DNA of 64,000 nucleotides, from contig NC_088306.1 of assembly GCF_032854445.1 (NCBI RefSeq), positions 21,237,764 to 21,301,763 of the forward strand, written 5' to 3'. The notes beneath the pieces were generated by a model. The model saw nothing but the letters and a program-made list of their open reading frames with translations, ran no database searches and was not told the origin of the DNA. Shown here piece after piece: positions 1 to 64,000 of this stretch. The translations under genes and the position numbers were made by a program. How positions within the stretch are numbered: the first letter of the stretch is position 1; every line of letters begins with the position of its first letter. Origin of the DNA: Liolophura sinensis (taxonomy: Eukaryota; Mollusca; Polyplacophora; Chitonida; Chitonidae).

Positions 1-476
1 GCAACGAAGGTGAAGGTGCCGGTAAAAATCTGATAATTATTGTTTACCACTCTATCAATCCCCCGGTCTATGTCTTTCATCTTAAGATGCACCAGGCCAG
101 ACTGACTGTCCACACGGCCAACGTGTTCTCCGTCGTATGCACAGAACGTAACATCCTCGTCTGCCGAAGCCAGGCCAAGCTGAATTGCAAACTTCACAGC
201 ACAACGCCCACCGTTCCCGCATAACCCACCTACCCGTCCATCGCTACAGTGGTACACAAACTCAAAAACACAGTAACGGTGCTGGGCATTCTCACAAGAA
301 CGGATCTCGACCAACCCGTCCGCACCAATCCCAGTTCTAGGCTCGCACAATCTGACGACAAAAGTTTCTTGAGAGACGTCTATCCGCCTGTCTCTGTTGT
401 CCATAAATATGAAATTGTTTCCCAAAGCGTTGTACTTTGAAAATTCCATTGTCTGTACCCGCCAGCAACTGTTCAT
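1..476 (-). CDS. Diaminopimelate epimerase-like protein (DapF family), N-terminal part, runs off the window
   Basis: The minus strand is open from the window edge to a TGA at 477-479. In-frame ATGs lie at 476 and 449. The second (MEFSKYNALGNN...) aligns best with the usual DapF start, so it is the likelier initiator. About 150 residues are visible. Motifs in order are ALGNNF (family GLGNDF), MDNRD, LCEPRTGIGADGL (family GxGADG), SDG, and LCGNGGRCAV, whose first Cys is the first of the two catalytic cysteines of DAP epimerases. Later come a DG..H and a VHLKMKDI segment typical of the Bacteroidetes-type proteins I know. The second catalytic Cys would lie outside the window. DapF interconverts LL- and meso-diaminopimelate; animals are not known to make DAP, so the role here is unknown. 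The Asn normally preceding [AS]DG is Cys here, which may change the substrate. There is no intron in the visible part. The family call is strong; origin and function are inference. Confidence 0.85.
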   Translation of the reverse strand, partial: MNSCWRVQTMEFSKYNALGNNFIFMDNRDRRIDVSQETFVVRLCEPRTGIGADGLVEIRSCENAQHRYCVFEFVYHCSDGRVGGLCGNGGRCAVKFAIQLGLASADEDVTFCAYDGEHVGRVDSQSGLVHLKMKDIDRGIDRVVNNNYQIFTGTFTFV

Positions 477-1499
477 TCAGTAAAATCTGTCTTCAGAAGT
501 CCCGACGTGGAGTGCTAATTACAAGTATCTATCTGTATGTGTCATGACCTACATTTCATTCGCAAGGCGTGTGAAGTAATCTTATAAACACGATACTAGA
601 GACTTTATTGTGTACATTACATATCTCCACTACGTTATTGTCAGCACGCTACGCATGACCGCGCATAAAGTGCTATTTCAGTTCGTTACGCTACCAGCGC
701 ACAGATTAACAAAGTGTTGCTCATCTCTCACGCCGTCCAATCAGAATCGATTCTGTATGCAATGAAGCCATGGTGATTCCTACTACTTCATTTATTTTCC
801 TGTAACCGGGTTGGGCTACATTAGACACAGTGGGTGCCCTACTTAAAAGACAAAGTCCATTTCTCCGTTTGAATGGCTATATTCAAGGGAAAATTATAGC
901 GGAGGGAAAACAGTGGATTTACGCTGTAATGTCACTGTAAAATAAAGACACAAGTGTCAGCTCTGATTTTTGTGCAGAATATTTACGGTGTATACAAATC
1001 TCACAATATGATAAGTCTTACAGTGTATCGGAATATTACAGTGTAACGTAGCACCCACAGGGAGAACATCACAACATTGCTGTAACCTTGACAACATACA
1101 ACATCTAAATCTGTCAAATACACTGCTCCTTTTACGACATCCCCACATATCTTAAACGTGTCCACTGAGCAACAGCAATAACCGCATGTTCATGACTTCA
1201 ATTTCCGTAGCAAAAGAGACCAGTATGGCGTAAGAGCATGCGCACATGTGAACCGTATTATATGTACACCTCAACAGCTTTGAGACAGACTAGTCAGATA
1301 TCATTATCCAACAACAACGCCATGCTGGCAGACTAAGGAATTAGCCAGATTTACACAACTTACCTTCCGTAAGTCGTCTCAGTGAAGAAGCACTAGATAA
1401 AAGAGCGGTGGAAATCCGTCCTGCAACAAGGAGTAACATTACACGTACATGCACCCTAAGGACTCATTCGTCGTCATATGACTGAAAAATTGTTAAATA
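477..1499. other. 5' flank of the DapF-like gene, no coding sequence recognised
   Basis: No conserved reading frame is visible. On the minus strand there is a strong splice-donor match (CGGAAG|GTAAGT) with its exon edge at 1364, and an AG acceptor-like site at about 469-471 just upstream of the DapF-like start. A non-coding first exon spliced to the coding exon is therefore possible, but this is weak inference. Confidence 0.3.
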
Positions 1500-1760
1500 A
1501 AAGCGTCGAATCCGACATTCATATACCATTCGTAGTCCGTAAAAGGCGTTCCAAGTCGATAATCGCAAGATCCATTTCCAAAACAACGTTTAACACTAAC
1601 TCCCAAAGACAAAGGTATGTAAGAAATTATACGAATAAGAAATAAAGCCGGTAACACACAAGAGAGAAGCGGTCATCAGTTTTCAATGATGCCGGGCAGA
1701 CAATGAATATTCCAGGCATGAATTCCATATCAAAGTTCACATTCGTAGACCTTGAATGAG
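1500..1760 (+). repeat. Dispersed repeat R1, copy 1
   Basis: This stretch aligns by eye with 42410-42650. Both share an ordered series of blocks: a GACATTC.TATACCA block, a CAATTTCCAAAAC-like block, AAAGACAAAG/AAAGCACCAAAG, AAGAGAGAAGC/AAAGAGAAGC and a GATG...AATGTTC/AATATTCC.AGGC block. It looks like an old interspersed element without coding capacity. Confidence 0.5.
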
Positions 1761-1989
1761 TTCCATGTCAAATAACAATTAAACAAGTATCTCAGTCGCG
1801 CTTTAATTGCAACTGTTCATAAAGGCATCATGCTGATGTAATGAGCATGGCTACCTTTACGGTCCCTAGCCCCAGGTTGAGCGGTATTAGATACAGTTTG
1901 AAAATGACGAGCGTTACAGACTCTAACCGATCAGATTGTGATTCCAAAGTAACGGACGATTACGTCTTTCCCGTTAATATGTAAAGATC

Positions 1990-2140
1990 TCATGCTACAA
2001 GAGGCGCCATCTATGATGTTACACATGACATACAAGATAGGCGGTTACACTGGGCAACCAGCGCCATCTATGTTGTTAAATACCATGTTCGTGATAGATA
2101 TGTACATAGGAATAACAGCGCCGCCTATGTGGTTGATCAC
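1990..2140. repeat. Short diverged tandem repeat, about 57-60 bp unit
   Basis: The motif GCGCCATCTATG recurs at about 2005 and 2081, and as GCGCCGCCTATG at about 2120. Each is followed by a TGTT/GGTT and a related spacer. There are roughly 2.4 diverged copies. The stretch from 2141 to 3045 shows nothing else I recognise. Confidence 0.4.
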
Positions 2141-3048
2141 AATGCACATCGCCAGAGATTCTGAACGCTCTGTCCATACCCGCCAACGACAGTGTTATAC
2201 TCATTGTAAAATTTGAGAAACTTATAATGAAGGCGTTTGATGGAGTATCCTTGACAAACTAGTTTTTGAACTACCAACTTGTGACGCAGATTGAAGTCAT
2301 CACAATTAACGCAAGATCTGACAAATGCTACAAGGCGAGATATGTATACGCCATATGACACACGGCCTTTGGTATATTGCTATCTAAATAAGGATAATTT
2401 ACAATATCAAAATTGAAATTATCCCTGGTTATGGAGGTCATTGCTCACAGGCCACCTTAGATTTGCTTCACCATCACCGTTGTATGGACAGCATCTAACA
2501 GCAAATCGCTTCTTTAACTCCACGATGTCTTGACGAGTTGGTCTATGGTCAGTGTGCGTGGTTTTTTTGCAGGGCAGAGGCGGAACTAACTAGTGGCGCC
2601 CTCACGGGCTGCTAACACTATTGTAAGGGGAGATAACGCATATACCATTTGCACAGTGGAAGGAGACGTCCCTCCGGCTACATTTCATTTTTATAATTTC
2701 TTATACGATAGAAATTGTACAATTTGGAATTGTACAATATTGTATAATACCGTGGGAATGAAAGCGAGGGTGTTGTTTTATTCCTTCAAATAGAATACTA
2801 GTTCACTGCATAAAGAACAGAAATGTGAAAAATTCAGTCATAATGAACATGAATTACTTTTAGAACTAAAACAGCCATAATGACGATATATTTTCTGCTA
2901 GAAAATATAACGGAAAAAGTAACATATAGCATTAGCAAGGATACTGTCGCGGTCCAATATATATTGTTTTATATTTTTATTAAATGACGACATTGGATTT
3001 AAATAGGCGCTTACGGCGTATACTTTGCAAAGTTCGGAGACCTGGGCC

Positions 3049-3492
3049 CTCTTGCACAGAAAGGTTTAAGCCATAATCGATTGTAGACCGTACAACTGAG
3101 TCAGAATTTATTCTATAAAAAAACTCGCCGCTTGCACAAAGAAATTGTAAAGCGGTTGGAATTTTTTCAAGTTACAATCGAGAAGGTAGGCCAAATTCAA
3201 TTCGTACATAGACATTGTACCAGTCAATATCTTTTCTTGTCTTCATTTTCAAAAGAGTTCTACATCATAATGATTCAGCAGCATGTGACAAAACGGTAGT
3301 ATCATATTTTTAAGACAATTATATCGCTCATCATTGTAAACCCAGTCAAAAAGTACTAACTAAGGCAAGTATTTGTTCTTAACTTTAACTGTGAGGCTGT
3401 TGTAAATATTTACAGCGGTTTTGACACGATTGTAATTTCTGATTGTAAGTTACAACAATCGTAGCTTACAATCCTTTCGTGCAAGAGGGTGT
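3049..3492. mobile_element. MITE-like element with imperfect terminal inverted repeats
   Basis: The left end begins CCCTCTTGCACAGAAAGG and the right end, reverse complemented, begins CCCTCTTGCACGAAAGG. The similarity continues inward for about 38 bases through TAAGC..A..ATTG..TTGTA. The interior is AT-rich with several GATTGTAA/TTACAATC blocks and no ORF. A second GGCCCTTTTTGCA-like end at about 3555 suggests nested or extended copies. No clear target duplication is visible. Confidence 0.6.
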
Positions 3493-3596
3493 CGATTGTA
3501 AGCTATGGCTACGATCAAGATCTTAGTGATTTGCAATCAACTTAAGCCTATGGCCCTTTTTGCAAACTGCCCCTTGGAATGAAGCTCAGCTCCGGC

Positions 3597-3830
3597 AGGT
3601 CCTGGTCATACCTTAAAGAATGGTAGGCCGTGTTATTGCTGCCTCCACTGTCGCTCAGCAATTGGAGGTTAGAGCAGAGTTGTCTCGTTGTCAGTGTAAT
3701 TGGGTGTAACTGGGTGGGGTATCATATCTGGTGCCTTCGACATGAAGGCACTTTGGGGGCATGGACTCGTACTGCCACAAGAAGACATAATTTATGTACA
3801 CACATCGTCTTGTGACTGAAAACTTGTTAA
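3597..3830 (+). mobile_element. SINE family 2 (tRNA-derived), diverged, head-truncated copy
   Basis: It contains the ordered body blocks of the copy at 33645-33957: GGTCATACC near the 5' end, a GCTCAGCA block, CAGTGTAATTGGGTG, GGGTGGGGTATCAT, and GGTGCCTTCGACAT. These read in the same order as on the minus strand of the 33.6-kb copy. The tRNA-like head is missing and the copy is old. Confidence 0.65.
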
Positions 3831-4129
3831 GTGTGACGTAAAGAGCATAAATATATGTGGTTACATGTGATCACTTTGCCCTCACTGCTCTGGTTTTACT
3901 CGGTGTGCTATACAAGTGTAAAAACAATCAAACGATAGGTGCATTTGTTTATGTACACGTATCATCTTCCTCACTAATTGTCAACTGTGGAAATGATTTT
4001 GAGAGAACAGCTATTGAAGATTGTACCCGTAAATGTAACCCGTGAAAAGGATCACAGTGTAATTGTCGAAATAACTCACGTAACCCTGGGAGCAAAGGAC
4101 GTAGCTATGATATTAATATAAAATATAAT

Positions 4130-4640
4130 TAAAGACACAGTAGTGCACAAAACTAGAGCGGTGGCAGTGCAATAGTCACGTCAGCGGTGAAATCTCTAAG
4201 AGCAGCAATCTACACACCACCTTACACCATGGCTTGAGCAAGATTAGAAAAAAAATGTGCAGTGATCTTAAAGGCATTTTATTAGATTTATTTATTTATT
4301 TGATTGGTGTTTTACGCCGCACTCAGGAATATTTCACTTATACGACAGCGGCCAGCATTATGGTGGGAGGAAACCGGGCACAACCCGGGGGAAACTCACG
4401 ACCATCCGCAGGTTGCTGGCAACTCTTCCCACTTACGGCCGGAGAGGAAGCCAGCATGAGCTGGACTTGAACTCCTCCCCCCTCCCGTTTTATTAAACGT
4501 CACTGGTCTAGAATTACTCCGAATGCTGTGTTGTGATAACATTTAACATAGAAAAAATAACAGACTACGGTTATGGTTAGTCTACCAGCAGAATCCTGGA
4601 TTACACAGAGAGTGATTTTCTGCATATTGTTATTCATTTA
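4130..4640 (+). repeat. Dispersed repeat R2 copy, split by a nested SINE
   Basis: The left half (AGAGCGGTGGCAGTGCAATAG, 4150s) and right half (CACTGGTCTAGAATTACTC, 4500s) match the continuous sequence at 7115-7370 (GAGCAGCGGTGACAATGTAATAG ... CACTGGTCTAGGTAGAATTAC). The SINE at 4273-4478 therefore inserted into an older R2 copy. Confidence 0.55.
4273..4478 (-). mobile_element. SINE family 1 (tRNA-derived), 5'-truncated, inside R2
   Basis: The plus strand reads TTTATTTATTTATTTGATTGG, then GTTTTACGCCGCACTCAGG, CCAGCATTATGGTGGGAGG and GAGCTGGACTTGAACTC, which is the reverse complement of the full copy at 34491-34747. The tRNA-like head beyond the B-box region is missing. Confidence 0.9.
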
Positions 4641-4670
4641 ATGATAAGGCTTTAATCTCTGCACTAAACT

Positions 4671-4687
4671 CCCCCCCCCCCCCCCCA
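4671..4687. repeat. Poly-C tract
   Basis: A homopolymer run of about 16 C with one flanking A-interrupted C block. Length is likely unstable or uncertain in an assembly. Confidence 0.9.
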
Positions 4688-4799
4688 CCCGATATCCGAT
4701 ATTCCCACTCTAGGGAATGAGGCTACAGTGTTCTCAGTGGACTCGTCCATTTTGAAAGGTATTTGTGAGGTTTGTTTGGAAGATGTCTTATTATACTGC

Positions 4800-5046
4800 A
4801 GGGTCCTCTGTGGCTGAGGGGCTAGAATGTCAGTGCGGCCCAATGACCCAAGAGTCTCTCAAACCCAGCTCATGCTGGCTTCCTCTCCGGTCTTACGTGG
4901 GAAAGTTTGTCAGCAGCCTGCGAATGGTCGTGGGTTTCCGCCGGGTTCTGCTTTGTGTCCTCCCACCATAATGCTGGCAGCCTTCATGTAAGTGAAATAT
5001 TCTTGAGTACGGCGTAGAACACCAATCAAATAAATAAATAAATAAA
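4800..5046 (+). mobile_element. SINE family 1, near full length
   Basis: The head resembles a tRNA (GTCCTCTGTGGCTGAGGGG, A-box-like). It is followed by the family body (CTCATGCTGGCTTCCTCTCC, GCGAATGGTCGTGGGTTTCC, CACCATAATGCTGGCAGCC) and ends in an (AAAT)n tail at 5029-5046. It faces the SINE at 4273-4478, so the pair could form a long hairpin. Confidence 0.9.
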
Positions 5047-5371
5047 TCATACCGGAAAATGTAAGTTTTATGACTAAAAGAGATTTATTTGAGTCGAAAA
5101 TGCACTTTGTGGAGGGGGAGGGGGATTTTAGGTTATTTATACTGCTTGGCTTTAATACCTTTAGGGTATTGTGCCTGTATTGTGGCAATTTATGATATTA
5201 ACTCTGGTGCTGCCATCTTTCAATTCAGAAATAATTAATCAATCAATCAATTAATTAATCAACTATTTTTCGGTAAAAGAAGAGGGAGTGGTAAAATAGA
5301 ATTACGTTTATGTACGGGTATGTATTAGTCCAGTTTTATGGTCATCAAACTGAGGTTCAAAGTTCGCACAA
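5047..5371. other. Non-coding, simple AT repeats only
   Basis: Downstream flank of copy A. It contains a G-rich GGAGGGGGAGGGGG run at about 5112 and an (AATC)n/(AATT)n stretch at 5231-5262. No gene is recognised. Confidence 0.5.
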
Positions 5372-6208
5372 TCAGAGTTTGATGTCACAGAACGACTTTT
5401 GGATTCGTCTAATTCTGGCGTCCCACTCTGTTCGTTCTGGGCCCGATATACCCCACCTTTGTCGCTTGTGCACTGGCAAAGACGGACGATTCCACAACTG
5501 GAAGTTGATATCCACCATTTCTTGTCGTCTGCCTAACAGAGACGACTGTATACCTTCGTGTTGGAATATTGTCGGTCGAGACACATATCGTTTGAACTGT
5601 AGATTAATTTCATTGAAATGAAGATAGAGGACATCATTTGGTTGCTCGCTGTAGAATAAGGTAAGAAATTTGGCTAGCTTCGCAACGTCTACAGAACGGT
5701 AAAACTTTCCAATGAATCCGATCTCTGAGAATTCCAGGCACACCCATTCGGGAACCTTTCCCATGAATCTTCTGATGGCTGTGACGTAACCAGGCACTGT
5801 AATAACGTCATCCTCCAGTTGAAGGTAGTATGCGGATATACGCTCGCTGTAAGTCATCAAGAAGGCAAAGTCCAAGTTCTGCTTGGAGCGCCACCTGACG
5901 CGGGAAACGCTGTGGTTGTACGTCATTTCTAGATAATCGGGTTTGGGTCGGATACAAAGTTGGATAAAAACTGTCCGGTGCTTCGATAGTTTGAAGTAGA
6001 CCTGACTGGAAATGCTTTCGGTATTTAAGAAGCAGCTGAGCGTTGATCGCTTCTCGCGACGTTATCTCTCGTTCCGCCAACAAGACGACAATGGTGACGC
6101 TCTGACGTTCGGTGACGTCGGTGTTATTTATCAGCGAGTCTATGGTCAGTTGAATGTATTGGGTGCCATTTGGTCTGGACGCAGTCGGAATGCCAATAGT
6201 CATGAAAC
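5372..6208 (-). pseudogene. MGAT4-like (GT54) catalytic exon, copy A, frameshifted
   Basis: The family transfers GlcNAc to N-glycan mannose in the Golgi. The exon starts after a TTTCAG acceptor, leaving GT of a split codon (phase 1), then FMTIGIPT. The first frame runs through VTIVVLLAE and FYPTLYPT. The homologous sequence then moves to another frame (MTYNHSVSRVRWRSKQNLDF, YLQLEDDV, CLEFSEIGFIGKFY, EQPNDVLYLHFNE, PTIFQHEG) and ends FCDIKL-stop. The switch lies near 5925-5960 and equals a net +1. It could be a true frameshift, an assembly error or a very short intron, though no convincing splice pair is visible. All family motifs are otherwise intact, including the LEDD acidic motif. Confidence 0.8.
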
Positions 6209-6555
6209 CTGAAAGAGCAGACGAAGTCTCACTGTATTTATGTGTTATATATTTGATTGATGTTTGTCGCAGAATTAACACATTTTTATTATACGATGGT
6301 AACAGAGAACGTCCGCCACCTGCCTAGGCGCTCTTTCCTCAAAGCCAGTTTTGACTAAGGTCAAATGTTGAATTGTTATTCAACTCGACTACTTTTTGAT
6401 AATATGATCTAAAATTCGGAATATGAAGTGAGTGTTATTTTTTAAAGTTGAATTTCAAAAAGTCCATGTAGAATTTGCCCCAGGTAGCTAACAAACAGTT
6501 TAAAACAATCTCACAATCGGAACAATTCGAAAATATGAAACGGCTCTTAAGTGTC
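6209..6555. other. Upstream (intronic) sequence of copy A
   Basis: It begins with the polypyrimidine acceptor of copy A on the minus strand. No anchor-type exon comparable to 27494-27599 was found between 6.2 and 9.2 kb. Confidence 0.4.
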
Positions 6556-6700
6556 CTGTAAACGACGATTAGCCCTTCATTATTGGGGTCGTGAGTTCGA
6601 GCCCAACTCTCGCAGGTCAGGAAATTCATCTGGCACCTGGCGAGGTACAGCATTATGCATCTCATGCTGCTCGTTTGGGCGTTAAACATTAGTAAACTCA
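6556..6700 (+). mobile_element. SINE family 3 (tRNA-derived)
   Basis: A B-box-like GTGAGTTCGAGCCC lies at about 6590-6603, preceded by a tRNA-like head. The 3' part reads CTGGCGAGGTACAGCATTA and GGGCGTTAAACATTAGTAAA. A related tail (GGCGTTAAACAAATATAAAC) occurs at about 23836. Confidence 0.6.
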
Positions 6701-6799
6701 ATGACAAGTAGTTACACCTCTATTTATCAGCAAAAATAAATCCCGTCACGTCACAAGACGTCAACGGCGACCACGGCAATATAATTATAGACATGCAGC

Positions 6800-7560
6800 A
6801 TAGAAAGTAAAACCAGAGCAGCAACGACAGTGTGACAGTTGGCAAATGGTTACATGTAACCGATAAAATACGGTCTCCTGTCAATCTGCCTCAGTTAGGG
6901 TTTTATTCTAACTGTTCATGTGAATGCTTAAACAGTACTAAATTACACGCCCCCTAGCACTATGGCTTAAACGGAAATAGGTCAAAAAAGTGCACTGATG
7001 TTCATTGCCACTGGACTAAACCATCACATTAAAACAGTGGAACATTGTGTTTTACTAAGGCTGTCACTTTATCAATAAAACCGCAAAAGATGTAAATTAC
7101 AAAGAGAAGAGTATGGTAGAGCAGCGGTGACAATGTAATAGTTGGCAAATGATCAAACATAACTCAGTCTGGTAAAATCCGGCCTCTTCATGCAAATGCT
7201 TCAGTGGTAGCAACGTAGACACTCCATGGCACCAAGACATTCGCAGAATTATGTAAAAAATTATAATGCAGCTATGTTGACAACAATGTATTAGACCTCA
7301 CTGGTCTAGGTAGAATTACTCAAAATGTTGTGCTGTCGTCACGTTACCTATTGATATTACAACGATAGCATTAATAACAATGCAAAGAGACCTGGCCAGG
7401 GGGATACTTATCAGACCAGCAAAATATCACAGTGTGAAAGATAGCATCAATTGAAAAACCTGATCTGCAACAGCAGTGTGATAGTTAGCAAATGGGTCAC
7501 ATCCAATCGGCCACATCTGGCCTCTATTTAATTTACCTCAATTACGAACTGATAAGATAT
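6800..7560 (+). repeat. Dispersed repeat R2, about 2.3 tandem diverged copies
   Basis: The block GAGCAGC..(C/G)G(A)CAGTGTGA(C/T)AGTTGGCAAATGG recurs at about 6816, 7120 and 7466. Each is followed by a CCGGCCTCTT/CGGTCTCCTG and a TTTGCCTCAGTTA-like block. The unit is about 310-350 bp. A fragment also occurs at 29095-29200. It has no coding capacity. Confidence 0.55.
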
Positions 7561-7799
7561 CGCGAACATCACTGCGCCGAATGAGTCTTAAGGGCTCTGA
7601 CCACAAGGCAAGGGCTGACCGGTGTCAGCGAGCTTGCTGTCACTGGACAAGCCGTCATGTGTGACTGGCGTCATCGGCATAGCGTCCCACAGAGGCAGAA
7701 CTATACCTTTATTAAGTCTTAAGTCTACCTCCTTCGCCGTCTAATCTGGCAAGAATAATGATAAAAGCGATGCTAAACCTCTAGTGTACAGATCTGACA

Positions 7800-7902
7800 T
7801 CATCCCGGTTTCCTCCCATCATAATGCTGGCCGCCGTCTTATAAGTGAAATATCCTTGAGTAAGCCGTAAAAAAACTATCAAATAAACAAATAAATACCT
7901 GA
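7800..7902 (+). mobile_element. SINE family 1, 3' fragment
   Basis: It keeps only the 3' body (CCGGTTTCCTCCCATCATAA, GGCCGCCGTCTTATAAGTGA) and an AAATAAACAAATAAATA tail. Confidence 0.85.
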
Positions 7903-8044
7903 TGTCTTCAAAAAGACCTGAACATTAAACAGCTACACCAATGTCAAAACCTCTGCTTTTTGACAGCAGAGGTTAAATGATAACGACCAGGACAAGTCTA
8001 AAAAGCTTTCTTAAATTTTACTAAAATGCAGAGTATTAAAAGCA

Positions 8045-8145
8045 CTATCGTCTCCCCCCAACAAAATGTTGGCCGCCGTCTTATAATTGAAATATTTTTG
8101 CGTACGGCACAAAATACCAATCAAATAAATAAATAAATAAAACCA
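8045..8145 (+). mobile_element. SINE family 1, 3' fragment
   Basis: It contains TTGGCCGCCGTCTTATAATTGA, then CAATCAAATAAATAAATAA at its end. It is more diverged than the 4.8-kb copy. Confidence 0.85.
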
Positions 8146-8202
8146 CTCTAGCTAGATTGGGGAGATGATACGGAAACAGCCCATACACCTATCGCTGACG
8201 TA

Positions 8203-8312
8203 TATAATGACTACACTTTCAAACATTATTACAGTATAGTTGCCTTACTCAATGTTATATAATGACTACACTTTCAAACATTATTACAGTATAGTTGCCT
8301 TACTCAATGTTA
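8203..8312. repeat. Perfect tandem duplication of a 55-bp unit
   Basis: Two adjacent copies, period 55, each containing AATGACTACACTTTCAAACA and TATAGTTGCCTTACTCAATG. Near identity indicates a recent event. The region from 8313 to 9234 shows no gene. An AATAAA (minus strand, about 8974) could serve copy B as a polyadenylation signal. Confidence 0.9.
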
Positions 8313-9234
8313 TACCTGTCTTCTTCTCAGGCAGGCAATACTATCACGTTACATCAGGCGAATTTTACGGACACTGCCAAAGATTTTTTTACTGTAGAAG
8401 ACTCTTCATTTGCATGAGCTAAATAGTGTTATTTCGCCGTAAATCTCTTTGAACTATGGTCTTAGCTGTGTACCATAGACGTTATCATTATCGTTTATCA
8501 TTTTAGAATTTCTGACTAGTTTCTATTAGAATTGGAATATCTCTAAAACTACATCAGAACCCCTAATCAGCGGTACTCAAATACTTGCATTTGTTTTACG
8601 ATCTGCCTGGGAGATACTGATATTGTGTAATCATTTGGTATATAGCGAAAAGGCAAAAGATTAGTTCTCTCAAAACATATGTGTGACGGGCTTTTGCGCT
8701 TCAAAGTTTTCTAGAAAGAGAGGCTGGTGTATTAATAATGTTTTCTCTCTAATATACTGACGTCATTAAGAATCGATCAGGTCAGTATAGTTTAGCACTC
8801 TAGTATAAACGCTTGGTCTAGCTGCATTTGTTGTAGTGCGAGACAATGTTGTGTTATACATAGTGTTTTCCGCAGTGGTCTCCATTGTCTCTTTAAAGGC
8901 GTTCCTTTTTCCAAGATAAGCCTCTCTGGCAGGAGCAATTTCCCTTCAAGGTCTCAACCCATTACAGCAATTTTATTCACTTTGAACACCACTGCTACTT
9001 GAGGAATGCATCATTCAGAATAGCTTTTGCTTGTCACAACTATCCCCTGTTTAGAAAACACCCTCTCACTACATTACATCAGAGTAGAACCTTTCCTTGC
9101 TGGGCTACTCGCTTCAAGAGGTTCCTTAACTTCTAAAAAAACCATCCCGTAAGAAAAATCTATCCAAGTGGAGCACTTCCACTATCCAGATCCACCATTA
9201 TTGTGTGAGTTGAAGAAACTTATGTTGTTTTTGG

Positions 9235-10100
9235 TTAACAAAATATTTCCCTCAAGACTTTTTTTCTTTCTTCCCAGAGTTCTTGTTCAGGACCTTCTTG
9301 ATTGTTCAGTCGTCTGATTTCAGCTGGAATTAATCCCTTTCTTTCAGAGCTAGAATCGTTCATGGAAGCATTCGGGCTGAACATTAGGTCTATCAGGGGC
9401 TCTCGTTTGCGATGGAGGCTCGAAACGAATCCTCTGTGTTGAAATATGGTAGGTTTCCTAAGATACCTCCTAAACTGGAGCATCATTTCGTTAAAGTGAA
9501 GGAGGAGGACGTCGTTGGGTTGTTCATTGTAGAAAAGTTTAAGGAGGCTGGCTAACTTCGTGAGATCGTACGAATGAAAGAGTTTTGCAATGAAGCCAAG
9601 TTCACTGAACTCCAAACAAGTCCACACGCCCGACCACCAGTCCTGTTCTGCTTTTCTGTTTATTCTGGCAATGTACTGTTTTATTAGCCTCACATATATG
9701 GGCACAGTAACTACGTCGTCTTCCAACTGAAGATAAAACTCAGAGATGCTTTGACTGTATTGCATGAGGAAGGCAAAATCGAAATTCTGTTTTGAACGCC
9801 AGATGATCTGATCCATTGGATGCTTGTAAGTCGTCCTAAGGTTAGACAAGGACGGATAAAACTCAAGCGGTGCTTCAATGATCTGGATGAAGCCAGAGTC
9901 GATGTAGGTTGGGTAAATCAATGTGATTTTTGTCCTCAACTCGCTTCGCAAACTTGGATCAAAATCTGACAAGAAAACAACTACCACAACTTCACTTTTG
10001 TCCTCTTCTCTGCTATGTTTGATCAAAGAATCTAGCGTCTCCTGTAGGTACCAGCGATCAGACCGTCTATGCATTGTCGGGAGGCCTATGGTCAGGAATC
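9235..10100 (-). CDS. MGAT4-like (GT54) glycosyltransferase catalytic exon, copy B, intact
   Basis: This 3'-terminal exon starts after TTTTTACAG with a phase-1 acceptor (GA of a split codon, then FLTIGLPT) and stays open for about 288 codons to a stop at 9235-9237. Motifs in order are VVVVFLSDFDP, a SGFIQIIEAP block, EFYPSLSNL, IIWRSKQNFDFAFLMQYS, FYLQLEDDVVTVP (acidic EDD motif), WTCLEFSELGFIAKLFHSYD, YNEQPNDVLLLHFNE and PTIFQHRGFVSSL. These match the MGAT4 family in order, although the C-terminal part is shorter than in vertebrate MGAT4 proteins. The membrane anchor must come from an upstream exon. The nearest candidate is 27494-27599; none was found between B and C. It is about 79% covered by motifs shared with D. 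Confidence 0.85.
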
Positions 10101-10801
10101 CTGTAAAAACACCAAAACCACAAGCATTATACGTCCTGAAGGAGAATCCCGTGCCTCTGTAGATTGCTCGTTGATTTTCACGCCATTTCTACACTATAAG
10201 AAATCAAACTGAGGTGATCCAAGGTGATCTCGCTGTCACTCAACTTTCTTTTCTATTTATAAAGATAACCCGGTACTTATCCATGATCTGGAGCGTGGAG
10301 AAAATGACTGACTTGAAAAGCAGAGATTGCTCTTGATGTTGGGAAATCCAGAAGGATTTAACATGATACATGCACCGGCCTCTGTTTTCAAGCGTATGTA
10401 CAATGGCTGATATATAGAGCAGAGATTGTTCTTGTATTCGCCAAGCCTCAAAGGAACAGATTTATTTACAACAATACTTTATGAAGTAAGCAATTAAGCT
10501 ACTACGCTAAGCAACTACGTTTCGACCATTTTTTTATATTGGCACTGGCCAAGCTAATCCAAAAAGTTGGAATGTGTTGTGATTTAGATGAATTTACAAA
10601 TGAGGACTGTGTAATTTTAGCGCAGTTTTACTTGTTTCAGATTTATTATTCTTATGTTGGTTTTTTACCTTAACACTTTTATTTCATTAAATGAAAACGT
10701 TTAGACAGCATAATCTCTTATCAAATAATGCATAACTGAGTGATTGCACATCGCAGAATATACAATAACAACGTGATGGTTTAGCTGCAAATATACATTT
10801 A
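10101..10801. other. Spacer between copies B and C, no exon recognised
   Basis: I looked on the minus strand for a membrane-anchor exon with a phase-1 donor and found none. A short ATG frame at about 10283 (MDKYRVIFI...) stops after 14 codons. AATAAA for copy C lies at 10798-10803 on the minus strand and overlaps its stop codon. Confidence 0.4.
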
Positions 10802-11694
10802 TTATTTCCCTTTTAGTTGGCAAAATATCTCCTTAAAACACCTTTTCCTTTCTTCGACCATTGGCTGCTCTGGACCTTGCAGATAATTTATTCGTCTCCG
10901 TTCAATGGGAAGAAATGTCTTCCTGGTCTGCTTCGAAATGAAATCACTCATAGAAATATTCGGGCTGAACACCAGGTCTTTCATGGGGTTCCGTCTTAAA
11001 ACGAGGCTGGGTATGTTCCCTTGATGGTGAAATATGATAGGTGTTCTAATGTACCGCTTAAACTGCAACATCATCTCATTAAAGTGAAGGAGGATGACGT
11101 CATTTGGCTGTTCATTATAGAAGATCATGAGAAGTCTCGCTAACTTAAGGAGATCATACGAATGAAAGAGTTTAGCGAGAAAACCCTGATCACTGAATTC
11201 TACACAAGTCCACACACCTGGCCAGTATAGATCCTCGGCTTTTTCTTTGGTTATTTTTCGTATGAACAGTTTTATTGTAAACACATAATTGGGCACAGTG
11301 ACAACGTCGTCTTGCAGCTGAAGATAAAACTCTGAAATGTTTTAGCTATAGAGCATGAGAAAGGCGAAATCCACGTTCATTTTGGATCGCCATACAATCT
11401 GGTCCACTGGGTGCTGATAAGTCGTCTTTAGGTTAGCAAAAGATGGATAAAACTGACTCGGTGCTTCAATAATCTGGATAAAACCAGATTCAATGAACAT
11501 TTGGTAATTCGCTGCAAGTTTTCTCTTCAATAAGTTTCTAATAATTGGGTCAAAATCTGACAAGAAAACGACTAGCACGATTTCGCGTTGTCTGTCCCAA
11601 AGGCTGCTGTGTTTGATCAGCGAATCTATAGTGTCCTTTAGATACCAATGACCTGGCCCTCTGTAAATTGTCGGAAGGCCTATTGTCAGAAATC
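10802..11694 (-). pseudogene. MGAT4-like (GT54) catalytic exon, copy C, with in-frame stop
   Basis: It starts after a T-rich acceptor ending TTTCAG with the same phase-1 split codon (GA, then FLTIGLPT). The frame is continuous except for one TAA at about 11342-11344, at the position where copy B has CAA (B reads LMQYSQSISEFY, C reads LMLYS-stop-NISEFY). Downstream the LQLEDDV motif reads LQLQDDV, so the first acidic residue is lost. The rest (WTCVEFSDQGFLAKLFHSYD, NEQPNDVILLHFNE) is conserved and the frame continues to a stop at 10802. One nonsense change plus one motif change in otherwise good sequence suggests recent inactivation, a polymorphic allele or readthrough. Confidence 0.8.
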
Positions 11695-12087
11695 CTGAAA
11701 AAAAAAACAACATCAAAATCACAGGCATTACCACCAACCAGACCATCTTCCGTCATCTCCAGAAATCTCGCGTATTACAACGATTTCTGTTAACGCCTAC
11801 CGTTTCTGAAAAAATAGACAGTGAGGGTACATTTCATACCAAGCAATATGTGTCCTCTTTTTTCTTGCAATTTGTCCTAAGAAATAAAGGTGGTACAGAT
11901 TTGCTTTCCGAACCCATTTATGACCCATACAAAGTATGGTGGAATAAATTCCATTTGGATTAAAGATGCAGCGTGCATTTATTTTATGAATGTGGAACAT
12001 GGGAGCACAGAGGAGGGGAGACCTGGCTACGTTCTAAGGTGGACGAATCCCAGTAGCTGGCACATAAAGTGTGGGTTTAATGACAAC
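11695..12087. other. Upstream flank of copy C, nothing recognised
   Basis: It contains the acceptor tract of copy C. No other exon or repeat is evident before the satellite begins. Confidence 0.4.
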
Positions 12088-15000
12088 ATGTCACATAAAT
12101 ACTGAAAGAATACAGAATATCTCACCCGTCACATAAATACTAACACAACACATTATGTCTCCCACAGTCAAATAAGTACATACTAAATACATATAGTATA
12201 CTGATCTAACTGAAAATGTCTCACCCATCCACATAAAAACTGACCAAAATCAAAATGCCTCACCCAGCCACATAAATACTGGCTGGACACAGAATGTATC
12301 ATCCAGCCACATAAATACTGGCTGGACACAAAATGTCTTATCCAGCCACATAAAAACTAGCTGGACACGAATTGTCTCACCCAGCCACTTAAATACTGGC
12401 TGGACACAAAATGTCTCACCCAGCCATATAAGTACTGGCTGGGGATATGTCTCACCCAGGCACATAAAAACTGACCTAAATCAAAATGTCTCACCCAGCC
12501 ACATAAATACAGACTGGAGACAAAATGTCTCACCCAGCCGCATAAAAACTGACTGGACACAATGCGTATCACCCTCACCCAGCCACATAAAAACTAGCTG
12601 GGGACTAAATGTCTCACCCTGCCACATAAATACTGACCTAACTGAAAATGTCTCACACAGCCACATAAAGACTGACTGGCCATAAAATGTCTCACCTAGT
12701 CAATTAAATACTGGCTGGAGACACAATGTCTCACCCAACCACATAAATACTAACTGGACACAAACTGTCTCACTCAGCCACATAAATACTGGCAGAACAC
12801 AGAATGTCTTAACCGGTCACATAAAAACTGACAGAATACAGAATATCTCACTCACCCACATAAACACTGGCAGAACACTGAATGTCTCAACCAGTCACAT
12901 AAATACTGACTGGACACAAAATGTGTCACCTAGCCACAAAATACTGGCTGGAGACAAAATATATCACCCAGCCACATAAATACTGACAGAACACAGAGTG
13001 TCTCACTCAGCCACATAAATACTGACAGAACACAAAATGTCTTAACCGGTCACATAAATACTCACACAACACATTATGTCTGCCCCTTTGAAATATGTAC
13101 ATGTATGCTGACCTAACTGAAAATGTCTCACCCAGCGACATAAATACTGACTGGCCATAAAATGTCTCACCTAGTCAATTAAATACTGGCTGGAGACACA
13201 ATGTCTCACCCAGCCACATAAATACTAACTGGACACAAAATGTCTCACTCAGCCACATAAATACTGGCAGAACACAGAATGTCTTAACCGGTCACATAAA
13301 TACTGGCAGAACACAGAATGTCTCACCCAGCCACTTAAATACTGGCACAACACAGAATGTCTCATCCGGTCACATAAATACTGACAGAATACAGAATGCC
13401 TCACTCAGCCATATAAACACTGGCAGAACACAGAATGTCTCAACCGGTCACATAAATACTGACAGAATACAGAATACAGAATATCTCACTCAGCCACATA
13501 AACACTGGCAGAACACATAATGTCTCAACCGGTCACGTAAATACTGACAGAATACAGAGTGCCTCACTCAGCCACATAAACACTGGCACAACACAGAATG
13601 TCTCACCCAGCCACTTAAATACTGGCACAACACAGAATGTCTCATCCGGTCACATAAATACTGACAGAATACAGAATGCCTCACTCAGCCACATAAATAC
13701 TGGCAGAACACAGAATGCCTCATCCGGTCACATAAATACTGACAGAATACAGAATGTCTCACTCAGCCACATAAACACTGGCAGAACACAGACTGTCTCA
13801 ACCGGTCATATAAATACAGACAGAATACAGAATGTCTCACTCAGCCACATAAACACTTGCAGAACACAGAATGTCTCAACCGGTCACATAAATACTGACA
13901 GAATACAGAATGCCTCACTCAGCCACATAAACACTGGCACAGCACAGAATATCTCAACCAGTCACATAAATACTGACAGAATACAGAATGTCTCACTCAG
14001 CCACATAAAGACTGGCAGAACACAGAATGTCTCAACCGGTCACATAAATACTGACAGAATACAGAATGCCTCACTCAGCCACATAAACACTGGCACAACA
14101 CAGACTGTCTCAACCGGTCATATAAATACTGACAGAATACAGAATGTTTCACTCAGCCACATAAACACTGGCAGAACACAGAATGTCTCAACCAGTCACA
14201 TAAATACTGACAGAATACAGAATGTCTCACTCAGCCACATAAACACTGGCAGAACACAGAATGTCTCAACCGGTCACATAAATACTGACAGAATACAGAA
14301 TGCCTCACTCAGCCACATAAACACTGGCAGAACACAGAATGTCTCAACCGGTCACATAAACACTGGCAGAACACAGAATGTCTCACTCAGTCACATAAAC
14401 ACTGGCAGAACACAGACTGTCTCAACCGGTCACACAAATACTGACAGAATACAGAATAACTCACTCACCCACATAAACACTGACAGAACACAGAATGTCT
14501 CAACCGGTCACATAAATACTGACGGAATATAGAATATCTCACTCACCCACATCAACACTGGCAGAACACAGAATGTCTCAACCGGTCACATAAATACTGA
14601 CAGAATACAGAATATCTCACTCAGCCACATAAACACTGGCACAACACAGAATGTCTCAACCAGTCACATAAACACTTGAAGAACACAGACTGTCTCAACC
14701 GGTCACACAAATACTGACGGAATACAGAATATCTCATTCACCCACATAAATACTGACAGAACACAGAATGTCTCAACCGGTCACATAAATACTGACAGAA
14801 TACAGAATGTCACACTCAGCCACATAAACACTGGCAGAACACAGAATGTCTCAACCAGTCACATAAATACTGACATCACACAGAATGTCTTAACCGGTCA
14901 GATAAATACTGACAGAATATAAAATGTCTCACTCAGCCACATAAACACTGACAGAATACAGAATGTCTCACTCAGCCACATAAACACTGGCAGAACACAG

Positions 15001-15592
15001 AATGTCTCAACCGGTCACATAAATACTGACAGAATACAGAATGCCTCACTCAGCCACATAAACACTGGCAGAACACAGAATGTCTCAACCGGTCACATAA
15101 ATTCTGACACAACACATTATGTCTCCCACTGTAATATGAGTACATGTGTAATGGCCTGCCACATAAAAACTCGCTGGAGACAAAATGTTTCTCCCAGTCA
15201 CATAAATACTGACAGAACACAGAATGTCTCAACCGGTCACATAAATGCTGACAGAATACAGAATGTCTCAACCGGTCACATAAATACTGACAGAATACAG
15301 AATGTCTCACTCAGCCACATAAATACTGGCAGAACACATAATGTCTCAACCGGGCACATAAATACTGACATCACACGGAATGTCTCAACCGGTCACGTAA
15401 ACACTGGCATAACACAGAATGTCTCAACCGGTCACATAAATTCTGACACAACACATTTTGTCTCCCACTGTAATATGAGTACATGTGTAATGGCCTACCA
15501 CATAAATACTGGCTGGAGACAAAATGTTTCCCCCAGTCAAATAAATACTGACAGAACACAGATTGTCTCACGTACATAAATACTGGTCAGTA
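12088..15592. repeat. 39-bp satellite array with 78-bp higher-order structure
   Basis: About 88 units of 39 bp, each with CACATAAA.ACTG.C.GAA/ACACA and TGTCTCA. Two sub-types alternate over much of 13.3-15.1 kb: CACTCAGCCACATAAACACT and CAACCGGTCACATAAATACT. This gives a 78-bp higher-order unit. The left third is more diverged (CCCAGCCACATAAATACTGG type). A distinct segment with ACACAACACATTATGTCTCC and GAGTACATGTGTAATGGCC appears at about 15100 and 15440, with older relatives at 12140 and 13065. Because 39 is a multiple of 3, long frames cross the array on both strands; they are not evidence of coding. Confidence 0.95.
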
Positions 15593-15854
15593 ACAAACAA
15601 TGCGGTACACTCAATCATAACACAATGCTATCGGAGACACGGTGTAATCTTGGTGGTGAAATCCACGAAAACAAAAATTTTTTCAAATGAGTCAGGATCT
15701 AAAACCAATGTCACAATTAACCAATCGCTACTCCCCGACTTAAAATGTGGTAGGAAATAACTTATGCGAGGAAAAGTCTTGCTAAACAAAGGTCATTAGG
15801 GATCTTTTGTTGCGGTTTTTCTTGATGATGTTATGAAATACTATTATCGCAGAA
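15593..15854. other. Short spacer between the two satellite arrays
   Basis: Unique-looking AT-rich sequence of about 260 bp. No feature is recognised. Confidence 0.5.
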
Positions 15855-16929
15855 CCTGGTTGGTTTTACTTGTAAAGAGCTTCGCTGGTTCTACTTATAA
15901 AACCCTTCTCTTGTCCTGCTTGTAAAGGGCTCTGCTGGTTTTACTTACAAAACGGTTCTCTTGTCTTACTTGTACAGGACTCGGCTAGTTCTACTTATAA
16001 AACACTTCTCCTGTCTTACTTGTAAAGGATTCCGCTAGTTCTACTTATAAAACACTTCTCCTGTCTTACTTGTACAGGACTCCGCTAGTTCTACTTATAA
16101 AATACTTCTCTTGTCTTACTTGTACAGGACTCTGCTAGTTCTACTTATAAAACACTTCTCCTGTCTTACTTGTACAGGATTCCGCTAGTTCTACTTATAA
16201 AACACTTCTCCTGTCTTACTTGTACAGGATTAAGCTAGTTCTACTTATAAAACACTTCTCTTGTCTTACTTGTAAAGGACTCCGCTAGTTCTACTTATAA
16301 AATACTTCTCTTGTCTTACTTGTACAGGACTCCACTAGTTCTACTTATAAAACACTTCTCTTGTCCTACTTGTAAAGGACTCCAATAGTTCTACTTATAA
16401 AACACTTCTCTTGTCTTACTTGTACAGGATTAAGCTAGTCCTACTTATAAAACACTTCTCCTGTCTTACTTGTAAAGGACTCCGCTAGTTCTACTTATAA
16501 AATACTTCTCTTGTCTTACTTGTACAGGACTCCACTAGTTCTACTTATAAAACACTTCTCTTGTCCTACTTGTAAAGGACTCCACTAGTTCTACTTATAA
16601 AACACTTCTCCTGTCTTACTTGTAAAGGATTCCGCTAGTTCTACTTATAAAACACTTCTGTTGTCTTACTTGTACAGGACTCCGCTAGTTCTACTTATAA
16701 AACACTTCTACTGTCTTACTTGTAAAGTACTCTGCTAGTTCTACTTAAGAAACACTTCTCCTGTCTTACTTGTACAGGATTCGGCTAGTTCCACTTATAA
16801 AACATTTCTCTTGTCTTACTTGTAAAGGATTCCGCTAGTTCTACTTATAAAATACTTCTCCTGTCTTACTTGTAAAGGACTCCGCTAGTTCCACTTATAA
16901 AACACTTCTCCTGTCTTACTTGTACAGGA

Positions 16930-17194
16930 TGTCAATCCTATCTCTTGCTCTCACTTGTAATAGAGGGCTATGCATGTGTGGTTAGTCCAAAGGGGCATAA
17001 CCCTGAGTGTGGGAAGTGGGCCAGTAGAGGGCTCAGGGGAAGAGAGGAGCATGGGAGAGGGAGAGGATGACCAGCAGGTTTTATGTGTGTATGGTGGTGG
17101 CCACATGTGTTTTGTAGTGTCTTCTAAAGGAAGTCTTTTGTGGTGAATACAAGGATTACATGTGCCCGTACTGGATGTGTTGTTGACTCTTTTC
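16930..17194. mobile_element. 265-bp insert in the 50-bp satellite, copy 1
   Basis: It begins TGTCAATCCTATCTC and ends GTTGACTCTTTTC. It is flanked by ACAGGA at 16924-16929 and 17195-17200, a hexamer also present in the satellite unit, as expected of a target-site duplication. No convincing terminal inverted repeats or poly-A were seen. It contains an 81-codon minus-strand frame that I do not regard as a gene. Whether it is a transposable element or captured DNA is open. Confidence 0.6.
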
Positions 17195-17450
17195 ACAGGA
17201 CTCCGCTAGTTCTACTTATAAAACACTTCTCTTGTCTTACTTGTAAAGGACTCCGCTAGTTCTACTTAAGAAACACTTCTCCTGTCTTACTTGTACAGGA
17301 TTCGGCTAGTTCCACTTATAAAACATTTCTCTTGTCTTACTTGTAAAGGATTCCGCTAGTTCTACTTATAAAATACTTCTCCTGTCTTACTTGTAAAGGA
17401 CTCCGCTAGTTCCACTTATAAAACACTTCTCCTGTCTTACTTGTACAGGA

Positions 17451-17715
17451 TGTCAATCCTATCTCTTGCTCTCACTTGTAATAGAGGGCTATGCATGTGT
17501 GGTTAGTCCAAAGGGGCATAACCCTGAGTGTGGGAAGTGGGCCAGTAGAGGGCTCAGGGGAAGAGAGGAGCATGGGAGAGGGAGAGGATGACCAGCAGGT
17601 TTTATGTGTGTATGGTGGTGGCCACATGTGTTTTGTAGTGTCTTCTAAAGGAAGTCTTTTGTGGTGAATACAAGGATTACATGTGCCCGTACTGGATGTG
17701 TTGTTGACTCTTTTC
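17451..17715. mobile_element. 265-bp insert in the 50-bp satellite, copy 2
   Basis: By eye identical to copy 1, with the same ACAGGA borders. The spacing of 521 bp equals one 271-bp insert plus target copy and five 50-bp units. The five flanking satellite units carry the same variants as those before copy 1, so the copy arose by duplication of the whole block, not by a new insertion. Confidence 0.7.
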
Positions 17716-18521
17716 ACAGGACTCCGCTAGTTCTACTTATAAAACACTTCTCTTGTCTTACTTGTAAAGGACTCCGCTAGTTCTACTTATAAAACACTTC
17801 TCCTGTCTTACTTGTACAGGACTCCGCTAGTTCTACTTATAAAACACTTCTGTTGTCTTACTTGTACAGGATTCCGCTAGTTCTACTTATAAAACACTTC
17901 TCCTGTCTTACTTGTAAAGGACTCCGCTAGTTCTACTTATAAAATACTTCTCTTGTCTTACTTGTAAAGGACTCCGCTAATTCTACTTATAAAACACTTC
18001 TGTTGTCTTACTTGTACAGGATTCCGCTAGTTCTACTTATAAAACACTTCTCCTGTCTTACTTGTAAAGGACTCCGCTAGTTCTACTTATAAAATACTTC
18101 TCTTGTCTTACTTGTACAGGACTCCGCTAGTTTTACTTATAAAACACTTCTCTTGTCCTACTTGTAAAGGACTCCACTAGTTCTACTTATAAAACACTTT
18201 TCCTGTCTTACTTGTACAGGATTCCGCTAGTTCTACTTATAAAACACTTCTCCTGTCTTACTTGTACAGGACTCCGCTAGTTCTACTTATAAAACACTTC
18301 TCCTGTCTTACTTGTAAAGGATTCCGCTAGTTCTACTTATAAAACATTTCTCTTGTCTTACTTGTAAAGGATTCCGCTAGTTCTACTTATAAAACACTTC
18401 TCCTGTCTTACTTGTACAGGACTCTGCTAGTTCTACTTATAAAATACTTCTCCTGTCTTACTTGTAAAGGACTCCGCTAGTTCCACTTATAAAACACTTC
18501 TCCTGTCTTACTTGTACAGGA

Positions 18522-18786
18522 TGTCAATCCTATCTCTTGCTCTCACTTGTAATAGAGGGCTATGCATGTGTGGTTAGTCCAAAGGGGCATAACCCTGAGT
18601 GTGGGAAGTGGGCCAGTAGAAGGCTCAGGGGAAGAGAGGAGCATGGGAGAGGGAGAGGATGACCAGCAGTTTTTATGTGTGTATGGTGGTGGCCACATGT
18701 GTTTTGTAGTGTCTTCTAAAGGAAGTCTTTTGTGGTGAATACAAGGATTACATGTACCCGTACTGGATGTGTTGTTGACTCTTTTC
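18522..18786. mobile_element. 265-bp insert in the 50-bp satellite, copy 3
   Basis: It differs from copies 1 and 2 at only a few bases (e.g. GTAGAAGG for GTAGAGGG, CAGCAGTTTT for CAGCAGGTTT, TGTACCC for TGTGCCC). The distance from copy 2 is 1071 bp, which is 271 plus sixteen 50-bp units. Confidence 0.7.
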
Positions 18787-19433
18787 ACAGGACTCCGCTA
18801 GTTCTACTTATAAAACACTTCTCTTGTCTTACTTGTAAAGGACTCCGCTAGTTCTACTTATAAAACACTTCTCCTGTCTTACTTGTAAAGGACTCCGCTA
18901 GTTCTACTTATAAAACACTTCTCTTGTCTTACTTATAAAGGATTCCGCTAGTTCTACTTATAAAACACTTCTCCTGTCTTACTTGTAAAGGACTCCGCTA
19001 GTTCTACTTATAAAACACTTCTCCTGTCTTACTTGTACAGGACTCCGCTAGTTCTACTTATAAAACACTTCTCCTGTCTTACTTGTAAAGGACTCCGCTA
19101 GTTCTACTTATAAAACACTTCTCCTGTCTTACTTGTACAGGACTCCGCTAGTTCTACTTAAAAAACACTTCTCCTGTCTTACTTGTAAAGGACTCTGCTA
19201 GTTCTACTTATAAAACACTTCTCTTGTCTTACTTGTAAAGGATTCCGCTAGTTCTACTTATAAAAGACTTCTCCTGTCTTACTTGTACAGGACTCCGCTA
19301 GTTCTACTTATAAAAGACTTCTCCTGTCTTACTTGTACAGGATTCCGCTAGTTCTACTTATAAAACACTTCTCTTGTCTTACTTGTAAAGGATTCCGCTA
19401 GTTCTACTTATAAAACACTTCTCCTGTCTTATC

Positions 19434-21249
19434 TGGAAATGCCTCCGCTTGTTACCATGAATTCACAACAATAACCATGACATTTATAAAGTTGCGTATA
19501 TATGTACGAGACAGCTAGATTCGAATACACAACACCCAACCTGATGAATTTCATTGGGATGATGTTCACAAAAATGGTGTTTGCCATTCCTGAAAAGGAG
19601 TGATCTACACCACTTTAATGGCGTCCTCTGTTGCGTCCTAATGATTTTAAGCCTTCCTCTCGTCGCCGTCGATCACTTTGACCATTGAGCTCACAGACGT
19701 GAATCCAGCCCTCACAGGAGGTTTGTTAAGGGGCGAGTGCACAAAGCCACGTTTAGGCTTAAGTTATACTTAATAAAATGTGAGTTAAACATTTATTTTT
19801 GAATTTTACATGCTTTAAATAAAAAACATTTGGGGATCTTGGGCCATAAATTGCGCATTTTGTCTGTTTCGAGGTTTCAAAACTTGACTTAATTCAATTT
19901 GTGGAATAGACCCTGGTACTGGAAATAGGTGTTTCATTGCGAGAACTTCCACTTCCTCCATTTATGAAACTTATCACCTTCAAAAATGTTGAGTGTCACG
20001 TTAAGTAACAATCAAATAAATAAATACTCTTATTAAACCATGTCAGATTTGTCAAGGCCCTAATATCGTGATTAAGATGAATTGCTTGTAATTTGCAGAA
20101 GTTGAAGACATGTTCTACGGCAAACACAAATAAAATACAACACGAAGAATAATTACCTTTTTTCTCCCGCCTCTTGCCGGCAACGAGTGCGCTTTGGTAC
20201 ATTTCCTCCGTAAACTCTCCGACACCCTGTCAGAAAAAAATAGTTGTAGTTTCTTCCACTTTTTGTTCCCTGAAAACTGCTTTTTTATTATTCGGGATCG
20301 TATCTAAAAAAATAATTCATTTATATATCATCGACAGGGGCTGACAGTCGTGTTGATATAAAGGAAAATAGGGCACATTTTCTAGGCATGTATCTCAGCA
20401 AAATTTTGTATGTCAGAGAAATATTATACACTGCCTTCACTTTTTTTCTTGTAGAGCGTACCACGCTGTCGCCGCATCTCTGGTTTTACTCTGTATGCAA
20501 ATCCGGAGTGTTGAGAATAAGTATAACATGGTTTGCTTGTTTGCCTGTTGTTTAAACACCATGCTCGGATTTTTTCTACTCATATGACGGCGGTAAGCAT
20601 CATGAGTGGAAGAAACCGATGTGCTTGAATTATAAACCAACAAGTTTAGGCAAATTACTAACGAAGTTTTCATGTGTGACGTACAAATATAGACCCTATA
20701 TTCAAATTTGGTGAAAAACAAATGGTCTTTAACAAATGTTAGGCTCTTACAACTGTCACTCGGTAGTTGTCAATAGCTTACTGTCACCAAGGTCAAACGA
20801 AGACTAACAGCGGAGTAATATACCCAATCCCTGAACTATTTTTATCAAGTTTGAGGCTGTTTTTCTTCTATGACTTTGACAGCCATTGTCCTTAAACTCC
20901 AGACGGGTAGAAGACGTGTAGTCTGTTTCTAGAACAATACTTTCAGTATGCTTGCTCTAATGGAATATAAGCTCGATTATCACATCAGTCCAATCTACAA
21001 ATTATACACAATCGATCTACACCGGAATCAGCAATAAACAATCTATAGGTATATGATAGAGTGAATGACTCGTGAACTTACCGCAGAGTGTAAGTGTTTT
21101 GGAACTTGTCTTAAAGTCGCTTCATCTCAAAATGGTAAAAACAGAAAAAAACGAAAAAGAATCAAAACATACTGTGGACGTTATCACCCACTTCCAATCA
21201 AAAATTGTCTTCAAAGATTTTGTTTCCTTTTGCCTATAAAGCCACTTAT
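19434..21249. other. Intergenic or intronic sequence, no gene recognised
   Basis: I see no supported exon. Fragments of older repeats are likely: a GTGCACAAAGCC...TTAAG block at 19738, and a SINE-family-1-like ACTCATATGACGGCGG piece at 20578. A 70-nt minus-strand stretch at 20157-20226 has splice-site matches at both ends but is open in all frames, so it is not called. Confidence 0.4.
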
Positions 21250-22312
21250 GGGGGACAGCAGTCACCAGGCAAAACACCTTCACGGGGTCACAGTATACTA
21301 ACAACCAGTACATATCACCATTAGTCTGGGGGCATATTTACAGTGCTGTCTAACTGAACACCATGCAGCAACGACCAGGCACAACACTCACACGCTGTCA
21401 CAGTATACTAATAGACAGTACTGATCAGCACGAGTGCAGGGGCATATTCATTGTGCTACCTCACTGAAACACCATGCAAACACCCTTACCCAGTATACTA
21501 GCAGGAATAACCTGCTAATGCTCATTCTCATCATGCAGCAGTCACGAGGCACAACACTCTCACTCAGTCACAGTATACAAACAGCCAGTATTTATCACCA
21601 TTAGACTGGCAGCATTTTCACTGTGCTGCTTCACTGAAACACCCTGCAGCAGTCAACAGGCACAACACTCGCACGCCGTAACAGTATACTTACAACCAGT
21701 ACATACCACTACTAGTCTGGAGACATATTCACAGTGCTGCCTCACTGAAACACCATGCAAACACCCTTACCCAGTATACCAGCAGGAATAGCCAATACTC
21801 ATCCTCATCATGCAGCAGTCACGAAGCACAACACTCTCACTCAGTCACAGTATACAAACAGCCAGTATTTATCACCATTAGTCTGGGAGCATTTTCACAG
21901 TGCAGCTTCACTGAAACACCATGCAGCAGTCAACAGGCACAACACTCGCACGCCGTAACAGTATACTTACAACCAGTACATACCACCACTAGTCTACACT
22001 ATTCACAGTGCAGCTTCACTGAAACACCATGCAGCAGTCAACAGGCACAACACTCGCACGCCGTAACAGTATACTAACAACCAGTACATACCACCACTAG
22101 TCTACACTATTCACAGTGCTGCTTCACTGAAACACCATGCAGCAGTCAACAGGCACAACACTCGCACGCCGTAACAGTATACTAACAACCAGTACATACC
22201 ACCACTAGTCTGGGGACATATTCACAGCGCTGCCTCACTGAAACACCATGCAAACACCCTCATGCAGTCACGGTATACTAACAGGAATAACCAATACTCA
22301 TCCTCATTATGC
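21250..22312. repeat. Tandem array of about 108-bp (and longer variant) units
   Basis: About nine units, each with CAGTATACTAACAACCAGTA, CCACTAGTCT, TTCACAGTGCTGC, CACTGAAACACCATGCA and AACACTCGCACGCCGTAA blocks. Longer units (with GGGGACATATTCACAG) and shorter ones (TACACTATTCACAG) are mixed, and some units carry a variant CAAACACCCTTACCCAG/GGAATAACC segment. Confidence 0.9.
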
Positions 22313-23280
22313 ATAAGCTTAGGTTCAACACCAATCTCTCTTTGCCTCGGGTGACGTCATAATTATTCAAAAGCTAGTTGCATGCTAGGCAATGGACGTG
22401 GAGAGTAATTTATTTTACAAAGGCTGCACCAACAAGCGGTTAGAACAAATTTGCACGCAGTAACACAACCTATACTACTATCCCTGGGAACAGACTACAT
22501 CGCGTTAATTTCCCAACATCCATCTGTAAATCTATTCTGCAGTTAGATCCTATACTGCAAGAAAGAAAAAAAAATCCCTTTTTAGGCCATATTAAACCAA
22601 AACGGGTAGACAATTTCAAATATAGCAGTGTCAGTAATAGGGTCTGTAGATAAATCGATAACAGTTCAGGAAACTGGTGTCGCCCTACGTCAAAACATGT
22701 TAACTCCGCCCAATATCCAGAATGCCACTGGTTTTGAATAGTCCTGACCTCAACCGAGGCAATGGGTTTTTGCCGCCGAAACCGAGCTCATGGACTTAGG
22801 TATTAGAAAAAGTGTTCTAACTAGATTTTACTTACAAGAAAATGAACTTCCAACCTATCCATGTCTTGTGGTTACGTGTTACTGACTAAAGGCAGTATTG
22901 GTAGCAAATATGACTGATTTTAAAGATAGCCGAATATGGGAGAACTTGGTATAAGAAACAGACTGTAGGTAAGGGATAGACAGAAATTTAGCCCCAGGTT
23001 TCCGACTTGAGAGGTGACCGCTCTAACCACTTGTCTACCAGTCAAAATTACGTTTGTAAAAACAAAAATACCGTAAGTAGCTTCCAGGATTTCTGATAGG
23101 TGCACTGAACGTTGGCAAACGTAGCGTCGAATTGACGTCAGCGAGCACGCAACGCTGGTCCATTTCTTAGTTACGTCAGAGATGCTCACACAAGGCTTCG
23201 TGCTGGCGGATGCGGGCTCACCTGTTAACCCAGAGAACTCAGTTATCTCCCTTTTCAAGAAATTTATATATTTATATTTT
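22313..23280. other. No gene recognised; possible tRNA-like SINE head
   Basis: At 22985-23040 the plus strand (CCCCAGGTTTCCGACTTGAG, CTCTAACCACTTGTCTACCA) resembles the tRNA-derived head of SINE family 2 on the minus strand. Nothing else is supported. Confidence 0.35.
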
Positions 23281-23284
23281 CATT

Positions 23285-23420
23285 TTTTTATTCATTTATT
23301 TTTTTTATTTATTTGATTGGTGTGTTACGCCGTACTCAAGAATATTTCACTTATACGACGGCAGCCAGCATAATGATGGGAGAAAAGGGGGAAATCCTCG
23401 ACAATCCGCACATTGGCAGA
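23285..23420 (-). mobile_element. SINE family 1, 5'-truncated copy
   Basis: TTTATTTATTTGATTGGTGT, then ACGCCGTACTCAAGAATATT and ACGACGGCAGCCAGCATAAT, ending near ATCCGCACATTGG. A long T-rich tract precedes it. Confidence 0.85.
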
Positions 23421-24518
23421 TCTGCTCACGTTCAGTTAAAGAAATCAAAACATCTAGTTGAGACTTTGAAATGTTATATATTGATTATTCTGCAAATAAA
23501 TATGAAAGACCGTTCAAATTAAGAAATATACTTATACATCTGGTGAAAGTGTGGCTTTGTAGAGTGACTTAATATTTTTACAATGGTAAGAACATGACAG
23601 GCTTCATTTCCCCTGCCTTCATTGTTCATGGGGTCTCGGTGACAATTACGCCCAATTGCGCAGTCTGACCACTGCGTTTACGACCACTTTTCTTTCTTTC
23701 ATCTGAAGGCGCCATATGTTGTGAAGTTCACCAGTAACTTGCCAAAGGTAGATGCTTTTCCCCGGACTCTCGGGTTGTCACCAATAATGCATAAAACGGA
23801 CTGTCATGACATAAATTAAAAACTCTCTGGCTAGGCGTTAAACAAATATAAACTAAACCAAATTTTCTCTTGAAGCAAAAACGAGGTACAGGACATTTTT
23901 ATTTTCAATGTAAAGAAAATTTTCTTATTTTCTAAATCGTATCTTTATAAAATTGGTAGGAAACAGGATGATGCTTATGAATTTTGTAACAACAAAAAAA
24001 GAATTCAATGAACATTTATTTCTACAATGTGAAAACTTTAAAAATATTGTGGTCGTCTTTTGAAAAGTGGCTAAGGCAGGAATGCACGTTTACTTGCAGC
24101 ATAAACAACGTTACAGTAATTCTAGCCATCGAAAAAACAATAATAAACACTCTACTTATATTAACAAAGCAGTGGATTTTTGGGTCAAAAACAAAAGTTA
24201 AGAAACCATTACATTTAGAAAATATACTGACAAAAATCGTCCAATAATTAGAATGAAAGAATATATTGCCACAATAACGAAGATGGAAAATCACTTCAGA
24301 GAGAAATGGAGTAGTAGCTATACGTTATTCAAAGAACAACCAAATGAATAACAAACGTGAGTGGAAATGAGAGGGAAAGACGGGCTGTTGCATATAGAGA
24401 TTAGTCCTCTGACTGGTGAAAAGAAATAGAAAATCAAATTACTTGTCATAGTACGTGTGCGAATCTGTACGTTACTCGTAAGAAAGTTCGTCAGTATAAC
24501 TTACCAAAGGTCGATGGT
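23421..24518. other. No gene recognised
   Basis: AT-rich sequence. A SINE-family-3-like tail (GGCGTTAAACAAATATAAAC) lies at about 23836. A good minus-strand splice donor (CTTTG|GTAAGTTATA) is at about 24504-24509, just 3' of the lectin-like exon. Confidence 0.4.
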
Positions 24519-24868
24519 TTACTCTGGGCATATTTGCTTTGCTACATACGTTTTCATAGGTATTAATTCTTGATTGATTATCTCACCATGAGCCCAGTTC
24601 GTGAAGTTTAGCGCAGTCCCGTCATGCCATTGATATGTACCGATCACTGCGCTGTACACCAAACCAATGAAAGCCGGTCCATAGGCGGCGCCCTGCTCGT
24701 TCAACAGCGAATGAATGAACGCGTTATTCTCCCGTGAGGCGAGGACTGCCGGCCAACCACTGGACTCGAGACAGTGGGGTATGGTGTCCTTGTACTCAAG
24801 AGAATTCACCTGGTAAAATGCCCTGTAGCAACTTTTTTCAAATCTCATCCATCCCTTGGGGCAAAAGT
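24519..24868 (-). CDS. C-type lectin-like domain exon, partial
   Basis: The exon starts after AACTTTCAG with a phase-1 acceptor (AC of a split codon), then FCPKGWMRFEKSCYRAF, the usual start of a CTLD with its first cysteines. Next are HCLESSGWPAVLASRENN (A..C...G..LA....EN pattern), AFIGL (WIGL motif), a YQWHDG (WxDG) block and NFTNWAHGE. The EPN-type calcium and sugar motif position reads EIIN, so classical mannose-type binding is doubtful. The frame ends KQICPE-stop and lacks the usual WND and second-cysteine stretch. Either an internal segment is deleted, or splicing at the donor after the stop matters. It is probably one exon of a larger secreted or membrane lectin; partner exons were not identified. 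Confidence 0.7.
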
Positions 24869-25215
24869 CTGAAAGTTACCAATAAAACGACAGAGGTTTT
24901 AATATTTTTTAAAAAATAGTTTAATGTGTACTTGTTGTTTGAGACGCAGTTGAGTGGCAATTGCATATCCAGTGTCATTCTCTGGCTCGGCCTGCCCGGA
25001 ACACGAGTCAAACTGCTCCAGGTCAGTGCAGCTGCCTTATTATTCCAACTACTGGTAAATATTCACACAAGCGAGCTAAGAATAGAAACCCCATTTCCAT
25101 CCCCATATACAAACACCTAAAAACAAAAATAATGTCTTAAGTTAGGCACTGATTGTAGAAACGGAATAAACAAAGTACATACAAAGAAATATTTTGTTAC
25201 TGCCAATAGGGGAAA
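24869..25215. other. No gene recognised
   Basis: Intronic or intergenic flank upstream of the lectin-like exon. Nothing supported. Confidence 0.4.
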
Positions 25216-25471
25216 GTTGTATTTATTATTTTACTTTATTTGATTGCTGTTTTAATACATACTCAAAGATATTTCACCTATACCACCTATGCTAGCAGTA
25301 TGGTGGAGGAAACCCATGCTTATGCGCAGGTTGCTGACAGACCTTCCGTCGTATGGCCGGAGAGGAAGCCAGTATAAGCTGCAATTGAACTCAAAGCGAC
25401 CACAATGGTGAGAGGCTCTAGAGTCCTTGCGCGGATGTGGCGCGCTAACCAGCGTGGTCACAGAGGAGGCC
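25216..25471 (-). mobile_element. SINE family 1, near full length
   Basis: On the plus strand TTATTTGATTGCTG, then ACATACTCAAAGATATTTCAC, GGCCGGAGAGGAAGCCAG, AATTGAACTCAAAGCGACC (B-box side), CGCGCTAACCAGCGTGGTCA (A-box side) and GAGGAGGCC at the 5' end of the element. Confidence 0.9.
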
Positions 25472-25649
25472 TCCAGGTTGTAATATCACAGCGTTCATAC
25501 GGAGTGAGCTCTGTGTGTGTGTCTGTAGGGTTAAATGCATTGTGTTGTAATCTGTATCATGGACTTGCCATAGTAAATAATACTGACATTTGGCATGGCT
25601 GTGCACTGCCGACTCACTGGACTCACTGGCTCAATTTATACTGAAATAT

Positions 25650-27105
25650 TTTACCTGACAAACCTCCGCTCAGCATTGGTTACCTGATAAACCACCGCCC
25701 ATCACCAGGTACCGGAAAAAAACAACGCCCATCACCATGTACCTGTCAAACCAACGCCCATCATCACTCACTTGGCAAATCACTGCCCATCACCAGGTAC
25801 CTGACAAACCTCCGCTCATGACCAGACATCTGACAAACCACCGTTCATCACCAGGTACTTGACAAACCACAGCTCATCACCGAGTACCTGACCACCCTCT
25901 GCTCATCACCAGGTATCTGACAAACCACCGTCCATCACCAGGTACCTGACAAACCACCACTCATCATCAGGTGTCTGACAAACTTCTGCTTATTAACAAG
26001 TACCTGACAAATCACTGCCCATCACCAGGTATTTGACAAACCACCGTTCATCACCAGGTACTTGACAAACCACAGCTCATCACCAGGTACCTGACCACCC
26101 TCTGCTCATCACCAGGTACTTGGCAAATCACCGTCAATCACCAGCTACCTGACAAACCTCCGCTCACCACCAGTTACCTGCAAAGCACCGTGTATCACCA
26201 GGTACCTGACAAACCACAGCTCATCACCAGGTATCTGGCAAACCTCCGCTCATTAGCAGGTACCTGACAACCTCTGCTCATCAACAGGTACTTGGCAAAT
26301 CAGCTCCCATTAGCTGGTACCTGACAAACCACCACCCATAACCAAGTACCTGACAAACCAACGCCCATCCCCAGGTACCTAACAAGCCAACGCCCATTAC
26401 CGGGTACCTGACACACCACCGCTAATCACCATTTACCTGAGAAGCCACCGCTCCCCACTAGGCACCTGTCAAACCACCATCTATCACCAGGTACCTAACA
26501 AACCACCGCCCATTACCATGTAAATGACAAACCACCGCCCATCATCAGCAACCTGGCAAACCACCGTCCATCACCAGGTACCTGACAAACCCCTGCTCAT
26601 CAGTATGTACCTGGCAAACCTCCGCTCATCTCTATGCACCTGACAAACCTCCACTCATCACCAGATATCTGACAAACTACCACCGATCATCAGGTATCTG
26701 ACAAACCATCACCCACCACCATACACCTGACAAACCACCGCACATCACCAGGTGCCTAACAAACGACCACCCATGCAGCTGACAAACTACCGCTATTCAC
26801 TAGGTGCCTGACACTCCACCGCCCATCACCCCGCAATTCACAAACCACCGTCCATCATCAGGTGACTGACAAAACTACCGCTCGTCACTAGGTACCTAAC
26901 AAACCACCGCCCATTACCAGGTACTAACAAACCACCACTGATCATCAGGTAGTTGACAAACCGTTTCATACCCCATGTGCCTGACAACCACGTCAATCAC
27001 CAGGTACCTGACAAAACCACCGTTCATCACCAGGTACCTGACACACCACTTCATATCCCTATGTACCTGACAACTACCGTCCATTACCAGGTAACGGACA
27101 AACCT
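25650..27105. repeat. 29-bp satellite array built on the palindrome CAGGTACCTG
   Basis: About 50 units of roughly 29 bp with the consensus blocks CACCAGGTACCTGACAAACC and ACCGCCCATCA. Many units keep the perfect 10-bp palindrome CAGGTACCTG; others are diverged. The unit is not a multiple of three, and short ORFs in it have no meaning. Confidence 0.93.
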
Positions 27106-27493
27106 GCCTTTGAGGAAAAAACTCAAACCGATGCTTTTAAAACACCGTAGCACAAATTAATCAAACTTAGATTTAAACTTACAGTTTCAATACAAACATG
27201 GCATTTGTAGTTCAACTTAGATAACGCTATTTGTCGAATAAAAAGTAGGGATAGAATGAAATAAATGTGGTTTGAAGAATGAACCCTAAGTGAAGTTACT
27301 CAAGTTCAAACACATAGGCTTTTATCACCACCTAGCAATTGGGACTAGTCAAGCTGATTGTCAATATACGGCACGCATTTTACTTTACGTTTAGTTTAGC
27401 TACTTTTTTAAATGTGATGAGGAAATCAAACCTGGGCCTTTTTCACCATCTGTTACACATGTACTATAATCCAACGTACGAAAATGTTCTTAC
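27106..27493. other. No gene recognised
   Basis: Between the 29-bp array and the anchor exon; intronic if the anchor exon is real. Confidence 0.4.
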
Positions 27494-27599
27494 CTGTCTT
27501 CATCTCTCGCTTGCTCTGAATGACCGGGCCGTCATTCTTCAACCAAATCAAAATATATATCAGAAACACGGGGATAAATAGCAGGGAGTACTTTCTCAT
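27494..27599 (-). CDS. First exon encoding a type II membrane anchor, probably of an MGAT4-like gene
   Basis: On the minus strand an ATG at 27599 opens 35 codons (MRKYSLLFIPVFLIYILIWL, then a polar stretch ending REMKT) and ends in a strong donor, ACAG|GTAAG, in phase 1. The layout (Met, two basic residues, about 17 hydrophobic residues, polar stem) is that of a Golgi type II anchor. It aligns without gaps with the exon at 57572-57671 (8 of the first 21 residues identical, including MR, LxY, IW and K). The phase-1 donor fits the phase-1 acceptors of all four MGAT4-like catalytic exons; the downstream ones are A, B and C. It would also fit the lectin-like exon at 24868. Linkage to any of them is inference. 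Confidence 0.6.
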
Positions 27600-29089
27600 T
27601 GCCGTCTCTTCCCTTCGCCTTTACGTCCTATTAACTGCGGTTACCGTAGGCATACTTCCGAAAAGAATCTATCTGATGTTAACGTTACACCACATAAGCA
27701 GTTTCCCAGGTATAGAGTGACGAGTAAACCTGATATAGGCTTGATAGGGACGCGTAATGCGCCGAGCGCAAATCCCAGCTGCCTTGTAGGTTGCTTATGG
27801 CTAGAGCCTTATAATTACATGCACGCTTTGTGTGAAGCAACAAGTTCCCGATAGCACGCCCTAGCAACGCCAAACTTATCTGCACCATAGCGGAGTACAT
27901 AGCATACAAAAGGCTATATTTACTATGCCAACAGAAAAAAGACACCTATTCAAAGTGATATAAAGAGGAAAGTTTTAGTTAGGATCATCCAGAGAAAAAA
28001 GGTTAAGATACATTTCAATTTGTATGGGGTCATGTGTTCGAATCGACATTTAGCCCATTTTCAGAATAAACAGCAAAATAATTCACGATCATAGACATAT
28101 ATGTACTTTATAGACCAAATGTACTTTAGCCTGTAAGCACACATAACAATGTTCACTTATCAAGTTGGATAAATTGTGGTGTTCAGTGCGTTTTGGAACT
28201 AAGTTAAGCTTTGAATTTGGTTTAATTAGTGGTGGGAGGGGGGTAGTAAGTACGAAATGATACTTACAAAACTTGGTGGCATACTCTCTTTATTTCACGT
28301 GGACATTAAAAGTTACCGACAGATAGCCTTTGCATGCAAGGATGACTCCAGTGTACTTGAAAATCGAATGTGTATTTATTTCGTATTTTTCCTTTAAACT
28401 GTATTACCGCAGAAGCCAGGATTCGACTGGTGGACTAAGCAATCCAGTGCCCTCGTCCCTTTGCATTGTTTACATGTATTATTAGATGTGACGACAACAC
28501 AGCAAAATATAAGGTCTTATTTTTTATCTTGAAACCCTGTTGCACGGTTTATAGAGTTACTCGGACATCTGATTAAGCTACGTGAAATTCTGCAGGTATC
28601 CCAAATGGTGTTAACAGATACGTTAAATTCTGCAGGGCGATGTATCAACATCATACACGTATCCCAATAGATGATTACATCGCTCCATATGAATGAAAGG
28701 GTTTAAGGCTCCAAGATTGCTGTCATAGAATATGGGATATATAAAAGCCCATGATTCACTAAAAATGGGAGGAAATTTTTGAGATGTATAGCCCGCGGCT
28801 AGCTGGTGCCCGTTCCTTCCATATTAACACCATTCAACGTCTGAAATGCAGTCAGTTAAACTTCAATATTTAATGAAAACGACATTGTCATCGTGAGTTC
28901 CTCTAGAGGATTCTCAGTCGACCGAGAAAAAAAGAAGCTTGGAACAGAGTTATACCGGCGTCCATTTGTATACAGCAAGTTAACTGAGAACAGAAATCGA
29001 GACAACAACGCCGGGATGGGCCTGTTTGAATCTGTAAGTTCCAGGTGGCATCATAACATCACCAGCACAAGATCATTTTAAACGTACAG
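27600..29089. other. No gene recognised
   Basis: Upstream of the anchor exon; promoter or intergenic sequence. A G-rich GGGAGGGGGG run lies at about 28234. No coding signal is convincing on either strand. Confidence 0.4.
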
Positions 29090-29205
29090 AATAGAGAGGA
29101 AAAACAGGGGAGTGACGACAGGGTGATAGCTGGCAAATGGCATTTAGCATTTCACGTAAATGGTGAAATACTGCCTTTTGTCAATTTGCCCAAACTATGA
29201 GAAAA
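29090..29205 (+). repeat. Fragment of dispersed repeat R2
   Basis: GTGATAGCTGGCAAATGG, GGTGAAATACTGCC and TTGTCAATTTGCC match the R2 units at 6.8-7.5 kb in order. Confidence 0.5.
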
Positions 29206-29237
29206 AAATTCCATTTTTAAGTCGTATTTTGTATATC

Positions 29238-29365
29238 TTAATTTATTTATTTGATAGCTGCTTTACGCCGTACTCAAGAATATTTCACTTATAAGACGGG
29301 TGTCAGCATTATGGTAGGAGGAAACCATGGAGAGCCCGGGGGAAACCCAACACCATCGGCAGTTT
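29238..29365 (-). mobile_element. SINE family 1, 5'-truncated copy
   Basis: TTATTTATTTGATAGCTGC, ACGCCGTACTCAAGAATATT, TCAGCATTATGGTAGGAGG and GGGGGAAACCCAACACCATC, then breaks off. Confidence 0.88.
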
Positions 29366-30545
29366 ATATATCTTAACAGGCCCGTCTGTTAATAACCCAT
29401 CCGTCTATGGTCGGAAACTTCAAAAATGGCAACATCGATGAACAACATCTGGGAGCGCAAAACTAGTGCCCCTCATTCGCTCTCAACCACAGGGTCGTTT
29501 TGACAGGTATCACCGTTTACGCGTGAAGAGTGCACTCTACTCAATTTTACGACCGACCGCTTTAGGAACATAGTAACTTAAAATTATTTACAGGTCCCAA
29601 GAAGAAAGATGAGAAGTTTATGTGGTATTTTTTGTTAGGACACAGTCTAAGGTGCATACTAAGAAATAAGAAAACTGTCATTTCTTGTAACCCCAACAAT
29701 CACAGGCCCGTATTCAGCCGTCGTGAAAGTCCCCAAGACCACCACGCCACAATCTGTTTGTCTGTTTCAATTCTTTGAGCCGCAAACAAACTCACAGCCA
29801 TATGGAATCGTGCCAGTGACCCCTTTAGTGCAGGGTAGGTAGGGATTCCAATGGTTGAGATATCCTGACAATGTTTCGGTCGATTTTCTCCTGATGATAA
29901 CATCCTGGGCTAGAAGTTTTTTGGTTTGAAGTGTAAAATTTAACTGTTAAAGGTAAATTCACTTTTCAGACGGACTAAATAAAAACACCTTTATCTTTGA
30001 TACTGTTGTGTGACAAATGTTAAAGAACTTGCTGATCAGTGCTTATTTTATAATCATTGCTTATATCACATAAGTGTCAAAGACCCTGTAGTTGTAAAAA
30101 CTTCACACTTAATTGTGAAAAACAAAATTAGCTCCAATATCATTTTTATTTTTTTAACAATTCAGTTGTATATCCTCAGAGCAAATGGTCGCTGCGAATA
30201 CAGCCCACCGCAATCACAGATTCAAGATTTAAGCTTGTTGGCAATATACATCATATCCATGTCTAGTATTCCAGCCGGAAAGTATTGCAGCAAAAGGACA
30301 CCGAACAATATTGAGCAAGCTTCAACGAGAAGGTCTTTAAAAACTATATCTGAAACTATGGTAAATGGTACACGGTCATACGGTTTTAGTATTTTTCATG
30401 TTACGGAAAATCTTATCAAGTACTTGAATTCTATGATGGGCTCTTTTCAAATGTATTAATAATGTCAAATGACAGTTATGTGAAAATCTATACTTTTGTT
30501 TTCACATTGGGGAGAATTTTTGGACTTTTTAGATGATGAACCCAT
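29366..30545. other. 3' flank of GPCR gene 1, no gene recognised
   Basis: A plus-strand open frame at 30010-30459 shows no domain or motif I recognise and has low-complexity AT-rich composition; I do not call it a gene. Confidence 0.4.
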
Positions 30546-31622
30546 TTACGTTGACCGTGAAAGACATACACAAGCTCTGGTTATCCTTGAGCGGATCCGT
30601 CGACTTGTAGAAATGACGATCAGCGGATTAATGGCGGACTGTCCATAAGTGAAGATTCCACAAAACTCTCTCACCTCATCCGTTATGCACGTGCGACACA
30701 GTCCGTTTAATGGCCACGTGATAAAATATGGCATCCAAAACACACAGAAAACCACGACCACGATAACAATCTTATAACTGGAGGCATTTCTCGAATGCCT
30801 CTTCTTCGACACCTGTTTTCTGCTCGCCATTATTTCTGACCCACACATTACATGATGACACGGCCTGGAATGATGCCCGATTGTGTCACTCACTGTTGAA
30901 ATGTTACCTGGTATCTGTCGACCGTTAGCTGCTGATTTACGTGATAGGGAAATCCGTGTGTTCAGTGTCCATAGCAAAACGCTGTTCATTATAACCAGTG
31001 CAATCAGAGGGATGCAGAATGCTATTGTCACTTGTATTGCCTCAAAAACATTAGCTCTAAAGATAAAGACAGGACAATTTGTGTCAAACGACTTCCTCTC
31101 GTTCAGCAGTACTTTTAACAATGTGTAAGGTGTCCATAAGATAAAACCTCCTATCCACACACATACGCACATCCGGGTTATCTGGGTTGTTCGAAACTGA
31201 GAACGGTATTGAAGTGGAGCTGTCACACATCGGTACCGATCATAGCCCATGGCCAGAAAGAGCAACACGGACACAGAAGTCACCCCATAGTCGACAAGTT
31301 TCCACAAAATGCAAACAGTCAGTCCGAACACTTGTTCTGCCCATAACGATCTCATCAGTCTAAAAGGCATAAGAACGACACCTACCAGTAAATCAGTGAA
31401 CGCCATGGAGACAGCGTAGGTAGTGAAGCCAGAAACTTCCGAACTGGGGTCTCTCCACAGGCAGACAATGACGATAAGATTAGCCGCAGTCGCCACGACA
31501 GAGACACAGACAGTGTAAATGTGATGCCACACGGGAACAGAGAAATCAGTCTGAGCGACTCCAGGGAGGCTTGTGCTGCAGTTGGTGAAGTTGAAGGGAG
31601 TCATTGACACAGCAGTCTCCAT
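30546..31622 (-). CDS. Class A GPCR, amine-receptor-like, intronless, copy 1
   Basis: A 358-residue seven-helix receptor. The N-terminus has two N-glycosylation sequons (N11-F-T, N14-C-S). TM1 carries N48 (1.50) and TM2 D77 (2.50). TM3 has C104 (3.25), D111 (3.32, the amine-binding Asp), Y112 (3.33) and D128-R-Y. The second loop reads VTAPLQYRSQFR, resembling muscarinic and histamine receptors. TM5 has a conserved Pro (FCIPL). The third loop is basic. TM6 reads FWMPY (W6.48, P6.50, Y6.51) and TM7 has Y7.43 in TYGQSAINPLIV. The NPxxY motif lacks its Tyr (NPLIV), which is unusual. Asp3.32, Tyr6.51 and Tyr7.43 together point to a muscarinic/histamine-type receptor, but the ligand is unknown. It is paralogous to the gene at 36518-37597. 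Confidence 0.92.
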   Translation of the reverse strand: METAVSMTPFNFTNCSTSLPGVAQTDFSVPVWHHIYTVCVSVVATAANLIVIVCLWRDPSSEVSGFTTYAVSMAFTDLLVGVVLMPFRLMRSLWAEQVFGLTVCILWKLVDYGVTSVSVLLFLAMGYDRYRCVTAPLQYRSQFRTTQITRMCVCVWIGGFILWTPYTLLKVLLNERKSFDTNCPVFIFRANVFEAIQVTIAFCIPLIALVIMNSVLLWTLNTRISLSRKSAANGRQIPGNISTVSDTIGHHSRPCHHVMCGSEIMASRKQVSKKRHSRNASSYKIVIVVVVFCVFWMPYFITWPLNGLCRTCITDEVREFCGIFTYGQSAINPLIVISTSRRIRSRITRACVCLSRST

Positions 31623-32472
31623 GTTGCGTCTGTGCTAGGGACACAAAAGTGAATATTCCTTTTAGATTTCAAACCTTGTTCCGTTGTTACCAACTAATGT
31701 TGTTTTCTTTGTTGTTTGATGTTGATTAGTTCGGGCTCAAGTCATCCCATCCAGCTCTACTTCTTGTGTCTATCTATATCGATCTTGTCTTGCTAACAAC
31801 ACTAGTCACATCAATAAAACAGCCCTTATACAGATAAATAAGACTTCAATCTCAAGCTGGAGTTCTGTGCTTGTGATCCAAAGGTCAATACCCAGTCCAC
31901 CGTATTAGCAATTTTATCTTAAAATACTTTTCGCTGATGCCGATCTTAATTGTCCCGCAAGTAAATAAGAATTAAATCCTAAGCCGGACTTTTTAGAGCG
32001 GCCAAAGCATCTACATCTCCAACATGTGCCATGGATACGAGGAAAATACCAACTCTACTTCTGCGGTGATTTTAATGATGAAGTTTTAAGAAACACAGCA
32101 GGCTGGTTAAACTTATCAACATTTAAGTTACTAAATTAAGTTAATTTATCGGCTCACACTCGGCATAAAGTTTGCTGTCACATTCACCATACAGGTGCTT
32201 TTAGTGACCAGATGCAAAGCATGTTACTTATCGCCATTAACTTGTTTAATCTGCCGTTACAGAAAAGTGTTAGGCACACACACGCTAAACGCCACTGTTT
32301 TCACACGGGTGTCCCTCTATGCAGACGGAACAAAAGTAAGGTATAATGCAACAAGTAAATATTAACGTTTCTGTCGATCAATGAAATATTACAGTACATC
32401 TAACATTACCCACAACACTACCGCCCTTCGTCTGGTGTTTCTGGCCAACCATTCTGATTCAGAGGTGCTGAA
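31623..32472. other. 5' flank of GPCR gene 1, related to the other GPCR flanks
   Basis: At about 32215-32310, CGCCATTAACTTGTTTAATC, AAAGTGTTAGGCACACACACG are diverged matches to the flank blocks at 33365-33415 and 37900-37955. This supports duplication of gene plus upstream sequence. Confidence 0.4.
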
Positions 32473-32779
32473 TCAAAATTCTGATCCAAAGTGACCACAG
32501 CATTCACACAGTCTAAGTGGCATAAGGACGATATAATCAAAATTTAAAGTATACAGACGAAAAAAGAGCAAAAACCAATCCAGAGCGGCATTTGAAGAGA
32601 TGCCGGAGTCTCGATACAGCCAGTTAAAGACAACAAGACTAACTGGTGTAGCCACAAAAGAGACACTGACCGTGTAAATCTGACGCCACAAGGGACCAGT
32701 GTGCAGTCTGGGCCACTGTAGAAAAGCTTGTACTAAATTTGGTGAAACTGAATGGAGCGGTTAACACTGAAATGTCCAT
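32473..32779 (-). pseudogene. GPCR pseudogene, N-terminus to TM2 only
   Basis: From an ATG at 32779 the minus strand reads MDISVLTAPFSFTKFSTSF, clearly related to the start of the receptor at 37597. After TVAQT a frameshift moves the homology to another frame (WRQIYTVSVSFVAT, then VVFNWLYRDSGISS). A short LMPLRL remnant of TM2 follows and the rest of the gene is gone. It lies between the two intact receptors in the same orientation. Confidence 0.8.
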
Positions 32780-33039
32780 GGTGTATCTCTGTGGGTAGTT
32801 AAATATTTGAGGTGCGTTTTACAAGTTTTAGATTGTTCACGGGCTTTAACAAACCACTTGGTGTCCTAGAAACCAAATCTTCCTACCCAGTGCATGTCTT
32901 TTTATCCATTTCCGTTTCCTTTGTGTCTCAACCTCGCCTCTGTCTTTAAACCTTACCTATGTCCATTTGTAACATTTATGGGACATACACAGGTCAATTA
33001 TTAAACTGTTCACTATTCGACACGAAGGAAAGTTTTCCG

Positions 33040-33640
33040 GAATGACTTTGTTTAGCTGTGTTTCTTGTTTCTGCCTGCTGCTAGCATCGGTAACATCTAT
33101 GCAGTCATCGGAGTTAAACTGGTAAGTGAAACAGAACTCCTAAATAACCGATGCCGATGCCAGAAATTTGTCTTAATCTGTAAAACTGCCTTGAATGTGA
33201 GGCAGTGAAAGCTCATACATCCACAATACACAGCTTTAAATGAACACAGCATGTTAACTTATTCACTGATCGGTACAATTTTTCCACCTGTAATTTTAAT
33301 GTCATAGTTAACACACTTTATGTAATGCTGGTCGAAGCGTGATATACAGTACAATACCTTCCGCCGTTAGCTTGTCACACCTCCGGCTGTACAAGTGTTC
33401 CGTACACACAAGCTTCTCGATTCTGTCTGCATACAGAAGCTTATAATGGATCAACAAACATCAGCTAAATTAGCAAATAAAATGTTACGTCATGTGATAA
33501 TCCATAAATCCAATGTTTAATTGTTCAGAATTTACAGAATTTTACCTGTCAAGTAAGTCTTGACCTGACTTGTCACAGGCCATACGGGGTCAGCGGAAAC
33601 AACTCTTTAAAGCATGAATAAATGCTTGAGGTTTAACGTC
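33040..33640 (-). repeat. Duplicated GPCR 5' flank, copy 1 (pairs with 37600-38140)
   Basis: Blocks shared in order with 37600-38140 include TAGCTGTGTT.CTTGTTTCTG, ATGCAGTC.TC, AACTGCCTT.AATGTGAGGCA, ACAGTACAATACCT, GTTAGCTTGTCA, CACACAAGCTTC, ATCAACA.ACATCAGCTAAA and CTTTAAAG. The homology exceeds what the coding part alone would give, so the segment duplicated with its upstream region. Confidence 0.75.
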
Positions 33641-33644
33641 ATAC

Positions 33645-33957
33645 TTGACAATTTTTCAGTTATATGACGACGAGGATTAGGTGTGTGCACATATATGGTG
33701 TCTTCGTGTGGCAGGGCGAGTGCATGTCGCCGAAGTGCTGCCTCCACTGAAGTATCATGCTGATGACACCAGTCACATTATAATGACACCGGGCCAACCA
33801 GTCCTGTTCCCTTGCTCTAACCTCTCAGTGCTAAGCACCAATCAAAGTAGAAGCAAGTACCATTTATAAAGTTTTTGGTATGACCCGACCCGGGTTTGAT
33901 CCCGTGTCTCCCGACTTTGAGGCGGGCCCTCTAGCCCTTGGGCAACCGAAGGCGTCT
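33645..33957 (-). mobile_element. SINE family 2 (tRNA-derived), near full length
   Basis: On the minus strand the head reads CTTCGGTTGCCCAAGGGC (A-box side) and GGGATCAAACCCGGGTCGGG (B-box side), followed by GGTCATACC, TTGATTGGTGCTTAGCACTG and GCCCGGTGTCATTATAATGT blocks and CACCATATATGTG at the 3' end. The tRNA-like head is part of the SINE, not a tRNA gene: it lacks a foldable acceptor stem and is fused to the SINE body. Confidence 0.8.
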
Positions 33958-34490
33958 ACTCTTTAAAAAATAGATAAGTGAAAAACAAGTCAACACTGAA
34001 CTGTGTCCAGATATATTTTAAAGCAATAAATTTCTCCATTGGAATATATATTTTCCAAAGAGTTTTCACGTTACTTAGAGCTCATAATAGAGCGTGCGCC
34101 CAAGGAAGTTTATCACAGATGATTCTGCACAAAATTACTTTTTTTATATGTGCCACATTTCTTATATGTGGTCCGAAAAGACCACTGTATTTTATTCTAT
34201 TTTAAATGCTTTTGATGTCACATCGTAAACAATTAGAGTTGTTATCCAACAGTGCTGGAGTCCTTTGTCGCTTCTGGTAGCCTGTAGTCTATAAAGTTCA
34301 TGATCATTGGGGGGGGGGGGGGACACAAAAGATGGTAGGAATTAACCAAATTTGACCCGGAGAATGTTAGAATGTTGATGGGAAGAGAGAGTTGTCATAG
34401 GGGACAGAAAACATACATATTCAAACCTTACACTGAAGCGATTAGCTTCAAGCGTTTACAGGAGGAGGTTGGTGCTTGTAGTGTAATGAG
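33958..34490. other. No gene recognised; poly-G tract
   Basis: Contains a 14-base G run at about 34308-34321. Nothing else is supported. Confidence 0.5.
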
Positions 34491-34747
34491 GGGGCCTCCT
34501 TGGCTCAGTTGGTTAGCGCGCTAGCGCAGCGTAATGACCCAGAAGCCTCTCACCAATGCGGTCGCTGTGAGTTCAAGTCCAGCTAATGCTGACTTCCTCT
34601 CTGGTCTGCCAGCAACCTGCGAATGGTCGTGGGTTTCCCCCGGGCTGTGCCCGATTTCCTCCCACCATAATGCTGGCCGCCGTCGTGAAATATTCTTGAG
34701 TACGCCGTAAAACACCAATCAAATAAATAAATAATAAATAAATAAAG
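34491..34747 (+). mobile_element. SINE family 1, full-length reference copy
   Basis: The tRNA-derived head has an A box (TGGCTCAGTTGG, 34501-34512) and a B box (GTTCAAGTCC, 34571-34580). The body has GCGAATGGTCGTGGGTTTCC, CCACCATAATGCTGGCCGCC and TATTCTTGAGTACGCCGTAA. The tail is (AAAT)n from about 34718. This orientation defines the sense strand for the other copies. Confidence 0.93.
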
Positions 34748-34879
34748 TGTAGTGTAATAAACGCACTTCAGGGACTTTGGTGCTTTGTGCAGCTCATTTG
34801 ATAGCGTCCATTCCAGCCATAATTGTGCAGGTAAATGCGCTATATAAATTACACATGCGAATGTGTTAAATATTGTAAA

Positions 34880-35530
34880 CTGGCCATTTCGATCATTTTA
34901 AACCCCTAATATTTAAATATTAAGTCTAATATTTATAAACACAAGTCTTTCAGCTTTACAGCTTTAACAGTTTTCTGTCACGTGATCTGCAAATGTGGTG
35001 AAAATTGCGTATTTTTGCAATTTGATCTCAACTTGAAATAAAGGAAAGAATTAAGACGAGATTCATGACCAAGACGTCAAACTTCGTCAGGCAGAATTCT
35101 TATAATATTCGTACATTCATCCTTGACATGAACACATTGTAAATGCATTATAAGGGATATAGATCTAAAAGGTACTAAATATAGTCAACCGTTATTTAGA
35201 TAATTTTACAAGCACCGTAAGTCCTGCATTTATTAAGAGACCTCAACAGTTTTCGGCACACATATAGACAACATATAGACAATCCTTTGCAATCAGCCAT
35301 TTTCAGCTTGACAGCTATATAGGTTTTCAATCAACTAACCTACAAATATGGGTGAAATTGTACTTTTTCGGACTTTAATCCCAATTGCCGACATAACTAT
35401 GTATCACACACAAAAAAACGACCAGATTCGTAATCTAAACATCAAACTACGTCAGGCAGTCTACTTAAAAATTATTGCACTTCAGCAGTTTTCAAGATAT
35501 ATAACTGACTTTCACAGGCTTCATTTGCAT
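34880..35530. repeat. Diverged tandem duplication, about 360-bp period
   Basis: AACTTCGTCAGGCAGAATTC (about 35086) and AAACTACGTCAGGCAGTCTAC (about 35445) sit in similar contexts, with AACAGTTTTC-type, CTTTACAGCTTTAACAG/CTTGACAGCTATATAGG and AAAT.TGG.GAAA.TTG blocks before each. The duplication is old. From 35531 to 36517 nothing else is recognised. Confidence 0.4.
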
Positions 35531-36517
35531 TAGCTTGGTCTTTCTTCATTCTAACTTTTAGCTCAATCGCATTAGCCCTCCAAGAAAAAGAGATGTAAAC
35601 GCTTTCTCTGTCCATGGCAGTATGGTGGCAAAAGTAGGTCAGGCTGAAAATTCAAAATTATGGGAAAAAAATTCCGGGATGCATTTCAAAAGTGAACTGA
35701 TTTCAATCTCATACTGTTAAATATTGTATGAAATAAATGTAAGGACGACGAATGTAATAAACTGGACCCAGACTGCTATGACTGGTATTTTAGCGTCTAT
35801 TAGTTTCATGAGAGTAGGGGAAAAAGAGAAAAATGATTGTCAGGAAATAGCTGTATTTGAACCTTAGACTGCTGGCGACAATGTTCAATGAAACTATGGT
35901 GAATGCCAGCGGAAGGAAAATAAACAGTGCTCTCAGTGACTGACACTGGCATCTCTATGAGCTACCTGGCTACCTGTTAGTTGTCCAATTGCCAAAATGC
36001 GTTTCTCATTTCGGCAAACTTGCCCACATACATATTTCAGAAAACCACAAGTAAACATCAGCTTTTATCTTCTGAAAGAGGATAAAACAGTCTTAACTCA
36101 GACAAAAATTTAACAAATATTCCAAGTCAGCATGTTTAACTGCATACAGCTGGGTGCTTTGTATGAAAATACAGCTATGCGTTTAGTACAACGATGTGCA
36201 ATGGTAAATTTGCGGAACAAACGGGATAATCGTGGTAATTGCAAGACCGGTTACGTCCACGTGCATTGGGCTTGGACCATAAAGTTAAGTGAATCTCTAG
36301 CGTACATAAGGATGTAGCTATGGAAACACCGGCAAACAGATGTAAACCTTTTGTGAAAGGTTAAATTCAAAGGTGGGGTTTTTTTTTGGTGGGATTAACT
36401 CGTGCAAGGTAAACTCTTACCCTCAGCACGTGTTATTGTACATTCAAATACAAATATAGGGGCAAACTTTTCTTTCAATTTAGGGGGTGAAACCCCCTGT
36501 TAGGGCTTTGTCCATAT

Positions 36518-37597
36518 TTACATCGTCCAAGGACGTGAAACACATGCGCGGGCTATCTTTGAGCGGATTAGATGACTTGTAGAAATGACGATTAGCGGAT
36601 TAATGGCCGAGTGTCCATAAGTGAATATTCCAGAGAATGTCCTAACCCCTTCCGGTAAGCACGTGCGACACAATCCTTGTACAGGCCACGTGATGCAATA
36701 TGGCAGCCAAAACATGCAGAACACGACCACCAGGGCCACCATCTTATAACTGGGGGCCATTTTATGACGCTTCTTCTTTGACATATGCTCTCTGCTTACT
36801 GCCATCACTGACACACTCGTCACAGGTTTACATGGCCTGGAGTGATGTCCGATCATGCCACTCACCGTCGAAATGTTACCTGACCTCTGTCGGCTGCTAA
36901 TTGTTGACTTCTGTACGCTTGATCCAGTAATCCGTGTGTTTAGCGTCCATAGCAAAGCACTATTCATCATAATAAGTGCCAAAAGGGGAATGTAATAGGC
37001 TACAACTATTTGGATTATCTCGAAAATATTAGCTCCAAAGATAAAGGTGGAGCAAGTGCTGATAAAAGAATTCATATCATACAGCAGTATCTTGAGCAAT
37101 ATATACGGCGTCCATAGAAGAAGCCCCACTATCCACACACACACGGATATCCAGGATATCCGGGTTGTCCGGAACTGAGAACGGTACTGCAGTGGAGCTG
37201 TCACACAACGATATCGATCATAACCCATGGCCAGAAGGAGTAGCATAGACACAGATGTCAGACCAAAGTCCAAGAGTTTATACAAAATGCAACCAGCGAT
37301 TCCGATCTGCCACGAAAGATAAGTTAACATGAGATTTATGGGCATAAGAACGACACCTACCAGTAAATCGGTGAACGCCACGGAGACTGCATAGGTAGGA
37401 AAGCCAGATATCTCCGCACTGGGGTCCTTCCACAGGCAGACAATAACGATAAGATTAGCTGGGGTCGCCACAACGGAGACACCGGCCATATAAATCTCAT
37501 TCCATAAGGAACCAGAGAGTTCACTCTGAGCGACTTCAGGGAGACTTGTGCTACAGTTGGTGAAGTTGAAGGGAATGTCCGACACTGGAATGTCCAT
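36518..37597 (-). CDS. Class A GPCR, amine-receptor-like, intronless, copy 2
   Basis: A 359-residue paralogue of copy 1, alike over the full length including the NFTNCSTSLP N-terminus. Key residues are N48 (1.50), D77 (2.50), C103 (3.25), D110 (3.32), F111 (3.33, where copy 1 has Tyr) and DRY at 127-129. TM6 reads FWLPY and TM7 TYGHSAINPLIV. As in copy 1 the TM7 motif lacks the NPxxY Tyr, so the change predates the duplication. The third loop is basic (SKKKRHK). The single open exon and same orientation fit a tandem duplication or an ancestral retrocopy. The 3.33 difference suggests somewhat different ligand pockets. The ligand is not assignable from sequence. Confidence 0.92.
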   Translation of the reverse strand: MDIPVSDIPFNFTNCSTSLPEVAQSELSGSLWNEIYMAGVSVVATPANLIVIVCLWKDPSAEISGFPTYAVSVAFTDLLVGVVLMPINLMLTYLSWQIGIAGCILYKLLDFGLTSVSMLLLLAMGYDRYRCVTAPLQYRSQFRTTRISWISVCVWIVGLLLWTPYILLKILLYDMNSFISTCSTFIFGANIFEIIQIVVAYYIPLLALIMMNSALLWTLNTRITGSSVQKSTISSRQRSGNISTVSGMIGHHSRPCKPVTSVSVMAVSREHMSKKKRHKMAPSYKMVALVVVFCMFWLPYCITWPVQGLCRTCLPEGVRTFSGIFTYGHSAINPLIVISTSHLIRSKIARACVSRPWTM

Positions 37598-37599
37598 GA

Positions 37600-38140
37600 T
37601 GAATAGCCTAGCTGTGTTCCTTGTTTCTGTCTGCTAATAGAATCGGTGACATCGATGCAGTCGTCAGGGGTAAATAGGTGCGTGAAAGAGGACTCCTAAA
37701 TAACTGTTGCTAGAAATTCAAAAGCGTCTAAATGTGTACAACTGCCTTAAATGTGAGGCAGTGACATGTCAGAGAAAAGGTACACAGTTTTAAAGCATTT
37801 AATTGGTCGATGGATCGGTACAATTTCTCACCTGTATTTTTAAAATTATGGTTAATATACTAGAGCTGCTCGTAACGTCATGTACAGTACAATACCTCCC
37901 ACCATTAGCTTGTCAAAACTTCGGCTTCACAAGAGTGGTCCGCACACACAAGCTTCGCGTTTTCATACAACCATTCCCACTAGATCAACATCAGCTAAAG
38001 TATCAAGCAAATGTTACCTCATCCTATAATCGATCAATCATATGTAAATGCATTCAGTTCACAGTTTACACAGTTTTAACTTAACTGGTTGAAGGCCCTA
38101 CGGTTTTGACAAAAAGAATTCTTTAAAGTGTACATAAGTG
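37600..38140 (-). repeat. Duplicated GPCR 5' flank, copy 2
   Basis: It matches 33040-33640 block by block (see there). This copy sits directly upstream of an intact receptor. In copy 1 about 260 bp separate the flank from the pseudogene start, so an insertion or deletion occurred there. Confidence 0.75.
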
Positions 38141-39310
38141 AAATGTTTTCCTCAAATGAAAAGCCAACAGTTTACATTATTTGTATTACCAAAAAGTTCT
38201 AGAATGGCAGTTATCTTCCAGGGTGGTTATATCCGTCATATCTTCAGAAGTGTTTTCACATTATTTGAAAAGATTAGATGTGGCTTGAAAAGTCCACCGT
38301 GTTTTATCCTACTTTAAATGCTTTTCATGGCTCAGCAAAATTTTTTCTCCCCTGTGAAAATGTGTTATCCGCGAAGTAAACGTTTTCTTCGCGGTGGAAA
38401 ACCACGTCACACTTAACCTCGATGTGAGATATTCATCATGTTTTATCTGACGAACATACGCTTCCTGTGATGCTGAGTTTAATATCTCAGATCCAGGTTA
38501 AGTTTATTGTAAATCAGGAGAAAATGTTGAATGCCATTTATAATGCCACTAACAGCCTCCATAGTAAACCCTACTCCGGAAATCACCACTCTAGCTCATC
38601 TGCTATCTTACGTCGTACTTAACAAGCAACTTTTGACTTAAGCCACGTTATCTTTAGTCACATTGTCATGTATTGTTCCATTACACCAAAAGGTGGTGTA
38701 AAATACCCATAATACAAAACTTGTTCTCAAAAGCTATTTTCTCCTTTTATTCGACATTAGAAAAGTCGAATAAGATATTAAGATGGAATGTAAAAAAATA
38801 ATTCAAATTTACATTATTATTTGCTTTCTCATCCTTTAAGCCAACCAAGAAAAGTTTTTTTCGAGATTGTACAAAAGCTTTGTATTTTTCTTTCGGTATG
38901 GCGCCTTTCTACACATTTTATTTATCAGACTTTAAAATATTTTCTTCTTTAGAGTCTTTCTTTACTTTTTCAGATTCTCGTATGTTTAATGTCCAATGTC
39001 AGTCAATGTCCACAAAAACAATGAAAACACAATAAATGAAAGTATTAGTAAATCCATAGTAATATTAGTAACTTCACGAACGTGTTTGTCCTTCAAGGTC
39101 ACGATTCATTTAGGGGTTGATACTTACGACAGTTGTTAACTCTTGATCAGTTTGTTACTGTTTAGGTTCCACATAGCTAGAGCATCACCTCTACGCGACC
39201 TCTTTCTGAATTTACCGAGGTCAAACGCCGGAGAAAGTTCTACAAATCCATTGGCTGTGTCAGTAATGGCCTCTGCCACACAGGTAGATGCTGACTTTTG
39301 CTTTTTTCTG
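38141..39310. other. No gene recognised
   Basis: AT-rich intergenic DNA without supported exons or complete repeats. Confidence 0.5.
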
Positions 39311-39527
39311 ATTCATTTTATTTATTTATTTATTTGATTGGTGTTTTACGCCGTACTTAAGAATATGTCACTAGTACGACGGCGGCCAGCATTATGGTGG
39401 GAGGAAACCGGGCAGAGCCAGGGGGAAACCCACGACCATCCGCAGGTTGCCGTCAGACCTTCTCTCGTACTGCGGAGAGGAAGCCAGCATGAGCTGGACT
39501 TGAACTCACAACGACCGCATTGGTGTT
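39311..39527 (-). mobile_element. SINE family 1 copy
   Basis: TTTATTTATTTATTTATTTG tail complement, then ACGCCGTACTTAAGAATATG, GCGGCCAGCATTATGGTGGG and TGGACTTGAACTCACAACG at the B-box side; truncated before the A box. Confidence 0.9.
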
Positions 39528-39799
39528 CTGATTCATGATGCGTGTAATACACAACACTATTTGCATAATGCGACATCGGGAAGATGTTGTGCATGGATTG
39601 GGAAACGATTATACTGTGCAAGGATCAAAGTAGGCATATGGCTATCTAGATGTTGCCTGCAAAGACATTTGCATGTTAAATGTTATGACAAAATAGCATT
39701 GTGAGCACTTCTAGACGAGTGACGCCTAATAAGTTCAATGTGATTTTTTTCACCTAATCCTGGTCAAGCCATGGTGCTATGAAGTATGTAATTTGCTAC

Positions 39800-39955
39800 T
39801 ATTAACGGACAGAGCCGGACAGAGCAGGGTGAAACGTAGGAGCATCCGTAGGTTGCTGGAAGCCTTCCAACGTATGGCGGAGAGAAGGCCAGGATGGACT
39901 TGAAGCGATTTCATTGAGTGGGAGGCTCCAGGGTCCGAACGTAACATGCGGCAGT
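39800..39955 (-). mobile_element. SINE family 1, internal fragment
   Basis: It contains GGTTGCTGGAAGCCTTCC, GGCGGAGAGAAGGCCAGG, ATGGACTTGAAGCGATTTCA and GAGGCTCCAGGGTCC in the family order, without tail and head. Confidence 0.7.
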
Positions 39956-40639
39956 AATAGCCCATGGCGAGGTTCGAGACCGTATTAGGGATAAAACTTG
40001 TAAAGTCAAGTGCTAAATACAGGTGCGTTTTAAGGTTTTTTTTATTGGCGTGTAACACCTTACTTTAAAAATACTTAATTTAAATAAAAACCCAAAACGA
40101 TGCGAATATCAGAATAACGTAAAAAGATCTTGACTACTTTTTTTTTTTCCGATTTTTTCTTTCAGGATGAAAAAGGAATTTGACAACATTTTTGTACGGT
40201 GGACATTCGGAATGGCCTCTTTTTTATATATATCTTCTTTCCTTTATAATATTCTTCATAATAATGTGATGCGTGTATCATAAATTTATTTCAATGTAAA
40301 CTTGTTGTTTATACCCTTTGATTATGACAATATTTATGGATATATTAAAAAGATCACTATGATTAATATTCAGGTTGAACACATTTGTTAACTTAAAAGA
40401 TCAAATTTCGGCACAAATATGTCTCTTAAACATTCGCTACATCCTCATTTACAGCTACATTATGCTGAGAAAATATGTACTGGAAGTGGATCCCAAATGC
40501 CCACTATACAAAACTACACTGTTTTCAAATGTCTTTTCCTCGTTAAAGAAAAACAATATTAAGGACAATATATATAATTAACTTTTCAAACTCTTTCATC
40601 TGAATGTTTATATGTCACTTATATGTTTTCTCCACCTTT

Positions 40640-42212
40640 AAAAAATGGCGGTTTGGTTTAGTGGGTGGAGGGGATGGATTTGGCATGGCACAATGACGTT
40701 TTAGTTTTGTGGGTGGAGGGAACGGATTTGTCATGACACGACAGGGGTCTGTTTTTGTGAGTGGAGAGGCTCGATTTGTCGTGGCACAACGGTGGTCTGG
40801 TTTGTGGGCGGAGGGGATTGTTTTGTGGGTGGGGATGGATTTGTCATAACACGACGGTTGTCTGTTTTTTGGGTTTGTGGAGGGGACGGATTTGTCATAA
40901 CACGACGGAGGTCTGGTTTTGTGGGTGGGGAGGGATGGATTTGTCATGGCACGACGGAGGTCTGGTTTTGTGGGTGGAGGCGAAGGATTTGTCGTGGCAC
41001 GACGGAGGTCTGGTTTTGTGGGTAGATGGGACGGATTTGTTATGACACTGCTATGGTCTGGTTTTGTGGGTAGATGGGACGGATTTGTTATGGCACGGCT
41101 GTGGTCTGGTTTTGTGGGTGGAGAGGTTGGATTTGTCATGGCACGGCAGTGAACTGGTTTTGTGGGTGGAGGGGATGAATTTGTCATGGCACGGCGGTGG
41201 TCTGGTTTTGTGCGTGGATGGGATTGATTTGTCATGGCACACCGGAGTTCCATTTTTGTGTGGAGAGGGGGGGAGAGAGTTTTGTCATGGAACGACGGGG
41301 GTTTGGTTTTGTGGGTGGAGAGGACGGATTTGTCATGGCAGGGCGGTGAACTGGTTTTGTGGGTGGCGGAAATGGGTTTATTATGGCACGGCTGTGGTCT
41401 GGTTATGTTGGTGGAGGGGATGGATTTGTCATGGCACGGCGGTGGTCTGGTTTTGTGCGTGGATGGGATTGATTTGTCATGGCACACCGGAGTTCTATTT
41501 TTGTGTGGAGGGGGTGGGGGGGAGAGAGAGATTTGTCATGGAACGACGGAGGTTTGGTTTTGTGGGTGGAGAGGACGGATTTGTCATGGCAGGGCGGTGA
41601 ACTGGTTTTGTGGGTGGCGGAAATGGGTTTATTATGGCACGGCGGTGGTCTGGTTATGTTGGTGGAGGGGATGGATTTGTCATGGCACGACGGTGGTCTG
41701 GTTTTGTGGGTGGAGAGGACGGATTTGTCATGGCACGGCTGTGGTCTGGTTTTGTTGGTGGAGAGGACGGGTTTGTCATTACACGACAGTGGTCTGGTTT
41801 TGTGTGTGGAGGGGATGGATTTGTCATGGCACGGCGGTGGTCTGGTTTTGTTGGTGGAGGGGATGGATTTGTCATTACACGACAGTGGTCTGGTTTTGTG
41901 TGTGGAGGGGATGGATTTGTCATGGCACGACAGAGGTCTGGTTTTGTGGGTGGAGGGGATAGATTGTGATGACACGGCAGTGGTTCGGTTTTGTGTGTGG
42001 AGGGGATGGATTTGTCGTGGCACGACGGTGGTCTGGTTTTGTGGGCGGAGGGGATTGTTTTGTGGGTGGAGGGGATGGATTTGTCATAACAGGACGGTGG
42101 TCTGGTTTTATGGGTGGAGGGGATTGTTTTGTGGGTGGAGGGGATGGATTTGTCATGGCAGGACGGTGGTCTGGTTTTATGGGTGGAGGGGATGGATTTG
42201 TCATGGCTTTGG
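40640..42212. repeat. 48-bp satellite array, open in many frames on both strands
   Basis: About 33 units of 48 bp with consensus blocks GGTCTGGTTTTGTGGGTGGA, GGGGATGGATTTGTCATGGC and ACGACGGT. The unit is a multiple of three without stops in most frames, so ORFs of 77 to 290 codons run through on both strands as 16-residue repeats. A longer block containing a GTGTGGAG...GGGGAGAGAG variant is present twice (about 41141-41400 and 41384-41640), which shows a roughly 243-bp higher-order duplication. No signal peptide or splice context supports coding. Confidence 0.93.
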
Positions 42213-42409
42213 GTCACGATTACTAGATTCCTCCGAGAGATTTTTTTGGGAAATTGGCCTCAACTCTGAAAAATTCTACGAACTTTCCAACATCCAAAGA
42301 TGGCCATAATTTTGTAGAAAAGGGACAAAACGCACCGAAAATTACTCCGAAAGTTGTCAGACTCCTCTATGGACCGTTTAAGAAAAATTCTGGAAAATTG
42401 ATTTGTGAC

Positions 42410-42650
42410 TGCGTCTATGCGTCGAAATAGACATTCGTATACCAGCCATGTGGACGCTCCAGATCAATAATCAATTTCCAAAACGTCGTCTAAAACAAAG
42501 CACCAAAGAATTAAGTAACTGTATAAAGTATGAAATTAAGATGGAATCATGCAAAGAGAAGCAGTCAACAGTTTCCAGCGATGTAGGAAAAGCGCAAGGA
42601 ATGTTCTAGGCAAATGCGTGAAATCCGTATTTTGGCTGACAGACGAGCTA
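42410..42650 (+). repeat. Dispersed repeat R1, copy 2
   Basis: It aligns with 1500-1760 through GACATTCGTATACCAGCC, AATCAATTTCCAAAACGTC, AAAGAGAAGCAGTCA and CAGTTTCCAGCGATG blocks. Confidence 0.5.
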
Positions 42651-43085
42651 GATGTAAACCCGGAGTTCGGTATCAGTAAGGGGCCAGTAAACTATTAATT
42701 TTAAAGACATGTTTAGTTTTAACGAAAGCGTATTCAAAATAAAGTACCAACAGTCTAATAGATCCTAAAAACACAAGAAAAGTATACATGCGCAGAGTCA
42801 AGATTACCCTAAAACTATTTCATAAGATATAATATCATGATGAAATAATATGTTTAAATCAGAACGTCAGTTTTCTAAAGCTTCGTTGGAGAGCATTTAT
42901 TTGGAGAATTTAAAAGCAAGAAGAGGGCTTTATATACAATATATCAATAAATATAGTCTTCCTTGTAACGAACGTGGTACGGCCAGGTTTCAGGAACGCG
43001 TACATAGTCAAGGGAGACAACTCTAAATGAACTTCATCAAAGCCGTTCTGTCTTGGCCGGTACATATGACGCCTTCCGTGGCACT
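42651..43085. other. 3' flank of copy D with a polyadenylation signal
   Basis: AATAAA on the minus strand at 42896-42901, about 185 nt downstream of the copy D stop codon, is a plausible polyadenylation signal. Nothing else is seen. Confidence 0.45.
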
Positions 43086-43918
43086 TTAACGTAGAGTTCT
43101 ATTCCGAAGCGCCGCCTCTTTGCGCCTTTTTGCCCACACAGAATGCTCAGGGCCGGCAACTCTGCCTAGCTGGCGAAATTCGACAGGCTTGATTGGTGAT
43201 TTCAGTCTGGCTTTTTGTTCAAAGTCGAAAAGCATGTCTTCTATCATTCTCCTCTTCGTGCCCGAGGACGACACATGTCCTTTGTGTTGAAAAATTGTGG
43301 GACGACGAATGAAGCGTTGGAACTGAAGCATGAGCTCATTGAAGTGCAAATATATGACGTCGTTCGGCTGTTCATTAAAAAACAGTTTTAACAGCGTCGA
43401 CAGTTTTTGTAAATCGTACGAATGATATAGTTTTGCTATAAATCCCAGTTCGCAAAACTCCAAACAAGTCCACTTTGGAATACGAAACATGAAAGCCTTG
43501 ATGTGCTGTAAATAATGTGGAACTGTGACAACGTCGTCCTCCAACTGGAGATAGTACTCCGAGAGACCCATGCTGTACTCCATCATGAAAGCGTAGTCAA
43601 AGTTCTGCTTTGAACGCCATTTCACGGTGGACGGGTCGTGGTTGTAAGTCTGCTTCAATTTTTTGAAAGACGGATAAAAGCTCCTTGGAGCCTGGATCGT
43701 CCGCATCAGACCCGAGTCGAAGAAATTTCGGTATTTCTTCACAAGCTGATCATTCATATCCATTCGGGAGGTTTCGTTAAAGTCCGCCAATAGAATAACT
43801 ATGATCACGCCTCGTCGCTCCATTTCGTTGGAGTTGCTGAGGAGCGAATCCAGCGTGGACTGAATGTAAACAAACCCCATAGGCCTGGATATTGTAGGGA
43901 TGGCAATCGTCAGGAACT
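43086..43918 (-). CDS. MGAT4-like (GT54) glycosyltransferase catalytic exon, copy D, intact
   Basis: The exon begins after a T-rich acceptor (TTTCCAAG) with AG of a split codon (phase 1), then FLTIAIPTISRP. It is open for about 277 codons to a stop at 43086. Motifs: VIIVILLADFN, SGLMRTIQAP, SFYPSFKKLKQTYNH, VKWRSKQNFDYAFMMEYS, YYLQLEDDVVTVP, WTCLEFCELGFIAKLYHSYD, NEQPNDVIYLHFNE and PTIFQHKGHVSSS. All family blocks are present, so it is probably active. Members of this family add beta-1,4-linked GlcNAc branches to N-glycans in the Golgi. The exon at 57572-57671 offers a membrane anchor: its final G plus the AG here makes GAG in frame. The predicted protein from these two exons alone (about 310 residues) is short for the family, so a stem exon may be missing. 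Confidence 0.87.
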
Positions 43919-46499
43919 CTTGGAAAAAAAAACGAACAACTATTTAAGTAATAGCTACTAAGCTTCAGAAAAATAACATCAATAACTTCCCGATAAAATT
44001 TTCTTAAAAATTTTGGTATGATTCCATTGTTAACTTTGTAAATCGCCCAAAGAGTACAGAAATATTTTAATTTTAAACTATAGCAGCGTTATAGTTGAAC
44101 AGTGTCTTGAGGAAAACAGTGTTCAGCAATAAACTTATCTCCAAAGGAAAACTAACAGCAACATGTATTCTAACTTCTCCACAAGTGGGACAGTTAACAT
44201 GACAGTTAAAAAAAACTACGAAATTTTATGATTGTCTGCTGTCGCAGTATCTCGCTGGTCCCGCGTTAGCTGGCGTCTATTGGACAGTATGGTAGCGAAA
44301 CTGTTAAAATGTTTGAATGGCGTTTACCGCCCCCACGGGGCAATGTGCTAACTTGAAGCTGTTTAACCCTCAATTCGTTATGTACTTGAGAGAAAATATT
44401 CCAACAAATCAAAAAAATGAAGTAGTCAAAAATACAGTGTCAGGTAGTGGTGAGAGGCCATGACACAAATGATGAGAGGAAGATCTTGGAAGCTTTCGAT
44501 CTAACAGCCCCTGACAAGAGTATTCAACACGTTAATATGTTTACCTTGGAGAGCACGAAAACGCCAGAGCACAAGTCTAACGGCGGAGAGCCAATTGGTG
44601 TCATCTGACATCATGTGTATGTTGTTGTTGTATACTAAACTAGTTGACAATTCCGTTACAGAAACATAGTGAAGCTTTATGAGTGTACTGATTGGCTACT
44701 TCTTTAATTGACATTTGCATTAGGTCATCGCTTAAACTGCATATAGACTATGTCTGTGAGAATAGTCATCAGTGCTTTCTCTTATGATCTTTTGCCTCGG
44801 AATCATAAAGCCTTCTTATATAGACTTATGCCCAAATTTCAAATCACTTTAAAATTGTTATTTCTAAAGTAACAATGTTAAAATATTCCTTGGTGATGAT
44901 TATTCTGGGTAAGGTCTTATACAATAAATTTCAGCTGAAATACCGGAAAGAATGACACAATATTTAGTGACTAAAATTTTGGCTTAGGCCTAAGTCTAAG
45001 ATAACCTCATGACTCCGAGCACGATAGTTAAATACTTTTGTGAGAAAGACATCGGTATCGGTACTTACTCTTATGAGAAGTCCTTTTCCCAGACAAAATG
45101 GCGTCAGAATGCATTTCATCTGAGATAGATGGATACACTGGAATCTGGACAGAAAAGAAATAAAGCACAATACTGTCTAAAGTCCAGGTAACATGTCAGA
45201 GGGTAACCCAGAATTTAGTCCGCGTATTTCGGGTGTCCAACAAGAGGGAGAGAATTGGATAGAGTGTGAATTATGTGCTGAAAGCCACAGATAAGAGTGG
45301 ATTATACATCATGTAACGCGAGTATCAAACAAGAGTAAAACTGATTTGGTATAGTAAGGCAGTACAAGTATACGTTATGAAAGCGTCAGACGTCAGAGGC
45401 GTCGACGTATCGATAGGGGATATGAGAGAACTGTTAGAGCTTACGACAAGACAACAGTAGATATAGCTTGCTACTGAAAATGCCTGTGGCTAAAACATAT
45501 TTCACAGGATGTGCTAAATTTTAACTCATACTCATACACGAAATACGTAAACTTTTGCTACTTTTGCGAAAATGCATATACAACATAAGTAGGCACAGGC
45601 TACAAACACACATACCTTCCTAGAGGTCGTTGTGTCTACTCGAAAATAGCTTTGGGGACCTGAAAAACACCAAGTAATCAAGGAATAAGCGATCGGAAAG
45701 AAAAATGCATGATGAAAAGAAACATGAGCAAATATACAGCAGGAATCGGATTTGAATCCGTGATACGACATGCCTGAGTGGTTACTGTTAGCATATTTAG
45801 CTTTGATATAAAAAGGAATCAATTAATGTATGTCAGAATACATATATTGTTCGTGATGATATGACATGAAGCAAGGGTGGGACGCGTCTATCACGTGCGA
45901 AACGCGATAATCACTTGAGAGCGATTAATTCAGTCAAAACATATCCTTGGATATGAAACGGAAAAAAGTAATACTAAAACCTGGTACTTAACCTTGGAAC
46001 ACATAGCTGGTCTATGGACGTTGGTATTTTTTTTTTTGCCTTGTTTTGCTTCATTCACATCCAATCCAATAGGTCAAAACAGAACAAATGCATTTCACAA
46101 GTTCTTAATGTATAATACAATGTTACATGCTAAAGAATTTAGACATAAGTAGCATGTCACGGATATCCCAGTCGTTCAATCCGTTAGAATAGCAACAACT
46201 TTTGCACTGTAATTTAAACTTATTAACCTCAGTAAATATGTTGATATCAAGCTCCTGTTGGAGAACACTGAAATATCTTTGCGCTCTAACGCAAATACTA
46301 TTTTTCAGAATATTAATTTGTCTTGCCAAAGGGTAAAATACATTGTTCTGTAGTATTCTTAGACAAATATAATAGGCCAGTTTCACGGCTTGATTTCAGC
46401 TTATCTTTCAGTGCTGCGACAATATTTGTAACAGCCGTTCAGCAACGCGGCGATGCTATAATATCAAGATATAAAGTCCTCTCTGGGAAATCATAGACG
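43919..46499. other. Probable intron of copy D, no exon called
   Basis: If the 57.6-kb anchor belongs to copy D, this is intronic. A 44-nt minus-strand stretch at 45616-45659 has both splice consensus sequences but its ends do not fit the phase-1 joins, so it is not called. A tRNA-like GGATTTGAATCCGTGAT lies at 45738, likely a SINE relic. Confidence 0.35.
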
Positions 46500-46766
46500 G
46501 TTTATTTATTTATTTATTTGATCGTCTTTTTACGCGTTACTCAAGACTAATTCACTTATACGATCGCGGCCAGCATTTATTGGGGCAGGATACCTGGCAG
46601 ATCCCGGGGAAACCCACGACCATCCGCAGCTTACTGACAGACTTTCCCACATACGCCCGGAGAGAAATAGGGCATGAGCTGGACTTGAACTCACAGCGAC
46701 CGCAATGGTAGAAGGCTCCTGGGTACGCCGTGCTGGCGTGCTAACCATCTCGGCCACGGAAGCCCC
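46500..46766 (-). mobile_element. SINE family 1, near full length
   Basis: TTTATTTATTTATTTATTTG, CGGCCAGCATTTATTGGGG, GAGCTGGACTTGAACTCAC (B box complement), GTGCTAACCATCTCGGCCA (A box complement) and GGAAGCCCC at the 5' end of the element. Confidence 0.92.
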
Positions 46767-49335
46767 TTCAGGTAACTGGACAGTTAACTGGGTAATTCAA
46801 GAGCACGTGGTTGTCCAGTTTCCCTCTTGGTGTAGGTTAAATGAATGAGCTTGAATGTGTATTTCTCATATTACGTCATTTAAACACATAATAGAGATAA
46901 AGCTATGAATGGTAACTCAAAAATGTTGAGATTCCAAGGAAAGTGCATGCCTTGGGCTACAAGTTGGTGGAAATTATATTCGATTACAAGATCGTTGAAA
47001 TTATGAAACCTCAAAACACCGAAATTTGTTTTTTGACATTATCTCAAAAAGCTACAAAAATAGACACAAACCGAAAGCAGATTGGGAGTCATCGGTCCGA
47101 AATACACAGCAATGCATCAAGTCACATCAAGATTCAATTCATGTTTTGTTCGAATCCAACATGGCGCCAAGCTATGTGTCCTAAACGAACAAACTTCAAA
47201 ACCTTAACGATAATATCCGCGAGAATTTCGCTGCCGAATTTCAAACAACTGCCATTTGCAGTTTCTTACAAAATATAATTCTGGTTTGGAAGCTTAACAG
47301 GGTTTTTTGTAAAAAGTATGGTCAATAAAGTCCGCTAAAGACTTCGTTTAAATAAATGAAAAAGCAGTAACACGCAGTTCCAGATGCAGTTGTATTGACG
47401 TTTGCTGTGTGTTTTTTTATCTATTATACATGTTAGTCGGCGTGCCTGTCCGTCGCTTCCACAAACTGTTGACATCCTATGCTTCAACATGGGGCCTATA
47501 TGTAAGACCACACAAAACCTTACGTGGTTGACGTTTGCTCGGTATCGTGCTATACTGGGCATTCGCGCTTGTTCTCGTTTACTTTACACACGCAGGCTTA
47601 AAATTATTAACAGCAATGCATATGAAATATACACAGTATAAACGGTCCAATGAGTGTTTGACTAAATAAGCGATATTTAATTTTAAAAAATACATGCAAA
47701 GTAATTAACTTTTGGCTCCAGTCGTATGTGATTTATAGCTCATAATGAGTTCATTAGGCCGTGACGCAGTTTAGTATGTAATGAAATTTACCAGCAGAGC
47801 ATAGGCGCAAAAGTATCTAATACAACCGATTGGTACGATTTAAAAGTTGAAATTCCTGGCCAATCTTATCTATGTTTAGATCAGAGTTAAATTAATTTAA
47901 AAACAAGATGTTAGTGTTAGATTTGCCATACATCATGTTAACGCACCAGGGATTCCTCTCCACTCCTACGACCCTGTGGCACTATAGAAGTCATGTGTTA
48001 AAATATTTTTAGGAAGAGTGTATATAGTGTCTTATAGGTTAACTTTAACAACGTGTTTGATTCGTAATGTGCCGTACAAAGTGTACTTCAAACCATTGGG
48101 CTGCTGGCTAGATAGAACCTCGGAGAAACCGAAGTAAACCACTGATCTATGGCAAGTTAGGATGCTATTTCTCACGTGTCACGTATACAGACATGGAAGC
48201 CATGTCTTTTAAAGTGTGATACGGACCTGACGTTGTGTTGATATTTACTTGACATGCGCCATACTCCTACCTGCAATGTAATAGACCTGAAATGGATTGA
48301 CATCAAGCTGACATGGACATAAGATGTGTTTGAAATGTACCTTCTAGTTCCTGGTCTGTTTGGTATTCCCGTGCACATTTTTAGTAAAAGCATTTTGTGG
48401 AAGCTGGGATTCGAACTCATGACACCGGTAACTGGTTACAACATACAGATGGGGGGGGGGGGGGACTGTCGTTCTGTGTACAACCTGGCCGACAAATAAC
48501 AACCTATCAGCCAAACGAGAAGAGCTAGAGATGAGTTAACTGCCAGAGGTCATGACTTAATTAATATTACCATAAATGACGTTTTAGGCAACAGTAACTG
48601 AAAGCTCATTCAAATTTCATTGTTTAATCTTACTTAATTACATTCTTCTGGCCTCGTTTATGGCATTTAAAGGAAGCCAGAATAGCGCCATTTGCAGTAT
48701 ACACTCAACAAAAACATGAACACACAAACCAAGAATACTATGTTAAAATGATCTTTTGTGAAACACGCTCCCAAAAATTATTCATTTGTACACTGATTTG
48801 TTTTACTTAACTCAAGTGGCCAGAAGTGGAAATTGAAGCCACAATCATAATAATGAATACTTACTGTAATTGTTGAGATAACATGTTAGTTAATACTGAG
48901 ATAAAACAATATAAACATTGTTTCGTGCGTTTATATTTTGTTGAGTATATGAACAAACGCGTATGTGTCCGTCCTTTTTTTCTTTCAACACCATATACAG
49001 TTGTTTTGCATGATACATCGACATTCTTTGTGAGCATAGAAAATCGTCACGCTCATTGTTACAGATATGGGGGTGAAATAAAACCACTCTTCCCGATTTC
49101 TTATACCGCCTTACCATACCGAGTCCTTTAACGACAAACAATCTCTGTTTACTCGTACAGATTTGGCATTTAAAATAGATCTTCTTTCTCCTGACAAACA
49201 GTTCGAGCTCTTTCAACAATGTTTATACTGATACGAAAAATATAATAATTCGATCTTTTTCACACTGTAACTCTGTAAGCTTCAAAATGGAATCGTTGTG
49301 ATAACACAACACCTATTTTCCATCGCAAAGGTTGA
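46767..49335. other. No gene recognised; tRNA-like SINE relic and poly-G tract
   Basis: At 48370-48440 the minus strand carries a B-box-like GAGTTCGAATCCCAGC in a short tRNA-like context, probably a SINE head. A G run of about 15 bases is at 48450-48464. No convincing exon was found. Confidence 0.45.
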
Positions 49336-49585
49336 TTTTTTTCATTTGCTTATTTGATTGGTGTTTTACGTCGTACTCAAGATTATTTCACTTATACGAC
49401 CTCGCCCAACATTATAGTGCGAAAAAACTGGCCAGAGACCAGAGGAAACCCACGACCATCCGCAGGCTGCTGGTAGACCTTGCCACGTACGACCAGCATG
49501 CGCTGAGAATGAATTCAAGGCGACTGCAAGGCTCCTGGGTCGTTGTGCCGCGCTGTAGCACGCTAACGACTTCGGCCATGTGGGT
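49336..49585 (-). mobile_element. SINE family 1, diverged near full-length copy
   Basis: TTATTTGATTGGTGTTTTAC, ACCCACGACCATCCGCAGG, CTGCTGGTAGACCTTGCC and CACGCTAACGACTTCGGCCA at the head. A deletion has removed the GGAGAGGAAGCC block. Confidence 0.9.
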
Positions 49586-51314
49586 GGGGGACTTGTGCAC
49601 TTTTATGGTGTACTGCTATCACCACTGGCAGCGTCCATGAAAGCAGGCACTGGACAGTTCAGTTGTCTTCATGCCTATTATTTTTATATTTGGAAACTTT
49701 CTGATCATTATGGTGATCAAATGGTGATCAAGTCCGGTTTAAAGGACAGTGGTATTAAAACTCATAAAACGAATTTCGTTTTAATTTTGTCATGAAATGT
49801 TAAGCATTAAATGTAATACATGTTATATAATATACATTAAGTTGGACTAGTATGCCTAGTTTATCTTTGAGCCGTGCTCACAAAACTCATCTTAACAAAA
49901 TATATTTGTATTTAACAAAGAATGAAAAAAAAACAGGGGTAGGTATACCATTAAGCTATTTATTTTTAATCAAGATTTTAATCAAATATTTGCTAAGCTC
50001 GAAATTAACACTTATGTTAAACCTTACTGTTAAATTGTTAACACCGTTAGTGTTGACTTCTGTTGAACATTGTTCAAGCACGTGATCATATACACCAGCC
50101 GTTATATTTTTTAAATGTATTACCGCCAGCGTCTTTGACTAGTAATGTTCAACATAAACTTTTTACTCTTACGAAAGGAATGTAAGCAGCAAAATTCGTG
50201 TCATCGTGTGTTTGTATCGGTTTCATTTGTAAAATTTTCTTACCTTCAAGAAATACTCATCGATGATTACAGTAGATTTTGGAAAGGTATATCGTCGTTT
50301 TTTTTTCGATTTCATTCTGGGGGTGAAAATTGTATGCATTTCCACTGGGCTAAGTTGGGGATGCCGCATGGTTCGAATTGATAAGTTGAGAAGTTTCAGT
50401 CAGCAGCCAGTTCAGTTATTTGGTAAGTCTGCATAGTTTTGTGCCATTACAACATCTAACAGAGATGTTTGTACATTTTGTTAGTCAGTAAGAAATGATT
50501 AACCTCAATTCGGCCATCGGAAAATATAAATATATGTTGATGTTGTTGTGATACTATCTCAAAGTTGAAGAAGAATACATGCTTATTAGCAATTTTCCAT
50601 TAAACATTTAATACCATATTAGCGTAACGCATTATATAAGCATGAAATGAAACTGTCTGATGTATATTTATTGCATTTAATACTTAAGCCTGGTCCTAGT
50701 AGAAATTCGCTCGGTAGAAATGTAGGCTTATGAAAGACACACTTTAAAGGGCACTTTAGTGGCTTGCGACAGTGTCTTAAAAATGAAAGATATCTTAACA
50801 TTAAAATGTACAGGGAAGTCAACAAAAATTAGATATATTCTCATAATTGTGGCTGATAAATAATAATCGGGAATTATATCGTATGTTAGATGCCAATACA
50901 ATCTGCGAAGCGTATGTAAATTGAAACGGTCAACAAAAAGAGCTCCTTCAAAAACGTCTTTATGAATAAATATTCCAAATTATATTAGAAATTATTTTCC
51001 AACCGACATCAGAAGTCACCATCATTTCTTGTAATACACACTTACTTCAGTTTCAATTTAAACAGTATAATTAACGATATGTTGAATTGAAATACAATAT
51101 TTATTATTTATCTACATGGTTTACTGTGTTTATAAAAATGTGTGTTCTTGCATTTCAGGCTGCTATTTGTATGTGAAAAAAAACACATTTTAAGTGCCTT
51201 TAGTTCAGAAGTACCAATACATACAACAGCATCTTATGTTTCCATCGAAACTAACCAGTTCTTTAACACAACTTTATCGCTTACCCTTACATACATACAT
51301 ACATTCATACATAA
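49586..51314. other. No gene recognised
   Basis: AT-rich sequence upstream of the zinc-finger region. I see no supported feature. Confidence 0.45.
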
Positions 51315-52349
51315 ATGATTGGCGCGGAAATTTCACCTTTGTTCACTGCTTTTTTGGCATACATTGCCATGGAACATCAATGTCCAATGTGCCCTTTCTG
51401 TATTGAAGATTTTGCAGCTCTTACTAACCATGTAATTAGGGTACACAAACATGTCCCCAGGTTTTTATTTTATTGTCAGTTTGAAGGATGTGAGTATAGC
51501 ACAAATAAATGGTCTTGTTTCAAAACCATTTTTAGGGTACACAAACATGACCCCAGGTTCTTAGTGTATTGTCAGTTTGAAGGATGTGAGTATAGCACAA
51601 ATAAATGGTCTTGTTTCAAAACCATTTTTGGGTACACAAACATGACCCCAGGTTCTTAGTGTATTGTCAGTTTGAAGGATGTGAGTATAGCACAAATAAA
51701 TGGTCTTGTTTCAAAACCATTTTAGGGTACACAAACATGTCCCCAGGTTTTTATTTTATTGTCAGTTTGAAGGATGTGAGTATAGCACAAATAAATGGTC
51801 TTGTTTCAAAACCATTTTTAGGGTACACAAACATGACCCCAGGTTCTTAGTGTACTGTCAGTTTGAAGGATGTGAGTATAGCACAAATAATTATGGTCTT
51901 GTTTCAAAACCATTTTTAGGGTACACAAACATGACCCCAGGTTCTTAGTGTATTGTCAGTTTGAAGGATGTGAGTATAGCACAAATAAATGGTCTTGTTT
52001 CAAAACCATTTTTAGGGTACACAAACATGTCCCCAGGTTTTTATTTTATTGTCAGTTTGAAGGATGTGAGTATAGCACAAATAAATGGTCTTGTTTCAAA
52101 ACCCATGTAAGTCGGAAACATAAACAAACCCATATAGATTTTGATGGTCAGGATATCAATAATGAAACTGATGAGCAAATTTATGATCATGTCAGTGATT
52201 GTGGATCTCGGTCAGCTCTACCTGAACAGTATTTAAGAGCAAGTTACTTTCTGAGACTGGAAGCTCATCATCACTTGTCTCAAACTGCTTTAAATGCTAT
52301 TGCAAGAAATACGAATGATATGCTAAAACAACATTTTGGAATTGTATAA
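51315..52349 (+). pseudogene. C2H2 zinc-finger coding sequence with internally amplified finger segment
   Basis: An ATG at 51369 in good context (GCCATGG) opens MEHQCPMCPFCIEDFAAL, a C2H2 finger of form C-x2-C-x12-H-x4-H (H in TNHVIRVH). A second finger (CQFEGCEYSTNKWSCFKTH then VSRKH, C-x4-C-x12-H-x4-H) is complete only at its last occurrence, near 52110. Between them a 95-98 bp segment encoding RVHKH.PRFL.YCQFEGCEYS and the following residues is repeated. The period changes between 95, 96 and 98 bp, so the frame breaks and stops appear. After the array the frame continues (SALPEQYLRASYFLRLEAHHHL...ALNAIARNTNDML) to a stop at 52349. This N-terminal finger plus downstream domain resembles multi-copy, probably transposon-derived proteins of aquatic animals. 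As it stands it cannot encode one continuous protein. Confidence 0.7.
51439..52110 (+). repeat. Tandem array of seven 95-98 bp units in ABBABBA order
   Basis: Unit starts (GGGTACACAAACATG) lie at 51439, 51535, 51630, 51725, 51821, 51919 and 52015, with periods of 96, 95, 95, 96, 98 and 96. Two variants exist: A (ATGTCCCCAGGTTTTTATTT) and B (ATGACCCCAGGTTCTTAGTG). They are ordered A-B-B-A-B-B-A. The other bases are almost identical, so the amplification is recent. Confidence 0.95.
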
Positions 52350-53450
52350 ACATCAGGTGAGGCTTGCCTTAAGAAAAAGGGGTTGTTATGAGCACCTGTT
52401 GGACACTGTACCTTCTGCGTGCTTGATGAACTCATTTGATACAGAATATTATAGTAAGATGGTACCACCTGTTGCAGTAGAGAATTGGGAACAACACTAA
52501 AACAGCATCTGCGGCAAAGTTAGATCTATAAGAAAATATGGTTATATTGTACCTTTTTTAGAGCTTTTACAAGTGCTATATTCCAGTCCCCAGTTTAAAT
52601 ACTGGGTGGAAAATCCTCATAAAACCTCAAATGAAAATGTAATGTTTGATATTTGTGATGGGAAATATATTCAATCTCTTCCTTTGTTTCAATGGAATCC
52701 TCAGGCCTTACAAATCATATTTTATACAGATGATATAGAAGTTGTGCATCCATTGGGTGCACATGTTGAGAAACACAAGCTGACCATGCTCTGTGCGACT
52801 TTTGGAAATATACCACCATAATATGGATCAAAACTCAATGTATCTCATTTGTACAGCAAAGTCTGTCCTGCTTCAAACGCATGGCAGTTTTCGTCTTTTT
52901 AAAGACTTTATAGACACGGTTACTAAGCTTTCAAGTGGAGGAGTGACCATTAAAGTGGATGGACAAGACAAACTGATTGAAGGAACACTAATTATGTTCT
53001 GATTGAAGGAACACTAATTATGTTCTCAGCTGACACTCCTGCTGCTAATGCACTTGGTGGTTTCAATAAAGGGTGTCATTTGCTTACAAAAAATGTCGCA
53101 CATGTCACATATCAGCAGGTAGTTTGAATGTTATCTTCACTGACGAAAAAATGCATCAAAGGAATTATGATGAGCATCTACAGTGTTATGATAAACTTGA
53201 GAATGGAAATCTATCTAAACAAGCTAAACAGTATTGGAGCACCTTTTGGGGGATCAATAATAAAAGTGTTTTGTGTTCTCTTCCTAATTTTGATCTAATT
53301 CAGTGCTTAGCCCATGATCCAGTGCATGTTAAATTTCAAGCCTTGCTTTTTAGTTGTGGTCAGATTAAAAATACTAACAGGATTTGTATTATTTTAAATT
53401 TTTTTCCTAACGTGTCCCATTCTCAAGAATTGGTTTAACAATATTGTTTT
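52350..53450 (+). pseudogene. Decayed transposase-like (Tnp2/EnSpm-like) coding region, continuation of the zinc-finger gene
   Basis: Homologous-looking sequence continues in all three frames: YGYIVPFLELLQVLYSS and FDICDGKYIQSLPLFQWNPQ (52.5-52.7 kb), FYTDDIEVVHPLGAHVEKHK (52.7 kb), GGVTIKVDGQDKLIEG (52.95 kb), ADTPAANALGGFNKG (53.03 kb), KKCRTCHISAG (53.1 kb) and LPNFDLIQCLAHDPVHV (53.3 kb). This block order matches, from memory, a family of multi-copy proteins in fish and marine invertebrates that I regard as related to Tnp2-type transposases. There are at least two frame changes (about 52800 and 53020-53070), and a 26-bp direct duplication (GATTGAAGGAACACTAATTA...) at 52974-53025 causes one of them. 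It is not functional as read. The transposase relationship is inference. Confidence 0.55.
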
Positions 53451-53569
53451 TAAATGTATTATTATAATATTTAGATGACATTCAGGGAAGAATTAGAGAC
53501 AGATGTACACAAATTACACCACATCTGTGTTTAAAATGATCTGATTTTTTTTTCTATGTCCACCTGCAG

Positions 53570-53806
53570 CTAGCCTTAAGCTGGGTTCGACTTCTACAAA
53601 GCTCGTATTGGAAGAAGATGGCACTGATATAGATGAGGACGAAGTATTGCTCGAGTACCAAACCAAAACCTTGATTGCATTGGAAGATGGAGAGGTGTGG
53701 ATGTCCGTAAACCAGAACAGTGGAAAGTCATCTGAAGGTTCTCAAGACTCTCCGAGAGCTGAATCCTCAACATAAACCCATGGACTTGTCAACTCAGCCT
53801 CACAAG
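53570..53806 (+). pseudogene. CIDE-N (CAD) domain exon, C-terminal half of the domain
   Basis: An exon-like stretch follows a strong acceptor (TTTTTTTTCTATGTCCACCTGCAG) with a phase-1 join, then SLKLGSTSTKLVLEEDGTDI, DEDEVLLEYQTKTLIALEDG and EVWMS. The pattern L.LVLEEDGT.[IV]D.[DE]..L......[TF]..LE.GE.W is that of the CIDE-N domain of apoptotic DNA-fragmentation proteins. The frame stops at TAA 53773-53775, before a possible donor (CACAAG|GTATAT) at 53806. The exon with the first half of the domain was not found. It could be a fragment of a multi-domain gene or of a mobile gene family that carries CIDE-N; it lies directly after the transposase-like region in the same orientation. Confidence 0.6.
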
Positions 53807-53945
53807 GTATATTGCTCTCTGCGATAGTACTTTAACAGATTAGAAACATATTCTTATGATATGTGTTACATTTACAAGGGTGTGAATTTCTTTCTACGTA
53901 ACCCATGTTGAGTCTCGTAAATTTACGTATGGTAACCCATTGTAG

Positions 53946-54038
53946 GTCTCGCCACTGAAAATTTATGGCAACCCATTGGGTTACCTTGAAAATTTATTGT
54001 AACCTATTGGGCTGCCATACATTTTCAGTGGTGAGCCC
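53946..54038. repeat. Imperfect inverted repeat (hairpin)
   Basis: Arm 1 (GGTCTCGCCACTGAAAATTT and on) pairs with arm 2 (reading to TTTTCAGTGGTGAGCCC) with about 30 of 36 matches and a loop of about 20 bases. GGTAACCCATTG-type direct repeats surround it (53915-53995). It may be a small MITE or foldback element. Confidence 0.6.
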
Positions 54039-54039
54039 T

Positions 54040-55189
54040 GCAATTCCTGGTAACCTAGATCTAAAACATGAAGTTTGAAAGCTAAATACTACAGTTTTTA
54101 TTTACAGAGTTAAGATCAACAAAGAATAATGCAACAAAAAATAAACGAAGAGATAACTTTCTCATATCTTTTGGTATGAAGTGTAACAAATACCGTTATG
54201 AACTATGAACTCAAAACTTTGACCACCGGAATAATGGAGATATACATGTCCCGCCTGGGGTGAATTTAATCTCAGCTGGCCCCGTATGAAAACAGGTACT
54301 GGTCGCTGCTCAGCGGGGCATTGCCTGACCTCAAGAACCTACATCTATAATGATCTCAGCAGTTTGCAGAGAACCTAACTTAAGTGGAATATTTTTTTCA
54401 TCCAAATGTTGTTGGATTAATCTAGTTCAATCGTGGTTGTTGTGTTTTATGTAAACTTGCCGTTCTAACTTCCGCGTTATTTGCAATACAGGTCACGGAA
54501 TTTTGCGCGAACGAAACTATCATAAAAACAAAATTCAACGACTGCTTCAGGCTGCCCGGCCCCTCGAAAAACCTCATTGACGTACACGTAATTTGATTCA
54601 ACTAGATGACACCTCTTCTGTCCATGTCTTTGTCATTTTCCGGTAGAATCTCGGATACTACCTTTACTGATTATTAGCTGAGAGACTTTACAGAGTTCTG
54701 GCATCGAAAACATCTTGAAAATTTTCACGTTTTCATTTTCACCTGTAGGTTCTACTTAAATCTTCATAATACGACGGATATACAGCATACAAAATTTTCA
54801 TTTGTTTTGTCGATGATTTTGCGTAAACCTTCAGGCAAACGCGTTCAGCTCTAACCATTCAATCACATGCGTGCTTTGAATGTTTCGTCTAAATAAATAG
54901 TATTTGTGTCACATATGAAAAAGTTCACCTGTATAACTTGTCTGCTTGCCACCAGGTTCCTCCATCCACATTTTAAAAATTCTTGAGTATGATACCAAAC
55001 AACAATCAATCAGTATGTGAACTGGTGAGATTGGTTTTAGGTCATATGTTTAATTCTGTATAATGTATTTGACTGCTGCTTTTGTATTTTGATGGTTTCA
55101 CTGATTTTAAGTTCTGAGTTAATAACCATGTGGTACTGTTTAAGCTTCTGTTGTTTTGCTTTAAATATGTTTATGTTTCTTTCATCCAG
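54040..55189. other. Probable intron or intergenic sequence
   Basis: It lies between the CIDE-N exon and the next exon-like stretch. A SINE-family-1-like 3' fragment (TTCTTGAGTATGATACC, then ACAATCAATCAG) is at 54979-55015. No coding sequence is recognised. Confidence 0.4.
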
Positions 55190-55467
55190 TATGGAAGAAG
55201 GCTCATTGGGAACGAGCAGAAGCCTACCAACAGGACTTCCTCCATCATGTCGTATAACCTTGCCGTCATTGTCTCCATCGATCACCTTGGCTCTGGAAAA
55301 TGGGGAATCGCTCGTCCAGGATGTTCAATTCTGCAGTGTTGGAGACTACTATCTATTACATCCAGATGTATCCAGACATGAAGAATGCCTCATATTATAA
55401 GGAAATTTGCAAGGGCATCATCAAGAAGTTCCCTGCACTTTCTTACCATGATGGGACACATCCGTGG
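55190..55467 (+). pseudogene. Exon of a CIDE-N-associated multi-copy gene, frameshifted
   Basis: It is bounded by a good acceptor (TTATGTTTCTTTCATCCAG) and a perfect donor (TGG|GTAAGT). The 5' part reads SCRITLPSLSPSITLALENG. After a net frame change near 55300 the downstream frame reads RMFNSAVLETTIYYIQMYPD and then YYKEICKGIIKKFPALSYHD before GTHPW. The pattern (LP.[FL]S..I..AL, then MYP...Y..I...I..K[FY]P.L......W) matches, from memory, the C-terminal domain of multi-copy invertebrate and fish proteins that often carry CIDE-N. Intact splice signals with a broken frame suggest recent decay or an assembly indel. Confidence 0.5.
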
Positions 55468-55815
55468 GTAAGTCTTTAAATATTGTTTATTGTTTACAAT
55501 GAGGAGAACGTGAACACAAACATTACAATCATGTATGTGTGATAGTAATTGGCCTTTAAAATGATAGTAGAAATTGGTGTTGTTGATTTAACATCTAAAC
55601 ATGTTTACGCGTATAATTTCGTGCGTTAATTAATCAACACATCCTATTTCAACGCGTATAAGTGTTACAGAAAAGTGTTATTAACAGTGTTGTTTTAATA
55701 ACACTTTTATTTGGTGTGTACATACACCAGATATGCCGCTACCAAGTTCATTGTTTGAGCAGTGCAAGTAATAATATATGCATGTAAAGGTATCCTTGGA
55801 TTCAAACGCCGCATC

Positions 55816-56290
55816 TAACAATTTTTCAGTGATATGACGACAAGGAATCATTAAGTATGGGCTACATACACTCAAAAAATTCATCTGTTAATTTTTAACA
55901 GAGTCTGTGCTAGATTGTATTCTGCTATTGCAACAGATTATTCTATTAAATATAACACTCATATTCTATTATTCAAACATAAAGATTCTATCAGACTAAC
56001 AGAATATTATGTTGAATACGACACACTGTTATATTATACTAACAGAATACATTCTAGCATCACTCAGACAACAGACTTTCTGTTAAAATTAACAGATAAT
56101 TTTTTTGAGTGTATATAGTGTCAGGGCGAGTCCATGACGAGTAAGTGCTACCGCCAATGAGGTATCACGCCAAAGACAACAGACATTACACCCCCACCCA
56201 GTCACATTGTGCTAACGCCGGGCCACCAGTCGTTTCCTTGCTTTTATCTCTCAGTGTTGAGCGCCAAGCGAGGATTGGAACAGCAATAAG
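55816..56290 (-). mobile_element. SINE family 2 copy interrupted by a MITE
   Basis: The parts on both sides of 55869-56111 match the 33.6-kb copy in order: TTTTTCAGTGATATGACGAC before, and GTGTCAGGGCGAGTCCATGA, CACCCAGTCACATTGTGCTA and AACGCCGGGCCACCAGTCG after. The tRNA-like head is lost after about 56290. Confidence 0.65.
55869..56111. mobile_element. 243-bp foldback MITE with TA target duplication
   Basis: It starts CACTCAAAAAATTCATCTGT and ends in the inverted form (ACAGATAATTTTTTTGAGTG), with TA on both sides (55867-55868, 56112-56113). The inverted similarity extends almost through the whole element (GTGCTAGATTGTATTCTG against the complement of CAGAATACATTCTAGCATC). TA duplication and palindromic structure fit a Tc1/mariner-type non-autonomous element; the class is inference. 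Confidence 0.85.
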
Positions 56291-56737
56291 AAGGTGTGTC
56301 ACAATTATATCACGGTTCATTCATACTATATACGTTTGTACATGTCCACAAATAGGGAAATCAAATCTCGTTTCTTTTTGTCACGCGTAATTTGTCCTTA
56401 ATTACGGTCCACAATCATGGGTCCTTCAATGACGTTTTTTTTTTGCTCAAAATATGAAACATAAAATAGTTTCAATATGAACATAGCAACACTTCGCTGT
56501 CCAAGCGATGTACGAACATTAGAGAATCACACAGGTGTGTTGATTACTCTAAAAGAAGACAAAAACGGGTGTGTATACATAGAAACTGACCAACCATTAT
56601 GCCACATCACGTGATCAATTAGTACGATATGATCATAGTGGTTAGTAATGTGAGAGAATTGGTATTGTGTATGACATAGATTGATTAGCATAGCTTGACA
56701 ATCCGGCCGTGGGACGACAAGAGAGCTTGCTTATTAA
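56291..56737. other. No gene recognised
   Basis: Unique AT-rich sequence; nothing supported. Confidence 0.5.
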
Positions 56738-56865
56738 CGTATACAGCTAATGCTGGCTTCCTCTCCGGCCGTACGTGCCCGGTTTCCACCCACCCTAATG
56801 CTGGTCGCCGTTGTTTAAGTGAAACATTCTTGAGTACTTTGTAAAACAGCATTCAAATAAAAATA
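56738..56865 (+). mobile_element. SINE family 1, 3' fragment
   Basis: CAGCTAATGCTGGCTTCCTC, GTACGTGCCCGGTTTCC, CACCCTAATGCTGGTCGCC, TCTTGAGTACTTTGTAAAAC and CAAATAAAAATAA at the end. Confidence 0.88.
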
Positions 56866-57571
56866 ATTAATGTTTATGTCACCTTGATTCTGGCGTAAGT
56901 ATTTAATAAATTAAATTGGAAAAAAAAACTTCATTTGTGAATAATGTAGTGAATAATTTGTCGTAATTTTTAACGAAAAATCAAAAAGGAGTTTTAGCAC
57001 CATTCGTATATAAGTTAGATGACTTTCACTGGTCCTTGTGGTGTCTTATGAAATATCCTTCTGAAATAGGTTTATTGAGGCTTGGTGAAAAAAACTCGGC
57101 AAAGGTGGGGCCGCAATGCTTAAAGCGGCGTCCGGTAATTGGTGTTGCAGCATCACACTGAACTGTAATAAAGGCTAACGTTTAACAAGTTCAAGGTGAG
57201 CTTATTATGCAGGTCTTTGTTTCATAAACACATGGATTTTTTGTACAAATGCAATCATTTATGTAGTAAATTTTGTGGCTTTATTAAATAAACTTTCAGT
57301 GAATATGATCAACATTATAAAGCGGTCTTGTTATCAGTTGTTGGATGGACACATGAGTGCATATTTTCAGGTGCAAATGAGACATTCATAACTGTTCTCG
57401 TCATTCTGTATAACAGTCGAAAATCTAACTAAGTCGATCATGTGTACAAGTTTTGCTTTATGAACACATACATAATCAGTCGCATTGCCATAAAATCACG
57501 CTTGACTACACTGAGTCTTGTAGAGCGACTCGATCATATGATAAAAACTAAACCTTCAGTATAAATCTTAC
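56866..57571. other. No gene recognised (intronic if the anchor exon is used)
   Basis: AT-rich, without supported features, immediately 3' of the donor of the anchor exon on the minus strand. Confidence 0.4.
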
Positions 57572-57671
57572 CTTTGGTGTTTCCTGAAGTCCTGGTTTTG
57601 CCGACAATCTTTGTCCAGATAACCAGGTACATGAGCAAAGTGACTACCAAGAGCGTCCAGTGCCTCCTCAT
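57572..57671 (-). CDS. First exon encoding a type II membrane anchor, probably of the copy D MGAT4-like gene
   Basis: On the minus strand an ATG at 57671 opens 33 codons (MRRHWTLLVVTLLMYLVIWT, then KIVGKTRTSGNTK) and ends in a near-perfect donor, AAAG|GTAAGA, in phase 1. A short basic N-terminus, a 17-residue hydrophobic helix and a polar basic tail are typical of Golgi glycosyltransferase anchors. The frame is open further upstream (another ATG at 57836), but the 57671 start gives the canonical anchor layout. Residues MR, LxY, IW and K are shared with the exon at 27494-27599. The next downstream phase-1 glycosyltransferase acceptor is copy D at 43918, implying an intron of about 13.7 kb or undetected stem exons. 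Confidence 0.62.
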
Positions 57672-58371
57672 TGCCGCTCCAGGATCCGTGCTGTCGCGTT
57701 CACCGAGCTCAAGAGAGTCCCTTTTTGTTACCGCCCTCCTAACAGGGACAGAGCCCGGAGTTACCACGGCCACCACGAGCTGCCGTCGTTCATGCAGCCA
57801 ATCAACTGGCTTGTTGATCTGACATATTGATATCAAAGTACAGGCCTATACCTAGGTCTGATGAGGCTTACATAGCCCGAAGGAAGAGATTAGACTGTAT
57901 AAGTAAACGCCCTGTCACATACGCTCAAGTATGGTCGTAAATATGATTAGATACATCGTCCTGGGTTAACTATATAGCGATGTACAGTACACAAGCCCTC
58001 GTCCCAGTTACAAAAATATAATAAAACTCGAACTGCATGCAGCTTTAAGGCTTCCAAGTGGTCTTTACACAAGTTTTTGAATGTGTTTCAGACTCTCTTC
58101 TCGACAGACCATTCAAATCTATCGACTCTATGCTCTGTCGAAGGAAAGACCCCAGGTTTTTCTGATAGGAATCAAAAAGACGTAATCCTTATTAGACAGG
58201 GACGGAACTGTCCATAGTGCAAACTAAAGTGACAAACCAGTACGAATTTTCAATGGTCTAAATGGAGGGCTGTGTTCATTAATATTCACATAACTTACAC
58301 AGAGGCAGCGTCTCGACTACCCAATCTCGCCTTTCCAACAAAAAATGAAGACCATCACCAATGACATTAAA
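57672..58371. other. 5' flank of the anchor exon
   Basis: Probable 5' UTR and promoter region of the anchor exon (GC-rich to about 57830); no specific elements are called. Confidence 0.35.
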
Positions 58372-58640
58372 ACGAGATTTAATGGCAATTTACAGAGAGA
58401 CTATACTCCGTAGGGAAAAGCAAAACCAGAGTCCTCTTCAGCAGCCCAAACTAAATCTACCTTCTATCTTTGTTTTGTCAATGATAATTAATCACGTGAC
58501 TTAGACGTGTAATATCGCGCTTCCACACTTCTCGACCGATTTGAATAAAATATACAACCCTGATACCTCCGGTAGGAAACACATCTTACTGCCGTGGCGC
58601 AAATGATCCCATGGAATGGAGTCGCCATGTAAAGTAATTT
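58372..58640. repeat. Dispersed repeat R3, copy 1
   Basis: Ordered blocks shared with 61530-61745: ACTATAC/GGGAAAAGCAAAACCAG, CCCAAACTAAATCTA/CCAAACTACATCTAAG, AATCACGTGAC/GGCCACGTGAC, GATTTGAATAAAATAT/GATTTGAATGATATTTG and CTGATACCTCC/CCGATACCTCCAC. A partial relative is at 58664-58700 (GATACCTCTAGTAGCCTTGC) and a block at 59355-59410. Confidence 0.55.
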
Positions 58641-58835
58641 ATTTATGTATGTATGTATGATACCTCTAGTAGCCTTGCACATGCGTGTCATTTTAGGTTA
58701 CACGAGCGCTGATTTTGCTTACTATTTATGTAATAAATTTGTGAACCTCAGCCTTAGAAGTGTATATCCCCTAACTTTCAAGTGGTACCATGCCATACCA
58801 CCACATGTAGCTCGCACTCTTATCTTGTATATATA

Positions 58836-58865
58836 TAAGTCTTATATATATATATATAAGTCTTG
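58836..58865. repeat. AT dinucleotide microsatellite
   Basis: Two TATATATAAGTCTT-type units, the second with an extended (TA)n run. Confidence 0.8.
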
Positions 58866-59170
58866 TATTTTCAACATAGCTCAGTAATTTTTTCTCACGT
58901 ATATGTAATGCTTCATGTTAAACGCTTGTTGTGACGCCAGAAAACCGTCAGACAAGTACAGCAGCCGTACTTTCCTAAATTCGTCTGGCAGATCTGAATT
59001 GTCTAACAAAGAACGTTTTGGCCAGGTCGCCATAAATAAAGCATCAGGATGAAAACATAGCCCCGTGCTATCTGGGCACTTCTCATCACCACTCCTTCTC
59101 ACGGCTAAATACACGAATCGTTTATCATGTAACACTAATGCAAACGTTTAAGTGAGAGAAAGATCTCGTA

Positions 59171-59243
59171 ACTGTACATTCTTGGATAACACACGGCCGT
59201 CGGCGCTTCGTGCCTTGTACAGTCTTATCCAGGAATGTACAGT
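59171..59243. repeat. Hairpin-forming inverted repeat
   Basis: ACTGTACATTCTTGGATAAC at 59171 pairs with the complement of TTATCCAGGAATGTACAGT ending at 59243, about 20 of 22 matches, with a GC-rich loop of about 29 bases (CGGCCGTCGGCGC). It is not part of any gene seen here. Confidence 0.7.
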
Positions 59244-60987
59244 TTCTCGCCTTTTCTCCTCACCGTAATTGATATTTAGTTTTACAGCTATAACAGTTTT
59301 CTGAAACATGACGTTTGTCAATTGTGGAGAAAAGCCTATTTGCTACTTTTAAGAGCAATTTAACGGAATACTGTACATCGGAGGGAAAAAAGTAAGACCA
59401 GATTTACCAAACAACATATAAATACATACTTTTTAATATTAAAAACCAGGCCATCGGGTGATATATTCGACCATTGGGGAGCTTAGACAATCGTCAGCCA
59501 AATAACTTTTTCAAACCTAGTTTTTTTGCCCTATATGTGCACACTGATATCAAATTGCAAAACAATCAGGTAAGTGGTTCTGGAATTTTCAAAACGCCTA
59601 AAAAGCTCTTACTGTTACTGTTCGATGCCTTTTACGCAAATTCAATTTCTAAATGCATTTTTAATAGAGATTAAACTGGATACGTGTGTTTCATCATGGT
59701 ACGTGGCTTCGCTGTACATGAGAATGGTTTCGATAACGTCAGGAATCGAAGCGTGAGAACCTGCATCCTGAGGCCGATTCTGGCCCGATGACCAGCCGAT
59801 TTACGTCGATAAAATCCACTAACGTCACAGATGTTCAGGAAAACTTTCTGAACTGATATGCTTCATCGTCAAATACTTAAGTGTCCATTCCATTTCAAAG
59901 CCAGTGTAAATCGAAGCGTGAAACATGCAGAAGTCGATTTTGTTAAAAGCTCCCGTATCTGTAAAAGCATCTGAACAAAAAATGTTCAAGGTATGTTTTT
60001 TATTCATCGTGACATTTATAATCTAATCGTCAGCATTTTAGCATTCCATTGGCATATCAGCTGTAATTCAAGTTAACTTATGAGTGTAAACCCATCCTGG
60101 ATGATTTATTCTGGGGTAGGTTTGAAACTATAACCACGGCAAAAAACTGTACAAGTATTATTACTGTTTCAGATGTAATATCCTTTGTTTCATTAGTACA
60201 ATCCACCGTTCATACAGTCATTTCCTCTTTAGAGTTCACTTTTGAATTGAACATTATACGATTCACTATGGCGGACTTTTTTTTAACACATGCTGAAGTT
60301 GCATGGATGGGTCTGAGTTCGCTACTACTGCAAACCGTAACCCAGAACATAGGGATACCTCACGATAGATCTGATGTACTACGTAGTGGAATTATTTAAT
60401 GTGTGTACTTGTCCCAAAGGAATCCGAAGATACTATAGTGACCGAGAGGTGAAAAGCGTCCGCCTCACATGAGCCCATGTTCAAGCATGAGTCAGCCATA
60501 CAATTTTAAAGCAGTACTATCCGCACTTTCTTAGCTTGACCCTCAACCCAGAGGGATAAACCAAGCTCTGGGAGTTGAGAAAAAGTACATGGGTAATATT
60601 TGTTGGTATAACATCAACTACACACTGATCAGAACCTATAAAAATGAGCTAATATTCCAACAGTTAAATATTATCGTCTGTTCAAAGCAGATATTTGTTT
60701 GGAAAAACATCTAATTATTTTAACTAAACAGGTATCGTCACCATTAACCAATTTCCATTTGTGCAGTCAATGGCCGACTGCAAACTGAAAAAGGAAGGCG
60801 CATGTTCCCAATGCGCATGTTTGGTCATATATCTAATTCCACAGTTCCGGGAAAATTCCAAGTCACGTCATAGCGGGAAATTTTACTGCGCGTATTGCTA
60901 AAGTTTTCCATACAGAAATAATTACAATACTTTAAGATACATAAGCCTTTTTCTGACAGATATATTGTTACACTTCCGAAAGTAATA
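59244..60987. other. No gene recognised
   Basis: At 60436-60485 the plus strand looks like a tRNA-derived SINE head (GAGAGGTGAAAAGCGTCCGC, CCATGTTCAAGCATGA). Nothing else is supported. Confidence 0.4.
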
Positions 60988-61110
60988 TTTCATTTATTTA
61001 TCTGACTGATGTTTTACGCCGTACTCAGTTAGGACTATGGTAGAAGGAAATCGTCCTCCTATGTGATTGCGCCGTGCTGGCACGTTAACCACCTCGGCAC
61101 CTGAGCCATT
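60988..61110 (-). mobile_element. SINE family 1, internally deleted copy
   Basis: TTCATTTATTTATCTGACTG, ACGCCGTACTCAGTTAGGAC, then directly the head side (GCGCCGTGCTGGCACGTTAA, CACCTCGGCACCTGAGCC). Most of the body is deleted. Confidence 0.8.
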
Positions 61111-61529
61111 ATACTGATACGCATCAACCAGTCGTTGCACTATCCTCCTAGTGCTGAAATTACAAAGAGCTACAGGAGTTACAGCTAAAAGGAAAATCAC
61201 ACATAGATCTTGACCGTCACCAACATTCTGCTTCATAAGAGTAATGACTGCCAATGCTAGCTTAGCTCTCAGCTCTTCGTACACAGTAAAAGGTTAGCTG
61301 GCTTCAGCTATGGTAGGTAGCATTTGTCACGTGGCACTAAATATAACAAGTTTTTTACACACAGTTTAGTACAAAAAAAACTATCACTTGTGACGATATG
61401 GTTCCCCAAAAATAATGAAGGACAGCAGCTGGTCTTATCTACAGACAAATTTTCAGCTGCACATGTAGCGCCTGTGGCTTCGGGTCACATGGCCTCCGGA
61501 AATGACCAAACCGCCGCCTGTAAATGACA

Positions 61530-61745
61530 ATTTGCAGGAAAACTATACATTTTAGGAAAGCAATAAGACCAGGTTCACCTCCGGCAGACCAAACTACATC
61601 TAAGTGCTACCAATACATTTTTTTTTCAATATTCAGAAGTAAATGGCCACGTGACATAAACCACCAATTTCGATTTGAATGATATTTGCAAACCCGATAC
61701 CTCCACTAATCTTTGCATATGCGTATCAATTCTCACTGCAATTCG
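61530..61745. repeat. Dispersed repeat R3, copy 2
   Basis: It matches 58372-58640 block by block (see there), including CCACGTGACATAAACC and GATACCTCCACTAATC. Confidence 0.55.
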
Positions 61746-62735
61746 ATCAGCGTTTCTATTTTATCAAGCAACTTAAATCTTAAGTCATAACTTGCAAGTT
61801 CGTAAAAAAACAGACTCCGAACAGGAAACAACCCTAATTATAGTTAGTACCTTCTACTGCAGTGAAGAATCAGAACATCAGTTTTAAATTTTCTTGAGCA
61901 AAATATTTTGTTTGTAACTGCGTTTGAATTTTGGACGTAAGTCTTAAGGCGTTTGGTAAATACGGGCCCTGGGGAAAAAGTAATTTTAAGATTTCCAAAC
62001 TTCTCCAATATGGCCGGAATTAAAGTGCGTCAAAGGTGGGTAAAGCTTTATAGTCCAGCAGGTACACAAAGCGATTTGGTGACGCACATTCACAAGAAGT
62101 TAACACGTGTGATACGCAAAACGAAAAACAATAAGAACAGCTCAGAGAAGAAAAAAAATAATCTTAGCCAAAACAGTAGGTTTGCAGCTTTCCGCTTGAA
62201 AGCATAAAAATAAAGCCTTAAACATGGGTACCTGCGCTCTAATATGTGTTCCGTGAACACTATGGTCATGCTGTTGTTGGATCATGTGCATTCATGCGTG
62301 AGGAAATGCGTAATGAAAGAATGAATGAAAAACACATGGGCGTTTGTTGTGTAACGGGAGAGATTTATCTGATTACGCGTGAACCAGCGCAATGGAGCGA
62401 GAGAGTGAGATAATGAATAAATGAGCTACACTTAGGTTATTAAATGAAATGAAATGAGAAGGTGTTATTACATCTTACAGCTAGCGGTTGTTATTTAATC
62501 CTTGTATTACAACAAATTATACCTTGTGCTTTGTTTGTATAAACCATTAAGGGTATAGGCCTGTATAGTATTATCATTTAAACGCTGCATGTCTGAGCTA
62601 TGACTTAAGGTTTGTGGAATATAAAGCAAACAACAACTTCTGTCCCTTTCCCCAGTCAATCCAAAGCTGAAAAGCAACAACAGGTCCATTTATTTAACAC
62701 CTGAGCGGTTCCATTAAACTATACACTGTGCGTTT
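61746..62735. other. No gene recognised
   Basis: A plus-strand frame at 61953-62207 is Lys/Asn-rich without recognisable domain or splice context and is not called. Confidence 0.4.
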
Positions 62736-62925
62736 TTTATTATTTATTTATTTCACAGGTGCTTTACGCCATACTCAAGATTATTTCACTCATATGACGG
62801 CGGTCAGCATTATAGACGAGGAAACTGGGCAGAGCCCGGAGGAAAACCACGACCATTCGGAGGCTGCTGACAAATCTTCCAGTCCGCATGAGCATCGCCG
62901 TGGTGAGAGTCCTGGGTTCTGCGGG
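62736..62925 (-). mobile_element. SINE family 1 copy
   Basis: TATTATTTATTTATTTCAC, ACGCCATACTCAAGATTATT, ATGACGGCGGTCAGCATTA, GAGGCTGCTGACAAATCTTCC and GAGTCCTGGGTTCTGCG, lacking the A-box end. Confidence 0.88.
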
Positions 62926-64000
62926 GTTTTTTCACCCTGCGTATACAATGCATAGGCCTTATAATTTATCTAAGGTGAACTCCTTCAGACGGAAAATTTT
63001 CTTTACGAGTTTTTGACAGAAAACACAAAGCCAAAAGACATCTGGACTTCATTTTGTGACAAACATGATTTTTACAGTGTTACAGATATCCGTTTTGCGG
63101 CAGTTTGATTTGAAAAGAGTTAAGTTCGTAGTTCAATTTCCCATGGAAAAAGGCGCAAAAATTTTCCCGTTGTCGATCTCTTTGCGTCTAAAATTATGTT
63201 GGAGACATTACAAAGCGATCTTATGTACTGAAACGCATTAAAATCGTACCAGAGGGAAAAGGTAAAATTGAAGCAAAACCAAATTATATTTGGTGTCGGA
63301 TGTGTATAACATTCAATAAGATGAGTCAGTTACGCATTGGTAATGACAAAGTGTCATTGAAAAGTGTACAATTGTAATGTAGAGGAAATGGAACACACAA
63401 GATGTCCAAAGACAAAGTCAGTACCATGTATGACCAACCCTGTCCAATATTGCTTCGTGGTCATCGTTCAACATGAAATTGATAAATAATGTACAGTAGG
63501 CCCTGAATTTTCAAGCCGCAGAATTCGGTTTATTAGTGGTCATACAAATCAAGCTGAAAATGGAACATAATTATAAAAAAAGCTCAGGGAAGAAAAGGGC
63601 CTATAACTATTGTGTGGTAATTGCTTTGTTGTTTTTTGTTGTTTTTTTTTTGTTTTTTTGTTTGTTTATTTTAATTCTTTTGTTTTTTCTTTAGCTTTTT
63701 ACTTTTATGAATAACAGTTTATTTTGATTGTTGATAATGGCCAATTTGCATCCTTTAAGATTTCTGTTCATGGGACCAAAATCAAAATAGTCAAAACGCA
63801 TGTTCAGGACATTTCAAAATGATGTTCTACTCATTCACGCGCTCTACTCATCACACCTGACAGGTGATACAATGTGGGTCACCGGAACGTGCGTTTTTGA
63901 GGCTATGTTTTCATTTTAACCCTGTGTACAGACAACTCAAACTATGACCTTGAAAGGGTTTGAACAAAGGATAATGGCGCAATGCAGCATCAAAGTACGG
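62926..64000. other. No gene recognised; T/G-rich low-complexity tract
   Basis: A (TTTG)n/T-rich tract lies at about 63622-63690. No exon or complete repeat is supported to the window end. Confidence 0.5.

Follow-up and report, generated by a model that had tools for sequence, protein, structure and literature searches.

At the left edge of the 64,000-nucleotide window (the whole stretch of Liolophura sinensis DNA analysed here, placed by genome search at G000:C12:21237764-21301763; the assembly comprises 632 contigs with 609,464,459 bases in total), the - strand carries an open frame at 3-476 that comprises the first 158 codons of a 286-codon frame of the DapF family. The complete frame (locus L005, 1583-2440) is intact and uninterrupted, with no intron in its coding part. 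An earlier note, made from the letters of the window, had read GIGADG, SDG and CGNGGRC in this order from a frame running off the window, and all three motifs were indeed present in the open frame, which exits at the left edge. Followed leftwards, as proposed there, the gene showed its second catalytic Cys within GETLACGTG and ended with a TAA after 286 codons, approx. 385 bases left of the window. Approx. nine residues precede the aligned bacterial start. The assignment to the DAP epimerase fold family was borne out by profile matches that span both halves of the protein and lie above the curated cut-offs, namely, Pfam PF01678 with 2.5e-18 and 66.7 bits (cut-off 34.7) and the NCBIfam DapF model TIGR00652 with 4.1e-34 and 118.2 bits on residues 10-284 (equivalog cut-off 114.65).

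The earlier note had also placed animal genes on the same contig, in agreement with the MGAT4-like and 7tm_1 genes recognised within the window (Table 1). The MGAT4-like frames form a cluster that is partly co-duplicated with DapF; one of the five frames is below the PF04666 cut-off. Both rhodopsin-type GPCR frames have a single exon and the first of them lies inside the repeated unit described below. A dispersed element of approx. 90 bp, also found beside DapF copies on C12 and C13, may be the SINE mentioned in the earlier note. Elsewhere in the assembly, contig C99 has seven COX1 matches approx. 15.5 kb apart, as in a mitochondrial-genome concatemer, while C632 (15,209 bases) has one, and a haemocyanin gene on C8 gave eight functional-unit matches compared with 0 of 14 control genomes.

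Table 1. Features of the window and related loci in the chiton genome. Positions are those of the window unless a contig is given.
Feature	Position	Strand	Basis
DapF-family gene, 5' part (158 codons); remainder left of the window, whole gene G000:C12:21237382-21238239	1..476	-	
First ATG of the DapF gene	476	-	
ATG of the DapF gene aligning with bacterial starts	447-449	-	alignment
GIGADG motif	315..332	-	read from frame
Cys replacing Asn64 (distal DAP-carboxylate contact)	246..248	-	alignment
SDG motif	237-245	-	read from frame
CGNGGRC motif, first catalytic Cys at 219-221	201..221	-	frame and alignment
Repeated DNA: DapF flanks and stretch with MGAT4-like gene (5372-5926)	1..8594		genome alignment, profile match
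Additional piecewise-matched DNA of the repeated unit, including GPCR gene (30546-31622)	20703..32291		genome alignment, profile match
MGAT4-like frames	5372-5926, 9235-10074, 10802-11296, 11342-11746, 43086-43880 (-)		PF04666
GPCR frames	30546-31622, 36518-37597 (-)		7tm_1
Dispersed element, approx. 90 bp	4286-4376, 4960-5049, 7806-7896, 23296-23386, 29238-29326, 34652-34734, 39317-39410		
Degenerate DapF relics	C12: 20.923, 20.984, 21.045, 21.104, 21.223 Mb	+	
Degenerate DapF relic	C12: 20.9106-20.9110 Mb	-	
LysA (diaminopimelate decarboxylase), intact, seven exons	G000:C6:34558009-34564753 (locus L108)	-	spliced model

Copies, tandem array and selection

A C12 protein used as query gave 29 matches in the whole genome, which were sorted into 17 fragments and eleven near-full-length frames, one of which accounts for two matches. 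C12 has eight of these frames, from 20.911 to 21.238 Mb, and C13 the other three, one at 0.72 Mb and two at 23.16 Mb. An uninterrupted frame with both catalytic Cys was seen in nine of the eleven, and the two catalytic cysteines (73 and 217) are found together in ten, the window gene included. Decay is under way in the family: the copy at C12:21.002 Mb has lost its first catalytic Cys and the stretch around it through an in-frame deletion, the copy at C13:23.159 Mb has one TGA in frame, and the fragments include degenerate relics, some of which lie on the strand opposite to the full copies. The + strand relics on C12 sit approx. 15-24 kb left of full copies. Like the window gene, the other uninterrupted frames have no intron within the coding part. 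The coding GC content of the frames is 45-50% compared with 40% for the window, and poly(A)-signal words occur up to 600 bases past the stop in 9/11 frames, a count without chance control. PF01678 matched all seven frames on which Pfam was run (of eleven). Of the five subjected to NCBIfam, four passed the TIGR00652 cut-off, with 155.2 bits for the copy at C13:0.72 Mb; the frame at C13:23.156 Mb reached 104.9 bits vs 114.65.

Six C12 copies, the window copy among them, form a tandem array with a spacing of approx. 54-61 kb. The flanks of the window copy matched those of the five other array copies, in pieces, with 95.5-97.6% identity. DNA beside another array copy matched window 2534-8594 with 94.7% identity, and window 20703-32291 was matched piecewise at variable identity; since the matches extend over these stretches, the repeated unit also carries an MGAT4-like and a GPCR gene. 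The array is a segmental tandem duplication of animal chromosome. For the older copies at C12:20.911 and 20.914 Mb, only the coding part aligned with the array (approx. 78-84%), while the flanks were unaligned save for a short dispersed repeat.

A contaminating join was one of two alternatives offered by the earlier note. Frames without an intron in the coding part would suit bacterial contaminant DNA joined to the contig, and their GC content is possible for bacterial DNA, too. However, the eleven copies are diverged, lie on two scaffolds of approx. 30 Mb and are co-duplicated with MGAT4-like and GPCR genes and with non-coding flanks, and the nearest bacterial row was only 43% identical to the most canonical chiton copy. 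The join is excluded because the window copy sits in a tandem array that was duplicated together with animal genes, and the probability left to it is negligible.

Selection was estimated as dN/dS by Nei-Gojobori with 95% bootstrap intervals. The ratio was 0.31 (0.22-0.44) for C12:20.911 vs C12:20.914, 0.28 (0.19-0.40) for C12:20.914 vs the window copy and 0.29 (0.20-0.40) for C12:20.911 vs the window copy. Within the C13:23.16 Mb pair, it was 0.09 (0-0.16) at a dS of 2.4, which is near saturation. Among the young array copies, values between 0.2 and 1.1 were obtained, based on few changes. Judged from these ratios, the older DapF copies are duplicates under purifying selection. It is rather unlikely that the C12 array is a decaying by-product of segmental duplication and only the copy at C13:0.72 Mb is useful. 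The loss of a catalytic Cys in one array copy, the abundance of relics and the poorly determined ratios of up to 1.1 among young copies would fit such decay, but C12:20.911, C12:20.914 and the window copy have retained open frames and catalytic residues at a dN/dS of approx. 0.3 with flanks that can no longer be aligned.

Origin of the chiton DapF family

GTDB was scanned with two peptide patterns, which yielded 56 loci with no Bacteroidota record among them; two Chlamydiia records scored best. Under wider sampling, matches were obtained in 160 of 190 genomes of the phylum of these Chlamydiia records at 1e-10 and in 163 of 288 genomes of the phylum containing the Lentisphaerae record at 1e-25. 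From the plasmid and phage collections came Bernardetia (Bacteroidota, 2e-43) and MT839160 (5e-48), a faecal record labelled 'phage' and unverified. By its other frames, we take MT839160 to be bacterial DNA of Bacteroidales type.

A tree with bacterial DapF proteins, also proposed in the earlier note, placed the chiton proteins in one clade adjoining Bernardetia. It had 49 rows, namely, seven of the eleven chiton frames and 42 of the 89 bacterial rows, with no eukaryotic DapF row; the chiton clade obtained 97/91, its junction with Bernardetia 100/92 and the next one, with MT839160, 100/99. A tree of 29 rows, from which long branches had been removed (six of the eleven chiton frames, 23 of the 89 bacterial rows and again no eukaryotic row), was in agreement with 96/85, 99/92 and 100/99. 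AU tests rejected the chiton rows joined with Chlamydiota (p 0.0004), Verrucomicrobiota (0.0005), Proteobacteria or cyanobacteria. Bernardetia inside the chiton rows was not rejected (p 0.123), and two separate acquisitions are therefore possible. Only three rows represented Bacteroidota, and of these the Bacteroides row (L100) grouped in the other half of the tree. A chlamydial source, prompted by the best-scoring Chlamydiia records, was ruled out by the trees and the AU test. A viral source was also considered and dropped, as 0/240 candidate stretches matched in the first viral scan and 2/23 in the second, both more weakly than the bacterial matches.

The other alternative in the earlier note, a horizontally acquired gene, is thus the one supported by the paralogues on two scaffolds, the tandem array with animal genes and the position next to Bacteroidota. 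The trees suggest that the chiton family arose by horizontal transfer from a Bacteroidota-type bacterium followed by duplication. Alternatively, DapF may have reached the chiton via another eukaryote or be an old eukaryotic gene that resembles Bacteroidota only owing to the eukaryotic sampling, which we consider rather improbable. A dapF of prokaryotic origin is reported for the choanoflagellate Salpingoeca rosetta in the part of PMC7971027 at hand, and our trees held no eukaryotic row. Against this, plant DapF (3ejx) matches cyanobacterial DapF (8.3e-118) far better than it does the chiton protein (2.3e-21), which makes a plant-type source unlikely.

Active sites, LysA and the predicted role of the window copy

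Residue numbers are those of H. influenzae, transferred to an E. coli-type row, in which the letters agree. Bacterial residues were counted in 86 of the 89 rows, leaving out the duplicate place L080 and the short rows L057 and L068; the rows had been gathered through their similarity and form a non-random set. Positions 64, 190, 208 and 209 were Asn, Asn, Glu and Arg in 86/86 rows, and position 157 varied (56 Asn, 27 Val and one each of Ser, Ile and Thr). The catalytic Cys positions were occupied by Ser in 9 and 8 of the 86 rows. Seven rows (L051, L053, L056, L064, L066, L067 and L069) had Ser at both and three more (L055, L059 and L065) at one of the two; these are possibly a Ser-type subfamily.

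The C13:0.72 Mb protein was identical to Bernardetia at 13/13 active-site positions compared, including the distal DAP contacts. The window copy retains Asn11, Cys73-Gly74-Asn75, Glu208 and Cys217-Gly218-Thr219; its positions 64, 157, 190 and 209 are occupied by Cys, Thr, Val and Cys, respectively. It thus possesses all contacts of the alpha-carboxylate and alpha-amino group (Asn11, Gly74, Asn75, Gly218 and Ser/Thr219, roles as given in the available text of PMC8225329), while the distal contacts Asn64, Asn190 and Arg209 of DAP epimerase are replaced and Glu208 is kept. None of the three losses, which affect the non-reacting end of DAP, was seen in any of the 86 bacterial rows. The array sisters resemble the window copy, except for Phe190 in C12:21.177 and the absence of position 64 in C12:21.002. 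Of the older copies, C12:20.914 carries Arg64 and Ser157. Both members of the C13:23.16 Mb pair carry Leu64 and Asn190, with either Ser or Arg at position 209. Given the fact that C12:20.911 keeps Asn190 and C13:23.159 keeps Arg209, the distal contacts would have been lost stepwise.

Lysine is regarded as an essential amino acid of animals. The absence of the DAP pathway from animals, as stated in the earlier note, is only partly true of this genome, which encodes a full-length LysA. Its exons were found on C6 by genome search and seven of them, with GT-AG borders, could be joined to a protein of 466 residues. This model scored 407 bits against TIGR01048 (equivalog cut-off 297.9) on residues 56-445. 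What we take to be the PLP-lysine, HxG, EPGR and CES motifs were visible in the alignment to solved relatives. The best of these were two diaminopimelate decarboxylases from Arabidopsis (1.5e-119, 403 bits), followed by a chain with 309 bits; the top score against plasmid records was 265 bits among the best 10 of 327 matches. Among the solved structures and plasmid records searched, the chiton LysA looks plant-like. A table of foreign-donor genes in corals has a row for a diaminopimelate decarboxylase assigned to algae (PMC4878875, in the portion available).

The exon-by-exon search of the chiton genome, which may overlook a gene, gave no match for DapB (PF05173 and PF01113; 11/14 and 12/14 control genomes positive), Asd (TIGR01296; 14/14 controls positive) or plant-type DapL (TIGR03542; 14/14 controls positive, 2 above cut-off). 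Because these upstream genes were not found, salvage would be expected, not synthesis from aspartate, and DapF and LysA could together salvage dietary diaminopimelate to lysine.

The best explanation, to which we assign a probability of approx. 0.55, is that a bacterial DapF of Bacteroidota type entered the nuclear genome of the chiton and then gave three lineages, one of which kept a canonical enzyme working with LysA, while the window lineage became a non-DAP racemase or epimerase. If expressed, the C13:0.72 Mb copy with its bacterial active site would most likely interconvert LL- and meso-diaminopimelate (DAP), and the host-encoded LysA would decarboxylate meso-DAP alongside it; free LL- and meso-DAP from food bacteria and algae could thereby be turned into L-lysine. 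The window lineage, multiplied by tandem segmental duplication, would have become a cofactor-independent two-cysteine amino-acid racemase or epimerase for a substrate without the second carboxylate of DAP. One Cys thiolate would remove the alpha proton and the opposite Cys thiol give one back from the other face, with the alpha-carboxylate bound by the Gly-Asn and Gly-Thr loops adjacent to these cysteines. For the window copy, catalysis kept and substrate changed is the simplest reading of its residues.

A rival explanation would be that the window copy has remained a DAP epimerase, that every copy takes part in lysine salvage together with LysA and that the substitutions are tolerated. It could draw on the TIGR00652 equivalog cut-off that the window copy still passes, on the LysA gene and on the relaxed specificity that is possible in PVC-type DapF (PMC5885031, as far as its available text goes). 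It is nevertheless quite improbable, as Asn64, Asn190 and Arg209 were invariant in the bacterial rows. Moreover, the activity of CgDapF was almost abolished by alanine at N15, N74, N85, N159, N194, E212, R213 or T223, among them each site that matches 64, 157, 190 or 209 (PMC5296763, from the passages at hand). A racemase or epimerase with a new substrate remains the best reading because the DapF-derived enzyme PddB, described below, shows a comparable loss of residues.

More tentatively, and at somewhat less than even odds, the chiton may have joined the last two DAP-type lysine steps from separate sources, a Bacteroidota DapF and a plant-like LysA, without the upstream steps, to turn dietary diaminopimelate into lysine, with one DapF branch becoming a new amino-acid racemase that is now multiplying in a tandem array.

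Comparison with known systems

The chiton proteins resemble bacterial DapF (TIGR00652) of the Bacteroidota type (Bernardetia, L094) over their full length and share with it both catalytic Cys and the alpha-carboxylate loops. A one-residue insertion before the second Cys is common to the chiton and the aligned rows of Bacteroidota, Verrucomicrobiota and Chlamydiota. Unlike bacterial DapF, the chiton genes form an animal nuclear family of eleven frames, and the window lineage has the three distal DAP contacts replaced.

PddB is a DapF-derived 2,4-diaminobutyrate racemase of actinobacteria, encoded beside a poly-Dab synthetase gene. Like the window protein, it has retained both Cys together with Asn11, Glu208 and the contacts formed by Gly-Asn and Gly-Ser/Thr, and positions 64, 157, 190 and 209 are all replaced in the two proteins, although by different letters (Arg209 by Val in PddB and by Cys in the window protein). 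The N-terminal extension of 27-28 residues in PddB is absent from the window protein with its approx. nine residues (all on PddB from the accessible sections of PMC8225329). A poly-Dab synthetase neighbour was not seen among the frames scanned in the window, of which MGAT4-like and GPCR genes were recognised. Among solved structures, the bacterial O-ureido-serine racemase (7vdy) ranked second for the C13:0.72 Mb protein; in their alignment, it has Thr at the place of Asn64 and Tyr at that of Arg209 and retains Asn at those of 157 and 190. DapF from Chlamydia trachomatis, in the half of the DapF tree to which the chiton proteins are related, is a DAP epimerase with PLP-dependent glutamate racemase activity according to the part of PMC5885031 available, and is thus a precedent for action on another amino acid. 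The model for the bifunctional chlamydial DapF, NF038284, was tried on five chiton frames and rejected, as these scored 53-105.5 bits vs a cut-off of 350. Within one animal genome, the active sites of the chiton paralogues grade from the DAP type to a non-DAP type, which bears on substrate change in cofactor-independent racemases.

Our searches of the open-licence PMC literature for DapF in molluscs brought up no report. For sap-feeding insects that carry symbionts, dapF and lysA encoded by the animal itself are on record (PMC4607527, PMC8659303), and a mollusc with both enzymes would, if true, be a further independent case. In the sections available, the whitefly Bemisia tabaci and the mealybug Planococcus citri carry both genes by horizontal acquisition (PMC4607527), and the whitefly dapF is described as a single intronless copy of Enterobacterales type, with dapB present and introns gained by one lysA copy (PMC8659303). 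The chiton genome likewise has both terminal lysine-pathway genes, and an intronless dapF beside a lysA with introns is common to chiton and whitefly. In contrast to the whitefly, the chiton has several dapF copies that resemble those of Bacteroidota and include altered active sites, DapB was not found in the genome search and LysA looks plant-like. Animal dapF and lysA are thus already known, and the chiton differs by donor, copy number and altered active sites.
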